Shown one piece after another: positions 1 through 55,813 of a DNA stretch of 55,813 bases. Location of the stretch: NCBI GenBank assembly GCA_913051825.1, contig CAJXCR010000004.1, forward strand, positions 1-55,813. The letters run 5' to 3'. The notes below the pieces were generated by a model. That model searched no databases. It saw nothing but the letters and a program-made list of their open reading frames with translations, and was not told the origin of the DNA. The DNA comes from an uncultured Halieaceae bacterium (GTDB taxonomy: Bacteria; Pseudomonadota; Gammaproteobacteria; Pseudomonadales; Halieaceae). Positions within the stretch are counted from its first letter, which is position 1, and every line of letters starts with the position of its first letter. Both the position numbers and the translations under genes were made by a program.

Positions 1-24
1 GATTATTATATTGAGGGTTTTCAA

Positions 25-294
25 ATGAATAAATTAGCTTATTTAATTTTTGCTATGTGCTTGGCGATTTCTGGCTGCGGTATGGATGAAAAATCAGCGA
101 CGCAGGAAGAAAGTGCCGGTGATTCTCCAGTTGAAGCGTCACCAGAAGCAGAAAGTATGAATAGTGAAGCAGTGGAAGAAGCAATTGAGGAAGCAGTAGA
201 AGAAGCAGAGGCAGTTGCAAAAGAAGTTGAGGAAGCTGTCATTCCTAAGGGCTCATCTGGTGAGATCGGTGTAGGCAGCTCAATTAACAAATAA
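25..294 (+). CDS. Small Glu/Ala-rich lipoprotein
   Basis: This 89-residue protein starts with a lipoprotein signal peptide: a short charged N-terminus, a hydrophobic stretch and a lipobox ending at Cys18 (I-S-G-C). After a Ser/Glu-rich linker, residues about 45-75 are almost only Glu, Ala and Val in a repeated EEAVEEAE-like pattern that should form a long acidic helix or coiled coil. A GAGGG ribosome binding site (13-17) sits 7 bases before the ATG. It should be lipidated and anchored in the envelope. The function is unknown; the low-complexity body gives no reliable homology. Confidence 0.7.
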   Translation: MNKLAYLIFAMCLAISGCGMDEKSATQEESAGDSPVEASPEAESMNSEAVEEAIEEAVEEAEAVAKEVEEAVIPKGSSGEIGVGSSINK

Positions 295-336
295 AGAAGG
301 CTGGTTTTTGGCTTGTCCTAGGATTTGTCAAAATTC

Positions 337-413
337 GCCCTCGTAGCTCAGCTGAATAGAGCACCCGCCTCCTAAGCGGGGGGTCGCAGGTTTGAATCCT
401 GCCGAGGGCGCCA
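337..413 (+). tRNA. tRNA-Arg (anticodon CCT)
   Basis: A complete 77-base cloverleaf. The acceptor stem pairs GCCCTCG (337-343) with CGAGGGC (403-409), followed by discriminator G410 and an encoded CCA (411-413). The anticodon stem CCCGC/GCGGG (364-368, 376-380) closes a 7-base loop with anticodon CCT at 371-373, reading AGG arginine codons. The T arm carries GTTTGAATC. It stands alone between the small lipoprotein gene and an exported orphan. Confidence 0.95.
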
Positions 414-465
414 AATCAGCCTAATTAAGTGTAAGCTAGAAGCTATAGACTTTTGTAGGTGCCTT

Positions 466-849
466 ATGAAAACCATATTTTTTATTCTGATGCTTTTGAC
501 ATCATTTGCTACTTCAGCTCAGACGTTTTTCTGTGCTTATAAGGGAACTGATGGTGAAGGGGATACGCTTCAAGCGAGGGTTATTATAAAAGAAGCTGAA
601 GTTGAGTTAGTTAGGGATACTGGAGATAGTTTTATTTATACAACCTTGTTTAATAAGAAGCAGCTACTGATGGCGGCTAGGCCTGTGTATGATAAAAAGC
701 GGGGCCGCTTCATAAATCCTGGTGTGGATACCCTATCCCTCATTATTCCCACCAAAGGACAGGCAAAAAATGGAGCTCGTACCCAAATTAAGTTAGGCAG
801 AGTAATCCAAGGTCTGGCTGATAGTACGTCTGGCGGAACATGTATGTAA
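466..849 (+). CDS. Exported protein of unknown function
   Basis: A 127-residue protein with a clear Sec signal peptide (hydrophobic residues 4-15, small residues A-T-S-A before a likely cleavage near residue 18). The mature part is about 108 residues, rich in beta-prone sequence, and has a cysteine near each end (Cys23 and Cys126, the penultimate residue), which could form a disulfide joining the termini in the periplasm. I do not recognise the family. It lies between tRNA-Arg and a GNAT acetyltransferase with no obvious functional link. Confidence 0.6.
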   Translation: MKTIFFILMLLTSFATSAQTFFCAYKGTDGEGDTLQARVIIKEAEVELVRDTGDSFIYTTLFNKKQLLMAARPVYDKKRGRFINPGVDTLSLIIPTKGQAKNGARTQIKLGRVIQGLADSTSGGTCM

Positions 850-921
850 GCGTATATGACGTCGCTTTTTGAAGATAAGCTGCTCATCTATTAGAAGTGA
901 AGAATATACGGATTTTTAAAT

Positions 922-1389
922 ATGAACGTGACGGTGGAGATAGAAACGCCTAGACAGAAGTCTGTCAGTAATATGTTCGATGACCTGGATACATATCTTA
1001 GTCAATTGTATCCGCCGGAGAGTAACCATTTTATCGATATTGAAGAACTTGCTAAAGCAAATACCATCTTCTGTGTCGCACGAAATAACGATATCGCGTT
1101 GGGTTGTGGTGCGGCTCTTTTAAAATTCGGGGACGAAAACGCGTATGCTGAGATTAAAAGAATGTATGTTCATGAAGAATATCGTGGTGAGGGTGTTGGC
1201 GGGAAGATATTGAAATTTTTGCATTTAAAGATAGCATCTCAAGGAATTTATATAGCTAGATTAGAAACAGGGTTTTCTCAATTTGAGGCAATTAAATTGT
1301 ATGAAAATTTAGGTTATTATCGAATTTCCCCATTTGGTGAGTATGAGCCAGATCCGCTGAGCTTATTCTTCGAAAAACAAATTCTATAA
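922..1389 (+). CDS. GNAT family N-acetyltransferase
   Basis: A 155-residue single-domain GNAT protein, predicted to transfer acetyl from acetyl-CoA to an amine. The acetyl-CoA-binding motif A is visible as a strand ending in RMYVHEEYRGEGVGG, with the R-G-E-G-V-G pyrophosphate loop, followed by helix residues KILKFLHL. The C-terminal part (LYENLGYYRISPFGEYEPDPLS) matches a common subgroup of small cytosolic bacterial GNAT enzymes. The substrate cannot be read from sequence. It is monocistronic by spacing, about 70-100 bases from both neighbours. Confidence 0.85.
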   Translation: MNVTVEIETPRQKSVSNMFDDLDTYLSQLYPPESNHFIDIEELAKANTIFCVARNNDIALGCGAALLKFGDENAYAEIKRMYVHEEYRGEGVGGKILKFLHLKIASQGIYIARLETGFSQFEAIKLYENLGYYRISPFGEYEPDPLSLFFEKQIL

Positions 1390-1487
1390 GCTTCTAGATT
1401 GCTTCCTATAGAATCTGTGAACTGTAGAAGATTTTGAAGTATATTCTCGTGCCAAAGTATTGATATTTCAAAAGAGATGACTGCATC

Positions 1488-3440
1488 GTGATTACCCCTA
1501 GAGTTCTAGTTTGCTTATTTTTTCTATACTGTCCTTTTTCCTCAGCAGAACTGACTAAGGTATATGAGATTGCGCTGGACCGAGCTGTATACAGTGACGC
1601 ACTTTATGCATTAAAAAAGGGTGATGCCAAAAAATTCACGCGGTTACGTCAGGAGTTGGTGGAGAAAGAATATCCATTGGTAATTTATTTGGATTATCGA
1701 AAAATATCTGGCAGCTTATCTGGGCTTAATTTAGAGAAGGCAAAAGAGAGATTTCAGCATTTTGAAAACACGCCTATCCAAAAGCGATTTTGGAGAAGTT
1801 ATTTGGATTGGTTAGGGCGAGCTAAACGATGGGATAACTTCTTAGCGTTTTATGAGCTAATGCCAGAGGGATCTCTTACTGAAACTTTGCGATGCTACCA
1901 TGCTAGGGCTTTGCGAGGTTCTGGCAAACTTGAGCTTGCCTGGCTAAAAACTAAAGAACTTTGGGTCCATGGAGGGTCCAGACCGACTCAGTGCGATCCC
2001 GTTTTTAAGCTATGGTTTAAATCAAGTGCATTTAATGACTCGGCGGTTAAAGGACGCGTGTTGGCAGCATTTAGAGCAGGTAATCGAGGACTCATGAATT
2101 ATGCTGGGCGCCTTGGTAGTCAAGATCTCGGAGATTGGACGACAATGGTAAAACGTGTCTATTCTAAACCTCAAAGAATTGATCGTTATGACTTGGCAGT
2201 TGGTGATCCCTTTTCCTCTGAATTGATAACGGTGGCACTTGCTAAATTGGCAAAAACAGATCCTAGGGATACCTTGGCTATCTGGAAGAAATTTCTGTTG
2301 ATTTACAAGTTTACTAGTGCTCAAACAGACTTTGTTGAAGAGGCTATTGCGAGATCTCTGATTAGGTCCGCGCCGCAAGCTAGAAAAGAATGGCTCCTTA
2401 AGACTATTGCCTCTCCTGGCCGAGGCGCTCTAAAAGAAGGATTTCTGAGAGGATTGATTAGTGAGAAGCGCTGGAAAGAAATTTTATCGATTACAGAAAA
2501 CTCTTCCGCTTCACATCTAGAAAAACCTCTATGGGTTTATTGGCGAGGCAGAGCCGAGCACGCGCTAGGTGAGAAAGAAAATGCTAAGGAAACGTTTCGA
2601 AAACTCGCCAAAACTAGGCATTATTATGGATTTCTAGCTGCCGATCAGCTTGGTCAGTCCTACGATTTTAATGATCAGAAAATTGAATACAACGAAGCAG
2701 CTTTTAATAGATTAAAAACTGATAACACTTTCCGTCGACTTGAAGAACTTCGCTTTCATAGGGAAGTTGACTTAGCTCGTCAGGAATGGCGAAGATTGCT
2801 TAGTAATCTATCGACAAGTGAGACAGCACAATTGCTTCTCTTTGCTATGGAACAGCGTTGGGGTAATTGGCCTATACTTGCAGCCAAAAAAGATCATGGG
2901 GAAAATCGGCTTTATAATGCATTAAATATTCGATTCCCAATAGAATATCTTGATTTATTTGCTAAACATGCACAAAGGAGAAATTTATCTACGATAGAAC
3001 TTTTATCGATTGCCCGCCGAGAAAGTGCATTCAATCCTAGTGCAGGATCCTCAGCAGGAGCGCGAGGTTTGATGCAACTCATGCCGTCAACAGCAAAGCT
3101 GGTGGCTAAAGAAGCGCGCATTAAATTTAGAAATTCTTATCTGGTTAACCCAGATAAAAATGTAGAATTGGGAAGTATTTATTACAAAAATGTACTAAAG
3201 AAATACAAAGGTAATAGGATTTTTGCTCTGGCAGCATATAACGCAGGCCCCTCTGCCGTGAAGCGTTGGAGAAGAAAATCAAATCGAAAGTTAGATGCTG
3301 CGGCTTGGGTGGAAGTAATACCTTACAAAGAAACTAGAGATTATGTTCAGGCCGTCCTTGCTTATCGTTCCGTATATGCTCACAAGCTAGGTCAGCCAAC
3401 AGCGCTAATGTCTGACTTGGAGCTTAAAGGAAAATATTAA
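1488..3440 (+). CDS. slt: Soluble lytic murein transglycosylase
   Basis: A 650-residue periplasmic enzyme that cleaves the MurNAc-GlcNAc bond of peptidoglycan, forming 1,6-anhydromuropeptides. It has a signal peptide (residues 1-20), a long alpha-helical superhelical domain (about 25-440) typical of Slt70, and a C-terminal lysozyme-like domain (about 485-635). The catalytic glutamate is Glu512 in the R-R-E-S-A-F motif, followed by GARGLMQLMPSTA and the AAYNAGP motif. Length agrees with Slt70 (about 640). The TrpR partner of the E. coli locus is not present here. Confidence 0.93.
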   Translation: MITPRVLVCLFFLYCPFSSAELTKVYEIALDRAVYSDALYALKKGDAKKFTRLRQELVEKEYPLVIYLDYRKISGSLSGLNLEKAKERFQHFENTPIQKRFWRSYLDWLGRAKRWDNFLAFYELMPEGSLTETLRCYHARALRGSGKLELAWLKTKELWVHGGSRPTQCDPVFKLWFKSSAFNDSAVKGRVLAAFRAGNRGLMNYAGRLGSQDLGDWTTMVKRVYSKPQRIDRYDLAVGDPFSSELITVALAKLAKTDPRDTLAIWKKFLLIYKFTSAQTDFVEEAIARSLIRSAPQARKEWLLKTIASPGRGALKEGFLRGLISEKRWKEILSITENSSASHLEKPLWVYWRGRAEHALGEKENAKETFRKLAKTRHYYGFLAADQLGQSYDFNDQKIEYNEAAFNRLKTDNTFRRLEELRFHREVDLARQEWRRLLSNLSTSETAQLLLFAMEQRWGNWPILAAKKDHGENRLYNALNIRFPIEYLDLFAKHAQRRNLSTIELLSIARRESAFNPSAGSSAGARGLMQLMPSTAKLVAKEARIKFRNSYLVNPDKNVELGSIYYKNVLKKYKGNRIFALAAYNAGPSAVKRWRRKSNRKLDAAAWVEVIPYKETRDYVQAVLAYRSVYAHKLGQPTALMSDLELKGKY

Positions 3441-3514
3441 ACGTAACTTTCAATAATGAAATCAACTTCTCCGCATTATTTCAAATCCCATTCTTCATCT
3501 TTTGGGGATGAATT

Positions 3515-4474
3515 TTGAAGGACGTTCGACCTTTACTGATTCAATCGGATTTTCCGAGAATTTCAAGAGCTGAGCTGCATACTTTGCAATTAAATCTTGG
3601 TTATCGTTGCAATCTTAGTTGTGTGCATTGCCATGTTAATGCAGGTCCATCTAGAACCGAAGAAATGGATTCCAAGACTGTAAATAAAATTTTAGATCTG
3701 ATTGATTTAATTTCTATCCAGCAGATAGACCTCACTGGTGGTGCGCCAGAACTAAACCCAGAGTTTAGACGCTTAGTAGTGGAGTTAAAGGCCAGGAAAA
3801 TCAAGATAATAGATAGATGTAACCTTACTATATTGTTTGAACCTGGACAGGAAGATTTAGCTGCTTTTTTAGCAGCTAATGAAGTCGAAATTGTTGCATC
3901 TCTTCCATGTTATGAAGAAGAAAATGTTGAGCAGCAGCGTGGAAAAGGAGTATATCAAAGCAGTATAGAAGCTCTACTCATGTTAAATTCTTTGGGTTAT
4001 GGAAAAGGATCCATATTAAAACTAAATTTGGTCTACAATCCTATAGGAGCTTCATTGCCTCCAGCTCAAATTATGCTTCAAGAGCAGTATAAAAAAAGCC
4101 TTTTTAAAAACTACGGTATTGTTTTTAATGAACTTCTCACGATTACTAATATGCCAATTAATCGATATGGTGCCGTCTTGTTGGCTAAGGGTGAATTTAA
4201 TAATTACATGGATCTTTTGAGGAGCTCATATAACCATGAGAATCTTGATACGGTTATGTGCCGAAACTTGATAAGCCTAGACTGGAAAGGTGATGTCTAC
4301 GATTGCGATTTTAACCAGATGCTTAATTTGCCAATAATTTCGCACAATCAGCGGACAATAGATGATTTGCTAAAAAACCCTAATCTTGTTGGAAAATCTA
4401 TTGCTACCGCTGAACATTGTTATGGCTGCACCGCTGGGCAAGGTAGCAGTTGCGGCGGTGCATTGGACAATTGA
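3515..4474 (+). CDS. arsS: Arsenosugar-type radical SAM protein ArsS
   Basis: A 319-residue radical SAM enzyme. The [4Fe-4S]/SAM motif is C-X3-C-X2-C at Cys32, Cys36 and Cys39, with the DLTGGAPELNP segment for SAM binding. The C-terminus is cysteine-rich (HCYGC...SSCGG), as in the TIGR04167/ArsS family that adds the 5'-deoxyadenosyl group of SAM to dimethylarsenite in arsenosugar synthesis. It starts at TTG, preceded by a GGGG ribosome binding site; the nearby ATG at 3508 is out of frame. Its stop overlaps the start of the next gene by 4 bases. No ArsM methyltransferase is in the window, so the arsenic role is family-based inference. Confidence 0.85.
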   Translation: MKDVRPLLIQSDFPRISRAELHTLQLNLGYRCNLSCVHCHVNAGPSRTEEMDSKTVNKILDLIDLISIQQIDLTGGAPELNPEFRRLVVELKARKIKIIDRCNLTILFEPGQEDLAAFLAANEVEIVASLPCYEEENVEQQRGKGVYQSSIEALLMLNSLGYGKGSILKLNLVYNPIGASLPPAQIMLQEQYKKSLFKNYGIVFNELLTITNMPINRYGAVLLAKGEFNNYMDLLRSSYNHENLDTVMCRNLISLDWKGDVYDCDFNQMLNLPIISHNQRTIDDLLKNPNLVGKSIATAEHCYGCTAGQGSSCGGALDN

Positions 4475-5142
4475 AAAACACACCTTTTTCTTTTGTTATC
4501 CCTGTTCTAAATGAGGCCGATAATATCGGTCATACGCTAGCAATTTTGAAATCAAGATTTCCAAATTCAGAGACTATTGTAGTAGATGGTGGGAGTAGTG
4601 ATGGCACGGACGAAATTGCAAAAAAGGATTGCGATATATTTCTAGAATCTTCTGCAGGTCGAGCCACGCAAATGAATTTGGGTGCGTTACGCGCGCAGGG
4701 TGAAGTGTTATTTTTTCTCCATGCAGATACGGTTCCAGATTTTAGCGAAGCTGAATTTAGCGACCAACTTTCGTTGTCTACTATTTGGGGATTTTGCCGA
4801 CTAAAACTTTCAGGACAAAAAATCATCTATAAAGTAATTTCATCTTTGATTAATAAGCGCAGTGAAATTACTTATGTATCTTCTGGTGATCAGATGATTT
4901 TTGTTCGTCGAGCAGTTTTTGATGCTCTTGGTGGATATGGAAATCTTTCATTGATGGAGGATATCTATTTAAGTAAGCAACTTCGTGTCATATCGAAGCC
5001 TCAGGTTATGTCCCTGGAAGTAGTTTCCTCGAGTAGACGTTGGGAAGAGAATGGAGTCATTAGAACCATCGTTTTGATGTGGACATTACGGGCTGCTTAT
5101 TTTTGTGGTGTTTCACCTAACCTCCTAAAGAAATTTTATTAG
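4471..5142 (+). CDS. TIGR04283-family glycosyltransferase (arsenosugar-associated)
   Basis: A family 2 glycosyltransferase of about 223 residues with the GT-A start (FVIPVLNEADNI), the nucleotide-binding VDGGSSDGT segment and a FLHADTVP motif with the expected HAD metal-binding element. This is the rSAM-associated transferase 2 family that travels with ArsS. I place the start at TTG 4471, giving a TTGA overlap with the arsS stop, which signals translational coupling; a TTG 21 bases upstream is possible but would lengthen the overlap. Predicted to move a sugar in the arsenosugar or a related pathway; the acceptor is not known. Confidence 0.82.
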   Translation: MKNTPFSFVIPVLNEADNIGHTLAILKSRFPNSETIVVDGGSSDGTDEIAKKDCDIFLESSAGRATQMNLGALRAQGEVLFFLHADTVPDFSEAEFSDQLSLSTIWGFCRLKLSGQKIIYKVISSLINKRSEITYVSSGDQMIFVRRAVFDALGGYGNLSLMEDIYLSKQLRVISKPQVMSLEVVSSSRRWEENGVIRTIVLMWTLRAAYFCGVSPNLLKKFY

Positions 5143-5158
5143 GAATTGCTAGATAATC

Positions 5159-5773
5159 ATGTCGCGGTTAATTGTGCAATTTGCGAGAGCGCCAGTTAAA
5201 GGTTTTGTTAAAACGCGAATGCAGCCATATTTGAATCCCGAGGAATCTGTAAAACTCCATGAATCATTGGTAATGATGTGCTGTAAAAGATTAATCGCGA
5301 GTGAAGTGGCTGAGGTTCATTTGTGGGTAGATGCTCAGCCCGAGCATCCTTTGTTTTTGTCGTGTGTAGATAGTGGAGTATCTTCTATAAAGCTTCAGCA
5401 TGGATCGAATCTTGGAGAAAAAATCTTTGATTGTTTTACGCATGCACTCCGCGAACACGAATCCGTTGTTTTGGTTGGCAGCGATTGTCCTGCTATCGAC
5501 GATCGATATTTAAGAGAAGCATTTCAAGCGTTGGAATCGGCGCCGTTAGTTTTTGGTCCTGCGTTCGATGGCGGGTATGTGTTACTTGGTGCTACGGAGG
5601 TTCGCACTGAGTTATTTGATAATATAGGCTGGGGTGGCAGCGATGTGCTTACAAATAGCTTGAGAGCAGCTAAGCGTCTTGGTCTAGAGGCATCTTTGCT
5701 CGAGGCGCTGCACGATATTGATCGTCCCTCGGACCTGGAACACTATCCAGAATACGATCTCACCCGCCACTAA
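5159..5773 (+). CDS. TIGR04282-family transferase (DUF2064, arsenosugar-associated)
   Basis: A 204-residue GT-A-fold protein of the CofC/DUF2064-like family: N-terminal IVQFARAPVKGFVKTRM nucleotide-binding loop, central VLVGSDCPAID, and FGPAFDGGYVLLG. This is the rSAM-associated transferase 1 that is usually linked to TIGR04283 and ArsS. It follows the TIGR04283 gene by 16 bases and completes the three-gene operon. Its 3' end overlaps the convergent yciH gene by 14 bases. The nucleotide-sugar or nucleotide-transfer reaction is inferred from family only. Confidence 0.82.
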   Translation: MSRLIVQFARAPVKGFVKTRMQPYLNPEESVKLHESLVMMCCKRLIASEVAEVHLWVDAQPEHPLFLSCVDSGVSSIKLQHGSNLGEKIFDCFTHALREHESVVLVGSDCPAIDDRYLREAFQALESAPLVFGPAFDGGYVLLGATEVRTELFDNIGWGGSDVLTNSLRAAKRLGLEASLLEALHDIDRPSDLEHYPEYDLTRH

Positions 5774-6131
5774 GTTTAACAGAGTAGCCTTCCTCTTCTA
5801 GATAATTAAACAGGACTTTTCTCTGATCGCCTTGAATTTCAATGACATGTTTTTTTACGGAGCCTCCGACTCCGCACCGACGTTTCAATCGTGTTGCTAG
5901 TTCTTTGAGTTGATCTGAATTCAGTGGAAGTCCCTCAATCAGGGTGACACACTTTCCCGCCCGACCTTTTATTTCTCGCCTAATACGGACAGCTCCATCG
6001 CTAACATATGCGGGACGGTCCGCTTTACAGACGCAGTTATTTGTAGCCCTAAGGCATTGGGGGCAAATTCGTCCATGTTCTGTAGAATATACAAGTCTAC
6101 CAGTAGGAGGTCTTTTCTGTTGTTTACCCAT
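5760..6131 (-). CDS. yciH: SUI1/eIF1-like translation factor YciH
   Basis: A 123-residue protein of the SUI1 (eIF1) family. The N-terminal part carries a four-cysteine C-P-Q-C...C-V-C cluster seen in bacterial YciH, and the C-terminal half has the SUI1 core: KCVTLIEGLPL, then RLKRRCGVGGSVKKHVIEIQGDQ. In E. coli it affects initiation fidelity and acts as a stress-time translation inhibitor. It is convergent with the arsenosugar-type operon and divergent from slyX, with only about 70 bases between the two starts. Confidence 0.92.
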   Translation of the reverse strand: MGKQQKRPPTGRLVYSTEHGRICPQCLRATNNCVCKADRPAYVSDGAVRIRREIKGRAGKCVTLIEGLPLNSDQLKELATRLKRRCGVGGSVKKHVIEIQGDQRKVLFNYLEEEGYSVKLSGG

Positions 6132-6199
6132 TTTTTAGAGTTTAATGTAATCGGGGATTTGTGTTGTGGACTAGACAATTTATCTTGGGGTTTGTCAAT

Positions 6200-6427
6200 A
6201 TGAGTAGCGAGATAAAAATGGATGAGTTAGTTAATGAGCTTCAAAGTAAACTGGCTTTTCAGGAGGATGCCTTAACTTCGCTAAATGATGTAGTGATCGG
6301 ACTTCAGAGAGATTTGACTGAGCTTAGACAGCTAATGATGGCTATAAACCAACGTGTCTCTGCCCAAGATGAGATTATTAATGCACATGCCTCGATTGGT
6401 GTTGATGCTCGACCTCCGCATTATTAG
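6200..6427 (+). CDS. slyX: SlyX family protein
   Basis: A short coiled-coil protein of about 75 residues, with heptad-like leucines between residues 10 and 55 and the family signature ending in R-P-P-H-Y. The role of SlyX is not firmly known; in E. coli the gene lies next to slyD. I chose ATG 6200 because it follows a TTGGGG stretch at normal spacing and gives the usual SlyX length (about 72); an in-frame upstream TTG would add 13 unrelated residues. Confidence 0.88.
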   Translation: MSSEIKMDELVNELQSKLAFQEDALTSLNDVVIGLQRDLTELRQLMMAINQRVSAQDEIINAHASIGVDARPPHY

Positions 6428-6511
6428 AGAGACGCTATTGACGTAATTGTGTTACTAAAAATTTATCAGCAGGGCCTTTGAAATTATTTGTTTTTGGAAA
6501 GAGAGAATATT

Positions 6512-7747
6512 ATGGCAGATACGCAACGCAAGGACACTTCAGAGCAGGGTAAGTTCCGTGAGTATTGTAGAGAGTGGTTGGCTAATAATCATCCTGGAGA
6601 GCCCGGTGTGAGATTACCTCAATCGCCTCTAGAAATAATGACCAATGAGCAAATGAATTATTTGCAGCAATGGCAGAAGTCCGCATACGATGCCGGTCTT
6701 GTCGGCTGCGATTATCCAGAGCAAGTCGGTGGTAGCGGGCGAAAGGATTGCCAGCGCATAGCAAATGATGAAATGCTGCGAGCTAAAACGCCATACTTCC
6801 CTAATGTGATTGGTCTTGGGATGGCTGCACCCACAGTTTTTTATCATGGACAAGATGCCTTGAAACAGCGGTTATTACCAAAACTATTTTCTGGCGAAGA
6901 CATCTGGTGCCAGGGTTTTAGTGAGCCTGGAGCAGGTTCTGATTTGGCCAGTGTTCAAACATTTGCTAAAAAATCAGGAGGAAAATGGATTGTAAATGGA
7001 CATAAAGTGTGGACTTCTCTCGCTCATTTCGCCGAATGGATGATTATTTTGCTAAGGACAGATAAATCTCATAAATATGACGGCTTATCCTATTTCGTTG
7101 TGCCAATAAAATCCGCACTTGGAAATGGCGTCACTGTAAAACCATTAATAAAGATAACGGGTGAAACAGGATTTAATGAAGTGATATTTGAAAACTTAGA
7201 AATCGACGATTCTTATCGATTGGATGAGCTGGGGCGAGGGTGGCAGGTCGCGATGACAACATTGCTTCATGAGCGAGGAGCGGGGGATCTTCATACTCCC
7301 AGAGCAGGAGGTCTTAAGAGCAAATCTGCACACACCTCAAATGCTATTAGTTTGATTAGTTTGGCGAAAGAGGTAACCAGAAATGGGAAACGAGTAGCCG
7401 ATGATCCGATTATTCGCGATCGCATAATGAACTGCATAATTCGAGAACAAGGACTGTCAGAGAATCAGAGAAGGGGAAGAGTGCCCGAATTACTAGATCA
7501 TCCAATGCGAATCCCTCTTCAGAATAAGCTTCTCTCTAGTGAGATCGCTCAGGAAATTGCGTCTCTGGCAATGGACATAGAGGGAGCGGCTTCCTCTTTA
7601 TATGTAGGAGACGAAAATGCACCGGCAGGAGGGCAGTGGCCTCTGGCATATTTGAATTCTTATGGTATGACAATAGCTGCGGGGACAAGTGAGGTTCAGC
7701 GTAATATCTTAGGCGAGAGGGTACTTGGGCTGGCAAAATCTAAATAA
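6512..7747 (+). CDS. Acyl-CoA dehydrogenase, first subunit of pair A
   Basis: A 411-residue flavin enzyme of the acyl-CoA dehydrogenase (ACAD) family, predicted to make an alpha,beta double bond in an acyl-CoA. The middle domain shows CQGFSEPGAGSDLAS and the W-T-S FAD/substrate region (VWTSLAHFAEW). At the C-terminus the usual Y-E-G-T segment reads I-A-A-G-T-S-E-V-Q, so the MCAD-type catalytic Glu is absent, as in FadE subgroups that place the base elsewhere. Start ATG 6512 follows a GGAAAGAGAG ribosome binding site. The second ACAD gene follows 10 bases after the stop, suggesting an alpha2-beta2 enzyme. Confidence 0.88.
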   Translation: MADTQRKDTSEQGKFREYCREWLANNHPGEPGVRLPQSPLEIMTNEQMNYLQQWQKSAYDAGLVGCDYPEQVGGSGRKDCQRIANDEMLRAKTPYFPNVIGLGMAAPTVFYHGQDALKQRLLPKLFSGEDIWCQGFSEPGAGSDLASVQTFAKKSGGKWIVNGHKVWTSLAHFAEWMIILLRTDKSHKYDGLSYFVVPIKSALGNGVTVKPLIKITGETGFNEVIFENLEIDDSYRLDELGRGWQVAMTTLLHERGAGDLHTPRAGGLKSKSAHTSNAISLISLAKEVTRNGKRVADDPIIRDRIMNCIIREQGLSENQRRGRVPELLDHPMRIPLQNKLLSSEIAQEIASLAMDIEGAASSLYVGDENAPAGGQWPLAYLNSYGMTIAAGTSEVQRNILGERVLGLAKSK

Positions 7748-7757
7748 GGAGATCGAC

Positions 7758-8879
7758 GTGAGTAATAACACATATGGATTTGATCAAGATGCAGCCTTAT
7801 TGAAGGATTCTGCTAGAAAGTTTTTTTCTGAAAAATTGCCAGTAGATAAGCTTCATGAATTGGTCGCAAATGATCCTACACTTGGCAGAGCTCCGCGGAG
7901 TAATTGGTCAGAAGAACTTTGGCAGGAAATGATAGATTTAGGTTGGTCTATGGTTGCTGTTCCAGAGTCTGCTGGTGGATTGGGCATGCCGGCAGTGGCG
8001 GTAGCGGGGCTCATGGAGGAGTGTGGTCGAGCGGCAATTCCTTCTCCGATGCTCTCTACATTAGCAACTACCTACGTGCTAGCTGCCGCAGAAGCCATAG
8101 AGCCTCTAGCAGATATTTGTTCCGGTGAGGCTGCTACTCTTGCAATCTCTGGATCGAGAGATGCCTGGGATTTGGCTTCCACAGAAGTGACTTACAATAA
8201 TGGTAAATTGTCAGGGACTTCATACTACGTTCAAGATGTGGATAAAGTTCAAAAAATCTTAGTAAGTGCGCATAGTGATTCAGAGATATTATTGTTTTGG
8301 GTGGACAAAAAATCGAATGGTGTGAATATAGATCTTGATACGATCGTTGATTTGACAAGAGATCAAGGGCGTGTGTCTTTTGAAGCCGTAGAGGCAAAGC
8401 CCATTTCATTTAAGGGATTATCGGCTTTAGTTGAGGCTATGCCGAAGATATGGATGCTTGTCTCGGCTGATATCGCTGGTGCTGCAGAGTGGCAGTTGCA
8501 AACAACGGTTGAGTATGTCAATGCCCGTAAGCAGTTCGACAAAGCGCTGGGATTTTTCCAAGCAATAAAGCATCCTTTAGTGGATGTGATGATCAAAGTA
8601 GACGAAACTCGATCATTGCTTTATTCCATGGCAAATTCCATTAGCGCTTCTCCTGAAAAAGCAACACAACTTGCTCATATGCTTAAAGCTTCTGCCAGCG
8701 ACCTAGCTGGATTCGCATCGGGGCGTTCTGTTCAGAGTCACGGTGGGATAGGCTTTACCTGGGAGTGTTATGTCCATATTTATTTCAAGAGGCAGAAGCA
8801 CAGTCAGATGTTATTTGGTGATGCAAGTTGGCATCGAGCCCGGCTAGCGGATATTTTGATTGGGCCCGTTGCAGCATAG
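7758..8879 (+). CDS. Acyl-CoA dehydrogenase, second subunit of pair A
   Basis: A 373-residue ACAD of the shorter, divergent subunit type. It keeps the GGLGMP, RKQFDKALGFFQAIKHPLVD and SHGGIGFTWE segments but lacks the SEPGAGSD-type FAD segment in its middle domain, as in beta subunits of heterotetrameric ACADs (ChsE-like enzymes of steroid side-chain degradation). I chose GTG 7758, which has AAGGAG (7746-7751) ahead of it; the longer reading begins inside the previous gene. Translational coupling with the first subunit is likely. The pairing is inferred, the family assignment is firm. Confidence 0.85.
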   Translation: MSNNTYGFDQDAALLKDSARKFFSEKLPVDKLHELVANDPTLGRAPRSNWSEELWQEMIDLGWSMVAVPESAGGLGMPAVAVAGLMEECGRAAIPSPMLSTLATTYVLAAAEAIEPLADICSGEAATLAISGSRDAWDLASTEVTYNNGKLSGTSYYVQDVDKVQKILVSAHSDSEILLFWVDKKSNGVNIDLDTIVDLTRDQGRVSFEAVEAKPISFKGLSALVEAMPKIWMLVSADIAGAAEWQLQTTVEYVNARKQFDKALGFFQAIKHPLVDVMIKVDETRSLLYSMANSISASPEKATQLAHMLKASASDLAGFASGRSVQSHGGIGFTWECYVHIYFKRQKHSQMLFGDASWHRARLADILIGPVAA

Positions 8880-8941
8880 TATTTTAAAGATAAGATTAAA
8901 AAGAAAAAGATTAGCGATTCCATCAAAATAATTTTCTAAAG

Positions 8942-9637
8942 CTAATTTTCAAATTTCAATGAGAGGTCCTGTAGATTGAAATGAGTTGGACGAATGAATA
9001 GTCCTTCAGCTTTAGCGGTGGTGTTGTTGTTAGCAAAGATCTGACCGCTCACTCGTGTTTTTCGATCATCTATTCTAGAGACTTCTGCTTCGAGCTGTAG
9101 TTTAGTATTCAAAGGAGTGGGTTTAAGATACCTTATTTCAAGTTTACCAGTCATGCCTGGATTACCTCCAGCTACTTGAGCCATGCCCAGGAATTGATCA
9201 AGAATTGCGGCAACATAGCCCCCATGTATGTGGCCAGGTGGACCTTCATAAGCAAATCCGCACTCTGTGGTGCCAAATGCTTTAGTGCCTTCTACCCAGA
9301 TGTTAATACCTGGAGATAGTGGATTAGAAAATCCTCCAATTGCATTATGTTCATGATTCATTTCACCATGACCACCGTGGTTTCCGTCGGCGACGAACTC
9401 TAGCAAGCCAAATTTCCGTTCAGAAGTTTCGAGTACCGAATTTATCTTTTCTAGCGTTTTTGCCATTTCTTCAAGCTCTTCGTTGCTTGGGATGCAGGTA
9501 ACCAGTGTTTCAGTGATTGCATGGACAGCGGCCGCCATCCGCCTGCGTAGCTTCCAATGATCAGAAATTGGTTCGGTAATTTCCGAGCTAGCAAATGGAT
9601 TAGCGAAACTTCCTAAGATTTTAGTTTTGTCATTCAT
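8942..9637 (-). CDS. PaaI-type hotdog thioesterase
   Basis: A 231-residue protein. The C-terminal about 130 residues form a hotdog domain with the PaaI/4HBT signature H-G-G-Y-V-A-A-I-L-D-Q; the family would hydrolyse an acyl-CoA thioester. The first 100 residues are a helical, less typical extension containing a His-rich stretch (GNHGGHGEMNHEHN), which is the odd part. It is the last gene of a minus-strand operon after an epoxide hydrolase (14-base gap). The substrate is unknown; the neighbours suggest release or salvage of a CoA intermediate. Confidence 0.8.
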   Translation of the reverse strand: MNDKTKILGSFANPFASSEITEPISDHWKLRRRMAAAVHAITETLVTCIPSNEELEEMAKTLEKINSVLETSERKFGLLEFVADGNHGGHGEMNHEHNAIGGFSNPLSPGINIWVEGTKAFGTTECGFAYEGPPGHIHGGYVAAILDQFLGMAQVAGGNPGMTGKLEIRYLKPTPLNTKLQLEAEVSRIDDRKTRVSGQIFANNNTTAKAEGLFIRPTHFNLQDLSLKFEN

Positions 9638-9651
9638 AGAGGTAAATTCAT

Positions 9652-10809
9652 TTAGCTTAGTCGAATAGAGCGAAAACAGTTTCGCAATTCTTCTACGAAA
9701 GTGTCAGGCCTTTCAAATGCGGCGAAATGTCCGCCACGATCTAATTCATTCCAATAAATTAGATTGCTAAATCGTTTTTCCGCCCAGCGTCTACTGCATT
9801 GAAAAATTTCTTTCGGAAACTGAGAGCATCCAGTAGGGGTATTGATAGGATCGAAATTTGGATTGTTGAAACTTTCCCAGTATAACCTCGCAGAACTAGC
9901 TGAGGAGTTGGTAAGCCAGAAAATCATTACGTTATCCAGTAGTTCGTCTTTCGTAAGGACGCTCTCTAATTTTTTTTCTCCTTCTTGTACACAATCTGTC
10001 CATGAATAGAATTTTTCAATTATCCAAGACATTTGGCCAACTGGCGAATCAGAAAGGCCATATGCAACTGTCTGAGGCCTGGTGGACTGTTGTTTAGAGT
10101 AGCCCGAATCCCACTCATTATAATAGTTCATTGCAGCCAGGGCGGACTGCTCCTTTTCAGATAACTCATTCATAGTCTCCGGGTCAGGCATCACAATTGG
10201 CATATTGAGATGAATCGCCTTGCAATCTCCGACTTCTGTTATAGCCATACTTTGGGAGATTATGGCGCCCCAGTCCCCCCCTTGGGCTACATATTCTTTG
10301 TAGCCAATTCTTTTCATGAGTTGACCCCACATCCGTCCGATCTTTTCGACGGAGGTTCCTGGATTATTAGGTTTATCCGAAAATCCGTAACCAGGCAGAG
10401 AGGGGACGACCACACTAAAAGCATCTTTTGCATCGCCACCATGTTTTTCAGGTTCTGTAAGTGCGTCAATAACTTTACAGAATTCTATAACAGAGCCAGG
10501 CCAGCCATGGGAAATTATTATTGGTAATGCATCTGGGTGCGGACTAGGTTTATGGATAAAATGAATGTCTAAATCGTCGATAGAAGTCATATAATTTGGC
10601 CATTGATTTAGCATTTTTTCACAACGTCGCCAGTCATATTCATTTATCCAGTAATTGGTCAATGATTTCGCATAGTCAAGCGGGATACCTTGATCCCAAC
10701 TGGAGACAGTTTCAGCATCTGGCCAACGTGTATTCTTTAAACGTTCTGATAGTTGATTTAGTTCGTTCTCAGGTATATTTATCTGAAAGGGTCTAATGCT
10801 ATTTTTCAA
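9652..10809 (-). CDS. Epoxide hydrolase (EHN plus alpha/beta hydrolase)
   Basis: A 385-residue epoxide hydrolase of the microsomal/EHN type. The N-terminal EHN domain begins IRPFQINIPENELNQL and has the conserved LKNTRWPD. The alpha/beta hydrolase core follows: oxyanion motif HGWPGSV, nucleophile Asp in G-G-D-W-G-A, and C-terminal GGHFAAFERP with the catalytic His. It should open an epoxide to a vicinal diol in the cytoplasm. It lies between an SDR and a thioesterase with gaps of only 14-15 bases, so the three are probably one operon. The substrate is not evident. Confidence 0.88.
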   Translation of the reverse strand: MKNSIRPFQINIPENELNQLSERLKNTRWPDAETVSSWDQGIPLDYAKSLTNYWINEYDWRRCEKMLNQWPNYMTSIDDLDIHFIHKPSPHPDALPIIISHGWPGSVIEFCKVIDALTEPEKHGGDAKDAFSVVVPSLPGYGFSDKPNNPGTSVEKIGRMWGQLMKRIGYKEYVAQGGDWGAIISQSMAITEVGDCKAIHLNMPIVMPDPETMNELSEKEQSALAAMNYYNEWDSGYSKQQSTRPQTVAYGLSDSPVGQMSWIIEKFYSWTDCVQEGEKKLESVLTKDELLDNVMIFWLTNSSASSARLYWESFNNPNFDPINTPTGCSQFPKEIFQCSRRWAEKRFSNLIYWNELDRGGHFAAFERPDTFVEELRNCFRSIRLS

Positions 10810-10824
10810 TTTATTTCCCCAGTT

Positions 10825-11823
10825 TTAAAATTTATCAAGAAAGTCTAACAACCGAAGTCTCTCTTTTTTTGTCTCGACTGTCGATTTAATCAGGTATGTC
10901 GTTCTTGGTTCCCTATCGAGAAATAGTTTTCCGCTAATTCGTCCCGCTTCGGATGCAGCGGCTAACCAGACAATAGTGTCTGCTCCCTGTTCTGGAGTTC
11001 GTAGAAATTGCTTAGTGATTTTTCGAAAAGTTGGCAGAGAGTTCTGAACGCCTGGTGTATCCGCCCAACCTGGATGCATAGCATTTACGACAAATCCATC
11101 TTCTTTCCAGGCATCTGCCCAAGATTCAGTCACGATCATTAGGCCACGCTTTGCTCGAGCATATGCAACGCTTCCAGAATATTTCTCCTTCGGCATAATT
11201 AATTCGTTCACGCATAGTTTTTGTGTATACATTCCACCAGAGACTACATTTATGATTCGAGGTTGTTCTGACTGGTTTAGAAGTGGTTTGAGACCCAAGG
11301 TAAGTCGATATGGGCTCAATAAAAGAAGCGCGAAACTTTGTTCTAGATTTTCCTTAGTCTCAAGCCTTGGGTTTATTAGTGCCCCAGCATTATTAATTAA
11401 GACATCAATTTTTTTGTTTTTTCTTACCAGACGATCCGTAAGAGATTTTACATCACCAATTAAGCTTAGGTCCGCGACTTCCGCAGTTACGTTTTTATTG
11501 CCACTAACTGTTTTCAACTTGTCCACTAAAGGTGTGATGTCTTCAGCTTTTCGAACTACAAGAGTTAGTTCCGCGCCAAGTTTTGCCAGCTCCTTAGCTG
11601 CACAGAGTCCTAATCCTGTTCTAGCGCCAGTGATTAAGATGTGTTTATTGCTTTGATTGCCAGTGATCTTCTTCCAGCGTTTTTTATTTCTCCAGTATCC
11701 AAACCGAGTAAAATCAATTATTCCTGGAAGTATCCATCGGTCAGCTATCTTTGAATAGCGAGACATTTCTGGCGCGCAAAAAGCTTCTTTGGTAGTGACT
11801 AATTGGTCGGAAGAATCACTCAT
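10825..11823 (-). CDS. Short-chain dehydrogenase/reductase
   Basis: An SDR of 332 residues from the chosen start. It shows the NAD(P)-binding T-G-A-R-T-G-L-G motif, N-N-A-G, the catalytic Ser in VVSGGMY, and the Y-A-R-A-K (YxxxK) active site, followed by MHPGWADTPG. The layout resembles DHRS/retinol dehydrogenase-like SDRs with an N-terminal extension of about 55 residues. Start ATG 11823 (GGATCG just before) gives an 8-base overlap with the upstream small gene; an in-frame ATG 39 bases upstream would overlap more. It likely oxidises or reduces an alcohol/ketone alongside the epoxide hydrolase. Confidence 0.84.
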   Translation of the reverse strand: MSDSSDQLVTTKEAFCAPEMSRYSKIADRWILPGIIDFTRFGYWRNKKRWKKITGNQSNKHILITGARTGLGLCAAKELAKLGAELTLVVRKAEDITPLVDKLKTVSGNKNVTAEVADLSLIGDVKSLTDRLVRKNKKIDVLINNAGALINPRLETKENLEQSFALLLLSPYRLTLGLKPLLNQSEQPRIINVVSGGMYTQKLCVNELIMPKEKYSGSVAYARAKRGLMIVTESWADAWKEDGFVVNAMHPGWADTPGVQNSLPTFRKITKQFLRTPEQGADTIVWLAAASEAGRISGKLFLDREPRTTYLIKSTVETKKERLRLLDFLDKF

Positions 11824-12166
11824 CGATCCAGATCTTTCGAAGTGGTTCTCCAAAGTCATCATATATTATTTTTTGCTTGGATCTCGTATTACAAAACTTT
11901 TTTTCGGATTTATTCTTTCTCATTAAAAGACGCCGCTCTTCCATCGCTTTAATTACTTCAGGAATAGGCGTTCTTTTAGTTGCTGGATCTACAAATACGC
12001 GGTTTTTCAGCCATACGGGCTCTTCACCAATATCGTGAGCGCTACTTCCTCTTGGTATGATTTCGACCTCTCCACCTCCAGCAATAAAGTTCAACGTTTG
12101 CTTCTTAAGGTGCCGCCGAATCTCTGATTTTGATTTTGGTCTATTAATGACTAAGAAATCCGTCAT
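11816..12166 (-). CDS. Small basic protein of unknown function
   Basis: A 116-residue, strongly basic protein. Residues 10-45 read as a Lys/Arg-rich helix followed by F-I-A-G-G-G-E-V-E-I-I-P-R-G-S-S, a pattern I have seen in several small uncharacterised gammaproteobacterial proteins, but I cannot name the family. There is no signal peptide or membrane segment. It is the first gene of the SDR/epoxide hydrolase/thioesterase operon and overlaps the SDR start, so it is probably co-translated. A nucleic-acid-binding role would fit the charge but is only a guess. Confidence 0.6.
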   Translation of the reverse strand: MTDFLVINRPKSKSEIRRHLKKQTLNFIAGGGEVEIIPRGSSAHDIGEEPVWLKNRVFVDPATKRTPIPEVIKAMEERRLLMRKNKSEKKFCNTRSKQKIIYDDFGEPLRKIWIDE

Positions 12167-12266
12167 CCACTATTTGGCCTCATTATAGCGCGGTTTTTGC
12201 CGCAAGTAGACTTTCGAATAGGTACTTTGTATCGTTACCTTTTTCCATTCTTCTATTAGTCGCAAA

Positions 12267-12286
12267 CTGATTTAAGATAAAATCAG
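12267..12286. promoter_or_regulatory. Perfect inverted repeat upstream of plsC
   Basis: CTGATTT and AAATCAG form 7-base arms separated by AAGATA. The repeat ends 16 bases before the plsC ATG and just before its CGGAGA ribosome binding site, so it could be a repressor operator or a 5' leader hairpin. No regulator gene is adjacent. Confidence 0.35.
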
Positions 12287-12302
12287 CCAAACGGAGAACT
12301 AA

Positions 12303-13055
12303 ATGACGGTAGTACGTTCGGTCTTGATTTTTTTCTGGATGGTATTAAGTGTCATACCATTGGGTCTTGGTCTTGTGCTTAGTGCTCCATTTTTGCGTTC
12401 CGATAAGCTTTGGTGGTGGTTTGCAATTCCTTATTTACGCGGAGTAATTTTGGCTGCTCGGTATGTGGGAGGAGTCAAATACAAACTTCATGGCGAAGAA
12501 TATCTTCCTCCTAGTGATGACAATCAACGAATCATCTTGTGCTCTAAACATCAATCGGCCTGGGAAACATTTTTTTTCCCAGGAATACTTCCTCATCCAA
12601 CATCCTATGTTTTCAAAAGAGAGTTACTCTGGATACCAATTTTTGGTTGGGCTTTAGGTTGTGTTCAAAGGATGCATATTGATCGAAGCCGTCGTTCGGA
12701 AGCCTGGGGTCGCGTAGCAGAACTTGGGGGTCCGGTTATGGATTCAGGGAGTTGGGTGATTATGTTTCCTGAAGGAACTAGGACGGAGAGAGGCTCAAAG
12801 GGTAGATACAAAACAGGAGCAACTCGGTTGGCAGTGTTAACGGGTGCTAGCGTTATTCCAGTTGCGGTAACGTCTGGCCGATGCTGGCCTAGACGATCTT
12901 TTTGGTTGCGTCCGGGAGTTATCGATGTCTCTTTTGGTAGGCCGATTTCTTCTAAAGATCGCAACCCTGATGAACTAATGGCTGAGATAGAAGATTGGAT
13001 CGAGCTAGAAATGAACCGTTTAGATCCTGAAGCTTACATCGAAAAGACAGTCTAG
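12303..13055 (+). CDS. plsC: 1-acyl-sn-glycerol-3-phosphate acyltransferase
   Basis: A 250-residue membrane acyltransferase that makes phosphatidic acid from lysophosphatidic acid. Residues 5-28 form an N-terminal membrane anchor. The acyltransferase motif I is H83-X4-E88 (KHQSAWE) instead of the textbook H-X4-D; this variant is common in beta- and gammaproteobacterial PlsC proteins. Motif III is FPEGTRTERG and motif IV includes VIPVAVTSG. It is divergent from the minus-strand SDR operon, with a 136-base promoter region. It could be a general lipid gene placed beside the catabolic genes by chance. Confidence 0.9.
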   Translation: MTVVRSVLIFFWMVLSVIPLGLGLVLSAPFLRSDKLWWWFAIPYLRGVILAARYVGGVKYKLHGEEYLPPSDDNQRIILCSKHQSAWETFFFPGILPHPTSYVFKRELLWIPIFGWALGCVQRMHIDRSRRSEAWGRVAELGGPVMDSGSWVIMFPEGTRTERGSKGRYKTGATRLAVLTGASVIPVAVTSGRCWPRRSFWLRPGVIDVSFGRPISSKDRNPDELMAEIEDWIELEMNRLDPEAYIEKTV

Positions 13056-13115
13056 AAATAGTGGATCTCTTATTTCACAATTAATAATGGAATAATTTAA
13101 TTTTTCTCTACACTA

Positions 13116-13138
13116 GCTAGATTTTGTATTAGTCTAGC
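13116..13138. promoter_or_regulatory. Inverted repeat before the thiolase operon
   Basis: GCTAGA and TCTAGC arms separated by 11 bases, within the 127-base gap between plsC and the thiolase gene, 44 bases before the thiolase ATG. The size would suit a TetR-type dimer, but no such regulator is nearby; a weak hairpin is the alternative. Confidence 0.25.
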
Positions 13139-13182
13139 CGCTTTTAATATTTAATTTACTTGAAGTTGATCGAGGATCTTTT

Positions 13183-14373
13183 ATGACTGATGCGTATATT
13201 GTAGGAGCCCTCCGCAGTGCTGGCGGAAGAAAAAATGGAAAACTTTCAAAAGTTCATCCCATAGACTTAGGTGCTAAGGTCATTGATGCTTTGGTAGAAA
13301 ATGTTGATTGTTCGATCGAAAATATCGACGATTTAATATTTGGTTGCGTTTCTCAGGTCGGAGCTCAGTCAAGTAATATTGGACGCAATGTTTGCTTAGC
13401 TTCCGTTTTAGGAGAATCTGTTCCTGGAACTACCGTTGATCGGCAATGTGGATCTGGTCAGCAAGCAATTCATTTTGCGGCTCAGGCGGTGATGTCAGGC
13501 ACACAAGATGTTGTTATAGCTGGTGGCGTGGAGAGCATGAGTCAGGTGCCGATAGGGGCGAGTATTATTGATGGTTATAAAGCAGAACATGGATTGCCTT
13601 ATGGTGAACGTATAAGTGAACGTTATCCAGGGGTCCAGTTTAATCAGTTTGCGGGAGCAGAGATGCTGGTAGAAAAGTATCAGTTGTCTAAAGAAGAACT
13701 CAATGAATTTGCACTGGAGAGTCATCTCCGTGCGAAGCGGGCGGTAGAAGAAGGTCGTTTTGATGATCAGATTGTTCCTATAGAAGTTGAGCTCGAGGAT
13801 GGCACATTAGAGCTTCATCGTCAGGACGAAGGTATTCGTATGGATGCCACGATAGGTGCGATATCAGGGCTCCAACCAATGACCGAGGGTGGTGCTTTAA
13901 GTGCCGCAAATGCATCCCAAATTTGTGATGGAGCGTCAGCAGTTATGCTTGCAAATGCAGATGCGTGTCGCAAATTTGGATTGAAACCGATGGCGAAAGT
14001 GATCGCTATGAGTGTTATTGGATCGGATCCTGTTATTATGCTTGAGGGTCCGATTCCAGCAACCAAGAAGGTCCTAGAAAAAGCAAATATGGATCTAAAT
14101 GATATCGATCTATTTGAGGTCAATGAAGCATTTGGATCGGTACCGTTAGCTTGGGCAAAAGCGTTAGGCGCAGATAAACAAAAGTTAAACGTTAATGGTG
14201 GCGCACAGGCATTAGGTCACCCGCTAGGTGGTACTGGTGCAAAACTTATGACTACGTTGATTCATGAGCTGCACCGTAGTGGGAAACGCTATGGTCTTCT
14301 GGCTATATGTGAGGGTGGTGGAACCGCAAATGCGACGATAGTTGAGCGACTAGACAGTGTGATGGAGGATTAG
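13183..14373 (+). CDS. Acetyl-CoA acyltransferase (thiolase)
   Basis: A 396-residue thiolase with the full active site: nucleophile Cys89 in D-R-Q-C-G-S-G, His in N-E-A-F, His in G-H-P-L-G-G-T-G, and the second Cys in C-E-G-G-G. It cleaves a 3-oxoacyl-CoA with CoA (FadA-like) or condenses two acyl-CoAs. The length is standard. A dienelactone-hydrolase-like gene follows after only 2 bases, with its ribosome binding site GGAGG inside the thiolase 3' end. In this region it is the best candidate for the terminal beta-oxidation cleavage step. Confidence 0.92.
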   Translation: MTDAYIVGALRSAGGRKNGKLSKVHPIDLGAKVIDALVENVDCSIENIDDLIFGCVSQVGAQSSNIGRNVCLASVLGESVPGTTVDRQCGSGQQAIHFAAQAVMSGTQDVVIAGGVESMSQVPIGASIIDGYKAEHGLPYGERISERYPGVQFNQFAGAEMLVEKYQLSKEELNEFALESHLRAKRAVEEGRFDDQIVPIEVELEDGTLELHRQDEGIRMDATIGAISGLQPMTEGGALSAANASQICDGASAVMLANADACRKFGLKPMAKVIAMSVIGSDPVIMLEGPIPATKKVLEKANMDLNDIDLFEVNEAFGSVPLAWAKALGADKQKLNVNGGAQALGHPLGGTGAKLMTTLIHELHRSGKRYGLLAICEGGGTANATIVERLDSVMED

Positions 14374-14375
14374 AA

Positions 14376-15086
14376 GTGGCTATTCAAACTAAACTACTAA
14401 ACTATGATTGTGACGGAGTCAGATTAGAAGGATATTTAGCGTGGGATGATTCTATAGAAACCGCTCCCGCTATAGCGGTTTCTCATGCTTGGGGTGGTCG
14501 AGGTGAATTTGAGGAAAGTAAAGCATTGGTCCTTGCTGAGATGGGGTTCGTAGGGTTTGCCATAGATATGTATGGTGAAGGAAAGCAAGGCAGCAATCCT
14601 GAGGAAAACGAAGCTCTTATGACACCGCTATTGGCAGATAGGGATCTTCTTGGCAGGCGAATAGAGAGGGCGATCGAGACTTTACGTGACCAATCGCAGG
14701 TTGATTCGTCAAAAATTGCGGCAATGGGATATTGTTTTGGAGGCTTGTGTGTGCTGGATCTTGCGCGTCGTGGTAGTGATGTGTCTGGAGTAGTTTCTTT
14801 TCATGGATTATTCACCCCGCCAAACGATGAGGTGAAGCCAATTAGCACCAAGGTTTTGTGTTTGCACGGCTATCAAGATCCTATGGCGTTGCCCGAATCG
14901 GTGGTAGCTTTGGGAGAAGAGATGACAAAAGCTGGAGCGGATTGGCAGCTATATGCTTATGGGAATGCACTTCACTCCTTTACTAATCCAGCGGCAAATG
15001 ATCGGGATTTCGGAACAGTCTATGATGCTGATTCTGATCGTCGCTCTTGGTTAGCGCTAACAAATTTCCTTGAGGAGATTTTTTAA
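14376..15086 (+). CDS. Dienelactone hydrolase family protein
   Basis: A 236-residue alpha/beta hydrolase of the DLH family. The nucleophile is a cysteine in G-Y-C-F-G-G, with Asp in G-Y-Q-D-P and His in A-L-H-S-F completing the triad. It starts at GTG, 8 bases after GGAGG, and is coupled to the thiolase gene. DLH enzymes open lactones such as dienelactone in aromatic degradation, but many relatives act on other esters. In this context it might open a lactone or ester of the degraded compound; the assignment stays at family level. Confidence 0.86.
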   Translation: MAIQTKLLNYDCDGVRLEGYLAWDDSIETAPAIAVSHAWGGRGEFEESKALVLAEMGFVGFAIDMYGEGKQGSNPEENEALMTPLLADRDLLGRRIERAIETLRDQSQVDSSKIAAMGYCFGGLCVLDLARRGSDVSGVVSFHGLFTPPNDEVKPISTKVLCLHGYQDPMALPESVVALGEEMTKAGADWQLYAYGNALHSFTNPAANDRDFGTVYDADSDRRSWLALTNFLEEIF

Positions 15087-15099
15087 AGGCTTGCCACTT

Positions 15100-16320
15100 C
15101 TATTCTGAAAACTTCAGAATGATTTGTTTGCCAAGTGCCATTTGGTGTACTTCGTCTGGCCCGTCGGCCTGACGGCACCATCTCGCATAGTTGAATGCCT
15201 CGGCCATAAAGTAATCTGAAGTTAAACCTCCAGCGCCGTGCATTTGCATGCATCGGTCTAGAATTGTTTGGGCCATGATGGGGATTCTTATCTTGCTTGC
15301 CGCAATCATGTCGCGAGCTTCCTGAGCTCCAACTTCGTCCATTTTATGACAAGACTTTAGTACTAAAAGTCGCATCATTTCAATTTCAGCGAAGCTAGTA
15401 GCAATCGCTTCTCTGACTGATTGGTGCTGGCTAAGCTCTCGACCAAAGGTTCGTCGTTCACTAACTCTCGTACAGGTGATTTCCAATGCTCGCTGAGTGG
15501 CGCCGATCAGCCGCATGCAATGATGCATACGACCTGGTCCCAGTCTTCCTTGTGCGATTTCAAAACCACGGCCTTCACCTAACAAGATGTTGGCAACAGG
15601 GACTCGAACATTATCAAATCTCAGTTCTGCATGGCCGAATGGAGCATCGTCATAGCCTAACGTGGTTAGTGGACGAATGATTTGTAGGCCAGGTGTCTCT
15701 TTCGGGACCAGGATCTGACTTTGTTGGAGATGTCGATTTGAATTTTCTGGATCGCTCTTGCCCATTACTATAAATATTTTTGTACGTTCATACATCGCTC
15801 CGGTGATAAACCATTTTCTTCCATTAAGCAGCCAGCTGTCACCGTCGCGTTGAATGTTAAGTTCCACATTGGTGGCGTCACTTGAAGCCACTTGTGGTTC
15901 AGTCATGGCGTAGGAAGATCTAATTTCCCCTGCTAGTAAAGGTTTTAGCCATTTTTCTTGATGTTCTGGACTTCCATATTTCATGAATACTTCCATGTTT
16001 CCAGTATCAGGCGCATTGCAGTTGAAAATTTCGGGTGACCAGAGTACTCGACCCATTATTTCGGCAAGTGGTGCGTATTCAAAGTTAGTCAGCCCATCAT
16101 GATTGCAGAACTCCGAAAGAGCTGGTGGAACAAAAAGATTCCAAAGCTCCTGTTCCTGTGCTTTTGCTTTTAGTTCATCAACTAGAGGGAGAGTGGAGAA
16201 ACGATTTTGTGCCTTGGCAAGTTGCTGGGAATAAAATTCTTCGTTTGGATAGATATAGTCATCCATGAATTTTTTCAATTGATTTTGATACGAGAGTGAT
16301 TTTTCGCTAAAGGTATACAT
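15100..16320 (-). CDS. ACAD10/11-like acyl-CoA dehydrogenase
   Basis: A 406-residue ACAD. It has the SYAMTEPQVASSDATN segment, WFITGA, RRTFGRELSQHQSVR, and a C-terminal A-D-G-P-D-E-V-H motif. That motif is typical of the ACAD10/ACAD11 subgroup, whose mammalian members carry an APH kinase domain and process 4-hydroxyacyl-CoAs through a phosphorylated intermediate. Here the kinase is a separate gene close by (18034-19053). The gene is convergent with the DLH gene (13-base gap) and divergent from the thiolase-like operon, sharing a 173-base intergenic region. Confidence 0.86.
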   Translation of the reverse strand: MYTFSEKSLSYQNQLKKFMDDYIYPNEEFYSQQLAKAQNRFSTLPLVDELKAKAQEQELWNLFVPPALSEFCNHDGLTNFEYAPLAEIMGRVLWSPEIFNCNAPDTGNMEVFMKYGSPEHQEKWLKPLLAGEIRSSYAMTEPQVASSDATNVELNIQRDGDSWLLNGRKWFITGAMYERTKIFIVMGKSDPENSNRHLQQSQILVPKETPGLQIIRPLTTLGYDDAPFGHAELRFDNVRVPVANILLGEGRGFEIAQGRLGPGRMHHCMRLIGATQRALEITCTRVSERRTFGRELSQHQSVREAIATSFAEIEMMRLLVLKSCHKMDEVGAQEARDMIAASKIRIPIMAQTILDRCMQMHGAGGLTSDYFMAEAFNYARWCRQADGPDEVHQMALGKQIILKFSE

Positions 16321-16493
16321 AGAGTTTTGTTCCTATAAGAGGATACCGAAAAAATAAGATAGTAGTTACGGTGATCAATGTTATTCGTTGATTCATGAGG
16401 AGACAAATAGTCGATATCGGACTTTCTTCTAGTTTATCATGCTACAGACATCTCTTCAGATGAAATTTAGATATAGAGTTATAGGGAAAAATT

Positions 16494-18017
16494 ATGTCAG
16501 AAATTCATGAGAGCATTCCTGTTCTAGTCGGTGCGGCCCAGGAGACATTTAGGGATCTTGATCCATCTCGAAACCTTGTCGACGCTTTTGAATCGGTGCT
16601 TGAGCAGGCGCTGGATACTGCTTGTAAGAAGGAGTTAGTAAATCTGGTGGATTCGATTTATGTGGTGCCTTCTCTAGCCGCTTATATGCCAGAGCTCAAT
16701 GAGTTAATGCCTAGAAATCCAGGCATACAACTGGGCAGCCGCTTCGGGATCAAGAATTTCAGTACATTTTCTGCTGATATGGGAGGAAGTTTACCTCAGG
16801 AATTTATTAATCGTGCCGCCGATCGGCTGGCGGCAGGAGAATCTGAGGCCGCTATAATTATCGGCGGGGAACTCTTGGCTACTTTAAGGAAGGCGCTTCG
16901 AGAAGGTACTGCTCTCACTAATTGGTCTCCTGGTGATGAAGAGTTTCCTACTGCGCTTGATGTCAGGCGTGATCCTAGTTACGACACGGAAAGAACTCAT
17001 GGTGTATATGCTCCCATTAATGCGTATCCGGTAGTCGAGACTGCTTTGCGTCATAGAAATGGTTTTAATCTTGAGCAACACCAGCAGGTAATGGGCGGTA
17101 TTGTCAGTCGATTTAGCGAGGTGGCTGCGAAAAATCCATTTGCATGGCGGCAATCTTTTTTGACTCCCTCTGAAGTGCTGGATACGGAAGGAGGCAATCG
17201 GATGATCACCTATCCTTACACGCGAGCTATGAATTCAATTTTATCAGTGGATATGGCAGCAGCGGTGTTAATGACTACGGTCGGTCATGCTAGAAAAATG
17301 GGAATCTCCGATCAGGAGATGGTTTTTTTGCGAGGTGGAGCTGAAGTCAACGATACCTGGTATTTTAGCGAGAGGAATAATTTCTACAGTTCACCAGCGA
17401 TTCGTCTTGCCGCAGAGCACAGTTTTTCAATGAGCGAGATTAGCATTGATGAAATTGAGTATTTCGATATCTACAGTTGTTTTCCATCGGCCGTTCAGGT
17501 TGCTGCAGATGAACTTGGTCTCGATGTCAATGATCCGCGTGGACTTACCCTCACTGGTGGTCTGACTCAGTTTGGAGGTCCTGGAAACAACTACTCCTTG
17601 CATCCTATTGCGACTTTTTTTGATAAGGTTAGTAATGGTACTTCTGGACATGCCCTTATTACGGCGAATGGCGGATTTTTAACGAAGCATGCCGTGGGAA
17701 TCTATTCGACTGAACCTCCAACCAAACGCTGGTCTAGAGCTCATATCCCGGACTTACAGGCTCTTATTGATTCTCAGCCTCATCCGGAATTGGATTTTGA
17801 GCCAAGTGGCCCAGGTATTGTGGAAGGAATGGCTCTAAGGTTTAGAGATGGACATCCTAGTAGAGGTATTATATTGGGTCGACTAGATTCAGGAAGACGT
17901 TTTTTAGCACTAACATCGGAGGAGCAAACTATTTTGGATAGCCTGATAGGCGAGGATGTTGTTGGACTCAAGGGCGAAGTGACCCCGGGTTTGAAAGCTA
18001 ATTTGTTTAAATTTTGA
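16494..18017 (+). CDS. Thiolase-like protein without the catalytic cysteines
   Basis: A 507-residue thiolase-fold protein with an extra C-terminal domain of about 80 residues (from near 425), as in the TLP1 type. Where thiolases have the nucleophile Cys this protein has D-M-G-G-S-L-P-Q (residues 95-101); where they have H-D-C-F it has Y-S-C-F-P; where they have C-x-G-G it has A-N-G-G-F. So neither thiolase Cys is present, and standard Claisen chemistry is unlikely. These changes seem to be family features, not decay. It heads a five-gene plus-strand operon (16494-21780). Confidence 0.82.
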   Translation: MSEIHESIPVLVGAAQETFRDLDPSRNLVDAFESVLEQALDTACKKELVNLVDSIYVVPSLAAYMPELNELMPRNPGIQLGSRFGIKNFSTFSADMGGSLPQEFINRAADRLAAGESEAAIIIGGELLATLRKALREGTALTNWSPGDEEFPTALDVRRDPSYDTERTHGVYAPINAYPVVETALRHRNGFNLEQHQQVMGGIVSRFSEVAAKNPFAWRQSFLTPSEVLDTEGGNRMITYPYTRAMNSILSVDMAAAVLMTTVGHARKMGISDQEMVFLRGGAEVNDTWYFSERNNFYSSPAIRLAAEHSFSMSEISIDEIEYFDIYSCFPSAVQVAADELGLDVNDPRGLTLTGGLTQFGGPGNNYSLHPIATFFDKVSNGTSGHALITANGGFLTKHAVGIYSTEPPTKRWSRAHIPDLQALIDSQPHPELDFEPSGPGIVEGMALRFRDGHPSRGIILGRLDSGRRFLALTSEEQTILDSLIGEDVVGLKGEVTPGLKANLFKF

Positions 18018-18033
18018 TAATTAAATAATTTCG

Positions 18034-19053
18034 ATGAGTAGGAGTACACGGTTAATACACGACGACTTGAGCCAAGCGCTTGTAGAGTTACTATCGACTA
18101 TCTATGAGGGCGAAATAGAATTAGTTGATTTTTCAAGATTGTCGGGAGGTGCAAATATGGAGATATGGTCCATGGATGCAGTCTTAGATAACACCTCCCA
18201 TCCCATCATTTTGCGCAGAATGCCTGGTGGAAAGAACGACTTAAACCAGGTTGGGAATATTGATCTAGCTACTGAAGCAGAATTAATTACCATCGCAGCT
18301 GGTCACGGTGTAGCGGTGCCTCAAATAGTTCATGTCTTATGTCCCTCGGATGCGCTAGGGATTGGATTTCTAATGAGCCGAGAGCCAGGGTTAGCTTTAC
18401 CTAAAAGAATTTTGAAAGATCCTGATCTAAACAAGACTCGCGAGTTGCTAGCGTTTGAGTGCGGTAAAGTCCTTGCAAAAATTCATAGCATTCCATTAGA
18501 AAAAATTCCTGGATCGGTTAAAAATATGAGCGAAATTGATATTAACGAAACGATGCAGGCTAAACTAGATAATTATAACAATGTGTCACCAGTCCATCAG
18601 CTGACTCTGAATTGGTTACGAGACAATTTGCCTGCTGCTCGTGGTAAAACATTAGTGCATGGTGATTTTCGCAATGGAAACATGTTAGTTGATACGAATG
18701 GTATTGTTGCCATTCTGGATTGGGAGCTGGCACATATTGGTAATCCAGTGGAGGATCTTGGTTATCTCTGCGGAAATGTGTGGCGGTTCGGAAACCATGA
18801 TCAGCCTGTGGGTGGGTTCGGTCAATATGATGAGTTACTCGATGGATACAGAACAGAAGCTGGGTGGGCACCCACCGTGGAAGAGGTACAACATTGGGAA
18901 ATTTATTGTGCGATGAATTGGGCTATGGCTTGTCTTACTATGCTCGATTTATATCGGACCAGAGCAGATACTAGTATCGAGAGAGCCGCTGTGGGGCGTC
19001 GTCTTTCAGAATCCGAGATAGATCTATTGCTGCTGCTAGAGGGAAAAATGTAA
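18034..19053 (+). CDS. APH-family kinase, LvaA-like
   Basis: A 339-residue aminoglycoside-phosphotransferase-fold kinase. The catalytic loop is H-G-D-F-R-N-G-N (about 209-216) and the metal-binding motif is D-W-E in ILDWELAHIGNP. Close family members include the N-terminal domain of ACAD10/11 and LvaA of Pseudomonas levulinate degradation, which phosphorylates the 4-hydroxyl of 4-hydroxyacyl-CoA. It is followed by a DUF6285-like protein and an ACAD, the same order as LvaA-LvaB-LvaC. The kinase family is clear; the substrate is inferred from context. Confidence 0.85.
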   Translation: MSRSTRLIHDDLSQALVELLSTIYEGEIELVDFSRLSGGANMEIWSMDAVLDNTSHPIILRRMPGGKNDLNQVGNIDLATEAELITIAAGHGVAVPQIVHVLCPSDALGIGFLMSREPGLALPKRILKDPDLNKTRELLAFECGKVLAKIHSIPLEKIPGSVKNMSEIDINETMQAKLDNYNNVSPVHQLTLNWLRDNLPAARGKTLVHGDFRNGNMLVDTNGIVAILDWELAHIGNPVEDLGYLCGNVWRFGNHDQPVGGFGQYDELLDGYRTEAGWAPTVEEVQHWEIYCAMNWAMACLTMLDLYRTRADTSIERAAVGRRLSESEIDLLLLLEGKM

Positions 19054-19073
19054 TAGTATTTTTAATCATCGAT

Positions 19074-19080
19074 GGAGGTG
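19074..19080 (+). promoter_or_regulatory. Strong ribosome binding site that fixes the next start
   Basis: GGAGGTG lies 3 bases before ATG 19084. An in-frame ATG at 19072 overlaps this site, so 19084 is the better start for the LvaB-like gene. Confidence 0.75.
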
Positions 19081-19083
19081 CAA

Positions 19084-19470
19084 ATGAATGGAACGAGCGC
19101 AGCGGAGCTGTTAGAAGCAACTCGCAATTTTCTTTTGGAATCGGTGCTCCCGAATCAAGAAGGTTTCTTGGCGTATAGCACTCGAGTAGCTGCTAACAAC
19201 CTAGCAATAGTTTCTCGAGAAATAGAATTGAGAGGATATATTGACAAACTCGATGAAGAAATTATTCGGACATTGTCGCTTCAAAATAAAGGAGAGCCGC
19301 TATCGACCACCTTGGCGCGAGCATTGAGAGATGGAATTATTCAGGTTGATGATGATTTACTGGAATATCTACGAAAACGCACAATGCGCTCTTTGGAAAT
19401 AGATAATCCTAGATATTCTGGTTTGGTCTTGGCTCAAGATCGTTGGGAGAAGCGAGGTTTGCAAGAATGA
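19084..19470 (+). CDS. DUF6285-like small protein, LvaB-like
   Basis: A 128-residue, mostly helical, soluble protein (AAELLEATRNFL..., RVAANNLAIVSREIELR). It matches the small proteins, which I believe are called DUF6285, that sit between an APH-type kinase and an ACAD. LvaB of Pseudomonas putida has this position and size and is needed with LvaA for 4-hydroxyacyl-CoA phosphorylation. The start is fixed by GGAGGTG. The stop overlaps the next ATG in an ATGA arrangement. Sequence identity to LvaB itself could not be tested. Confidence 0.72.
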   Translation: MNGTSAAELLEATRNFLLESVLPNQEGFLAYSTRVAANNLAIVSREIELRGYIDKLDEEIIRTLSLQNKGEPLSTTLARALRDGIIQVDDDLLEYLRKRTMRSLEIDNPRYSGLVLAQDRWEKRGLQE

Positions 19471-20738
19471 GTCAGGAAACTTCACCCTCAAGCCTTAAGA
19501 AACTTCTGGATAATCTTGATGAGTTTATCGAAAAGACACTCAAACCAATCGAGGAGAGTGAAGGGAATGAGCGCTTTTTTAACCACCGCCGCGAATATGA
19601 ACGTACAAATTGGGAAGATCATGGCTTACCTCAAAAGGAATGGGAAGATTTATTAGCTAAGGCCCGAACTTTGGCACGCGATGCGGGTTTTCTCGATTTT
19701 GCATTGCCAAAAGAATTTGGTGGAGGGGATGCAACTAATTTAGAGATGGCGGTAGTTAGAGAACATTTGGCTGCTAAAGGTATTGGCTTGCATTGTGATC
19801 TTCAGAACGAGCACTCCATAGTTGGAAACTTTCCGACTACGCTGCTTTTTCGAGATTTTGGTAATGATGTTCAGCGAGATATCTTCATTAAGGGCAGTAT
19901 ACAAGAGAAGGTTGCAGTTGGATTTGGTTTGACAGAACCAGAGCATGGTTCGGATGCAACATGGATGAAAACCGAGGCCCATCGATCTGATCGTAACCGC
20001 GAATCAGGTTGGTTGATCAATGGTGAAAAAATGTGGACCACGGGTGCGCATCGAGCTACCCATCTTCTTATTTTTGCACGCACTAGTGGTAAGTACGGTG
20101 ATCCTGTTGGAATAAGCTGTTTTGTTATGCCGATTGATACTGCTGGATTCCATATTGATGAATGGCTATGGACCTTCAATATGCCTACAGATCACCCAAG
20201 GGTATCTTTAAAAGATGTCTGGTTGCCGGATAGTGCAATACTAGGAGAAGTCGATAGAGGCCTTGATGTAGCTCAGCACTTTGTTCACGAAAACAGAATA
20301 CGTCAGGCGGCCTCTAGTCTGGGAACGGCACGTTTTTGCATCCAAGCTTCGGTGAACTATGCGAACGAACGGATAACTTTTGGAAAACCCCTTTCTATGA
20401 ATCAGTCTATTCAATTCAAAGTGGCTGAGTTAAGTATCGACTATGAGATGATAAAGGCTCTGACCATGGCCGTAGCGGGGGAGATGGATCGATTGTCAAA
20501 GATAGAAGTGGCAAAGCTGTTATCTGCGAAAGTAGCTATGTGTAACTATCGGGCTAATACACTAGCATGCGATGCGGCTGACTACGCTATGCAAGTGCAC
20601 GGTGGGATCGGTTATTCTCGATACAAGCAATTCGAGCATCACTATAGACATCACCGTCGATATCGAATTACTGAAGGTTCGGATGAGATTCAGTTGAGAA
20701 AGATTGCCGGGAAACTATTCGGTTTTATTAAGGCGTAA
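19467..20738 (+). CDS. Acyl-CoA dehydrogenase, LvaC-like position
   Basis: A 423-residue ACAD with GFGLTEPEHGSDATW, WLINGEKMWTTGAH, RITFGKPLSMNQSIQFK, VHGGIGYSRYKQFEHHYRHHRRYRI (read in parts) and a C-terminal T-E-G-S-D-E-I-Q that keeps the Glu of the standard catalytic position. It starts at ATG 19467 in an ATGA overlap with the DUF6285-like gene. In the lva pathway the third gene product converts the 4-phosphoryloxy-acyl-CoA to an enoyl-CoA; the same role is suggested here, but simple dehydrogenation is possible. Confidence 0.87.
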   Translation: MSQETSPSSLKKLLDNLDEFIEKTLKPIEESEGNERFFNHRREYERTNWEDHGLPQKEWEDLLAKARTLARDAGFLDFALPKEFGGGDATNLEMAVVREHLAAKGIGLHCDLQNEHSIVGNFPTTLLFRDFGNDVQRDIFIKGSIQEKVAVGFGLTEPEHGSDATWMKTEAHRSDRNRESGWLINGEKMWTTGAHRATHLLIFARTSGKYGDPVGISCFVMPIDTAGFHIDEWLWTFNMPTDHPRVSLKDVWLPDSAILGEVDRGLDVAQHFVHENRIRQAASSLGTARFCIQASVNYANERITFGKPLSMNQSIQFKVAELSIDYEMIKALTMAVAGEMDRLSKIEVAKLLSAKVAMCNYRANTLACDAADYAMQVHGGIGYSRYKQFEHHYRHHRRYRITEGSDEIQLRKIAGKLFGFIKA

Positions 20739-20772
20739 AGACTGGAAAAAGAATGGTAGTTTCAATTTAAAT

Positions 20773-21780
20773 ATGGATCCACTTTCACAAGGTATTATCG
20801 GTGCGGCGTTGCCACAGGCCCTCTCTCGAGAAAAGCACGTAGCTTTGGCTACAATGCTCGGCTTCCTAAGTGGTATGGCGGCGGATCTGGATATTGTAAT
20901 CCGATCAGATTTTGATCCGCTACTCTTCCTTGAATATCATCGTCAGTTTACACATTCAATTCTGTTTATTCCTTTGGGTGGTGCGTTGTGCAGTTTGCCA
21001 CTCTACTTTCTCATTAGACGCCGCAATGATATTTCGTTTTTAAGGGTCTATTTTTACTGTACCGCTGGCTATTCCACCCACGCATTACTTGATGCCTGCA
21101 CTACCTATGGGACGCTTTTGTGGTGGCCTTTTAGTGAGGAAAGAATTGCATGGAATCTAGTATCCGTCATAGATCCTGTTTTTACCCTGCCAATAGTTGT
21201 GTTTGTTCTGTTGGGTCTTGCTAAAAATACAAATCAGTATGCTTATTTAGCTTTGGTATGGGTGCTTGTTTATCTCTCGCTAGGATTGGTACAAAGAGAT
21301 GGTGCGGTCGAGATTGCCAATCGGTTGGCAGAGTATCGCGGACACAAGTCAATTAAGGTGGAAGCGAAACCAAGTTTTGGAAATATTCTTGTATGGAAGA
21401 CTATCTATTCAACTGATTCTGATTTTTATGTGGATGCAGTTCGTATTTGGTGGGACAAAGAGATTTTGTATGAAGGTGAAAAAATATCTAAATTGAATAT
21501 TAAGAGAGATTTACCATGGTTAGAATCTCATACTCAGCAGAGTAAGGATGTAGAGCGTTTTGAATGGTTTAGTAATGGTTATATCGCAGGTGATCCTGAT
21601 TCTAAAAATAAAATAATCGATGTTCGATACTCTCATATACCTAATGAAGTTGACGCTTTATGGGGTATCTCCTTAAATGAAGATGCAAATTCTCATGAGC
21701 ATGTTACATATTGGACATCGCGTAATCTAACCGATGAAAAAAAGTCCAGATTTTGGTCGATGATCAAGGGCAATGATTAA
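20773..21780 (+). CDS. DUF457-type membrane-bound metal-dependent hydrolase
   Basis: About 335 residues. It begins MDPLSQGIIGAALPQ and has several membrane segments in the first 190 residues, with the family histidines and acids (MAADLDI, EYHRQFTHS, HALLDACTTYG) of the DUF457/YdjM inner-membrane family, which are predicted zinc-dependent hydrolases. The C-terminal 140 residues are soluble. I chose ATG 20773; longer readings start inside the ACAD gene. It ends the 16494-21780 gene run, but its link to catabolism is unclear. Confidence 0.82.
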   Translation: MDPLSQGIIGAALPQALSREKHVALATMLGFLSGMAADLDIVIRSDFDPLLFLEYHRQFTHSILFIPLGGALCSLPLYFLIRRRNDISFLRVYFYCTAGYSTHALLDACTTYGTLLWWPFSEERIAWNLVSVIDPVFTLPIVVFVLLGLAKNTNQYAYLALVWVLVYLSLGLVQRDGAVEIANRLAEYRGHKSIKVEAKPSFGNILVWKTIYSTDSDFYVDAVRIWWDKEILYEGEKISKLNIKRDLPWLESHTQQSKDVERFEWFSNGYIAGDPDSKNKIIDVRYSHIPNEVDALWGISLNEDANSHEHVTYWTSRNLTDEKKSRFWSMIKGND

Positions 21781-21812
21781 GAGAATCTCAATTAGAAACG
21801 AATAGCTAAGGG

Positions 21813-22991
21813 CTAAGCATCTAGTACTGATTTAGCCGCATCGATTGCTGCTCCAGGCACAAGGTCGTAACCCTGTTTTGCCATCACCGCCTCCAATGAG
21901 GCTAAGCAGGTGATTACATTTCGTCTTGTACTAGAGTGGCCCATTAATCCGATGCGCCAGGTTTTTCCAGCAAGCTCACCTAGGCCAGCACCAATTTCCA
22001 GATTGAAGTCATTTAGCAGTTCATTCCGCGTTTTTCCGTCGTCAATACCATTGGGTATATAAACGGAATTCAGTTGTGGTAGCCTAAAATCTTGATCTAC
22101 TGCCATCTCCAATCCCATAGCTTCTAGCCCTGCTACTAGAGCTTCATGGTTTGTCCGATGTCTAGAGAATGATGTTTCCAAGCCCTCTTCTTTTAATATC
22201 AGTAGTGATTCGTGGAGTCCATAAAGGGCGTTGACTGGTGCCGTGTGATGGTAGGCACGTTTCTTTCCTTCTCCCCAATAGCTCATTATTAGTTGCATGT
22301 CTAAAAACCAGCTGTGACTTTTACTCGTGCGGTTATTTATTCGTTCAGCGGCTCTTTTACTAAACGTTATGGGAGATAAACCTGGTACGCAGGAAAGGCA
22401 TTTCTGGCTCCCCGAGTAAACCACATCGGCTTTCCAATTGTCGGTATCGAGTTCGATTCCTCCGAGTGTGGTAACCGCATCTACTATGGAAAATGCGCCA
22501 TGCTCAAAGGCGATTTGGCAAAGTGTCTTTGCATCGCTTCGTGCTCCAGTAGAAGTTTCCGAATGAACAAATGCTAGTACTGATGCCTCAGGATGCGAGT
22601 CAAATGCCTCTGACACTTTTTCTGGGTCAACTGGCTTCCCCCATGAGTCTTGAATCATGACAGGGTTCGCGCCACATCGCTCCACATTCTCCTTCATTCG
22701 TCCGCCAAATACCCCGTTTTGACACACTATGACCGTATCACCTGGAGAGACCAAATTTGCAAACGCTGCTTCCATGCCAGCCGATCCCGGTGCAGAGATT
22801 GGAAGTGTCAGTTCGTTCTTTGTTTTTAGAGCATACTGAAGCAATTGCTTGATTTCGTCCATGAGTTCAACAAATAAAGGATCAAGGTGACCGATAGTGG
22901 GTCTGCCCATAGCAGCAAGAACACGTGGTGAAACGTCAGAAGGTCCTGGACCCATAAGGGTTCGAATAGGTGGATAAAAGCTCTTAGTCAT
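21813..22991 (-). CDS. Class V aminotransferase, alanine-glyoxylate type
   Basis: A 392-residue PLP enzyme of the AGXT family. It starts with the family pattern LMGPGPSDVSPRVLAAM and has the PLP-contacting Asp171 (S-I-V-D-A-V-T) and the Schiff-base Lys197 in GSQKCLSCVPG. Such enzymes move an amino group from alanine or serine to glyoxylate or a similar oxo-acid. It is followed upstream on the same strand by a luciferase-like oxidoreductase gene about 80 bases away. Which amino acid it uses cannot be read from sequence. Confidence 0.88.
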   Translation of the reverse strand: MTKSFYPPIRTLMGPGPSDVSPRVLAAMGRPTIGHLDPLFVELMDEIKQLLQYALKTKNELTLPISAPGSAGMEAAFANLVSPGDTVIVCQNGVFGGRMKENVERCGANPVMIQDSWGKPVDPEKVSEAFDSHPEASVLAFVHSETSTGARSDAKTLCQIAFEHGAFSIVDAVTTLGGIELDTDNWKADVVYSGSQKCLSCVPGLSPITFSKRAAERINNRTSKSHSWFLDMQLIMSYWGEGKKRAYHHTAPVNALYGLHESLLILKEEGLETSFSRHRTNHEALVAGLEAMGLEMAVDQDFRLPQLNSVYIPNGIDDGKTRNELLNDFNLEIGAGLGELAGKTWRIGLMGHSSTRRNVITCLASLEAVMAKQGYDLVPGAAIDAAKSVLDA

Positions 22992-23073
22992 GGTTTCAAT
23001 GTCTTTTCAATTATGATGAGGAGCGCACCCTATCAGGTTTTTGCTTCTGGTCAAAGTCTTCGACGAGTTACGC

Positions 23074-23958
23074 CTAGCGGCGTATCACGAGATTTGATAA
23101 ACGCTCAATTTCTTGGATTTCAGCTGTTGCTGGGACAAGAAACACTTCGTCGCACTCGGCCGATTCCGCATTATCTAGAGCGTCTAAAATGGCCTGTTCT
23201 GAGCTTCTTGATACTGATTCTGCCATCATCTGAGCAATTTCTTGTCCGGCGATAGAGAGATATTCAAAAACGTAATCGAAGAGTTTTTGCTGACCACTGT
23301 CGGCTAAAGTGCACCAGAAGCCTCCAAGCCTATAAGGTTTTTGACTTCGCTCATTTTTTTCAAATGCCTCTTCCATCAGGGAAAAGGCAGTGGCTAGTTC
23401 TTGTGCCTCTCCATTTCCAGACCACGCATATAATCCATCTGCCCAACCTCCGCCTCTGCTTATACTCTTAGGGCCGATGGCTCCGGTCAAAAGTAGTGGG
23501 TGTTCTTCTGGAGCGAGATCGGGACCGATAGATCCGGCACCTTCTATGATTTCTTGGCCTGACCACACCTGTTTTAGTGTTTGCACCTGATGATCCATCC
23601 GTTGGTAACGACCGTTGTATGCTGCCCCTACCGCTTCATAGTCTTGAGGTCTGCCTCCATACCCCAAAACGACCTTTTTGACTCTGCCTCCTGAAATGAC
23701 ATTTAGGCTAGCAATCTCCTTTGCAACGCGCACGGCATTATGCATTGGCAGAACATAGAGTGTTGGCGTGATCTCAACTCTTGTGGTTGCGGCTGCCGCA
23801 GCACTGAGTAATAAGCGCATGTCGAAAGTAGGACCGTGAACTCTTTCTCCACAGGAAAGGCTTTCAAATGGGCCGTCATCTATGATTTTAAACCAGGTCA
23901 ATAAATCATCTCGCGATAATCCTGGTTTCATGTATGGTAAACAGATTCCTATTTTCAT
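23074..23958 (-). CDS. LLM-class flavin-dependent oxidoreductase
   Basis: A 294-residue TIM-barrel oxidoreductase of the bacterial luciferase-like (LLM) class. Visible family features are MKIGICLPYMKPG at the start, a TTRVEITPTLYVLPMHN strand with the flavin-side nonprolyl region, ASLNVISGGR (normally LD.LSGGR) and VLGYGGRPQDYEA. It binds reduced FMN or F420. I chose ATG 23958, which matches the usual MKIG start; a TTG 15 bases upstream is the alternative. It is divergent from a second LLM enzyme (24130), with about 170 bases between them. Confidence 0.84.
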   Translation of the reverse strand: MKIGICLPYMKPGLSRDDLLTWFKIIDDGPFESLSCGERVHGPTFDMRLLLSAAAAATTRVEITPTLYVLPMHNAVRVAKEIASLNVISGGRVKKVVLGYGGRPQDYEAVGAAYNGRYQRMDHQVQTLKQVWSGQEIIEGAGSIGPDLAPEEHPLLLTGAIGPKSISRGGGWADGLYAWSGNGEAQELATAFSLMEEAFEKNERSQKPYRLGGFWCTLADSGQQKLFDYVFEYLSIAGQEIAQMMAESVSRSSEQAILDALDNAESAECDEVFLVPATAEIQEIERLSNLVIRR

Positions 23959-24129
23959 AATTATTGCCGGCAAGTTGAAGTTAGATCTTTATAGCAATTA
24001 ATGCTGGGCAACAAAAGTATTTACGAGAGAATGCATTTGCATGATCATATAGGGAAGAAATTTTGCTAGTCAATAAATTGGCTTTGACAGCAACGATAAA
24101 TGAAAGGGAAAAATAATAGGGAGTATAAT

Positions 24130-25137
24130 TTGAAGATCGATGCACCCTTTTATGCCAATCTCCCCGACGCAGCAAAGGAAGCGAAAAGAATCCAAGATCT
24201 TGGCTTTGACGGCTTATATACTTTGGAAGGAAGCTGGGATCCTTTTTTGCCTTTGGCTTTGGCCACAGAGCATGCTCCGCTTTTAGATATTGCGACGGCA
24301 GTAGCGATTGCGTTTCCAAGGAACCCAATGCATACCGCATATCAGGCGTGGGACTTGCAAAAATTTTCACGTGGGAAATTCACGCTTGGATTAGGTTCAC
24401 AAATAAAAACCCATATCGAAAAGAGATTTGGAACAGATTTTCATCCGCCAGCTTCACGTATGCGTGACTATATTCAGGCATTGAAGTCGATCTTCAAATG
24501 CTGGCAAGAAGGTTCCAGACTTGACTACCAAGGTGAATTCTATAGACATACTCTGATGACCCCAATGTTTAATCCTGGGGAAAATGAGTTTGGTGTTCCT
24601 TCGATAACGATGGGTGCCTTGGGCCCAAAAATGACCGAGGTGGCAGGAGAAGTCGCCGATGGTTTGATAGTGCATCCGTTTAACAACGAATCTTTTGTGA
24701 GAGAAAATACACTCCCTGCCTTGGATTTGGGTATCGAAAAATCTGATCGTGATCGATCTGATATTTCTTTGAATGTCCACGCTATTGTGATCACTGGTGA
24801 ATCGGAGGAAGAAATGAATGATGCCAGAGACAGTGTTAAAAAATTATTAGGGTTTTACGGCTCCACTCCGGCTTATTTGGCGCCTATGGATTCCATTGGG
24901 TATGGCGCGCTGCAGCCTGAGCTCAATCAACTTTCGAAAAAAGGTAAGTGGAATGAGCTTGGAGAAGCGATCGATGAAGGTTTTCTCGAAGCATTTTGTG
25001 TCGAGGGCGAGCCTAGTGATTTGGCCTCAAAATTAATTAATAGGCATGGTGGCTACGCTGACCGTATTGGTTTGTATGCACCTTACAATGTATCGGATAA
25101 TATTTGGCGACAGTTGTTGAGTGATCTAAAAGATTAA
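24130..25137 (+). CDS. LLM-class oxidoreductase, TIGR03617-like
   Basis: An LLM enzyme of 335 residues of the TIGR03617-like group, usually labelled F420-dependent. It has AKEAKRIQDLGFDGLYTLEGSWDP read in parts, the KFSRGKFTLGLGSQ flavin region and FGVPSITMGALGPKMTE. I prefer TTG 24130 as start: AGGGAG at 24118-24123 is 6 bases ahead and the protein then begins MKIDAPF, like relatives. An ATG at 24100 would add 10 residues. The ACAD pair B follows after 15 bases, so they are probably one operon. Confidence 0.85.
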   Translation: MKIDAPFYANLPDAAKEAKRIQDLGFDGLYTLEGSWDPFLPLALATEHAPLLDIATAVAIAFPRNPMHTAYQAWDLQKFSRGKFTLGLGSQIKTHIEKRFGTDFHPPASRMRDYIQALKSIFKCWQEGSRLDYQGEFYRHTLMTPMFNPGENEFGVPSITMGALGPKMTEVAGEVADGLIVHPFNNESFVRENTLPALDLGIEKSDRDRSDISLNVHAIVITGESEEEMNDARDSVKKLLGFYGSTPAYLAPMDSIGYGALQPELNQLSKKGKWNELGEAIDEGFLEAFCVEGEPSDLASKLINRHGGYADRIGLYAPYNVSDNIWRQLLSDLKD

Positions 25138-25152
25138 AAAGAGAGCCGCTTA

Positions 25153-26337
25153 GTGAAAATTCAATTCAATACAGAGCAAGTAAAATTGAAGAAAGAACTC
25201 AGAGAATATTTTTCTGAGATGATGACTCCAGCGCTTAAAGAGGAATGTGAACGTGATCTTGGTGAAGGAGGAGGGCCTCTTTGGCGAACTGCATTAAAGC
25301 AGATGGGTCGTGATGGTTGGATAGGAATGGGATGGGATGAAAAGTGGGGAGGAAAAGGATTGACTCCACTTGAGCAATTTATCTTCGTCGAAGAAGTGAT
25401 GCGAGCGGGTTACCCATTTCCATTCTTAACGACAGAGAGTGTGGGTCCTATTCTAGCGGAGCATGGTTCAGATTTTCTAAAGAAAACTTTTCTGCCAAAA
25501 ATACTTTCCGGTGAGTTAATCGTAGCGATTGGATATTCTGAACCCAGCGCTGGCACAGATTTAGCGAGTTTGAAAACGACCGCGATTCGAGAGGGTGATG
25601 ACTGGATAATAAACGGGCAGAAGATGTGGACCTCGCTTGCACACTTTGCAGATTACACTTGGTTGGCAGCTCGAACGAACCCTGACGCAGATAAGAAGCA
25701 CAAGGGAATAAGTTTATTTCTCGTGCCGAATTCCGCTCCCGGTTGGAGTTGCGCTCCGGTACATACCTTAGGTGGTATTAGAACCAATGTAACTTATTAC
25801 GACAATATTCGGATTAGTGATGCTTACCGTGTCGGTGGGCTAAATGAAGGTTGGAAATTAATCACCAGTCAGTTGAATCGTGAAAGACTCAGCCTAATTA
25901 ACTTTGGCCCTTGCTCTGATTTGTTTAATCAGATTGTTAAGTGGGCCATAACTACGGTATTGCCTTCCGGAGAAAGCGTTATCGAACAATCTTGGGTGCA
26001 GGCTAACCTGGCAAAGGTCCGAGCTTATATCGAATGTATGAAGCTCATTGTCTATAAACAGTCATGGGCAATGACAGAAGGAAACCTTGATATGGCAGAT
26101 GCTTCGGCAGCCAAAGTATATGGTTCTGAAGCGTTTATCGAAATTTACAGGTTGCTCGGTGAGGTGGTTGGTTACGCAGGACTTATTAGAAATAGCGATG
26201 AAATCTGCCCACAAGCTTCTAAAATCGAGCGACTGTATCGGACCGCATCTATTATTACCTTTGGCGGAGGTGCCAATGAAATTCAAAGAGACATCATCTC
26301 CGCTGCAGGACTGTGGATGCCAAGAGCATCGCGTTAG
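25153..26337 (+). CDS. Acyl-CoA dehydrogenase, first subunit of pair B
   Basis: A 394-residue ACAD with the complete FAD segment IGYSEPSAGTDLAS and the MWTSLAHFADYTW region. The C-terminal segment reads F-G-G-G-A-N-E-I-Q, without the MCAD-type catalytic Glu, the same state as pair A. It begins at GTG 25153 after GAGAG. The next ACAD gene starts 11 bases after its stop. With the partner it resembles heterotetrameric ACADs that act on bulky acyl-CoAs such as steroid side chains. Confidence 0.88.
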   Translation: MKIQFNTEQVKLKKELREYFSEMMTPALKEECERDLGEGGGPLWRTALKQMGRDGWIGMGWDEKWGGKGLTPLEQFIFVEEVMRAGYPFPFLTTESVGPILAEHGSDFLKKTFLPKILSGELIVAIGYSEPSAGTDLASLKTTAIREGDDWIINGQKMWTSLAHFADYTWLAARTNPDADKKHKGISLFLVPNSAPGWSCAPVHTLGGIRTNVTYYDNIRISDAYRVGGLNEGWKLITSQLNRERLSLINFGPCSDLFNQIVKWAITTVLPSGESVIEQSWVQANLAKVRAYIECMKLIVYKQSWAMTEGNLDMADASAAKVYGSEAFIEIYRLLGEVVGYAGLIRNSDEICPQASKIERLYRTASIITFGGGANEIQRDIISAAGLWMPRASR

Positions 26338-26348
26338 AAGGGTTTGCA

Positions 26349-27479
26349 ATGGACTTTGGTTTAAATCAAATTCAGCGAGAAATTCGGGATCTATCTAGAA
26401 GTATTTTTAAGGATAATGTAACTCCTGAGAAATTGGCGAGTTACGATGAATACGCTATGCCAAGATTCGATGAGGACCTTTGGTCGAAGCTCGCAGAAGC
26501 TGGTTTGCTATCGACTTGTATAGATTCTGATTATGGAGGATCTCAGTTCGGTTTTATGGAATTAGCTTTGCTCTTAGAGGAAGTAGGACGATCAATAGCG
26601 CCTGTTCCATTAGCTTCTCATTGCCTTTCAATGATGGGTATTCAGAAGTTTGGCGAAGAGAAAATCCGGAAAAAGATTTTGCCTGAAGCTGCGTCTGGAA
26701 AAATACTACTTACTTCCGCATTTTTAGAACCTATGAATAATAACCCAATGTCCGCGCATAGCACCTCATACGTATTTGATGGAAAAAATTATATTATTTC
26801 AGGTCGAAAACAGGCCGTGCCTTTTGCGAACCAGGCGGATTACATTCTTCTTTCTGCAGCAAATGGAGAGGATCTAGTCGTTTTCATCATTGAGCCGGGG
26901 GCGGCTGGTGTATCTATCAAGCCTTTGCAGGTAACGTCATTTGAGCCGCAGGCAGAGATTTGCCTGAACGAGGTAACAGTAGAATCTAGCCAAGTAGTCG
27001 CCGTGAGAGATGGTTCGACACTAGTAAAATGGATTTTTGATCGAATGCTGAGCTTAATTTGTATGCATCAAGTTGGAGTGACGGATGCGGCGATGAAAAT
27101 GTCTGCAAGCTATACCTCAGAGAGGACCCAGTTTGGAGTGCCTGTAGCGACATTTCAGGCCGTCGGACATCGGATGGCGGATTCATATATTGATATTGAG
27201 TGTCTGCGTTTGACATCGTATCAAGCTGCTTCACTTTTAGACTTAGAGGAAGAGGCTGATATAGAACTTCAAATAGCAAAGATCTGGGCGGCGGATGTGG
27301 GCCACAGATTGAGTTACAGTGCCCAACATGTTCATGGAGGTGCGGGTATTGATAGAGATTATCCATTATGGCGGTATTGTTTATGGTTAAGGCACAATGA
27401 GATGATTGTTGGGGGCAGCTCCTATCACACTCAACAACTAGGTAATCTCATTGCATCAGGTCGCGGTCTTTTTTCTTAG
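26349..27479 (+). CDS. Acyl-CoA dehydrogenase, second subunit of pair B
   Basis: A 376-residue ACAD of the divergent subunit type. It keeps YGGSQFGFMELALLLEEVGR, TSERTQFGVPVATFQAVGHRMAD (read in parts) and VHGGAGIDRDYPLWRY but lacks a SEPGAGSD-like segment, having FLEPMNNNPMS instead. ATG 26349 follows AGAAGGG at 26336-26342; the longer reading starts within the previous gene. It closes the catabolic region and precedes a 434-base gap. Confidence 0.86.
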   Translation: MDFGLNQIQREIRDLSRSIFKDNVTPEKLASYDEYAMPRFDEDLWSKLAEAGLLSTCIDSDYGGSQFGFMELALLLEEVGRSIAPVPLASHCLSMMGIQKFGEEKIRKKILPEAASGKILLTSAFLEPMNNNPMSAHSTSYVFDGKNYIISGRKQAVPFANQADYILLSAANGEDLVVFIIEPGAAGVSIKPLQVTSFEPQAEICLNEVTVESSQVVAVRDGSTLVKWIFDRMLSLICMHQVGVTDAAMKMSASYTSERTQFGVPVATFQAVGHRMADSYIDIECLRLTSYQAASLLDLEEEADIELQIAKIWAADVGHRLSYSAQHVHGGAGIDRDYPLWRYCLWLRHNEMIVGGSSYHTQQLGNLIASGRGLFS

Positions 27480-27540
27480 AATAACAGAGTCTAGGTAGGG
27501 CGTAGCTTTACCATACTTGCACCTTGTTATTTTAATTTTT
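27480..27540 (+). terminator. Possible weak terminator after ACAD pair B
   Basis: Nested inverted repeats: AATAACA (27480-27486) with TGTTATT (27525-27531), and inside them GGTA (27494-27497) with TACC (27509-27512), followed by a T-rich run TTAATTTTT. The stem is imperfect with a large inner loop, so confidence is low. Confidence 0.3.
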
Positions 27541-27673
27541 ATAAAAAATTGACGGCCCCAATTTCACTACGTATTTGTCCTGTAAGGATAAATGCTAACC
27601 TTTTTTAGAAAAGTCCAAGTTTTCTTAGTCTGTTTTGCATTTTTATGCAGTAATTAGTTAATCGACGATTAAA

Positions 27674-27677
27674 AGGA
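27674..27677 (+). promoter_or_regulatory. Ribosome binding site of the 27-residue ORF
   Basis: AAAAGGAG ends here with 7 bases to ATG 27685. This is one of the best ribosome binding sites in the window and is the main reason to take the small ORF seriously. Confidence 0.65.
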
Positions 27678-27684
27678 GTCGGCT

Positions 27685-27768
27685 ATGAAAGCGGTTATAG
27701 TAGTTTTGTTTATGGCATTGACAGTATTATTGGAGTGGACGCTGGGAGGTCTTCCAACTTTTTATTGA
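27685..27768 (+). CDS. Putative 27-residue membrane microprotein
   Basis: An ATG-started ORF of 27 codons encoding a peptide that starts MKAVIVVLFMALTVLLEWTL and ends in G-G-L-P-T-F-Y. Residues 3-16 are an uninterrupted hydrophobic stretch followed by E17 and W18, the layout of single-pass small membrane proteins. An AAAAGGAG ribosome binding site lies 7 bases upstream. I do not recognise the family: it is not CydX, CcoQ or TorE-like by eye. It stands alone in the gap before rlmKL and could have its own promoter. Only conservation or expression data would prove it. Confidence 0.55.
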   Translation: MKAVIVVLFMALTVLLEWTLGGLPTFY

Positions 27769-27913
27769 TTCTACTTATTTTGTGAGTTTCTTTTTGCAAA
27801 TTTACAATCATAAAATTATTTTAGGTTTATTCTAGCCAAAGAAACTATTCAGGTTTGGGAACAATCACAGGAAGTGGTGTATCATTAACGTTTAGCTGTT
27901 TTCTAACAAGGCT

Positions 27914-30115
27914 ATGGTTTCGACTCAATCTTCCTCTTCCTCTTCCTCTTCCTGGTTCGCCACTTGTCCTCGTGGTGTAGAGCGACTTCTTGTGGAGGAA
28001 CTTCAGCAGTTAGGAGCTAGCCATACAAGAGAAACTATTGCTGGTGTGACTTTCAAAGGTTCACAAAGCGTTGCCTACCGAGCTTGCTTATGGTCTAGGC
28101 TATCCAATTCTATAATGCTTCCATTGGGGGAAAGCGAGGCCAATGATAGAGCCTCAATTTATGAAAGTCTTTCTGAAATAGAATGGGGGAGGATTTTTGA
28201 TGTTGACACTTCATTTTTAATAAATTTTTCTGGCACTAACAGCCACATACGAGATACTCGATTTGGCGCGCAAATATGTAAAGATGCTGTCGTCGATTGG
28301 TATAGAGTCAATTTAGGACGCGTACCTCCGAGAGATCGTGCTAACCCAGAAATCAGAATCAGAGTTAGGCTCTCAAAGAAAGGTATCAGCGTGGCTCTTG
28401 ACTTGTCAGGTGGCAGTTTGCATAAACGTGGATATCGTTCTGGATCTGGAGAAAGTCCCCTCAAAGAAAATTTAGCAGCAGCTGTATTGCTCAATGCAAA
28501 GTGGCCTGAGATAGCTAAAGATCAGGGAGCGCTAATAGATCCCATGTGTGGCTCTGGTACTTTACTGATAGAGGGCGCTTTAATGTGCGCAGATGTCGCT
28601 CCTGCGATTAACCGTGCTCAATTTGGTTTTGAAAAATGGAAGGGACACAATCCTGAACAGTGGGAAGTTTTGGTGGCGGATGCAAGAGGAAGGGCGGAGC
28701 GCGGATTGTCCTCTGATCATCCAGAGGTAAGGGGTTACGATGATGATCTCAGGGTGATTCGTTATGCGGAGAAGAACATCGCATTAGCGGGATTGTCGAA
28801 AATCGTTAGAGTTTCATGTAAAGATCTTAAGAACTTAAAAAAACCGACTCACAAACCACTTCCCAACGGCTTATTCGTTTGCAATGCACCTTATGGTAAG
28901 CGGTTAGGTGAAAAGGATTCTCTTGCTTATCTGTATCGTCATTTAGGAGAGGTTATGGCATCTGAATTTGGAGGATGGGATGCAGCGATATTGACTTCTG
29001 AGGCAGAATTGGCAAAGGCAATTCGATTGCGAAGTCACAAGCAATTTTTTCTTCCAAATGGACCGATTGATACCCGGTTGTACCTTTTTAATTTAAGAGA
29101 AAATTATCTTAGTCAAGATATGTCCGAAATCACCTCGCTAGGAACGAAGAACTCTAATCTAGAGCTTGATCAAGCTGAAGGCCCGTTTGCAAATCGAGTG
29201 AAGAAGAACTTACGGAGATTGTCTGGATGGATTAGTCGAGAGGGCATAGAATGCTACCGGCTTTATGACGCAGACATGCCAGAGTATGCAGTAGCAGTAG
29301 ATGTCTACGGACAAAGGTTGAATGTTTCTGAATACAAAGCACCGATTGGTGTAGACAAGCAAGGTGCTGAGGCAAGGTTATCCGAGGTTCTACAAGTCTT
29401 ACCTAAAATATTTTCTATACCTGCCTCGGCGATTATGCTGAAGCAGCGACATAGGCAGCGTAAAGGTGTCCAGTATCAGAAAAAAGAGACTGCTAAGGGA
29501 GAGTTGTTCAGCATCGATGAGCATGGGGCAAAGTTTCTCGTTAATCTAAATGACTACATAGATACTGGATTGTTTTTGGATCATCGACCTTTGCGAAGAA
29601 GATTAAAATCTGAAGCCAAGGGTAAGGATTTTCTTAATCTCTATAGTTATACGGGTGCAGCGAGCATCCAAGCTGCATTAGGTGGTTCTCGCAGCACTAC
29701 AAGCGTGGACCATAGTAAAACCTATTTAGCTTGGTACAGAAAAAATTTGGCGCATAATGGTCTATCCGAAGCACGCAATAAATTATGCCAGGCAGACTGT
29801 CAGACATGGTTAGAAACAAACGATGATTCATTTGACTTAATTTTGTTGGATCCCCCTTCGTTTTCTAATTCTTCTCGCATGAATAACTATCTTGATATAC
29901 AACGTGATCATATTGATTTAGTTCATGCATCCATGGCTCGATTGAGGGAGAATGGTATTTTGTATTTCTCGACAAATTTTAGAAAATTTGAGATTGATGG
30001 AAGCCTAGAAAAAAAATACTTGATTGAAGACATTACGAAAGAAACTTTGGATCCAGACTTTAGACGGGGGAAGCCCATTCACAGATGTTGGAAGATCTTG
30101 CATGGCAAACTTTGA
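27914..30115 (+). CDS. rlmL: Bifunctional 23S rRNA methyltransferase RlmKL
   Basis: A 733-residue fusion enzyme that makes m2G2445 (RlmL part) and m7G2069 (RlmK part) in 23S rRNA. The order is a THUMP domain (about 20-165), the RlmL methyltransferase with DPMCGSGTLLIEGAL from Asp209 and CNAPYGKRLG, then the RlmK methyltransferase with FLNLYSYTGAASIQA and LDPPSFSNS. Length fits E. coli RlmKL (702) plus a longer N-terminus. The odd feature is residues 6-13, eight serines encoded by a perfect (TCTTCC)4 repeat just before the conserved WFATCPRG start. Confidence 0.93.
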   Translation: MVSTQSSSSSSSSWFATCPRGVERLLVEELQQLGASHTRETIAGVTFKGSQSVAYRACLWSRLSNSIMLPLGESEANDRASIYESLSEIEWGRIFDVDTSFLINFSGTNSHIRDTRFGAQICKDAVVDWYRVNLGRVPPRDRANPEIRIRVRLSKKGISVALDLSGGSLHKRGYRSGSGESPLKENLAAAVLLNAKWPEIAKDQGALIDPMCGSGTLLIEGALMCADVAPAINRAQFGFEKWKGHNPEQWEVLVADARGRAERGLSSDHPEVRGYDDDLRVIRYAEKNIALAGLSKIVRVSCKDLKNLKKPTHKPLPNGLFVCNAPYGKRLGEKDSLAYLYRHLGEVMASEFGGWDAAILTSEAELAKAIRLRSHKQFFLPNGPIDTRLYLFNLRENYLSQDMSEITSLGTKNSNLELDQAEGPFANRVKKNLRRLSGWISREGIECYRLYDADMPEYAVAVDVYGQRLNVSEYKAPIGVDKQGAEARLSEVLQVLPKIFSIPASAIMLKQRHRQRKGVQYQKKETAKGELFSIDEHGAKFLVNLNDYIDTGLFLDHRPLRRRLKSEAKGKDFLNLYSYTGAASIQAALGGSRSTTSVDHSKTYLAWYRKNLAHNGLSEARNKLCQADCQTWLETNDDSFDLILLDPPSFSNSSRMNNYLDIQRDHIDLVHASMARLRENGILYFSTNFRKFEIDGSLEKKYLIEDITKETLDPDFRRGKPIHRCWKILHGKL
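27929..27952 (+). repeat. (TCTTCC)4 microsatellite in rlmKL
   Basis: Four perfect tandem copies of a hexanucleotide at codons 6-13 of rlmKL, coding alternating TCT and TCC serines. Because the unit is two codons long, copy-number change would lengthen or shorten the tract without shifting frame. Confidence 0.9.
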
Positions 30116-30165
30116 AGGTGATAAAAAAATCAAAAAATTCATATACCTCGAAAGTTTTTAAGTGA

Positions 30166-30615
30166 ATGCTTAAAATTATTTATCATAGCCAGAGCGGCAG
30201 CTGCGCGAGACTAGCCCTTGAAGTTCTTGCTGGAGCTAAACAGGAGAAGGGGTTTGAAACCAGCTTGGCTCGTGCCTTAGATTCAAGCATATCGGAATTA
30301 TCTAATGCTTCCGGTCTATTATTAATTGCCTCCGAAAATTCTGGATATTTGTCGGGAGGAATGAAGGAGTTTTTTGATAGAATCTTTTATCCAGCGATTC
30401 GCGACTCCCTTATTTTGCCTTATGCGCTTCTAATAAGTGCAGGTAACGATGGTCGCGAGGCTGCTAGACACGCACAAAGAATTCTTTCAGGAATTCCGCT
30501 CAAAGCTGTTATGGAACCGCTAGTGATTAGAGGTGAGTTAACCGATGACTCATATCGCAGAGCGCAAGATTTTGGCCTGACTATGGCGGCTGGTCTAAAC
30601 ATGGGGATTTACTAG
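30166..30615 (+). CDS. Flavodoxin-like protein
   Basis: A 149-residue flavodoxin-fold protein. The FMN phosphate loop is I-I-Y-H-S-Q-S-G-S-C-A-R, followed by LLLIASENSGYLSGGMKEFFDRIFYP, which lines the flavin ring in NAD(P)H:quinone reductase-type flavodoxins. It should bind FMN and carry out electron transfer or a reductase step in the cytoplasm. It lies 50 bases after rlmKL and 6 bases before a thioesterase gene, so at least the latter two are likely co-transcribed. Confidence 0.82.
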   Translation: MLKIIYHSQSGSCARLALEVLAGAKQEKGFETSLARALDSSISELSNASGLLLIASENSGYLSGGMKEFFDRIFYPAIRDSLILPYALLISAGNDGREAARHAQRILSGIPLKAVMEPLVIRGELTDDSYRRAQDFGLTMAAGLNMGIY

Positions 30616-30621
30616 ATTTTC

Positions 30622-31083
30622 GTGAGGGATCAAATATCTAATGCTGAGGACATACCAACGGGGTTTAAGCTTTTGCCCGCAGGTTATGGCTTTACCGACG
30701 TCTTGTTTCCGCTGTATAGGAGAGTGAGCGATTCAGGTGTTGAATTCGGTATTTTTGTCTCTAGTCAGCATCTCAATAGCATGCAGATATGTCATGGAGG
30801 CGTATTAATGATGCTTGCTGACATAACAGCGGCCTCGGGGGTGAATTTCTCCGTAGGGAAAAAGAGTGGAAGTCCTACGATTAATTTATCGCTGGATTTT
30901 GTTGCGCCTGCCCGCGTCGATACGTGGATTGAATCGCGAGCTGAATTAGTGTCCATTCGCAAGCGTTTCGGGTTTTGTTCTGGAACGATCGTTTCAGAAG
31001 ATAATTTAATTGCTCGCTTTAACGGCACCTTCTACTTGCCTCATGATTCGGATTCTTCCTCTAAGGTAAAATTGAAGGCATAG
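30622..31083 (+). CDS. PaaI family thioesterase
   Basis: A 153-residue single hotdog domain with the PaaI signature Q-I-C-H-G-G-V-L-M-M-L-A-D, then PTINLSLDFVAPAR. Such proteins hydrolyse acyl- or aryl-CoA thioesters. It starts at GTG 6 bases after the flavodoxin-like gene. The catalytic Asp (in L-A-D) and the H-G-G turn are kept. It is shorter and more typical than the 231-residue hotdog protein at 8942. Confidence 0.86.
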   Translation: MRDQISNAEDIPTGFKLLPAGYGFTDVLFPLYRRVSDSGVEFGIFVSSQHLNSMQICHGGVLMMLADITAASGVNFSVGKKSGSPTINLSLDFVAPARVDTWIESRAELVSIRKRFGFCSGTIVSEDNLIARFNGTFYLPHDSDSSSKVKLKA

Positions 31084-31167
31084 ATCTTTATGGTTTTATG
31101 CAAAGTCATAGTAGAATCTCTTATGCCTATAAATAAAAATACCAGCCTTTTTTAGATCGGAGCACCT

Positions 31168-32604
31168 GTGTCAGGACAAACTTTATACGATAAGCTTTGG
31201 ATGGATCATTTAGTTGAAGAACGCGATGATGGAACGTCGCTAATCTATATCGATAGACATCTTTTGCATGAGGTGACTTCTCCGCAGGCCTTTGAAGGTC
31301 TGCGTCTGGCAGGAAGAAATCTCTGGAGAAGAGATTCAAATCTCGCTGTGCCAGATCACAATGTGCCGACCGATTTAACCGAGCGGCAAGGAGGTATTGA
31401 AGGAATCGTTGATGCCACCTCTCAACTTCAAGTCCAAACACTGGAAGATAATTGCGTAGATTTTAATGTTAAGCAAATCCCAATAAACGATGAGCGACAA
31501 GGGATAGTCCACGTTGTTGGACCGGAACAAGGAGCTACTTTGCCTGGTATGACGATTGTTTGTGGGGATTCTCATACCTCAACTCATGGAGCCCTGGGTT
31601 CGTTAGCGCATGGCATAGGCACAAGTGAAGTCGAACATGTTTTAGCTACTCAGTGTTTAGTTCAAACGAAAATGAAGAACATGCGAATCGATATCTTTGG
31701 TTCGCTGCAAGCTGGAGTGACTGCAAAAGATGTTGCTCTTGCGGTCATTGGTCAGATCGGTACTGCCGGTGGTTCTGGATATGCAATAGAGTTTGCAGGC
31801 CAAGTTGTCAGATCCCTTTCAATGGAAGGTAGAATGACACTTTGTAATATGTCCATAGAAGCTGGCGCGCGCATGGGTATGATCGCTGTCGATTCTATTA
31901 CGATAGATTATGTTCGTGGTCGACCCTATGCTCCGAAAGGAGAACTTTGGGAGCGAGCAGTGAAAAGCTGGAAAAAACTGTGTTCTGATAATGATGCCAT
32001 TTTTGAACGAGAAATCAGAATCGATGGAGCTTCTATAGAACCTCAGGTGACATGGGGAACTTCTCCAGAGATGGTGCTTCCTATTGTAGGGAGATTACCA
32101 AGCCCAGAGGACGCGACTGACAGCACAAAAAAAGAAGCCATTAGAAGGGCTTTGGAATATATGGATTTAGCTCCTGGGACACCAGTTTCAGATATCCCGG
32201 TTGATCGCGTCTTTATTGGTTCTTGTACAAATTCACGCATAGAAGATTTGCGCCAGGCGGCACAAATCATAAAAGGAAGAAATATAGCCGCTTCAGTGAA
32301 ACAAGCATTAGTTGTTCCCGGCTCTGGCATTGTAAAAACACAGGCTGAGGCAGAAGGGTTGGATAAAATTTTCCTTGCCGCTGGAATGGAATGGCGTGCT
32401 CCAGGCTGCTCTATGTGTTTGGGGATGAACTCGGATACGTTAGGTGATGGTGAACATTGTGCCTCGACTTCCAATCGAAATTTCGAGGGTCGACAAGGCT
32501 TTGGAGGAAGAACGCATCTAGTAAGTCCCGCGATGGCCGCCGCCGCGGCGGTGACAGGTTATTTCACTGATGTGAGAGAATTTTTGGGAAGCGATTCAAT
32601 ATGA
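31168..32604 (+). CDS. leuC: 3-isopropylmalate dehydratase, large subunit
   Basis: A 478-residue aconitase-family protein that, with LeuD, isomerises 2- to 3-isopropylmalate in leucine synthesis. The [4Fe-4S] ligands are in [13 protein letters not shown] and [10 protein letters not shown]. The N-terminal [16 protein letters not shown] and [14 protein letters not shown]-like segments are typical (here V-C-G-D-S-H-T-S). It starts at GTG with GGAG at normal spacing and overlaps leuD by 4 bases (ATGA). Length equals that of E. coli LeuC (466) closely. Confidence 0.96.
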
Positions 32605-33251
32605 GAAGTTTTGAGGTGGAAATAGGGATAGTAGCGCCTATGGATCGTGCAAACGTAGACACAGATCTAATTATTCCAAAACAATTTTTGAAAGCAATTG
32701 GTAGATCTGGATTTGGTGCTTATTTATTCGACTCGATCAGATATATGGATGAAGGACAGCCTGGTCAAGACTGCACAGGACGTCCGCTAAATAAAGAATT
32801 TCCTCTGAATCAAATTCGCTACAAAAACGCTTCTATTCTCTTGGCAAGAGAAAATTTCGGGTGTGGATCTAGTCGCGAACATGCCCCTTGGGCGCTAGAG
32901 GATTTTGGTTTCCGATGTATCATAGCGCCTAGTTTTGCAGATATTTTCTATAACAATTGTTTCAAAAATGGACTACTCCCCGTTGTTTTGTCTAGTGAGG
33001 TTGTTGAGACACTTTTTCAAAAGATGTACGCGGAAGAAGGGTTTAGACTTGTGATTGATTTGGAGAACGAAATAGTAAAATCCATTGACGGTGTCACGGA
33101 AATACCATTTGAGGTTGATTCATTTCGCCGTAAGTGCTTGTTAGAAGGTCTTGATGAAATCGACTTAACTTTGAAGAGTAAAGATCGTATAAGGGAGTAT
33201 GAAGACTTGAAGAAGCAAAATTCTCCTTGGTTATTTCAATCTAATACTTAA
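32601..33251 (+). CDS. leuD: 3-isopropylmalate dehydratase, small subunit
   Basis: A 216-residue swivelling domain of isopropylmalate isomerase. Conserved parts are [22 protein letters not shown] (read in parts), [16 protein letters not shown] and [17 protein letters not shown]. It is translationally coupled to leuC. In most relatives leuB comes next; here only 62 bases separate leuD from asd, so leuB is absent from this site and must be elsewhere if leucine is made. Confidence 0.96.
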
Positions 33252-33313
33252 TAGGGTCTAACAAATCATTGGCCTTTCGTTCAACTAATATTCCGCTAAA
33301 AGAGTAGATAAAA

Positions 33314-34336
33314 ATGCTAGAAAGTGTAGATGTTGCAGTAGTCGGTGCCACAGGAGCGGTAGGCGAGGCTATGATATCGATCCTTGAGGAAAGAAAATTT
33401 CCTGTGGGTGAGTTTTTCCCTTTGGCAAGTGAAAGATCCGCCGGAAAAACAGTTATGTACAGAGGCAAATCACATCGTGTCCAGGATTTATCCGAATTTG
33501 ATTTTTCTAGAGCGCAGTTGGGTCTATTTTCTGCCGGTGGCAGTGTGTCAAAAAAATATGCTCCCGCGGCGGCTTCCACGGGTTGTATCGTTATAGATAA
33601 TACGTCGCACTTTCGTTTAGAAAAGGATATTCCTCTTGTTGTTCCTGAAGTTAATTCGGAAGCTTTGATTGAATATCATCAAAGAAATATCATTGCAAAT
33701 CCGAATTGCTCAACGATTCAAATGCTAGTCGCCCTTAAGCCAATTTATGATGCAGTGGGGATTGAGCGAATCAATGTCGCCACATATCAGGCAGTATCGG
33801 GAACAGGTAAAAAAGCGATAAAAGAACTCGCAGGTCAAACAGCAAGCCTGTTAAATGCGCAAGAAATAGAATCAAAGGTTTATCCAGCTCAGATTGCATT
33901 TAATGTTTTACCGCATATCGACGACTTTCAAGAAAATGGATATACACGTGAAGAAATGAAGATGATTTGGGAGACAAAAAAGATCTTTGATGATGATTCT
34001 ATAGAGATAAATCCGACATGTGTCAGAGTTCCTGTTTTTTTCGGGCATTCGGAAGCAGTCCATATTGAAACACGCGAAAAGATAACCGCATCAGAAGTGC
34101 AAGAGTTAATGCTTGAAGCGAGTTCGATTCAGTTAATAGATGATAGAGAACCAGGAGGCTATCCAACCCCAGTTGGACATTCTGCGGGAGAGGATTCCGT
34201 TTTCGTAGGAAGAGTTCGGGAAGATCTGTCGCATCCACGAGGTATTAATCTTTGGATAGTTGCAGACAATGTTAGGAAGGGAGCAGCCTTGAATAGTGTT
34301 CAAATAGCTGAATGCCTAATATCTAGTTATTTATAG
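33314..34336 (+). CDS. asd: Aspartate-semialdehyde dehydrogenase
   Basis: A 340-residue enzyme that reduces aspartyl phosphate to aspartate semialdehyde for lysine, threonine and methionine synthesis. It has the NADP loop VVGATGAVGEAM and nucleophile Cys132 in N-P-N-C-S-T, plus the QAVSGTGKKAI segment and the substrate Arg/His region RVPVFFGHSEAVHIE. It follows leuD with a 62-base gap that contains no separate gene, and precedes fimV, as in Pseudomonas. Confidence 0.95.
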   Translation: MLESVDVAVVGATGAVGEAMISILEERKFPVGEFFPLASERSAGKTVMYRGKSHRVQDLSEFDFSRAQLGLFSAGGSVSKKYAPAAASTGCIVIDNTSHFRLEKDIPLVVPEVNSEALIEYHQRNIIANPNCSTIQMLVALKPIYDAVGIERINVATYQAVSGTGKKAIKELAGQTASLLNAQEIESKVYPAQIAFNVLPHIDDFQENGYTREEMKMIWETKKIFDDDSIEINPTCVRVPVFFGHSEAVHIETREKITASEVQELMLEASSIQLIDDREPGGYPTPVGHSAGEDSVFVGRVREDLSHPRGINLWIVADNVRKGAALNSVQIAECLISSYL

Positions 34337-34407
34337 TTTATCTCTCTAAAGAGATCATATTGCGAGAATTTAGATGATTCTTACTTTTATAAAAAACGGT
34401 CAACTAT

Positions 34408-35871
34408 ATGGTTAATTGGTTAAAAACCAGCATGGTTTTCCCATTTTTTTTCGTGTGGGCACTTCCGTCGTATGGATTGTGGTTGGGTGATTTAACAGTC
34501 AATTCATATTTGGGGCAACCCCTGCAGGGTCAGTTAATTCTCGAAGAGGTAGGTGATATTAGTCAGGCCGAAATTCTGGTTCGAGTAGCAGATAAGTCAG
34601 AATATGAGCGACTAGAGATAGTTAGACAGGAGTTTTTAGATGATATTAAATTTGAATTTCTTTTGTCCAACGAAGTTACCGATAGTTTAATTGTCACTAC
34701 TAGATTGCCAATTGCCGTAGACGCATTTGATCTTATAGTTCAAGTCCATTGGGATGAGAAAGTGGCTTGGAATAGATATCGAGTGGAGATAAAGCCTGAT
34801 CCTCAGGCTTTGAATCAACTTTTACCAGGATTACGCTATCGAATATCTGATAACGAGACTTTATGGAGCATCTCAAAAAAGATTAGTTCAGACGAAGTGT
34901 CAATTTATGCTGTTATGAAAGGCATACAGCGATTAAATCCAAGTGCGTTTCTTGATGGAGATGTTAATGGATTGATAGCGGGATCTGTTATTTTACTACC
35001 TACTGAGGATGATCTTTTCAGTGATAGTGAAGGGGTCGAAATTAACGAAGCTAGGAATGAACCACCGTTAGACGAATCCTCCTTGAGTAAGGCCGCAGAG
35101 AAACCAGACCCAACTGTTACACAGGTTCATTCTAGTGCGGCGTTAGCAGAGATAGAAACAAGCTCCAGAGAAATCGCAAAGGGGGAAAGTAGTAATGATG
35201 AACTGTTAGATCAGATCTATATATTGTACGAGCGAATTCGAGAGCTCGAGGAAGATCTTGAGACTAGCAATGAAAGATCAATAGAGATTGAACTTGAATT
35301 AGAAACTCTTTTGCAAGAGATGTCCCGATCCCTCGTTATAAATCCAGAAATACTAATCAATTATTTTTACGATTTTCCAGAAGTGGCAGAGGTATTTTTT
35401 TCTGATCCCTTATCGTTTGTCCAAGATTCTAAAAACCATCTACACCTGAGTGTGGCCATGGTGATGATTTTCTTTGTGGGTCTTTTGTTGATTTTTTCAA
35501 TTAAAAAGATCAGATCACGGAGACAGGAAATCAATATCGAATTTGACCATTCTGAACAAAATTTGAAGAACTTAAAGGACTTGAAAGAACCCGAAAAAGG
35601 ATTCAAGGAAGTTATGGATGAAGTTGGTTTGGTTGAGAAGCAAGGTGAAGAGCTAAACCACGCCTCTCTTCTAGATGGCGACGAGGCTGAAAATGTTCTT
35701 CATGCCGAGGAAGCGGACCCAATCTCTAGTAAGTTGGATCTCGCACGGGCTTATATCGATATGGGAGACCAGGCTTTAGCTAATCCCTTGCTGGATGAGA
35801 TTTTAGAGGAAGGTTCTGATGAGCAAGTTGATGAAGCTAGAGAATTGATCGTGCGGCTCAGAGAGTTGTAA
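34408..35871 (+). CDS. fimV: Short FimV/TspA-like envelope protein
   Basis: A 487-residue protein in the conserved FimV position. It has a signal peptide (to about residue 24), the FimV N-terminal domain (LWLGDLTVNSYLGQPLQGQL), a LysM-like peptidoglycan-binding segment (about 148-205), an acidic linker, a short coiled coil (about 270-305), one transmembrane helix (about 350-370) and the C-terminal FimV domain SSKLDLARAYIDMGD. Pseudomonas FimV is over 900 residues; the acidic cytoplasmic part is much reduced here. FimV is a polar hub for type IV pili and cell polarity. Confidence 0.88.
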   Translation: MVNWLKTSMVFPFFFVWALPSYGLWLGDLTVNSYLGQPLQGQLILEEVGDISQAEILVRVADKSEYERLEIVRQEFLDDIKFEFLLSNEVTDSLIVTTRLPIAVDAFDLIVQVHWDEKVAWNRYRVEIKPDPQALNQLLPGLRYRISDNETLWSISKKISSDEVSIYAVMKGIQRLNPSAFLDGDVNGLIAGSVILLPTEDDLFSDSEGVEINEARNEPPLDESSLSKAAEKPDPTVTQVHSSAALAEIETSSREIAKGESSNDELLDQIYILYERIRELEEDLETSNERSIEIELELETLLQEMSRSLVINPEILINYFYDFPEVAEVFFSDPLSFVQDSKNHLHLSVAMVMIFFVGLLLIFSIKKIRSRRQEINIEFDHSEQNLKNLKDLKEPEKGFKEVMDEVGLVEKQGEELNHASLLDGDEAENVLHAEEADPISSKLDLARAYIDMGDQALANPLLDEILEEGSDEQVDEARELIVRLREL

Positions 35872-35872
35872 G

Positions 35873-36700
35873 ATGTTTTCGGACAGGATCTTGGAAAAAG
35901 GGTCGAGAGTTGCCTGTGGGGTTCAGTATCACGGAGGAGCCTATGTAGGTTGGCAGCTGCAATCTGGTCATAAAAATTCTACTATCCAGGGTTTAGTCGA
36001 AAATGCCGTCTCTGTCGTAGCAGATTCTCGGGTGCGCATCTACTGCGCTGGTAGAACGGATGCTCGGGTGCATGCTCTAGGTCAGGTTTTTCACTTTGAT
36101 GATCCTGCAGGGCGTAGTCTAAAAGCTTGGGTTCATGGCGTTAACGGGCATCTGCCTAAGGATATTAGAATTTTATGGGCTCAGACAGTGCCTGAGCATT
36201 TCCATTCTAGATTTTCTGCTTTATCCCGTAGTTACAGATATATGATTGTCAACACATCAATTTCGCCAGCCTTGTTGTATGGATTGGCATCTTGGCATCG
36301 AAAAGCATTAGATGAAAAGCTCATGAATAGAGAGGTTCAGTGCTTACTTGGCGAACATGACTTTAATGCCTTTAGGGCTTCGACTTGTCAATCACCGACG
36401 TCAATGCGAAATATTATTTCCATAGAAATAACAAGACATAGCGATCTTGTTTTCATGGATGTGAAAGCAAACGCGTTTCTTCACCATATGGTTAGAAATA
36501 TCGTCGGATGCGTCATTGCTATCGGAGATGGGAGGAAGGAAGCAGGATGGTTAAAGTCAATCTTGCTAGATAAAGACAGATCGAAAGCTGCGGAAACCGC
36601 AGCTGCTGATGGACTTTATTTGATGAATGTAGAATATCCTGAGGAATTTTCCATCCCAAGAACCTCTGATATTTTTCCCCTGACGATCCAGAATAAATAA
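35873..36700 (+). CDS. truA: tRNA pseudouridine(38-40) synthase
   Basis: A 275-residue pseudouridine synthase acting on positions 38-40 of the tRNA anticodon arm. The catalytic Asp is Asp63 in A-G-R-T-D-A-R-V-H-A, and the family segments YHGGAYVGWQLQ, FHSRFSALSRSYRY and FLHHMVRNIVG are all present. It starts one base after the fimV stop, so translation is probably coupled, as in the usual fimV-truA-trpF order. Confidence 0.96.
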   Translation: MFSDRILEKGSRVACGVQYHGGAYVGWQLQSGHKNSTIQGLVENAVSVVADSRVRIYCAGRTDARVHALGQVFHFDDPAGRSLKAWVHGVNGHLPKDIRILWAQTVPEHFHSRFSALSRSYRYMIVNTSISPALLYGLASWHRKALDEKLMNREVQCLLGEHDFNAFRASTCQSPTSMRNIISIEITRHSDLVFMDVKANAFLHHMVRNIVGCVIAIGDGRKEAGWLKSILLDKDRSKAAETAAADGLYLMNVEYPEEFSIPRTSDIFPLTIQNK

Positions 36701-36754
36701 TTACATTCCTGAGTTCTGTTATTATTCTAGTCTTGGTAGGAGAGAGAAAAATCT

Positions 36755-37402
36755 ATGCGCACCCGAATTAAAATTTGCGGTATAACCCGACTCGATGATG
36801 CGCTTTCCGCAGTTAACTTAGGCGCTGATGCAATAGGGTTTGTATTTTCTCCAAAAAGTCCTCGTGCTATTCATGCAGAAGAGGCACAAAAAATAGTTGC
36901 CTGCTTGCCTCCGTTTGTTTCAGTGGTTGGTTTGTTCGTGGATGCAGAGCTTCAGTTTATCCGAGATATTTTAAATCACGTTCAGCTTGACATGCTGCAA
37001 TTTCATGGGAAGGAGTCACCAGAATTCTGTGATCAATTAGGTTTGCCATATATAAAAAGCGTTAGAATGTCGCCAAATCAGGATCTTATTAAATGGTCTG
37101 AGCAATATTCATCAGCTCGGGGATTGTTATTAGATTCCTACAAACCAGGAATGCCAGGAGGCACTGGAATGGTCTTTGATTGGCAAACAGTACCGAGAGA
37201 GAGATTGTCTTGTCCCATAATTTTGGCAGGAGGACTTAACCGCAAAAATGTTTTGGAAGCTATTAGTATTGTTCGTCCTTGGTCAGTTGATGTTAGTACT
37301 GGAGTCGAGAAGTCACCTGGTGAAAAGGATGCTGGCTTGATTGCTGACTTCATAATGGAAGTTAACTCCTTTAATAGTTTCAGAGGAAAAAATGAATACT
37401 GA
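36755..37402 (+). CDS. trpF: Phosphoribosylanthranilate isomerase
   Basis: A 215-residue TIM-barrel enzyme converting phosphoribosylanthranilate to CdRP in tryptophan synthesis. The catalytic Cys is in K-I-C-G-I-T at the N-terminus, the general acid Asp is in G-L-F-V-D-A, and the phosphate sites are [10 protein letters not shown] and [24 protein letters not shown] precedes the ATG. Its 3' end overlaps trpB by 11 bases. It stands with trpB and trpA but without trpE, trpG, trpC or trpD, the common split arrangement in gammaproteobacteria. Confidence 0.96.
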
Positions 37403-38612
37403 CATGAGGGCTTCGGCATTTTCTTCAATGCCAGATGAGGACGGTAAGTTCGGTATCTTTGGAGGGAGATTTGTTTCAGAAACTTTGGTGTCAGCGCTTT
37501 CTGAGTTAGAAGAGTTTTACAAAAAAATTAGTTCAGAAGAAAAATTTATGGAGCAGTTAGACGAAGATCTTGTTAGTTATGTTGGCAGGCCCACGCCACT
37601 TTATGAAGCTAATCGTTGGTCCGATCAAATAGGTGGAGCACGCATCTTGTTTAAGAGAGAAGATCTGAATCATACAGGAGCCCATAAGATCAATAACGCT
37701 GTCGGACAGGCTCTTCTAGCGAAGCATATGGGTAAGACTAGAATTATAGCGGAGACTGGCGCCGGTCAGCATGGAGTGGCAACTGCAACCATTGCAGCGC
37801 GATTAGGTTTGGAATGCCAGATCTTTATGGGCGAAAAAGATATAAAGCGCCAAGAATTGAACGTATATCGAATGAAGCTTCTTGGGGCTGAAGTAGTAAG
37901 TGTGTGCTCTGGCTCCAGAACACTAAAAGATGCCATGAACGAAGCCATGCGAGATTGGGTCACTAGGGTGGACGATACCTTTTACGTGATTGGTACAGTG
38001 GCAGGCCCGCATCCATATCCGATGCTAGTTCGGGATTTTCAGAGTGTTATCGGGAGAGAAGCGCGTATCCAAAGTCTTGATAAAATTGGTAGATTGCCAG
38101 ACGCGCTAGTAGCCTGTGTTGGTGGAGGTTCCAATGCGATCGGTTTGTTTTATCCCTTTCTTGATGATGCTGGAGTCTCGATGTTTGGTGTGGAGGCAGG
38201 TGGAAAAGGTCTGGAAACAGGTCAGCACGCAGCACCTCTTAATTCCGGCTTGCCAGGTATACTGCATGGCAATAGAACGTATTTAATGCAGACAAATGAT
38301 GGGCAGATTATGGATACCCATTCTGTTTCAGCAGGTCTAGATTATCCAGGAGTTGGTCCAGAGCATGCGTGGCTTAAAGACATAGGAAGAGTGGAGTACG
38401 TGGTTTCAAGTGATGAAGAAGCTTTGGCAGCGTTCCAAAACGTGACACGTATTGAAGGCATCATGCCAGCTTTAGAAACCGCCCATGCTCTTGCCTATAC
38501 AGAAAAATTGGCAGCTGATTTAGATTCTGACAAATGCATAATAGTAAATTTTTCAGGGCGAGGTGATAAGGATATTCAGACAGTAGCTCAGCTTAAAGGT
38601 ATAGAGGTTTAA
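37392..38612 (+). CDS. trpB: Tryptophan synthase beta chain
   Basis: A 406-residue PLP enzyme that joins indole and serine. The Schiff-base lysine is Lys99 in H-T-G-A-H-K-I-N-N, the catalytic Glu is in AETGAGQHG, and the phosphate loop GGGSNAIG and the C-terminal SGRGDKD are present. The start overlaps trpF. The beta chain forms the alpha2-beta2 complex with the TrpA encoded 9 bases downstream. Confidence 0.97.
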
Positions 38613-38621
38613 GGTTAATTG

Positions 38622-39449
38622 ATGTCTAGAATAGCAAAGAGATTTTCAGATCTTGCATCCAAGAATCGAAAAGCCTTAATAACATATGTTGTGGCAGGCG
38701 ATCCTACTCTAGACATAACTAATACGTTAATGCATGAGATGGTCGCTAGTGGGGCAGATTTGCTCGAGCTTGGAGTGCCTTTTTCAGATCCAATGGCAGA
38801 AGGACCAATTATACAAGCAGCGCACGAGAGAGCACTTAGTAACTCGGTGACTCTAACTCAAATATTCGAGGTGGTAAGTAGATTTAGGCAGAAGGATAAA
38901 GAGACACCTGTAGTGCTAATGGGATATGCTAATCCAATTGAAAGAATGAGTTATGAAAAGTTCGCAAGGGCAGCAAGTGACGCAGGCGTAGATGCTGTGC
39001 TAACCGTAGATCTTCCTATAGAGGAGATAGCTTTTTCTAGCAGGATCTTTGCTGAATTTGGATTAGAAAGTATTTTACTAGTTTCTCCCACATCCTCAGA
39101 GGAAAGAATTCATCGAATTGTTTCGAAAGCCGAAGGGTTTATATATAGCGTTGCTTTAACAGGGGTTACCGGAGATAAAAATCTAGATTTTAACCAGGTA
39201 AAGAGTCAGGTGATGTCTATCAGACGGCTTTCTAGTTTGCCAGTGGTGGTTGGTTTTGGTATCAAGGATGCAGAGACAGCAAAATCGATCTCGTCTGTTT
39301 CAGATGGTGTTGTCGTTGGTAGTGCAATTGTTGATTGTTTAGCAAAACAATTACTGGCACCATCGATTGCAATAAGCAATGTGAGAAGTTTTGTGTCGGC
39401 TATCAGGGATGGGATGGATGGAATCGCATATGATCTGCAGGTTGATTAG
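38622..39449 (+). CDS. trpA: Tryptophan synthase alpha chain
   Basis: A 275-residue TIM barrel that cleaves indole-3-glycerol phosphate to indole. The catalytic residues are Glu in LELGVPFSDPMAEGP and Asp in TVDLPIEE, with the phosphate loop VVGFGIKDAETA and GVVVGSAIV. ATG 38622 directly follows an in-frame TTG; the ATG is the better choice. No attenuator-like leader is seen ahead of trpF, trpB or trpA. Confidence 0.96.
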   Translation: MSRIAKRFSDLASKNRKALITYVVAGDPTLDITNTLMHEMVASGADLLELGVPFSDPMAEGPIIQAAHERALSNSVTLTQIFEVVSRFRQKDKETPVVLMGYANPIERMSYEKFARAASDAGVDAVLTVDLPIEEIAFSSRIFAEFGLESILLVSPTSSEERIHRIVSKAEGFIYSVALTGVTGDKNLDFNQVKSQVMSIRRLSSLPVVVGFGIKDAETAKSISSVSDGVVVGSAIVDCLAKQLLAPSIAISNVRSFVSAIRDGMDGIAYDLQVD

Positions 39450-39479
39450 GTTGCTTAAATTCTAGTTAGAGGTTTTTCT

Positions 39480-40430
39480 ATGAGTTGGATGGACAAGATT
39501 TTGCCTGCCGGTATAGGACAGTCGGCAGGAGAAAGAGTAAATGTTCCGGAAGGGTTGTGGCACAAATGCGTCAAGTGTGAGGCCATTTTGTATCGTCCTG
39601 ATCTCGAGAATAATCAGCATGTCTGCCCAAAATGTGATCATCACATGAGAATTCGAGCTCGAGAGAGGCTCTCTAACTTTTTGGACAATGAGGCTAGTCG
39701 GGAGATTCTTTCTGAGATTGAGCCTGTTGATCAACTCAAATTTAAAGATAAGCGCCGATATCGTGATCGCATTTCAGGTGCCCAAAAGATTACTGGCGAA
39801 AGAGATGCTTTGGTTGCAATGGAGGGCAGCTTGAAAGGAATGCCGGTAGTTTGTACTGCATTTGAATTTGACTTTTTAGGCGGCTCGATGGGCTATGCGG
39901 TAGGAGAAAAATTTACATGCGCGGCTCAGCTCTCACTCTCTACAGGTGTACCCTTTATCTGTTTTTCCGCGTCTGGTGGTGCACGAATGCAAGAAGCACT
40001 AATCTCGTTAATGCAGATGGCGAAAACATCTGCGGTGATTGAAAAATTGCACCAAGCTAGTGTTCCTTACATATCTGTTATGACAGATCCGATATATGGA
40101 GGAGTCTCGGCGTCCCTCGCGCTGTTGGGGGACATAAATATTGCGGAACCAGATGCTAGGGCAGGTTTTGCTGGTCCAAATGTTATTGAGCAAACTATTA
40201 GAGAAAAATTACCGAAAGGATTTCAGCGCAGTGAGTTCTTACTTGAACATGGCGCGCTTGATATGATCGTTCACAGAAAAGATCTTAGAGACACCATCTC
40301 GAGGCTTTTATCTAAGCTTTCTGGCGATAATTGGGCAAAGGAAAGAGATCAATTGTCGGAATTTAATGACGAATCTATTCGCCCTAGAGTTTTGCCGCCT
40401 GAGGAGAGTATCGATTTCTCAGACTCCTGA
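39480..40430 (+). CDS. accD: Acetyl-CoA carboxylase carboxyltransferase beta subunit
   Basis: A 316-residue subunit of the acetyl-CoA carboxylase that makes malonyl-CoA. The N-terminal zinc ribbon has two C-x-x-C pairs (C-V-K-C and C-P-K-C) typical of bacterial AccD. The carboxyltransferase core includes [28 protein letters not shown] and [10 protein letters not shown]. It lies 30 bases after trpA. Its 3' end overlaps the likely translated start of folC. Confidence 0.96.
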
Positions 40431-41703
40431 ATCGGTATTAATTGAGTTAGCCAGTGGGGCAGAAGACCTAATCGATTTAGGTTTACAAAGAGTGGCTACA
40501 GTTGCATCTCGATTAAATCTTGATCGAACAAATGCCAAGGTATTAACAGTCGCTGGTACTAATGGTAAAGGTTCATCTGTGGCATTTTCTGAAGCGATTT
40601 TGATAAAGCTAGGAATCGCCGTTGGAACATACACATCTCCACATATCTTGAATTTCAATGAACGCATAAAAATAAATGGGAATCCAGTTTCGGATAAGGA
40701 GATCTGTGAAGCATTGGAAGCAATCAGAGATGTGCTCTGTGATACTTCCCTGACTTATTTTGAAATAGCAACGATAGCCGCGCTGTACATTTTTAAATCT
40801 CATGGACTGGATGTTTTAATACTCGAGGTAGGTTTAGGTGGGCGGTTAGACGCAGTAAATATTTTGGATCCAGATGTTTCTCTGATTACCAGTATAGATA
40901 TCGATCATACAGAATGGCTTGGCGCCGACCGAGAATCGATAGGCAAAGAGAAGGCAGGTATTCTTCGGGCAGGTCGTCCGGCTGTGATTGCGGATCCATT
41001 CCCGCCGAAATCTATTCGAGAGTCAAATCCAAATGCAAAATTTTTTCGCTATAACCGAGAATGGAGCGCATTAGGAGGTCAAGGTAAAAATGACCTTGTG
41101 GAGGTATCCCTTCAAAATCCGCAGGGTGCTGAAAAACGGTATCGTTTTTTTCCTCCAAAAGGAATTTTGGCTACCAATGCAGGAGCTTCTATTCAATCCT
41201 TAGCTTTACTGGGTTTCGAGCCGTCACAGGAGCAGCTGTCAGATATTTCTCAAGAATTCTTGTTAGTAGGTAGGCTGCAGAGTTTTTTACTCAACGGGCA
41301 CGAGATATTGATCGATGTAGCTCATAATCCTTCGGCAGTTGCGACTCTAGCGAGACATATCAAAGCTAACGAGGTGGTTGGGAAAAATTACGCGATATTC
41401 GCTGCTCTCAAGGATAAAGATATCGTTAATATGTTGACAGATATATGCGGTATGTTCGCAGCTTGGTTTATTGCTGATTTGCCAGAGGCGGCGCGTGGCG
41501 CTGATAGCAATGGCATTAAGAGAACAATTAGCGAACTGGGTGGTACCGAATTAACAACATGGCCTAACACAAAAGATGCTTGGGACGCCGTTTGGAAATT
41601 GATGGTTCCAGGTGATCGGTTGGTGATTTTTGGCTCCTTCTATACAATATCAGGTGTTTTGCCATTAATTCAATCTATAAGAGACGGGGCGAAAGGTGGA
41701 TAG
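40366..41703 (+). CDS. folC: Folylpolyglutamate/dihydrofolate synthase
   Basis: A 445-residue (from ATG 40366) Mur-ligase-type enzyme adding glutamate to folates and dihydropteroate. It has the P-loop [11 protein letters not shown], the [16 protein letters not shown] loop, [12 protein letters not shown] and [11 protein letters not shown]. The ATG start gives a 65-base overlap with accD and 16 residues with no match to relatives. Homology begins near ISQTPESVL, where an ATT codon at 40414 has GAGGAG 7 bases upstream, so a rare ATT start is a real alternative. Confidence 0.92.
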
Positions 41704-42286
41704 TTTGTTTAAGCAGCGGTTAGTGGGCATTTTAGTTATTTTATCGGTGGCTGCGATTTTTTGGCCACTAATATTTGCTCCTTATGAATACCGAGAAGGT
41801 ACAGATTTTGTAGAGATTCCTCCTGCTCCCAACTTTAAGAAAAACTCGGAGAGTACGCTAGAAACGAGGACTCTTGACTTAAAAGAGGAAGCGGAATATC
41901 CAAATAATTGGTTGAAGACAGAGGCTGATGAAGTTTTAGAAATTCCCGCAACTAATGAGACAGATAAAATTTTTGCTACTAAATCTTCTTCAAGGCAGGT
42001 TCGTAATTCTTCTCCTGAAAAACCTCAATTGGATAGCAAGGGTATTCCTATCGCTTTTGTGCTTCAGGTAGCTAGTATGGTGGATAATGATCGTGCTAAA
42101 AAAGTCCGTGACAAACTACTTGAGCAAGGCTATAGAGCTTATCTAAGACAAGTCAAAGTAGGTGAGACAATTATGTATAGGGTATATGTCGGACCAAAGT
42201 TTGAAAAATTAGAGTTAGCATCCATAAAGTCTGAAATTGATAAGATCTTTAAAGTAGATTCAGTTATCCTTCGATATGTGCCTTAG
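41696..42286 (+). CDS. SPOR-domain membrane protein, DedD-like
   Basis: A 196-residue single-pass protein: N-terminal membrane helix (about residues 8-28), a disordered acidic linker, and a C-terminal SPOR domain (from about 118, IAFVLQVASMVDNDRAKKVRDKL) that binds denuded peptidoglycan at the septum. It starts at GTG and overlaps folC by 8 bases. The position between folC and cvpA is that of dedD in E. coli and of its counterpart in Pseudomonas, so a role in division is likely. Confidence 0.9.
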   Translation: MDSLFKQRLVGILVILSVAAIFWPLIFAPYEYREGTDFVEIPPAPNFKKNSESTLETRTLDLKEEAEYPNNWLKTEADEVLEIPATNETDKIFATKSSSRQVRNSSPEKPQLDSKGIPIAFVLQVASMVDNDRAKKVRDKLLEQGYRAYLRQVKVGETIMYRVYVGPKFEKLELASIKSEIDKIFKVDSVILRYVP

Positions 42287-42306
42287 TAATTTATCTCGGG
42301 TCAAGC

Positions 42307-42831
42307 ATGGTTTTAGTTGATAGTTTAGGTGGGTTCAGTCTGTGGGACTGGGGCATAGTTTTTCTCTTGACGGTTTCTACGCTCGTGAGTATTTGGAGAG
42401 GCTTTTCTAGAGAGGCGATTTCTCTTTTAGGTTGGGTTTTTTCTTTTGTAATAGCAAATTTGTATGCAGGAACTGCGGCCATAAGTTTAGAAAGTGCCAT
42501 TGATAACGCTATGGCTAGGTTACTTGCTTCTTGGTTACTTATATTTATTACGGTGCTTTTAATAACCGCATTCTTTTCAAAAATGTTTTCAAAGGTTGTC
42601 TTTGCAGTTGGATTAGGATTTTTGGATAGATTGTTGGGAATAGTCTTTGGTTTTGCAAGGGGCGTTATAATTGCCGTGGTTCTTGTTTTTCTTGGTCGAG
42701 AAGTATCGCCAGTTATGTTTAAGGACGTGCTCTCACAGTCAATACTGGTTCGGTCGACTGAGATGTTGGTGGATTGGTCTTTGGCGTTGCTCGGTACGGA
42801 TATTAATGATCTCTTGCCTGCCGAAAAATGA
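42307..42831 (+). CDS. cvpA: CvpA family inner-membrane protein
   Basis: A 174-residue membrane protein with about four hydrophobic segments (around residues 10-28, 35-50, 75-95 and 110-135) and the family parts WRGFSREAISLLGWV and FLDRLLGIVFGFARG. In E. coli cvpA was named for colicin V production; it has since been tied to bile-salt resistance, and the molecular role is unclear. It directly precedes purF, the conserved arrangement. Confidence 0.93.
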   Translation: MVLVDSLGGFSLWDWGIVFLLTVSTLVSIWRGFSREAISLLGWVFSFVIANLYAGTAAISLESAIDNAMARLLASWLLIFITVLLITAFFSKMFSKVVFAVGLGFLDRLLGIVFGFARGVIIAVVLVFLGREVSPVMFKDVLSQSILVRSTEMLVDWSLALLGTDINDLLPAEK

Positions 42832-42859
42832 TTTCCTAAGAAGATAAGAGGCTTTAAAA

Positions 42860-44377
42860 ATGTGTGGACTCGTTGGTATTGTTGGAAAATCTGACATCAG
42901 TTTTGATATTTTTGATGCGCTAACGGTTTTACAACATCGCGGCCAGGATGGTGCTGGTATCCTCACATGCAATGAAGGTAAGTTTATTCAGAAAAAAGGT
43001 GAAGGATTGGCCCGAGATGTTTTTCGGCCTAATGACATGTCTAATCTTGCAGCTAAGATGGGTATCGGGCATGTTCGATATCCTACAGCAGGTAGCACTG
43101 GTGCAGCACTATCACAGCCTTTTTACGTCAATTCACCTTATGGTATTGGTCTTGCTCACAATGGAAATCTAACTAATTCCGAGCAATTGAAGCATGAGCT
43201 TTTTCAGGATGACCTTCGTCATCTGAATACAGAATCCGATTCAGAAGTGTTGCTAAATATTTTTGCGCATGAACTTCAGAATCTCGGAAAGCTTAAACCT
43301 GAACCTAAGGATATCTTTCAAGCCGTTAGATCGGTACATGCAAGATGTCGCGGCGGTTACGCAGTTGTAGCACTTCTTGTCAATTACGGGGTGGTAGCAT
43401 TTCGAGACCCCAATGGTATTCGACCTCTGGTGATTGGCCAGCGGATAAAACAGTCAGGTACAGAATTTATGATTGCATCTGAGAGTGTGGCCTTAGATGT
43501 ATTAGGATTTTCACTTATTGGAGATGTAGAACCTGGAGAGGTTGTGTTCATAGACCATCATGGAACGTTGTATCGAGATAAGGGTGAAGAGGATTCAAGA
43601 CTTCAACCTTGTATTTTTGAGCATGTTTACTTCGCGCGAGCCGATAGTTTGATGGATGGAATTTCTATTTATAAGACGCGGATAAGACAAGGAGCTGCAC
43701 TAGCAAAAAAAATCATAAAACTACGTCCTGATCATGATATCGATGTAATCATACCTATCCCTGATACTAGCAGGACGGCGGGTCAGGCGCTAGCAACTGA
43801 ATTAGGAGTAAAGTTTCGAGAAGGTTTTATGAAAAATCGTTATATAGGCCGTACATTTATCATGCCGGGTCAAAAGGCTAGAAAAAAGTCGGTTCGTCAG
43901 AAACTGAACCCAGTCCCTCTCGAGTTCAAAGATAAAAATGTAATGCTAGTCGATGATTCAATAGTTCGAGGTACGACTTGTAAACAGATTATTGAAATGG
44001 CGCGTGATGCTGGCGCCAAGAGTGTTTATTTCGCTTCTGCAGCTCCGCCAGTTCGATATCCGAATGTATATGGAATTGATATGCCTTCATCTGAAGAATT
44101 AATTGCGCATAATCGAACAGTCGATGAGATAAAGACATTGATTGGTGCTGATTGGTTAGTATATCAGGATCTTGATGATCTCATTCGTTGTTCTTCAGAA
44201 GGAAATCCTTCAATTGCCAGCTTTGAATGTTCGGTATTTAGCGGGGAATATGTAACTGGCGATGTTGATCAAAAGTATCTAGATTGGTTGGATGAGTCTC
44301 GTAATGATAAGGCACAGGAATTACTTCGAAATAAAAAGAACACTTCTAATTTTGTCAATCTTCAAGATGAACTTTGA
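42860..44377 (+). CDS. purF: Amidophosphoribosyltransferase
   Basis: A 505-residue enzyme for the first committed step of purine synthesis (PRPP plus glutamine to phosphoribosylamine). The N-terminal class II glutaminase starts M-C-G-L-V-G-I-V-G with nucleophile Cys2 directly after Met, so there is no propeptide, as in proteobacteria. The PRPP site is VMLVDDSIVRGTT. AGAGG lies ahead of the ATG. Often controlled by PurR; I see no clear PurR operator here. Confidence 0.96.
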   Translation: MCGLVGIVGKSDISFDIFDALTVLQHRGQDGAGILTCNEGKFIQKKGEGLARDVFRPNDMSNLAAKMGIGHVRYPTAGSTGAALSQPFYVNSPYGIGLAHNGNLTNSEQLKHELFQDDLRHLNTESDSEVLLNIFAHELQNLGKLKPEPKDIFQAVRSVHARCRGGYAVVALLVNYGVVAFRDPNGIRPLVIGQRIKQSGTEFMIASESVALDVLGFSLIGDVEPGEVVFIDHHGTLYRDKGEEDSRLQPCIFEHVYFARADSLMDGISIYKTRIRQGAALAKKIIKLRPDHDIDVIIPIPDTSRTAGQALATELGVKFREGFMKNRYIGRTFIMPGQKARKKSVRQKLNPVPLEFKDKNVMLVDDSIVRGTTCKQIIEMARDAGAKSVYFASAAPPVRYPNVYGIDMPSSEELIAHNRTVDEIKTLIGADWLVYQDLDDLIRCSSEGNPSIASFECSVFSGEYVTGDVDQKYLDWLDESRNDKAQELLRNKKNTSNFVNLQDEL

Positions 44378-44400
44378 CAGGAAAATTCTAATTACATTTT

Positions 44401-45597
44401 ATGACTGAAAAAGACAGTCAGATAAAGTTTAATTCGAGCGATACAGTCGGTGTGCGTGTGGGTCATGAGCGAACGGTATTCGGTGAGCATTCTGAACCCA
44501 TATTTTCTACCTCAAGCTATGTTTTTCCCAATTCAGAGGAAGCTGCGATGCGTTTTTCTGGTGAAAGGGAAGGTGACATTTATTCTCGTTACACTAATCC
44601 TACGATTAGAATCTTTGAGCAACGCATTTCTGCTTTGGAGTGCGGTGAAAGAGCGGTGGCGACTTCCTCTGGTATGGCAGCGATACTTAGCACTTGCATG
44701 GCATTGCTTTCTGCCGGCGATCACGTTGTTTGCTCTAGAGATGTGTTTGGAACCACGACTTCGCTATTCAATAGATATCTAACTAAATTTGGTATCGACA
44801 TCACATTCGTTTCACTTATAGATATAGATCAATGGAAGGAATCTATTACAAGATCAACAAAAATGTTTTTTCTGGAAACTCCATCAAATCCTCTTTGTGA
44901 AGTAGCTGATATAAGTTTGCTTTCGACACTTGCACATAAAAATAACATTTTACTAGTGGTGGATAATTGTTTCTGCACACCAGCTCTACAAACTCCTTTG
45001 AAACTAGGAGCGGACATTGTCACTCATTCCGCTACTAAATATTTAGATGGTCAAGGAAGATGTGTCGGTGGAGCGGTTGTGGGAAGTGAATCGCATATGA
45101 ACGAGATTTTAGCTTTTCTTAGAACATGTGGACCAGCAATGAGCCCCTTCAACGCGTGGGTTTTTCTTAAGGGCTTGGAAACATTAAATTTAAGAATGGA
45201 GAGGCATAGTGCTTCAGGATATAAAGTGGCGTGCTGGCTGCGTGATAGATTGGAAATAGATGCGGTTCACTACACTGGTTTAGAGACACATGTTGGACAT
45301 TTGTTGGCAAAACGTCAGCAGAAAAATTATGGAGGCGTTCTGTCATTTGAACTAAAGGGAGGTAAGGCGGAGGCATGGCAGTTTATTGACGCTGTTCAAA
45401 TGCTTTCGCGGACCGCTAATTTTGGTGATGCCAAAAGTACTATTATTCATCCGGCAACCACTACACATAGTAGATTGAGTAAAGAGGAAAAACTCAAGTG
45501 TGGGATAAAGGACAATCTAATTCGCCTTTCAATTGGGTTAGAAGATGTTGAAGATATTATTCATGATTTAAAGTTAGGATTTGCTAGTTTGGTTTAG
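44401..45597 (+). CDS. metZ: O-succinylhomoserine sulfhydrylase
   Basis: A 398-residue PLP enzyme of the Cys/Met metabolism class that makes homocysteine from O-succinylhomoserine and sulfide. The PLP lysine is Lys213 in H-S-A-T-K-Y-L-D-G-Q, with the family elements SRYTNPT, SSGMAAI and ETPSNPLCEVADI. The location directly after purF is the metZ location in Pseudomonas, which supports MetZ over MetB or MetC. It is convergent with acnB, 28 bases away. Confidence 0.93.
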   Translation: MTEKDSQIKFNSSDTVGVRVGHERTVFGEHSEPIFSTSSYVFPNSEEAAMRFSGEREGDIYSRYTNPTIRIFEQRISALECGERAVATSSGMAAILSTCMALLSAGDHVVCSRDVFGTTTSLFNRYLTKFGIDITFVSLIDIDQWKESITRSTKMFFLETPSNPLCEVADISLLSTLAHKNNILLVVDNCFCTPALQTPLKLGADIVTHSATKYLDGQGRCVGGAVVGSESHMNEILAFLRTCGPAMSPFNAWVFLKGLETLNLRMERHSASGYKVACWLRDRLEIDAVHYTGLETHVGHLLAKRQQKNYGGVLSFELKGGKAEAWQFIDAVQMLSRTANFGDAKSTIIHPATTTHSRLSKEEKLKCGIKDNLIRLSIGLEDVEDIIHDLKLGFASLV

Positions 45598-45625
45598 AGG
45601 TTCAAGGTTTTTCCAAATAAATATT

Positions 45626-48229
45626 TTAGGCTATTTCTCTTAGTGAGATTTTCTTTCCTTCATCTGATTTCTTCTGATACTGAGAAATTTGATCAAAATT
45701 CATGTATCTATATATTTCGTCGGACATTGAGTCGATATTTTTAGAAAAAGCCATGTATTCTTGAGGTGTTGGTAGCCTACCCAGGACTGCTCCCACTGAC
45801 GCTAATTCAGCAGAAGTCAGATACACATCTGCCCCATCTCCTAACCGGTTTGGAAAGTTTCTCGTCGATGTAGAAAGTACCGTACTTTCTGGCTCCACGC
45901 GCGCCTGATTACCCATGCATAGAGAGCAACCAGGCATTTCCGTACGGGCTCCAGCGCGTCCATAAATATTGTAATAACCCTCTTCCATTAATTGATGTTC
46001 ATCCATTTTCGTTGGAGGAACTATCCACATTCTTGTGCTAATGGTTCCATTGTGTTGTTCCAATAATTTACCAGCAGCGCGAAAGTGGCCTATATTTGTC
46101 ATGCAACTTCCAATAAATACTTCATCAACGGGTTGGCCGGCCACGGATGATAGTAACCTAGCATCATCGGGATCATTTGGTGCGCAGACAATTGGTTCTA
46201 AAAGTTGATCTAGATTAATTTCAATTACCGCTGCGTACTCTGCATTCTTGTCTGCTCTCAGAAGAGTGGGCTTTTCAAGCCAAGCTTCCATATTTTTTGC
46301 TCTTCTCTCGAGTGTTCTTATGTCGCCATAGCCATCTGCTATCATCGAACGCAGTAAAACTATGTTTGATCTTAAGTATTCAGCGACCGTATCTTCATTA
46401 AGTTCGATTGCGCATCCAGCAGCAGATCTCTCAGCTGACGCATCAGACAGCTCGAAAGCTTGCTCTACTGTTAGATCAGTTAACCCTTCTATTTCGAGAA
46501 TTCGACCAGAAAAGATATTCTTCTTCCCTTTCTTTTCAACAGTAAGTAAGCCTTCTTGAATAGCAAAATAGGGAATTGCATGCACTAGATCTCTCAGTGT
46601 TATTCCTGGCTGCATTTCGCCTGTGAATCTGACTAGAACAGATTCAGGCATGTCCAACGGCATTACGCCAGTTGCTGCGGCAAAAGCGACGAGCCCTGAA
46701 CCTGCGGGAAAAGATATGCCTATGGGAAATCGAGTATGCGAATCACCGCCAGTACCCACGGTGTCTGGTAATAACATTCGGTTTAACCAGGAATGAATAA
46801 TTCCATCTCCTGGTCTAAGCGACACACCACCTCTTGTCATTATGAAATCGGGGAGTGTATGTTGGGTTTCTATATCAATCGGTTTGGGATATGCCGCAGT
46901 ATGGCAAAAAGATTGCATTGTTAAATCAGCTGAAAAACCTAAACAAGCTAGATCTTGCAGCTCGTCTCGTGTCATAGGACCCGTGGTATCTTGTGATCCC
47001 ACAGTTGTCATGCGCGGTTCACAATATGTTCCAGGGCGAACCCCATCTAATTCGCAGGCAACCCCGACTATTTTTTGAGCAAGGGTAAAGCCAGCGTTTG
47101 ACTCTTTAGGCTGTTCAGGTGATCTAAATAAATCGCTCTGCCCAAGAGATAGTGCTTCGCGTGCTCTTGATGTCAGACCTCTTCCAACTATAAGATTAAT
47201 TCTACCTCCGGCTCTGACTTCGTCTAACAATACGTCGGATTTTAGTTTGAATTCACAAAGTACTTCACCGCCTTCACTTAAGATTTTTCCTTCGTAAGGT
47301 CGGATTTCAATTATTTCACCCATCTTCAATTCACTAACAGGAGCTTCCAAAACTAACGCTCCAGCATCTTCCATTGTGTTATAAAAAATGGGTGCTATTT
47401 TTCCACCAATACAAATTCCGCCTGATTTTTTGTTCGGCACGCCATCGATTTCAGTACCGAAAAACCATAACAAGGAATTTGTCGCCGATTTCCTAGAAGA
47501 TCCGGTACCAACTACATCTCCCACAAAAGCGACTGGAAGATTTTTTGAGTTAATTTCCTCAATTTGCTTCATGGGTCCTATTTCACCATCCTGCATTGGT
47601 GTTAAACCTTCTCTTGGCATCTTATACATCGCGAGAGCATGCAATGGGATGTCTGGCCTAGACCATGCATCTTGAGCTGGGGATAAATCATCGGTGTTTG
47701 TTTCGCCTGAAACTTTAAAAACTATGGTTTTTATAGATTCTGCAACTGGTGCGCGAGTAGTAAACCATTCTGCATTGGCCCAGGAGTTTAAGACAGATTC
47801 GGCGGTTTTTACTCCCTTGGATGCAAGGTCTACCACATCATGGAAAGCGTCATAAACTAAAACAAGATTTTTAAGTTGATCGGCAGCAATTTCACCTAAT
47901 TCCTCATCTTCTAGGAGAGAAATGAGTGTATCGATATTGTAGCCACCCAGCATGTTGCCGAGGAGTTTGATTGCATTTTCTCGTGATATTAAGTCACATA
48001 TCTCCTCGTTTCTTGCGATAGCGGAAAGAAAGCTAGCTTTTACATATGCTGCTTCATCAACACCCGGTGGTACTCGATTGGCTAACAGTTCCATTAAAAA
48101 CTCTGCCTCGCCCTCAGGAGGTTGCTTAATGAGAGATATTAACTCCGCTGTTTCCTGCGCACTGAGCGGTTTGGGCGGTATAGAGTTTTCAGCTCTTTCT
48201 AAGGCGTTTTTTCGGTATGTCTCTAACAG
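45626..48229 (-). CDS. acnB: Aconitate hydratase B, CTG start
   Basis: The full TCA-cycle aconitase B, with the HEAT-like N-terminus, swivelling domain and three catalytic domains; Fe-S ligands are in [12 protein letters not shown] and [10 protein letters not shown]. From the first in-frame ATG (48094) the protein would lack its first 45 residues, but the frame stays open upstream and encodes [13 protein letters not shown], matching the canonical AcnB start. No ATG, GTG or TTG lies between the in-frame stop at 48257 and 48094. CTG 48227-48229 aligns with the usual Met and has AGAGGA 8 bases ahead, giving 867 residues (E. coli 865). Confidence 0.95.
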
Positions 48230-48243
48230 TGTCTTTATCCTCT
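48227..48243 (-). promoter_or_regulatory. Ribosome binding site and CTG start codon of acnB
   Basis: On the minus strand AGAGGA (48238-48243) is followed by 8 bases and CTG (48227-48229). The only other non-stop initiation candidate in the open upstream stretch is ATA at 48238, which overlaps the ribosome binding site. Confidence 0.75.
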
Positions 48244-48416
48244 GTGCAAAAAAGCATTAAACAAAAAAAGATAGATATAAAAGTTACGGAGTGACAAGTA
48301 TACCGTACAGGGGCACTTTCCTGAAATATGTGAAGAAGATTTCGTTTATTCATTTCGACAATGAAATAGTTATTGTAATTCAGCCTTTAATTTAGGTTGG
48401 GACTTTTTGTATTTCC

Positions 48417-48899
48417 GTGTTTAATACCCGAATGGATCTTCCTAGAGTAAAAACGCCCTGTATTGGTGTCTGTTCTACCGGTATTGGAGATTTGGTTTGC
48501 AGGGGATGTAAGCGTTTTTCACATGAAGTGATTCAATGGAATGGTTATAGCGAAGAACAAAAGAGGATTGTGGATCAGCGGCTAAGCGATTTTTTATCTA
48601 AATGCGTAGGTAATTATCTAAATATAAATGATTCATCGCTAGTAAAATGGCAATTGGACGTCCAACAGATTCGGTATAATAAAAATCATGATGAAAACTG
48701 CTGGCTTTTTGCATTAGTTAAGGCTGGAGCAGGGCAGATCACTACTACTGCAGATTATGGTTTTTCTATTAGGCGCGAGCATGACCAACTTAATCTTTTC
48801 GAAATCAGAGAAATGATAGATTCGGATTTCTATAAGTTATCTGAGGCGCATTATGATCGCTATATTTCTATCCCAGATTTATTTGATTCCGTAGTATAG
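48417..48899 (+). CDS. DUF1289 protein with C-terminal extension
   Basis: A 160-residue protein. The first 60 residues are a DUF1289 domain with Cys15, Cys19, Cys28 and Cys31 (C-X3-C-X8-C-X2-C), PCIGVCS, CRGCKRF and the conserved W-N-G-Y, probably a metal-binding knuckle. The remaining 100 residues are an uncharacterised extension; many DUF1289 proteins are only 60-80 residues long. GTG 48417 is used here, but ATG 48432 is equally possible as neither has a strong ribosome binding site. miaE follows after 8 bases. Confidence 0.82.
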   Translation: MFNTRMDLPRVKTPCIGVCSTGIGDLVCRGCKRFSHEVIQWNGYSEEQKRIVDQRLSDFLSKCVGNYLNINDSSLVKWQLDVQQIRYNKNHDENCWLFALVKAGAGQITTTADYGFSIRREHDQLNLFEIREMIDSDFYKLSEAHYDRYISIPDLFDSVV

Positions 48900-48907
48900 A
48901 TCGAAGA

Positions 48908-49531
48908 GTGATTAGCGAGATATTAAATTTTCTTCCATGTGTAACTAACAAGAAATGGTTACAGTGCGCGAAGGACAATATCCCACTTCTTCTTATTGAC
49001 CATGCAAACTGTGAAAAAAAAGCAGCTTCATCAGCTCTGCATATGACCTATCGATATGTTGACAAACCTAATGTCTTAATTAAATTTTCACGTTTGGCTC
49101 GCGAAGAGATGCATCATTTTGAGCAAGTGGTAGCTATTATGGTGGATCGTAAGGTAACTTACTCTCAGTTGTCGGCTTCACGTTATGCAGGTGATCTTAA
49201 GAAAGTTGTGCGTGCTGAAGAACCTGGTAGGTTGATAGATACCTTGCTCATCGGTGCAATTATAGAGGCTAGATCATGTGAGCGATTTAGTGCTTTAGTC
49301 CCTGTGCTCGATGAGGAGCTGAGTTCTTTTTATTCATCATTACTTAAATCTGAATCGCGACATTTTTTGGAATATTTAGAACTTGCTGAGACGGAGGCTA
49401 GTGTCGATGAGGTTCAAGAGCGATTAGAAATTTTGTTAGCAAAGGAAAAGCAACTAATTGAGAGTGAGGATCGAGTTTTTAGATTTCACAGTGGCGAGCC
49501 ATGTGATAACTTAAATTCGAATCGCCTTTAG
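48908..49531 (+). CDS. miaE: tRNA-(ms2io6A)-hydroxylase
   Basis: A 207-residue non-heme diiron monooxygenase that hydroxylates the isopentenyl side chain of ms2i6A37 in tRNA. The ferritin-like iron ligands are visible in LAREEMHHFEQV (E-x-x-H), IIEARSCERF and SESRHFLEY. It starts at GTG and is close to the DUF1289 gene. Its 3' end overlaps convergent lpxH by 21 bases. Presence implies that MiaA and MiaB are encoded elsewhere. Confidence 0.93.
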   Translation: MISEILNFLPCVTNKKWLQCAKDNIPLLLIDHANCEKKAASSALHMTYRYVDKPNVLIKFSRLAREEMHHFEQVVAIMVDRKVTYSQLSASRYAGDLKKVVRAEEPGRLIDTLLIGAIIEARSCERFSALVPVLDEELSSFYSSLLKSESRHFLEYLELAETEASVDEVQERLEILLAKEKQLIESEDRVFRFHSGEPCDNLNSNRL

Positions 49532-50224
49532 TAGTCGCTCATCATCAGTTATTTTAAGTATCCAAGCTTCTTTTTCCCATGCGCCCAGAACCCAGCGATC
49601 TCCAAAGGTTTCTTGATGATGTTGCGGTCTATGTGTATGACCGTGTATTAGCTGCGTAATATCATATAAGCCCATGAATTCGTCGACGGTGGAAGTATTC
49701 ACATCCATAATGCTTTCTGCCTTATTACTGTTCGCCTCTGAACTCATTTGTCTCAGGTTTTTGGCGAGATCTCTGCGTTCCTCTAATGATTTTGAGAGAA
49801 CATTTGTTTTCCAAGAAGGATCTCGACTAATTTTTCGGAACTTCTGATATTCCGTATCGTCCGTGCATAATGTGTCGCCATGCATAAGCAATGTTGGTTT
49901 AGAACCAATTATATGAACAGTAGGGTCTGTCAAGAGAGTGGCACCGACCGTGTCACAGAAAGCTTCTCCAAGTAAAAAATCTCGATTACCTGGCATAATA
50001 TAAAGTTGCCCACCCGTATCGGTGAATGTTTTTAATATTATTCTGACCTCATTCGCTAGAGAGGAATCGTCGTCGTCACCCAGCCAGGCTTCAAAAAGAT
50101 CGCCAAGGATGTACAATTTTAATTTTGCAGCCTCACCCGAAACAAACTTAGCGAAAGCTTTAAAGGTGTCCGGTCTATCAGATGTTAGATGAAGATCGGA
50201 TATTAAATAACATGTAGAGCCCAA
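49511..50224 (-). CDS. lpxH: UDP-2,3-diacylglucosamine diphosphatase
   Basis: A 237-residue calcineurin-like phosphoesterase that makes lipid X in lipid A synthesis. Metal-binding motifs appear in order: SDLHL, GDLFEAWLGDDD, PGNRDFLLG, MHGDTLCTDD and HGHTHRPQHH. It starts at TTG, with AGGAAG about 10 bases ahead; no ATG gives a protein with the conserved N-terminal strand. The gene follows ppiB by 12 bases on the same strand. Confidence 0.95.
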   Translation of the reverse strand: MGSTCYLISDLHLTSDRPDTFKAFAKFVSGEAAKLKLYILGDLFEAWLGDDDDSSLANEVRIILKTFTDTGGQLYIMPGNRDFLLGEAFCDTVGATLLTDPTVHIIGSKPTLLMHGDTLCTDDTEYQKFRKISRDPSWKTNVLSKSLEERRDLAKNLRQMSSEANSNKAESIMDVNTSTVDEFMGLYDITQLIHGHTHRPQHHQETFGDRWVLGAWEKEAWILKITDDERLLKAIRI

Positions 50225-50236
50225 GTTTGTTGCTTC

Positions 50237-50740
50237 CTAATCAGAGATTTCCGTAATCGATTCGATTACTACAGGCTCTTCAGGAACATCGTCATGTCCA
50301 CTTTTACGTGTAGTAGTGACCCCGCGTATCTTGTCTATGACATCTCTGCCCTCAACCAGTTCGCCAAAGACTGCATAGCCCCACCCGTTAGAACTTTTCT
50401 CAGAATGATTTAAGAAATCATTGTCGCTAACATTGATAAAGAATTGGGAGGTTGCAGAGTGCGGGTCGTTGGTCCTTGCCATGGCGATGGTTCCCCAATT
50501 ATTTGAAAGACCGTTATCTGCTTCGTTTTCAATAGGATCACTGGTCTCCTTTTGCTCCATTTCCGCAGTGAAGCCACCACCTTGAATCATAAAGCCATCA
50601 ATCACCCTATGAAATATTGTCCCATCATAAAATGAGTCGCGTACGTAACTAAGAAAATTTTCAACCGTGATAGGTGCCGCTTCTTCATTGAGTTGTAATT
50701 TGATAGTGCCGCAACTGGTTTCTAGCTTGACTGTAGCCAT
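50237..50740 (-). CDS. ppiB: Peptidyl-prolyl cis-trans isomerase B
   Basis: A 167-residue cytosolic cyclophilin. It has the catalytic core [13 protein letters not shown] (with Arg and Phe of the active site), and [21 protein letters not shown]. There is no signal peptide, which marks PpiB over PpiA. ATG 50740 follows a GGGGGA ribosome binding site; an in-frame TTG that overlaps this site is not used. It leads the ppiB-lpxH pair and is divergent from glnS, sharing a 190-base region. Confidence 0.95.
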
Positions 50741-50930
50741 TTTTTCCCCCAAATATGAAGTTTCATGAGTCGTGATCTAAAGCATGTCGGTGCTTATAAT
50801 ATCCCAATATGGATCATCAACTACAGCGGCAATATTCCCTAAGTATGTGCGAAAGTGGTTTTGTCTCTAGGTTGGGACGGTTTAAGAAGGTAAAATATCA
50901 TTTTAACAAATCCTCTCTATAGAATTATTT

Positions 50931-52604
50931 ATGGAAAACGAGATCGGCAATAACTTCCTTCGAAGAATTATTAGAAATGATGTGGAGTCAGGCGAAGTTA
51001 CTAAAGTAGTAACGAGATTTCCGCCAGAGCCTAACGGATACTTACATATCGGTCATGCCAAATCTATTCATGTGAATTTTGAGTTGGCACAAGAATTTTC
51101 CGGAGTTTGTCACCTTCGGTTCGATGACACTAATCCAGAGAAGGAATGTCAGGAATATATAGACTCGATACAGGAAGATGTTCGCTGGTTGGGGTATGAG
51201 TGGCATGGAGAGATTCGATATGCGTCTAATTATTTTGAACAGCTCTATGAATGGGCTTGTGATCTTGTAGATCAGGGGTTGGCTTACGTATGTGATTTAT
51301 CTCCTGAAGAATCTCGAGAATATCGAGGCACTTTGACGCGACCTGGAGTTGATAGTCCTTATCGAAATCGATCAAGTTCAGAGAATCGAGATTTACTAGA
51401 ACGTATGCGTCAGGGCGAATTTGACGAAGGAAGTCGCGTTTTACGTGCAAAAATATCGATGGCTTCTCCAAATATCAATCTACGTGATCCGGTTCTTTAT
51501 CGCATACGCAAACATGAGCATCATCAGACTGGAACCAGCTGGGTTATCTATCCAAGTTACGATTTTGCACATGGTCAAGAGGATGCAATAGAAGGCATTA
51601 CGCACTCTATCTGTACACTTGAATTTGAGGATCATCGACCTCTTTATGATTGGTTTCTTGATCACTTACCTATTTCAAATAGGCCTAGGCAGTTTGAGTT
51701 TGGGCGCTTGAATACAAGTTATACGATTACAAGCAAAAGAAAACTTGGTCAACTCATAGAGAAGAATATTGTTTCTGGTTGGGATGATCCTCGTATGCCT
51801 ACGATAGCGGGTATGAGAAGGCGAGGTTTCACTCCAAACGCCATTAGAAAATTCTGTGAGATGATTGGTACGACCAGATCGGATGGAGTAGTCGATGTTG
51901 CCATGTTAGAACATGCGATAAGGGACGATTTAAATGAGAACGCACCAAGGGCGATGGCTGTTTTGAGACCGATTAAGCTGGTGCTAGAAAACCTTCCTGA
52001 GACTTATTGTGAAGAGTTTCAGGCTCCATGCCACCCCAATCGACCTGAGCTTGGGACTAGAAAAATTTCGTTCTCTAGAGAGCTATATATAGATGAAGAT
52101 GATTTTCGTGAAGAAGCCAACAAAAAATACAAGCGCTTGGTAATTGGGAAAAGAGTGAGATTGCGTAATGCTTATATTGTTCAGGCTAATCGCGTTGAAA
52201 GAGACGCAGATGGAAATATTTCGATAGTTTACGCAGATTTGATTCCAGACACATTGGGTAGTGATCCAGCCGATGGTGTCAAGGCAAAAGGTGTTATTCA
52301 CTGGGTATGCGCCAAAACGGCGAGTCGAGCCTCGGTAAGATTGTACGATCGTTTGTTTAACCATCCTTCTCCTGATAAAGGAGATCTTAATTTTCTCGAT
52401 TTTATTAATGAGGAATCTATTGGAATTCTCGAAGAGGCAATGGTAGAAGCCTCTTTAACTCAGGCAACACCTGAACAAGCTTTTCAGTTTGAGCGGGAAG
52501 GGTATTTCGTTGCAGATCGTTACGATTATTCTGCTGACAATTTAGTCTTTAATCGCGTAATTGGTTTGCGAGACACCTGGCAGAAAATAGAAGAGGGCGT
52601 ATGA
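50931..52604 (+). CDS. glnS: Glutaminyl-tRNA synthetase
   Basis: A 557-residue class I synthetase charging tRNA-Gln. The HIGH signature is in [17 protein letters not shown], the KMSKS-like loop is [11 protein letters not shown], and the two C-terminal beta-barrel anticodon-binding domains follow. Length is normal (E. coli 554). The upstream 190 bases hold a TATAAT at 50795-50800 without a clear -35. The last 4 bases overlap cysS (ATGA). Confidence 0.97.
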
Positions 52605-53986
52605 CATCTTCTTTGTTTCTTTTTAATACCTCGAGTCGTAAAAAAGAGCTATTCACTCCTAAAGACCCTGAGCGCGTCACCATGTATGTATGTGGTCCCA
52701 CTGTTTATAATTATATCCATATTGGTAATGCTCGCCCCGCCGTAGTCTTTGATGTTTTGTTTCGTTTGCTAAAAAGAGAGTACGGTACCGTAATTTATGC
52801 GCGCAATATTACTGATGTTGATGACAAGATCATTGCAGCAGCTCAAGAAAACGATGAAAGCATGAGTGCGATCACTACTCGTTTCACAAAGGCCTATCGT
52901 GATGATGTCTCCGCACTTAAGACCCTAGCACCAACACTCGAACCTCTTGCAACTGAACATATCGAAGAGATGATTCAGTTGACAGAGATATTAATGAACA
53001 AAGGACATGCGTATTTAGCGGAGGCCAATGTCTTGTTTTCTGTTCAATCAATGAAAGACTATGGTGCGTTAAGCAACCGAGCAATTGAGGATATGTTGGC
53101 TGGTGCGCGTGTTGAAATTGCTCAGTATAAAAAGCATCCCGGCGACTTTGTGCTATGGAAACCATCAAAATCAGGAGAGCCAGGCTGGGATAGTCCATGG
53201 GGATTTGGGCGCCCGGGTTGGCACTTAGAATGTTCTGCCATGGCGCATTCTCATTTAGGACAGGACATTGATATACACGGTGGAGGAAGAGATCTAATTT
53301 TCCCTCATCATGAAAATGAAATAGCGCAGAGTTGCTGTGCTTATGGTGGAAATTTCGTTAATCATTGGATGCACAATGCTACCGTTGATATCGATGGAGA
53401 GAAGATGTCGAAGTCACTCGGAAATATTCGAACTGTTCGAGACTTGCTTAAAAATTATCGAGGTGATGTCTTAAAATTAGCACTCCTTTCGACTCATTAT
53501 AGATCCCCATTAAATTTTTCTACGGCCCTTTTAGAACAGTCAGAGAAGACGCTCACAAGTTTCTACAATGGCTTGAGAGAAGTTGATGAAATACCAATTG
53601 ATGAAGTTAATATCGCGGACACAAGCTTTTATGAGGCATTATGCGATGATCTTAATACGCCCCTTGCTATCTCAGAGCTTCACAGCATGACTAAACGCAT
53701 TAATACGGGATCATTATCTGAAAAAAGAATTGCCAAGTCGCAATTATTGGCTGCGGGTTCTTTGTTGGGTCTTTTGGATTGTGAGCCTAATGCCTGGTTA
53801 CAGGGTGGTTTAGATTTAATTAGCATTAGCCCAGAAGAAATAGACTCTTTAATTTTAGAAAGAGATAAAGCTAAGAAGGCGAAAAATTATGCTCGTGCTG
53901 ATGAGATCAGAGGTTTGCTAACTGGTAAAGGCGTACTTCTCGAAGATTCTAGCGATGGTACGCGCTGGCGTCGTTCTTCAGATTAA
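52601..53986 (+). CDS. cysS: Cysteinyl-tRNA synthetase
   Basis: A 461-residue class I synthetase charging tRNA-Cys. It has the zinc-site Cys in [18 protein letters not shown] with the HIGN motif, [30 protein letters not shown] and the catalytic loop EKMSKSLGN. It is translationally coupled to glnS through an ATGA overlap. The stop overlaps convergent folD by 4 bases, so neither has room for a terminator. Confidence 0.97.
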
Positions 53987-54831
53987 TTGCGAAGCGATTT
54001 TTCTCCGGAATCAACAGTCTGTTTTATCAGCGTATTAATAGTCATCGGACCAACTCCTCCAGGTACTGGTGTATACGCGGACACCTTGTCAGCTAAAGCC
54101 TTTAACTCTATATCTCCAACCCCTCCTGGATGGTAGCCGGCATCGACCACAACAGCATCACTTTTCACCCACTCAGCACGGAGGAATTCAGGCTTACCTA
54201 CTGCACCTACTAGAATGTCTGCTTCGCCTACGATTTTAGGAAGATCTTTTGTACGTGAATGACAAATAGTGATCGTTGCATTTTTTTGTAGCAGCATCAT
54301 TGCCATGGGTTTTCCCAGTATGGGACTTCTGCCGACGATTACGGCATGTTTACCTTCAATCGGAATCTCATAGTACTCGAGCAGTCTCATGATTCCCTGA
54401 GGTGTCGCGCAACCATAGGCGGGTTCGCCCATGGACATTCTGCCAAATCCAAGACAAGTTACGCCATCTACGTCTTTTTCCAAGGCAATATTATCGAAAC
54501 AGAGCCTTTCTTCAATCTGTGAAGGCACAGGATGCTGTAAAAGGATGCCATGAACTTCACTATTATTATTTAGTTCATCGATTTTTTCGCGGAGCTGATC
54601 GGTGGTTGTAGATTTCGGAAGTTCAATAGCTAACGATTCCATGCCCACTCGACGGCAAGCATTCCCTTTCATTTTAACATAGGTCGCTGATGCAGGATCA
54701 TCGCCCACCAGTATGGTTGCCAGAATTGGGGTTTTTCCCTGAGCGAGAGCTTTAAGCTCGTTAACGCGTTCAAGTAATTCGGCCTCAGTTTCTGCGGCTA
54801 CGGCCTTTCCGTCCAAGATCAATGCTGGCAT
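53983..54831 (-). CDS. folD: Methylenetetrahydrofolate dehydrogenase/cyclohydrolase
   Basis: A 282-residue bifunctional enzyme that interconverts methylene-, methenyl- and 10-formyl-tetrahydrofolate using NADP. The signatures are [16 protein letters not shown] with the catalytic Lys, [25 protein letters not shown], the NADP-binding [15 protein letters not shown] and [11 protein letters not shown]. The length is standard. It is convergent with cysS and divergent from the tRNA-Pro/tRNA-His unit, separated by 189 bases. Confidence 0.97.
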
Positions 54832-54966
54832 TGAATGTCTCCTAAAAACTTATCGAAATATGCGGATCTCAAGTGGGCGCACTATCCAATAGAAATAAGC
54901 TCTTGTCGAGTTGAAAAATATAATTAATTTGTGATTTTTGGAGTATATTTGATAGGGGTAAGAACG

Positions 54967-54995
54967 TTGACGCTAATGAGCGGCCTGAGTATCAT
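54967..54995 (+). promoter_or_regulatory. Sigma-70-type promoter of the tRNA-Pro/tRNA-His unit
   Basis: TTGACG (54967-54972), a 17-base spacer, and TATCAT (54990-54995). The start would fall near 55002, about 20 bases before tRNA-Pro. The GC-containing discriminator (TCGGC) after the -10 fits stringent control of stable RNA. This is the best -35/-10 pair I found in the window. Confidence 0.7.
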
Positions 54996-55020
54996 TCGGC
55001 ATCCTTGTTAGTATGAAATT

Positions 55021-55097
55021 CGGGGTATAGCGCAGTCTGGTAGCGCGCCTGCTTTGGGAGCAGGATGTCGGGAGTTCGAATCTCTCTACCCCGACCA
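55021..55097 (+). tRNA. tRNA-Pro (anticodon TGG)
   Basis: A complete 77-base tRNA. The acceptor stem pairs CGGGGTA (55021-55027) with TACCCCG (55087-55093), then A94 and an encoded CCA (55095-55097). The anticodon stem CCTGC/GCAGG encloses loop TTTGGGA with anticodon TGG (55055-55057). The T arm has GTTCGAATC. It is followed 48 bases later by tRNA-His. Confidence 0.96.
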
Positions 55098-55145
55098 ATC
55101 TTTTGTAGATGCGGAAGATTGGTAACCTTTCTAGCGTCTTTCAAT

Positions 55146-55222
55146 GGTGGCCGTAGCTCATCAGGTAGAGCACCGGATTGTGGCTCCGGAGGTAGTGGGT
55201 TCAAGACCCATCGGCCACCCCA
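55146..55222 (+). tRNA. tRNA-His (anticodon GTG)
   Basis: A 77-base tRNA with the histidine hallmark G-1 (55146) opposite C73 (55219). The acceptor stem is GTGGCCG (55147-55153) with CGGCCAC (55212-55218), then encoded CCA (55220-55222). The anticodon stem CCGGA/TCCGG encloses loop TTGTGGC, anticodon GTG at 55180-55182. Coding sequence of an SDR remnant begins directly after the CCA. Confidence 0.96.
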
Positions 55223-55223
55223 T

Positions 55224-55556
55224 TTCTACTCCGTCTCAAAGGCGGCCATCTTAGGCATGACTCGCAATCAGGCATTAGCCCTCGCCGATGTTAGTATTCG
55301 GGTTAACTCTGTATCTCCCGGCTGGACCTGATCCAATGTCATCCGTGAATTCAGCGGTGATGATCGTGCAAAAGCTAATGGTGTCGCAGGTGATTTTCAT
55401 CTTATTCCCTGCGTAGTCGATGCTTCTGAAGTGGGAGATGCGGTCGCCTTCCTATGCTCGGATTCTGTTTCAGGAATTACGGGGACAGATATTGCCGTGG
55501 ACGGTGGATATACCGCGATTGGAGGAGAGGGTAGGGTGGCCATGTCTCTAGACTGA
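55224..55556 (+). pseudogene. SDR-family remnant abutting tRNA-His
   Basis: The sequence encodes the C-terminal half of a short-chain dehydrogenase. It begins at the catalytic Y-S-V-S-K motif, continues AAILGMTRNQALALAD and RVNSVSPGWT, then hits an in-frame TGA (55329-55331 region), and continues in the same frame through DASEVGDAVAFLCSDSVSG, ITGTDIAVDGGYT to a stop at 55554-55556. The N-terminal Rossmann half is missing, cut off exactly at the tRNA 3' end. It is a decayed fragment, probably left by an integration or deletion at the tRNA. Confidence 0.85.
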
Positions 55557-55753
55557 TGTGTTAAATCTTTATGACACAAGCTGCTTTTCCTTAGATCTGC
55601 CAGTGATCATCGAAAGCGGCTATTTAGGTTTGAACAGCAAGAGTGTGTAGCTGGACGATCAACCGTAGCATTTGATGCTGTTTGTGCGATCATAGAGGGA
55701 GTACTAGTATATAAAAATACCGCGTTTTTAATAAATACTATAGGGAGTTGGGG
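55557..55753. other. Intergenic stretch with no clear gene
   Basis: No gene is supported here. One short frame reads FEQQECVAGRSTVAFDAV but ends in a stop and has no recognisable start, so it could be another gene remnant. AT-rich sequence and GGGAG precede the next ATG. Confidence 0.4.
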
Positions 55754-55813
55754 ATGAGAGCTGTTTTTTACAATGAACACGGTGCTGCTGACGTGCTCAC
55801 CTACGGTGAGTTA
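55754..55813 (+). CDS. MDR-type zinc/quinone oxidoreductase (5' end only)
   Basis: Only the first 20 codons are in the window: M-R-A-V-F-Y-N-E-H-G-A-A-D-V-L-T-Y-G-E-L. This is the typical N-terminus of the medium-chain dehydrogenase/reductase family, especially quinone oxidoreductases. TAGGGAG lies 9 bases before the ATG. The gene continues past the end, so cofactor and zinc sites cannot be judged. Confidence 0.7.
   Translation, partial: MRAVFYNEHGAADVLTYGEL

Follow-up and report, generated by a model that had tools for sequence, protein, structure and literature searches.

The window analyzed here (55,813 nucleotides from an uncultured Halieaceae bacterium) contains an APH-fold kinase, a small protein and an acyl-CoA dehydrogenase (ACAD) in direct succession at 18034–20738, and the positions given for these three open reading frames in a preliminary description of the DNA were confirmed from the sequence and by Pfam matches (Table 1). 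The kinase motifs noted there, HGDFRNGN (residues 209–216) and DWE (229–231), are present, and the start codon of the ACAD (ATG at 19467) lies within the stop of the preceding gene, giving the ATGA overlap (19467–19470) already described. The longest reading frame of the small protein begins at 19072; since the ATG at 19084 is closely preceded by GGAGGTG and matches the start used in relatives, its length is probably the 128 residues first proposed, and its AF2 model (pLDDT 85.9) is all-helical, as had also been claimed. The three genes are retained in the same order, at 91–97% identity, in a sister species of the same genus (a Halieaceae MAG; L002 and L059 are one contig), and the kinase–DUF6285–ACAD trio recurs with its order across many families, such that the arrangement is not a product of chance. 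An operator and promoter search of the 173-bp region between the operon and the divergently transcribed ACAD gene found no palindrome common to the sister species, and a promoter count at chance level.

Table 1. Features of the kinase–DUF6285–ACAD locus and its conserved neighbors, with positions in the window.
Feature	Position	Strand	Basis
APH-fold kinase, LvaA-family (DUF6285-linked branch), 339 aa	18034–19053	+	Pfam APH 101.8 bits; tree; WRF signature
DUF6285 protein (PF19802), LvaB family, 128 aa	19084–19470	+	Pfam 62.2 bits; lvaB position in lva operons
ACADop, acyl-CoA dehydrogenase of a distinct family	19467–20738	+	Pfam Acyl-CoA_dh domains; residues; genome co-occurrence
TLP1-type thiolase-like protein, operon gene 1	16494–18017	+	Pfam TLP1_add_C; adjoins kinase in family loci
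LvaC/ACAD10/11-type ACAD, divergent: GRLGPGRMHHCMR and ADGPDEVH	15100–16320	-	377.6 bits to mouse ACAD11 8v3u; all four signature residues
Dienelactone-hydrolase-family protein (DLH), conserved upstream neighbor	14376–15086	+	Pfam DLH; gene cluster
Thiolase (acetyl-CoA C-acyltransferase), conserved neighbor	13183–14373	+	TIGR01930 402 bits, PRK06504 590.9 bits; gene order

The match of the small protein to the LvaB family had been named beforehand as one of two points on which the original assignment could fall (the other being the grouping of the kinase), and its score against the DUF6285 HMM is 62.2 bits, compared to a gathering cut-off of 28.1 bits. We identify DUF6285 with LvaB from its occupancy of the lvaB slot in two loci, and not from the sequence of KT2440 LvaB: the complete lva operon on a Stutzerimonas stutzeri plasmid (L006) encodes, in this order, a PrpR-type regulator, kinase, DUF6285, histidine phosphatase, ACAD, SDR, acyl-CoA synthetase, DUF485 protein and symporter, and in a genome from the window's order (L115), kinase, DUF6285, LvaC and SDR genes stand in succession, without the phosphatase. 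LvaB itself is a 12-kDa protein that is co-pulled-down with LvaA and is needed together with it (PMC6692424). The lva cluster of P. citronellolis has been reported to lack lvaB but to contain the phosphatase, with gene numbers that jump from 0390 (kinase) to 0393 (phosphatase) (PMC6692424). We note that DUF6285 lies between the kinase and the histidine phosphatase in the Stutzerimonas operon (L006:10928–14269), and that a DUF6285 gene may have been overlooked between 0390 and 0393 in P. citronellolis. Comparison of the DUF6285 sequence with solved structures gave no match, a Foldseek search with its model gave a best match no better than E 0.84, and we found no mention of the domain by name in the literature searched.

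The kinase groups with LvaA, as had been proposed, and the tree and the profile comparison both speak against a choline or homoserine kinase or one that acts on antibiotics, so that this second point also holds. A tree of 89 kinases, built by a quick method, divides with support 100 the DUF6285-locus kinases, to which LvaA and the window's kinase belong, from the ACAD10/11 group, represented by mouse ACAD11, 3dxp and bacterial kinases near ACADs of the HCMR type defined below. A WRF motif (residues 250–252 of the window's kinase) is found in 78 of the 79 DUF6285-locus kinases versus none of the 10 of ACAD10/11 type, and the catalytic residues H209, D211, N216 and D229 are kept in the window's kinase. 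Furthermore, the kinase and DUF6285 form a single polypeptide in many genomes, and the predicted model of the fused protein reaches a pLDDT of 90.7 and a pTM of 0.89. Judged by sequence, the kinase and the small protein are relatives of LvaA and LvaB. The kinase–DUF6285 pairs of Variovorax (L007:10982–13487) and one other genome (L104) occupy a kinase branch of their own (support 100); in Variovorax, the next gene encodes a canonical short-chain-like ACAD, which may represent a third type of partner.

The structural comparison also bears on an alternative that we consider improbable, namely, that the kinase targets a different hydroxyl, for instance a tertiary hydroxyl, or a remote one, of a branched or terpenoid acyl-CoA, in the manner of the 25-hydroxysteroid kinase (25-HSK) of Sterolibacterium, with the operon ACAD acting in that pathway. 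Foldseek of the fused kinase ranks 25-HSK (9ft5, 9fsg) directly after 3dxp, and 25-HSK likewise readies an alcohol for phosphate elimination, such that more than one pathway relies on an APH-fold kinase to activate a hydroxyl in this way. The enzyme acts on a tertiary alcohol, and the gene for the 25-phosphosteroid lyase had not been identified (PMC8449060), which leaves room for the alternative. The same paper names no candidate lyase gene near that of the kinase, which tells against it. Moreover, 25-HSK is more distant in sequence from the window's kinase, with a profile score of 81 bits compared to 111 for ACAD11 and 120 for 3dxp; no DUF6285 or ACAD partner is reported for it, whereas DUF6285 links the window's kinase specifically to LvaA.

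The operon ACAD had been taken as LvaC-like, and this assignment is contradicted by its residues. In mouse ACAD11, R626, H634 and R637, together with the Asp base D753, act on 4-phosphoacyl-CoA; a non-conservative swap of R626, H634 or R637 ablates the activity of the ACAD domain, and phosphate removal by ACAD10/11 is abolished when any of the three is replaced (PMC12440821). We refer to ACADs with Arg626, His634-Cys-Met-Arg637 and Asp753 (ACAD11 numbering) as HCMR-type, and all of these residues are kept in the alignment of 46 such ACADs, including LvaC and the divergent gene of the window. At the same positions, F, Q, A, A, S and E are found in the operon ACAD, which lacks all four residues of 4-phosphoacyl-CoA chemistry, as do 49 of 49 ACADs of its type (ACADop); in these, all six residues (F626, Q634, S637 and E753 among them) and an Arg at position 633 are invariant. 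In its own numbering, F272, R277, R279, Q280 and S283 correspond to ACAD11 positions 626, 631, 633, 634 and 637. A His at position 597 is common to both types (49/49 ACADop, 46/46 HCMR). The description of the divergent gene as a "second" ADGPDEVH-type ACAD stands as far as that gene is concerned, but the operon ACAD reads TEGSDEIQ, with Glu403 as the base. Since both the signature residues and the high score to ACAD11 belong to the divergent gene and not to the operon ACAD, the two ACADs swap roles from the earlier assignment, and we place the operon ACAD, from these residues, in a family separate from LvaC/ACAD10/11. Its best NCBIfam scores include 3-sulfinopropanoyl-CoA desulfinase (143 bits) and acryloyl-CoA reductase (159 bits), a likeness that falls far below the cut-offs of these families (600 and 640). 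The desulfinase is proof that ACAD homologues can carry out eliminations. No assay of an ACADop was found in the literature searched.

The nearest ACAD at the DUF6285 loci surveyed was of ACADop type at 45 loci, HCMR-type at 16 and of another type at 3, with none within about 4 kb at the remaining 17. In the window's family, 80 genomes have both DUF6285 and ACADop, 20 DUF6285 only, 4 ACADop only and 36 neither (Fisher 9e-15), and among 397 Pseudomonadota genomes, ACADop occurs in 31, of which 30 are DUF6285-positive (Fisher 8e-35); both values are inflated by shared ancestry, although the pattern nonetheless covers about ten families. The kinases of the 11 DUF6285 genomes without ACADop among these 397 are all of the LvaA clade. 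Outside the window's family, exactly one ACADop was found in each of the 20 DUF6285 genomes examined, linked or unlinked, and none of the four family genomes with kinase–DUF6285 beside an HCMR ACAD has an ACADop. ACADop is a distinct family tied to one kinase branch, and the coupling is imperfect: about 10 genomes of one genus (g375) have kinase–DUF6285 without ACADop, including one (G586) whose kinase nevertheless sits inside the ACADop kinase clade, and ACADop stands without a detected DUF6285 in one genome (G410). On the quick kinase tree described above, the kinases whose partner is ACADop cluster in a single clade (support 83), placed among or beside the HCMR-ACAD-partnered kinases of the window's family, which fits a single change of partner.

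Named carriers of ACADop include Sulfitobacter pontiacus, Nocardia farcinica (in the order DUF6285–kinase–ACADop) and haloarchaea. The Sulfitobacter plasmid operon runs ligase–kinase–DUF6285–ACADop–two crotonases–thiolase–TRAP transporter, and the 15-kb stretch contains no HCMR ACAD. On haloarchaeal plasmids (L239:8272–8751, L240:6391–6870), a 159-residue protein without a Pfam family stands beside ACADop and an APH kinase; a profile comparison found no similarity to DUF6285 (probability 0.7%), and this protein is possibly an unrelated substitute for LvaB.

Kinase-dependent hydroxyl removal prior to beta-oxidation is a recent finding, made for ACAD10/11 of mammals and for the lva operon of bacteria. 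The best reading of the locus, in our view, is a putative second kind of kinase–LvaB–ACAD module for a hydroxyacyl-CoA, in which the LvaC step would have been replaced or would depend on an enzyme encoded at another place in the genome. Inferring activities, step order and substrate from the observed families, residues, gene linkage and co-occurrence, we propose that the kinase and DUF6285 would associate in a complex like that of LvaA and LvaB, and would phosphorylate an acyl-CoA hydroxyl with ATP, as expected of their family; ACADop may then act on the phosphorylated acyl-CoA, or on what is directly formed from it, and hand an enoyl-CoA to ordinary beta-oxidation, with the divergent LvaC-type ACAD potentially available as a further lyase. 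We regard this proposal as a whole as evenly poised. It draws on DUF6285 in the lvaB slot, the LvaA-side kinase, the natural fusions, the coupling to ACADop, the clade of ACADop-partnered kinases and the Sulfitobacter operon.

Lacking Arg626, His634, Arg637 and Asp753, ACADop may not touch the phosphate at all. It is quite conceivable, even if we lean against it, that the kinase and DUF6285 perform the LvaA/LvaB step, that the divergent HCMR ACAD or a paralogue performs the LvaC step, and that ACADop, as an ordinary ETF-linked dehydrogenase, serves a different step in the beta-oxidation of the same substrate. Such a division is suggested by the divergent ACAD, which has all LvaC/ACAD11 signature residues and shares the 173-bp intergenic region with the operon, by the canonical Glu base of ACADop, and by the occurrence of HCMR-type ACADs close to the module in another lineage as well (L100, L101) and almost universally in the window's family (134/140, E ≤ 1e-60). 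However, orthologues of the divergent gene are not near the module in other genera, and a generic dehydrogenase is not expected to follow one kinase branch so tightly. In addition, ACAD10/11-type kinases are present in these genomes, including the window's own, and adjoin HCMR ACADs in several, which argues that the HCMR ACADs have another partner.

Within our preferred reading, a more specific version, which we offer tentatively and with some doubt, is that ACADop is a second, independently recruited phosphoacyl-CoA enzyme, using Glu as its base and an Arg-Gln pair instead of the Asp base and HCMR, that would have replaced LvaC in one LvaA/LvaB branch and become distributed across Proteobacteria, Actinobacteria and haloarchaea. 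This replacement is backed by the coupling, the switch of partner, the Sulfitobacter operon and the separate ACAD10/11-type kinases in the same genomes, while the loss of the residues known to be essential, the presence of HCMR-type ACADs in 26/27 genomes by motif and their position near the module in the window and in L100/L101 count against it.

Compared with known systems, the module resembles the Pseudomonas lva operon in having an LvaA-family kinase followed by DUF6285 (LvaB) and an ACAD in one operon, but differs in the F/Q/S/E residues of its ACAD at positions 626/634/637/753 and in having TLP1, thiolase and DLH genes beside it, and neither LvaD nor LvaE. With the ACAD10 and ACAD11 fusions, it has in common a kinase and an ACAD for hydroxyacyl-CoA, the divergent ACAD being of this type; in contrast, the window's kinase lies outside their clade, has WRF and is partnered by DUF6285, and the HCMR motif and Asp base of ACAD11 are missing from the operon ACAD. 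What would be new relative to the lva operon and ACAD10/11 types is a predicted variant of the LvaA/LvaB/ACAD system with ACADop as the ACAD partner. The kinase–LvaB pair has at least two ACAD partners, and DUF6285, an uncharacterized domain, gains a defined setting; if ACADop also processes phosphoacyl-CoAs, the residue rules from ACAD11 would not be the sole solution.

In terms of substrate, the kinase and DUF6285, taken by themselves, would suggest a gamma-hydroxyacyl-CoA. Neither LvaD nor LvaE was found between 12.3 and 27.5 kb, in line with the preliminary description, making levulinate unlikely. The SDR of the window (10825–11862, - strand) is more than 6 kb from the kinase; beside it, on the same strand, lie an epoxide hydrolase (EHN, 9652–10809) and a 4HBT thioesterase (8942–9637). 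The thiolase-like protein, whose gene comes first in the operon both in the window and in several relatives, had been called Cys-less: it contains two Cys, and the claim holds insofar as none is found at the usual nucleophile or CxG positions. Its Cys329 (YSCF) is invariant in 11 relatives. The gene order in related genera is acyltransferase, DLH, TLP1, kinase, DUF6285, ACADop, thiolase and FadB-like protein, and in the window, the divergent HCMR ACAD separates the module from the thiolase and DLH genes upstream of it. A DLH-type cluster is found near 9 of the 45 ACADop-type loci, and a lactone-hydrolase step from the DLH gene is speculation on our part.

Several further genes of the window deserve mention. 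An F420-dependent oxidoreductase of the TIGR03617 family (24100–25137) is encoded no more than about 4 kb from the module, and a member of the same family is found about 2 kb from the module in Halomarina (L240:9874–10866). Two tandem pairs of divergent ACADs (6488–8879 and 25153–27479) have the arrangement of the heteromeric ACADs in steroid degraders. Finally, a class V aminotransferase (21813–22991) is closest to BhcA (aspartate–glyoxylate) and pyridoxamine–pyruvate transaminase, with scores below the family cut-offs.
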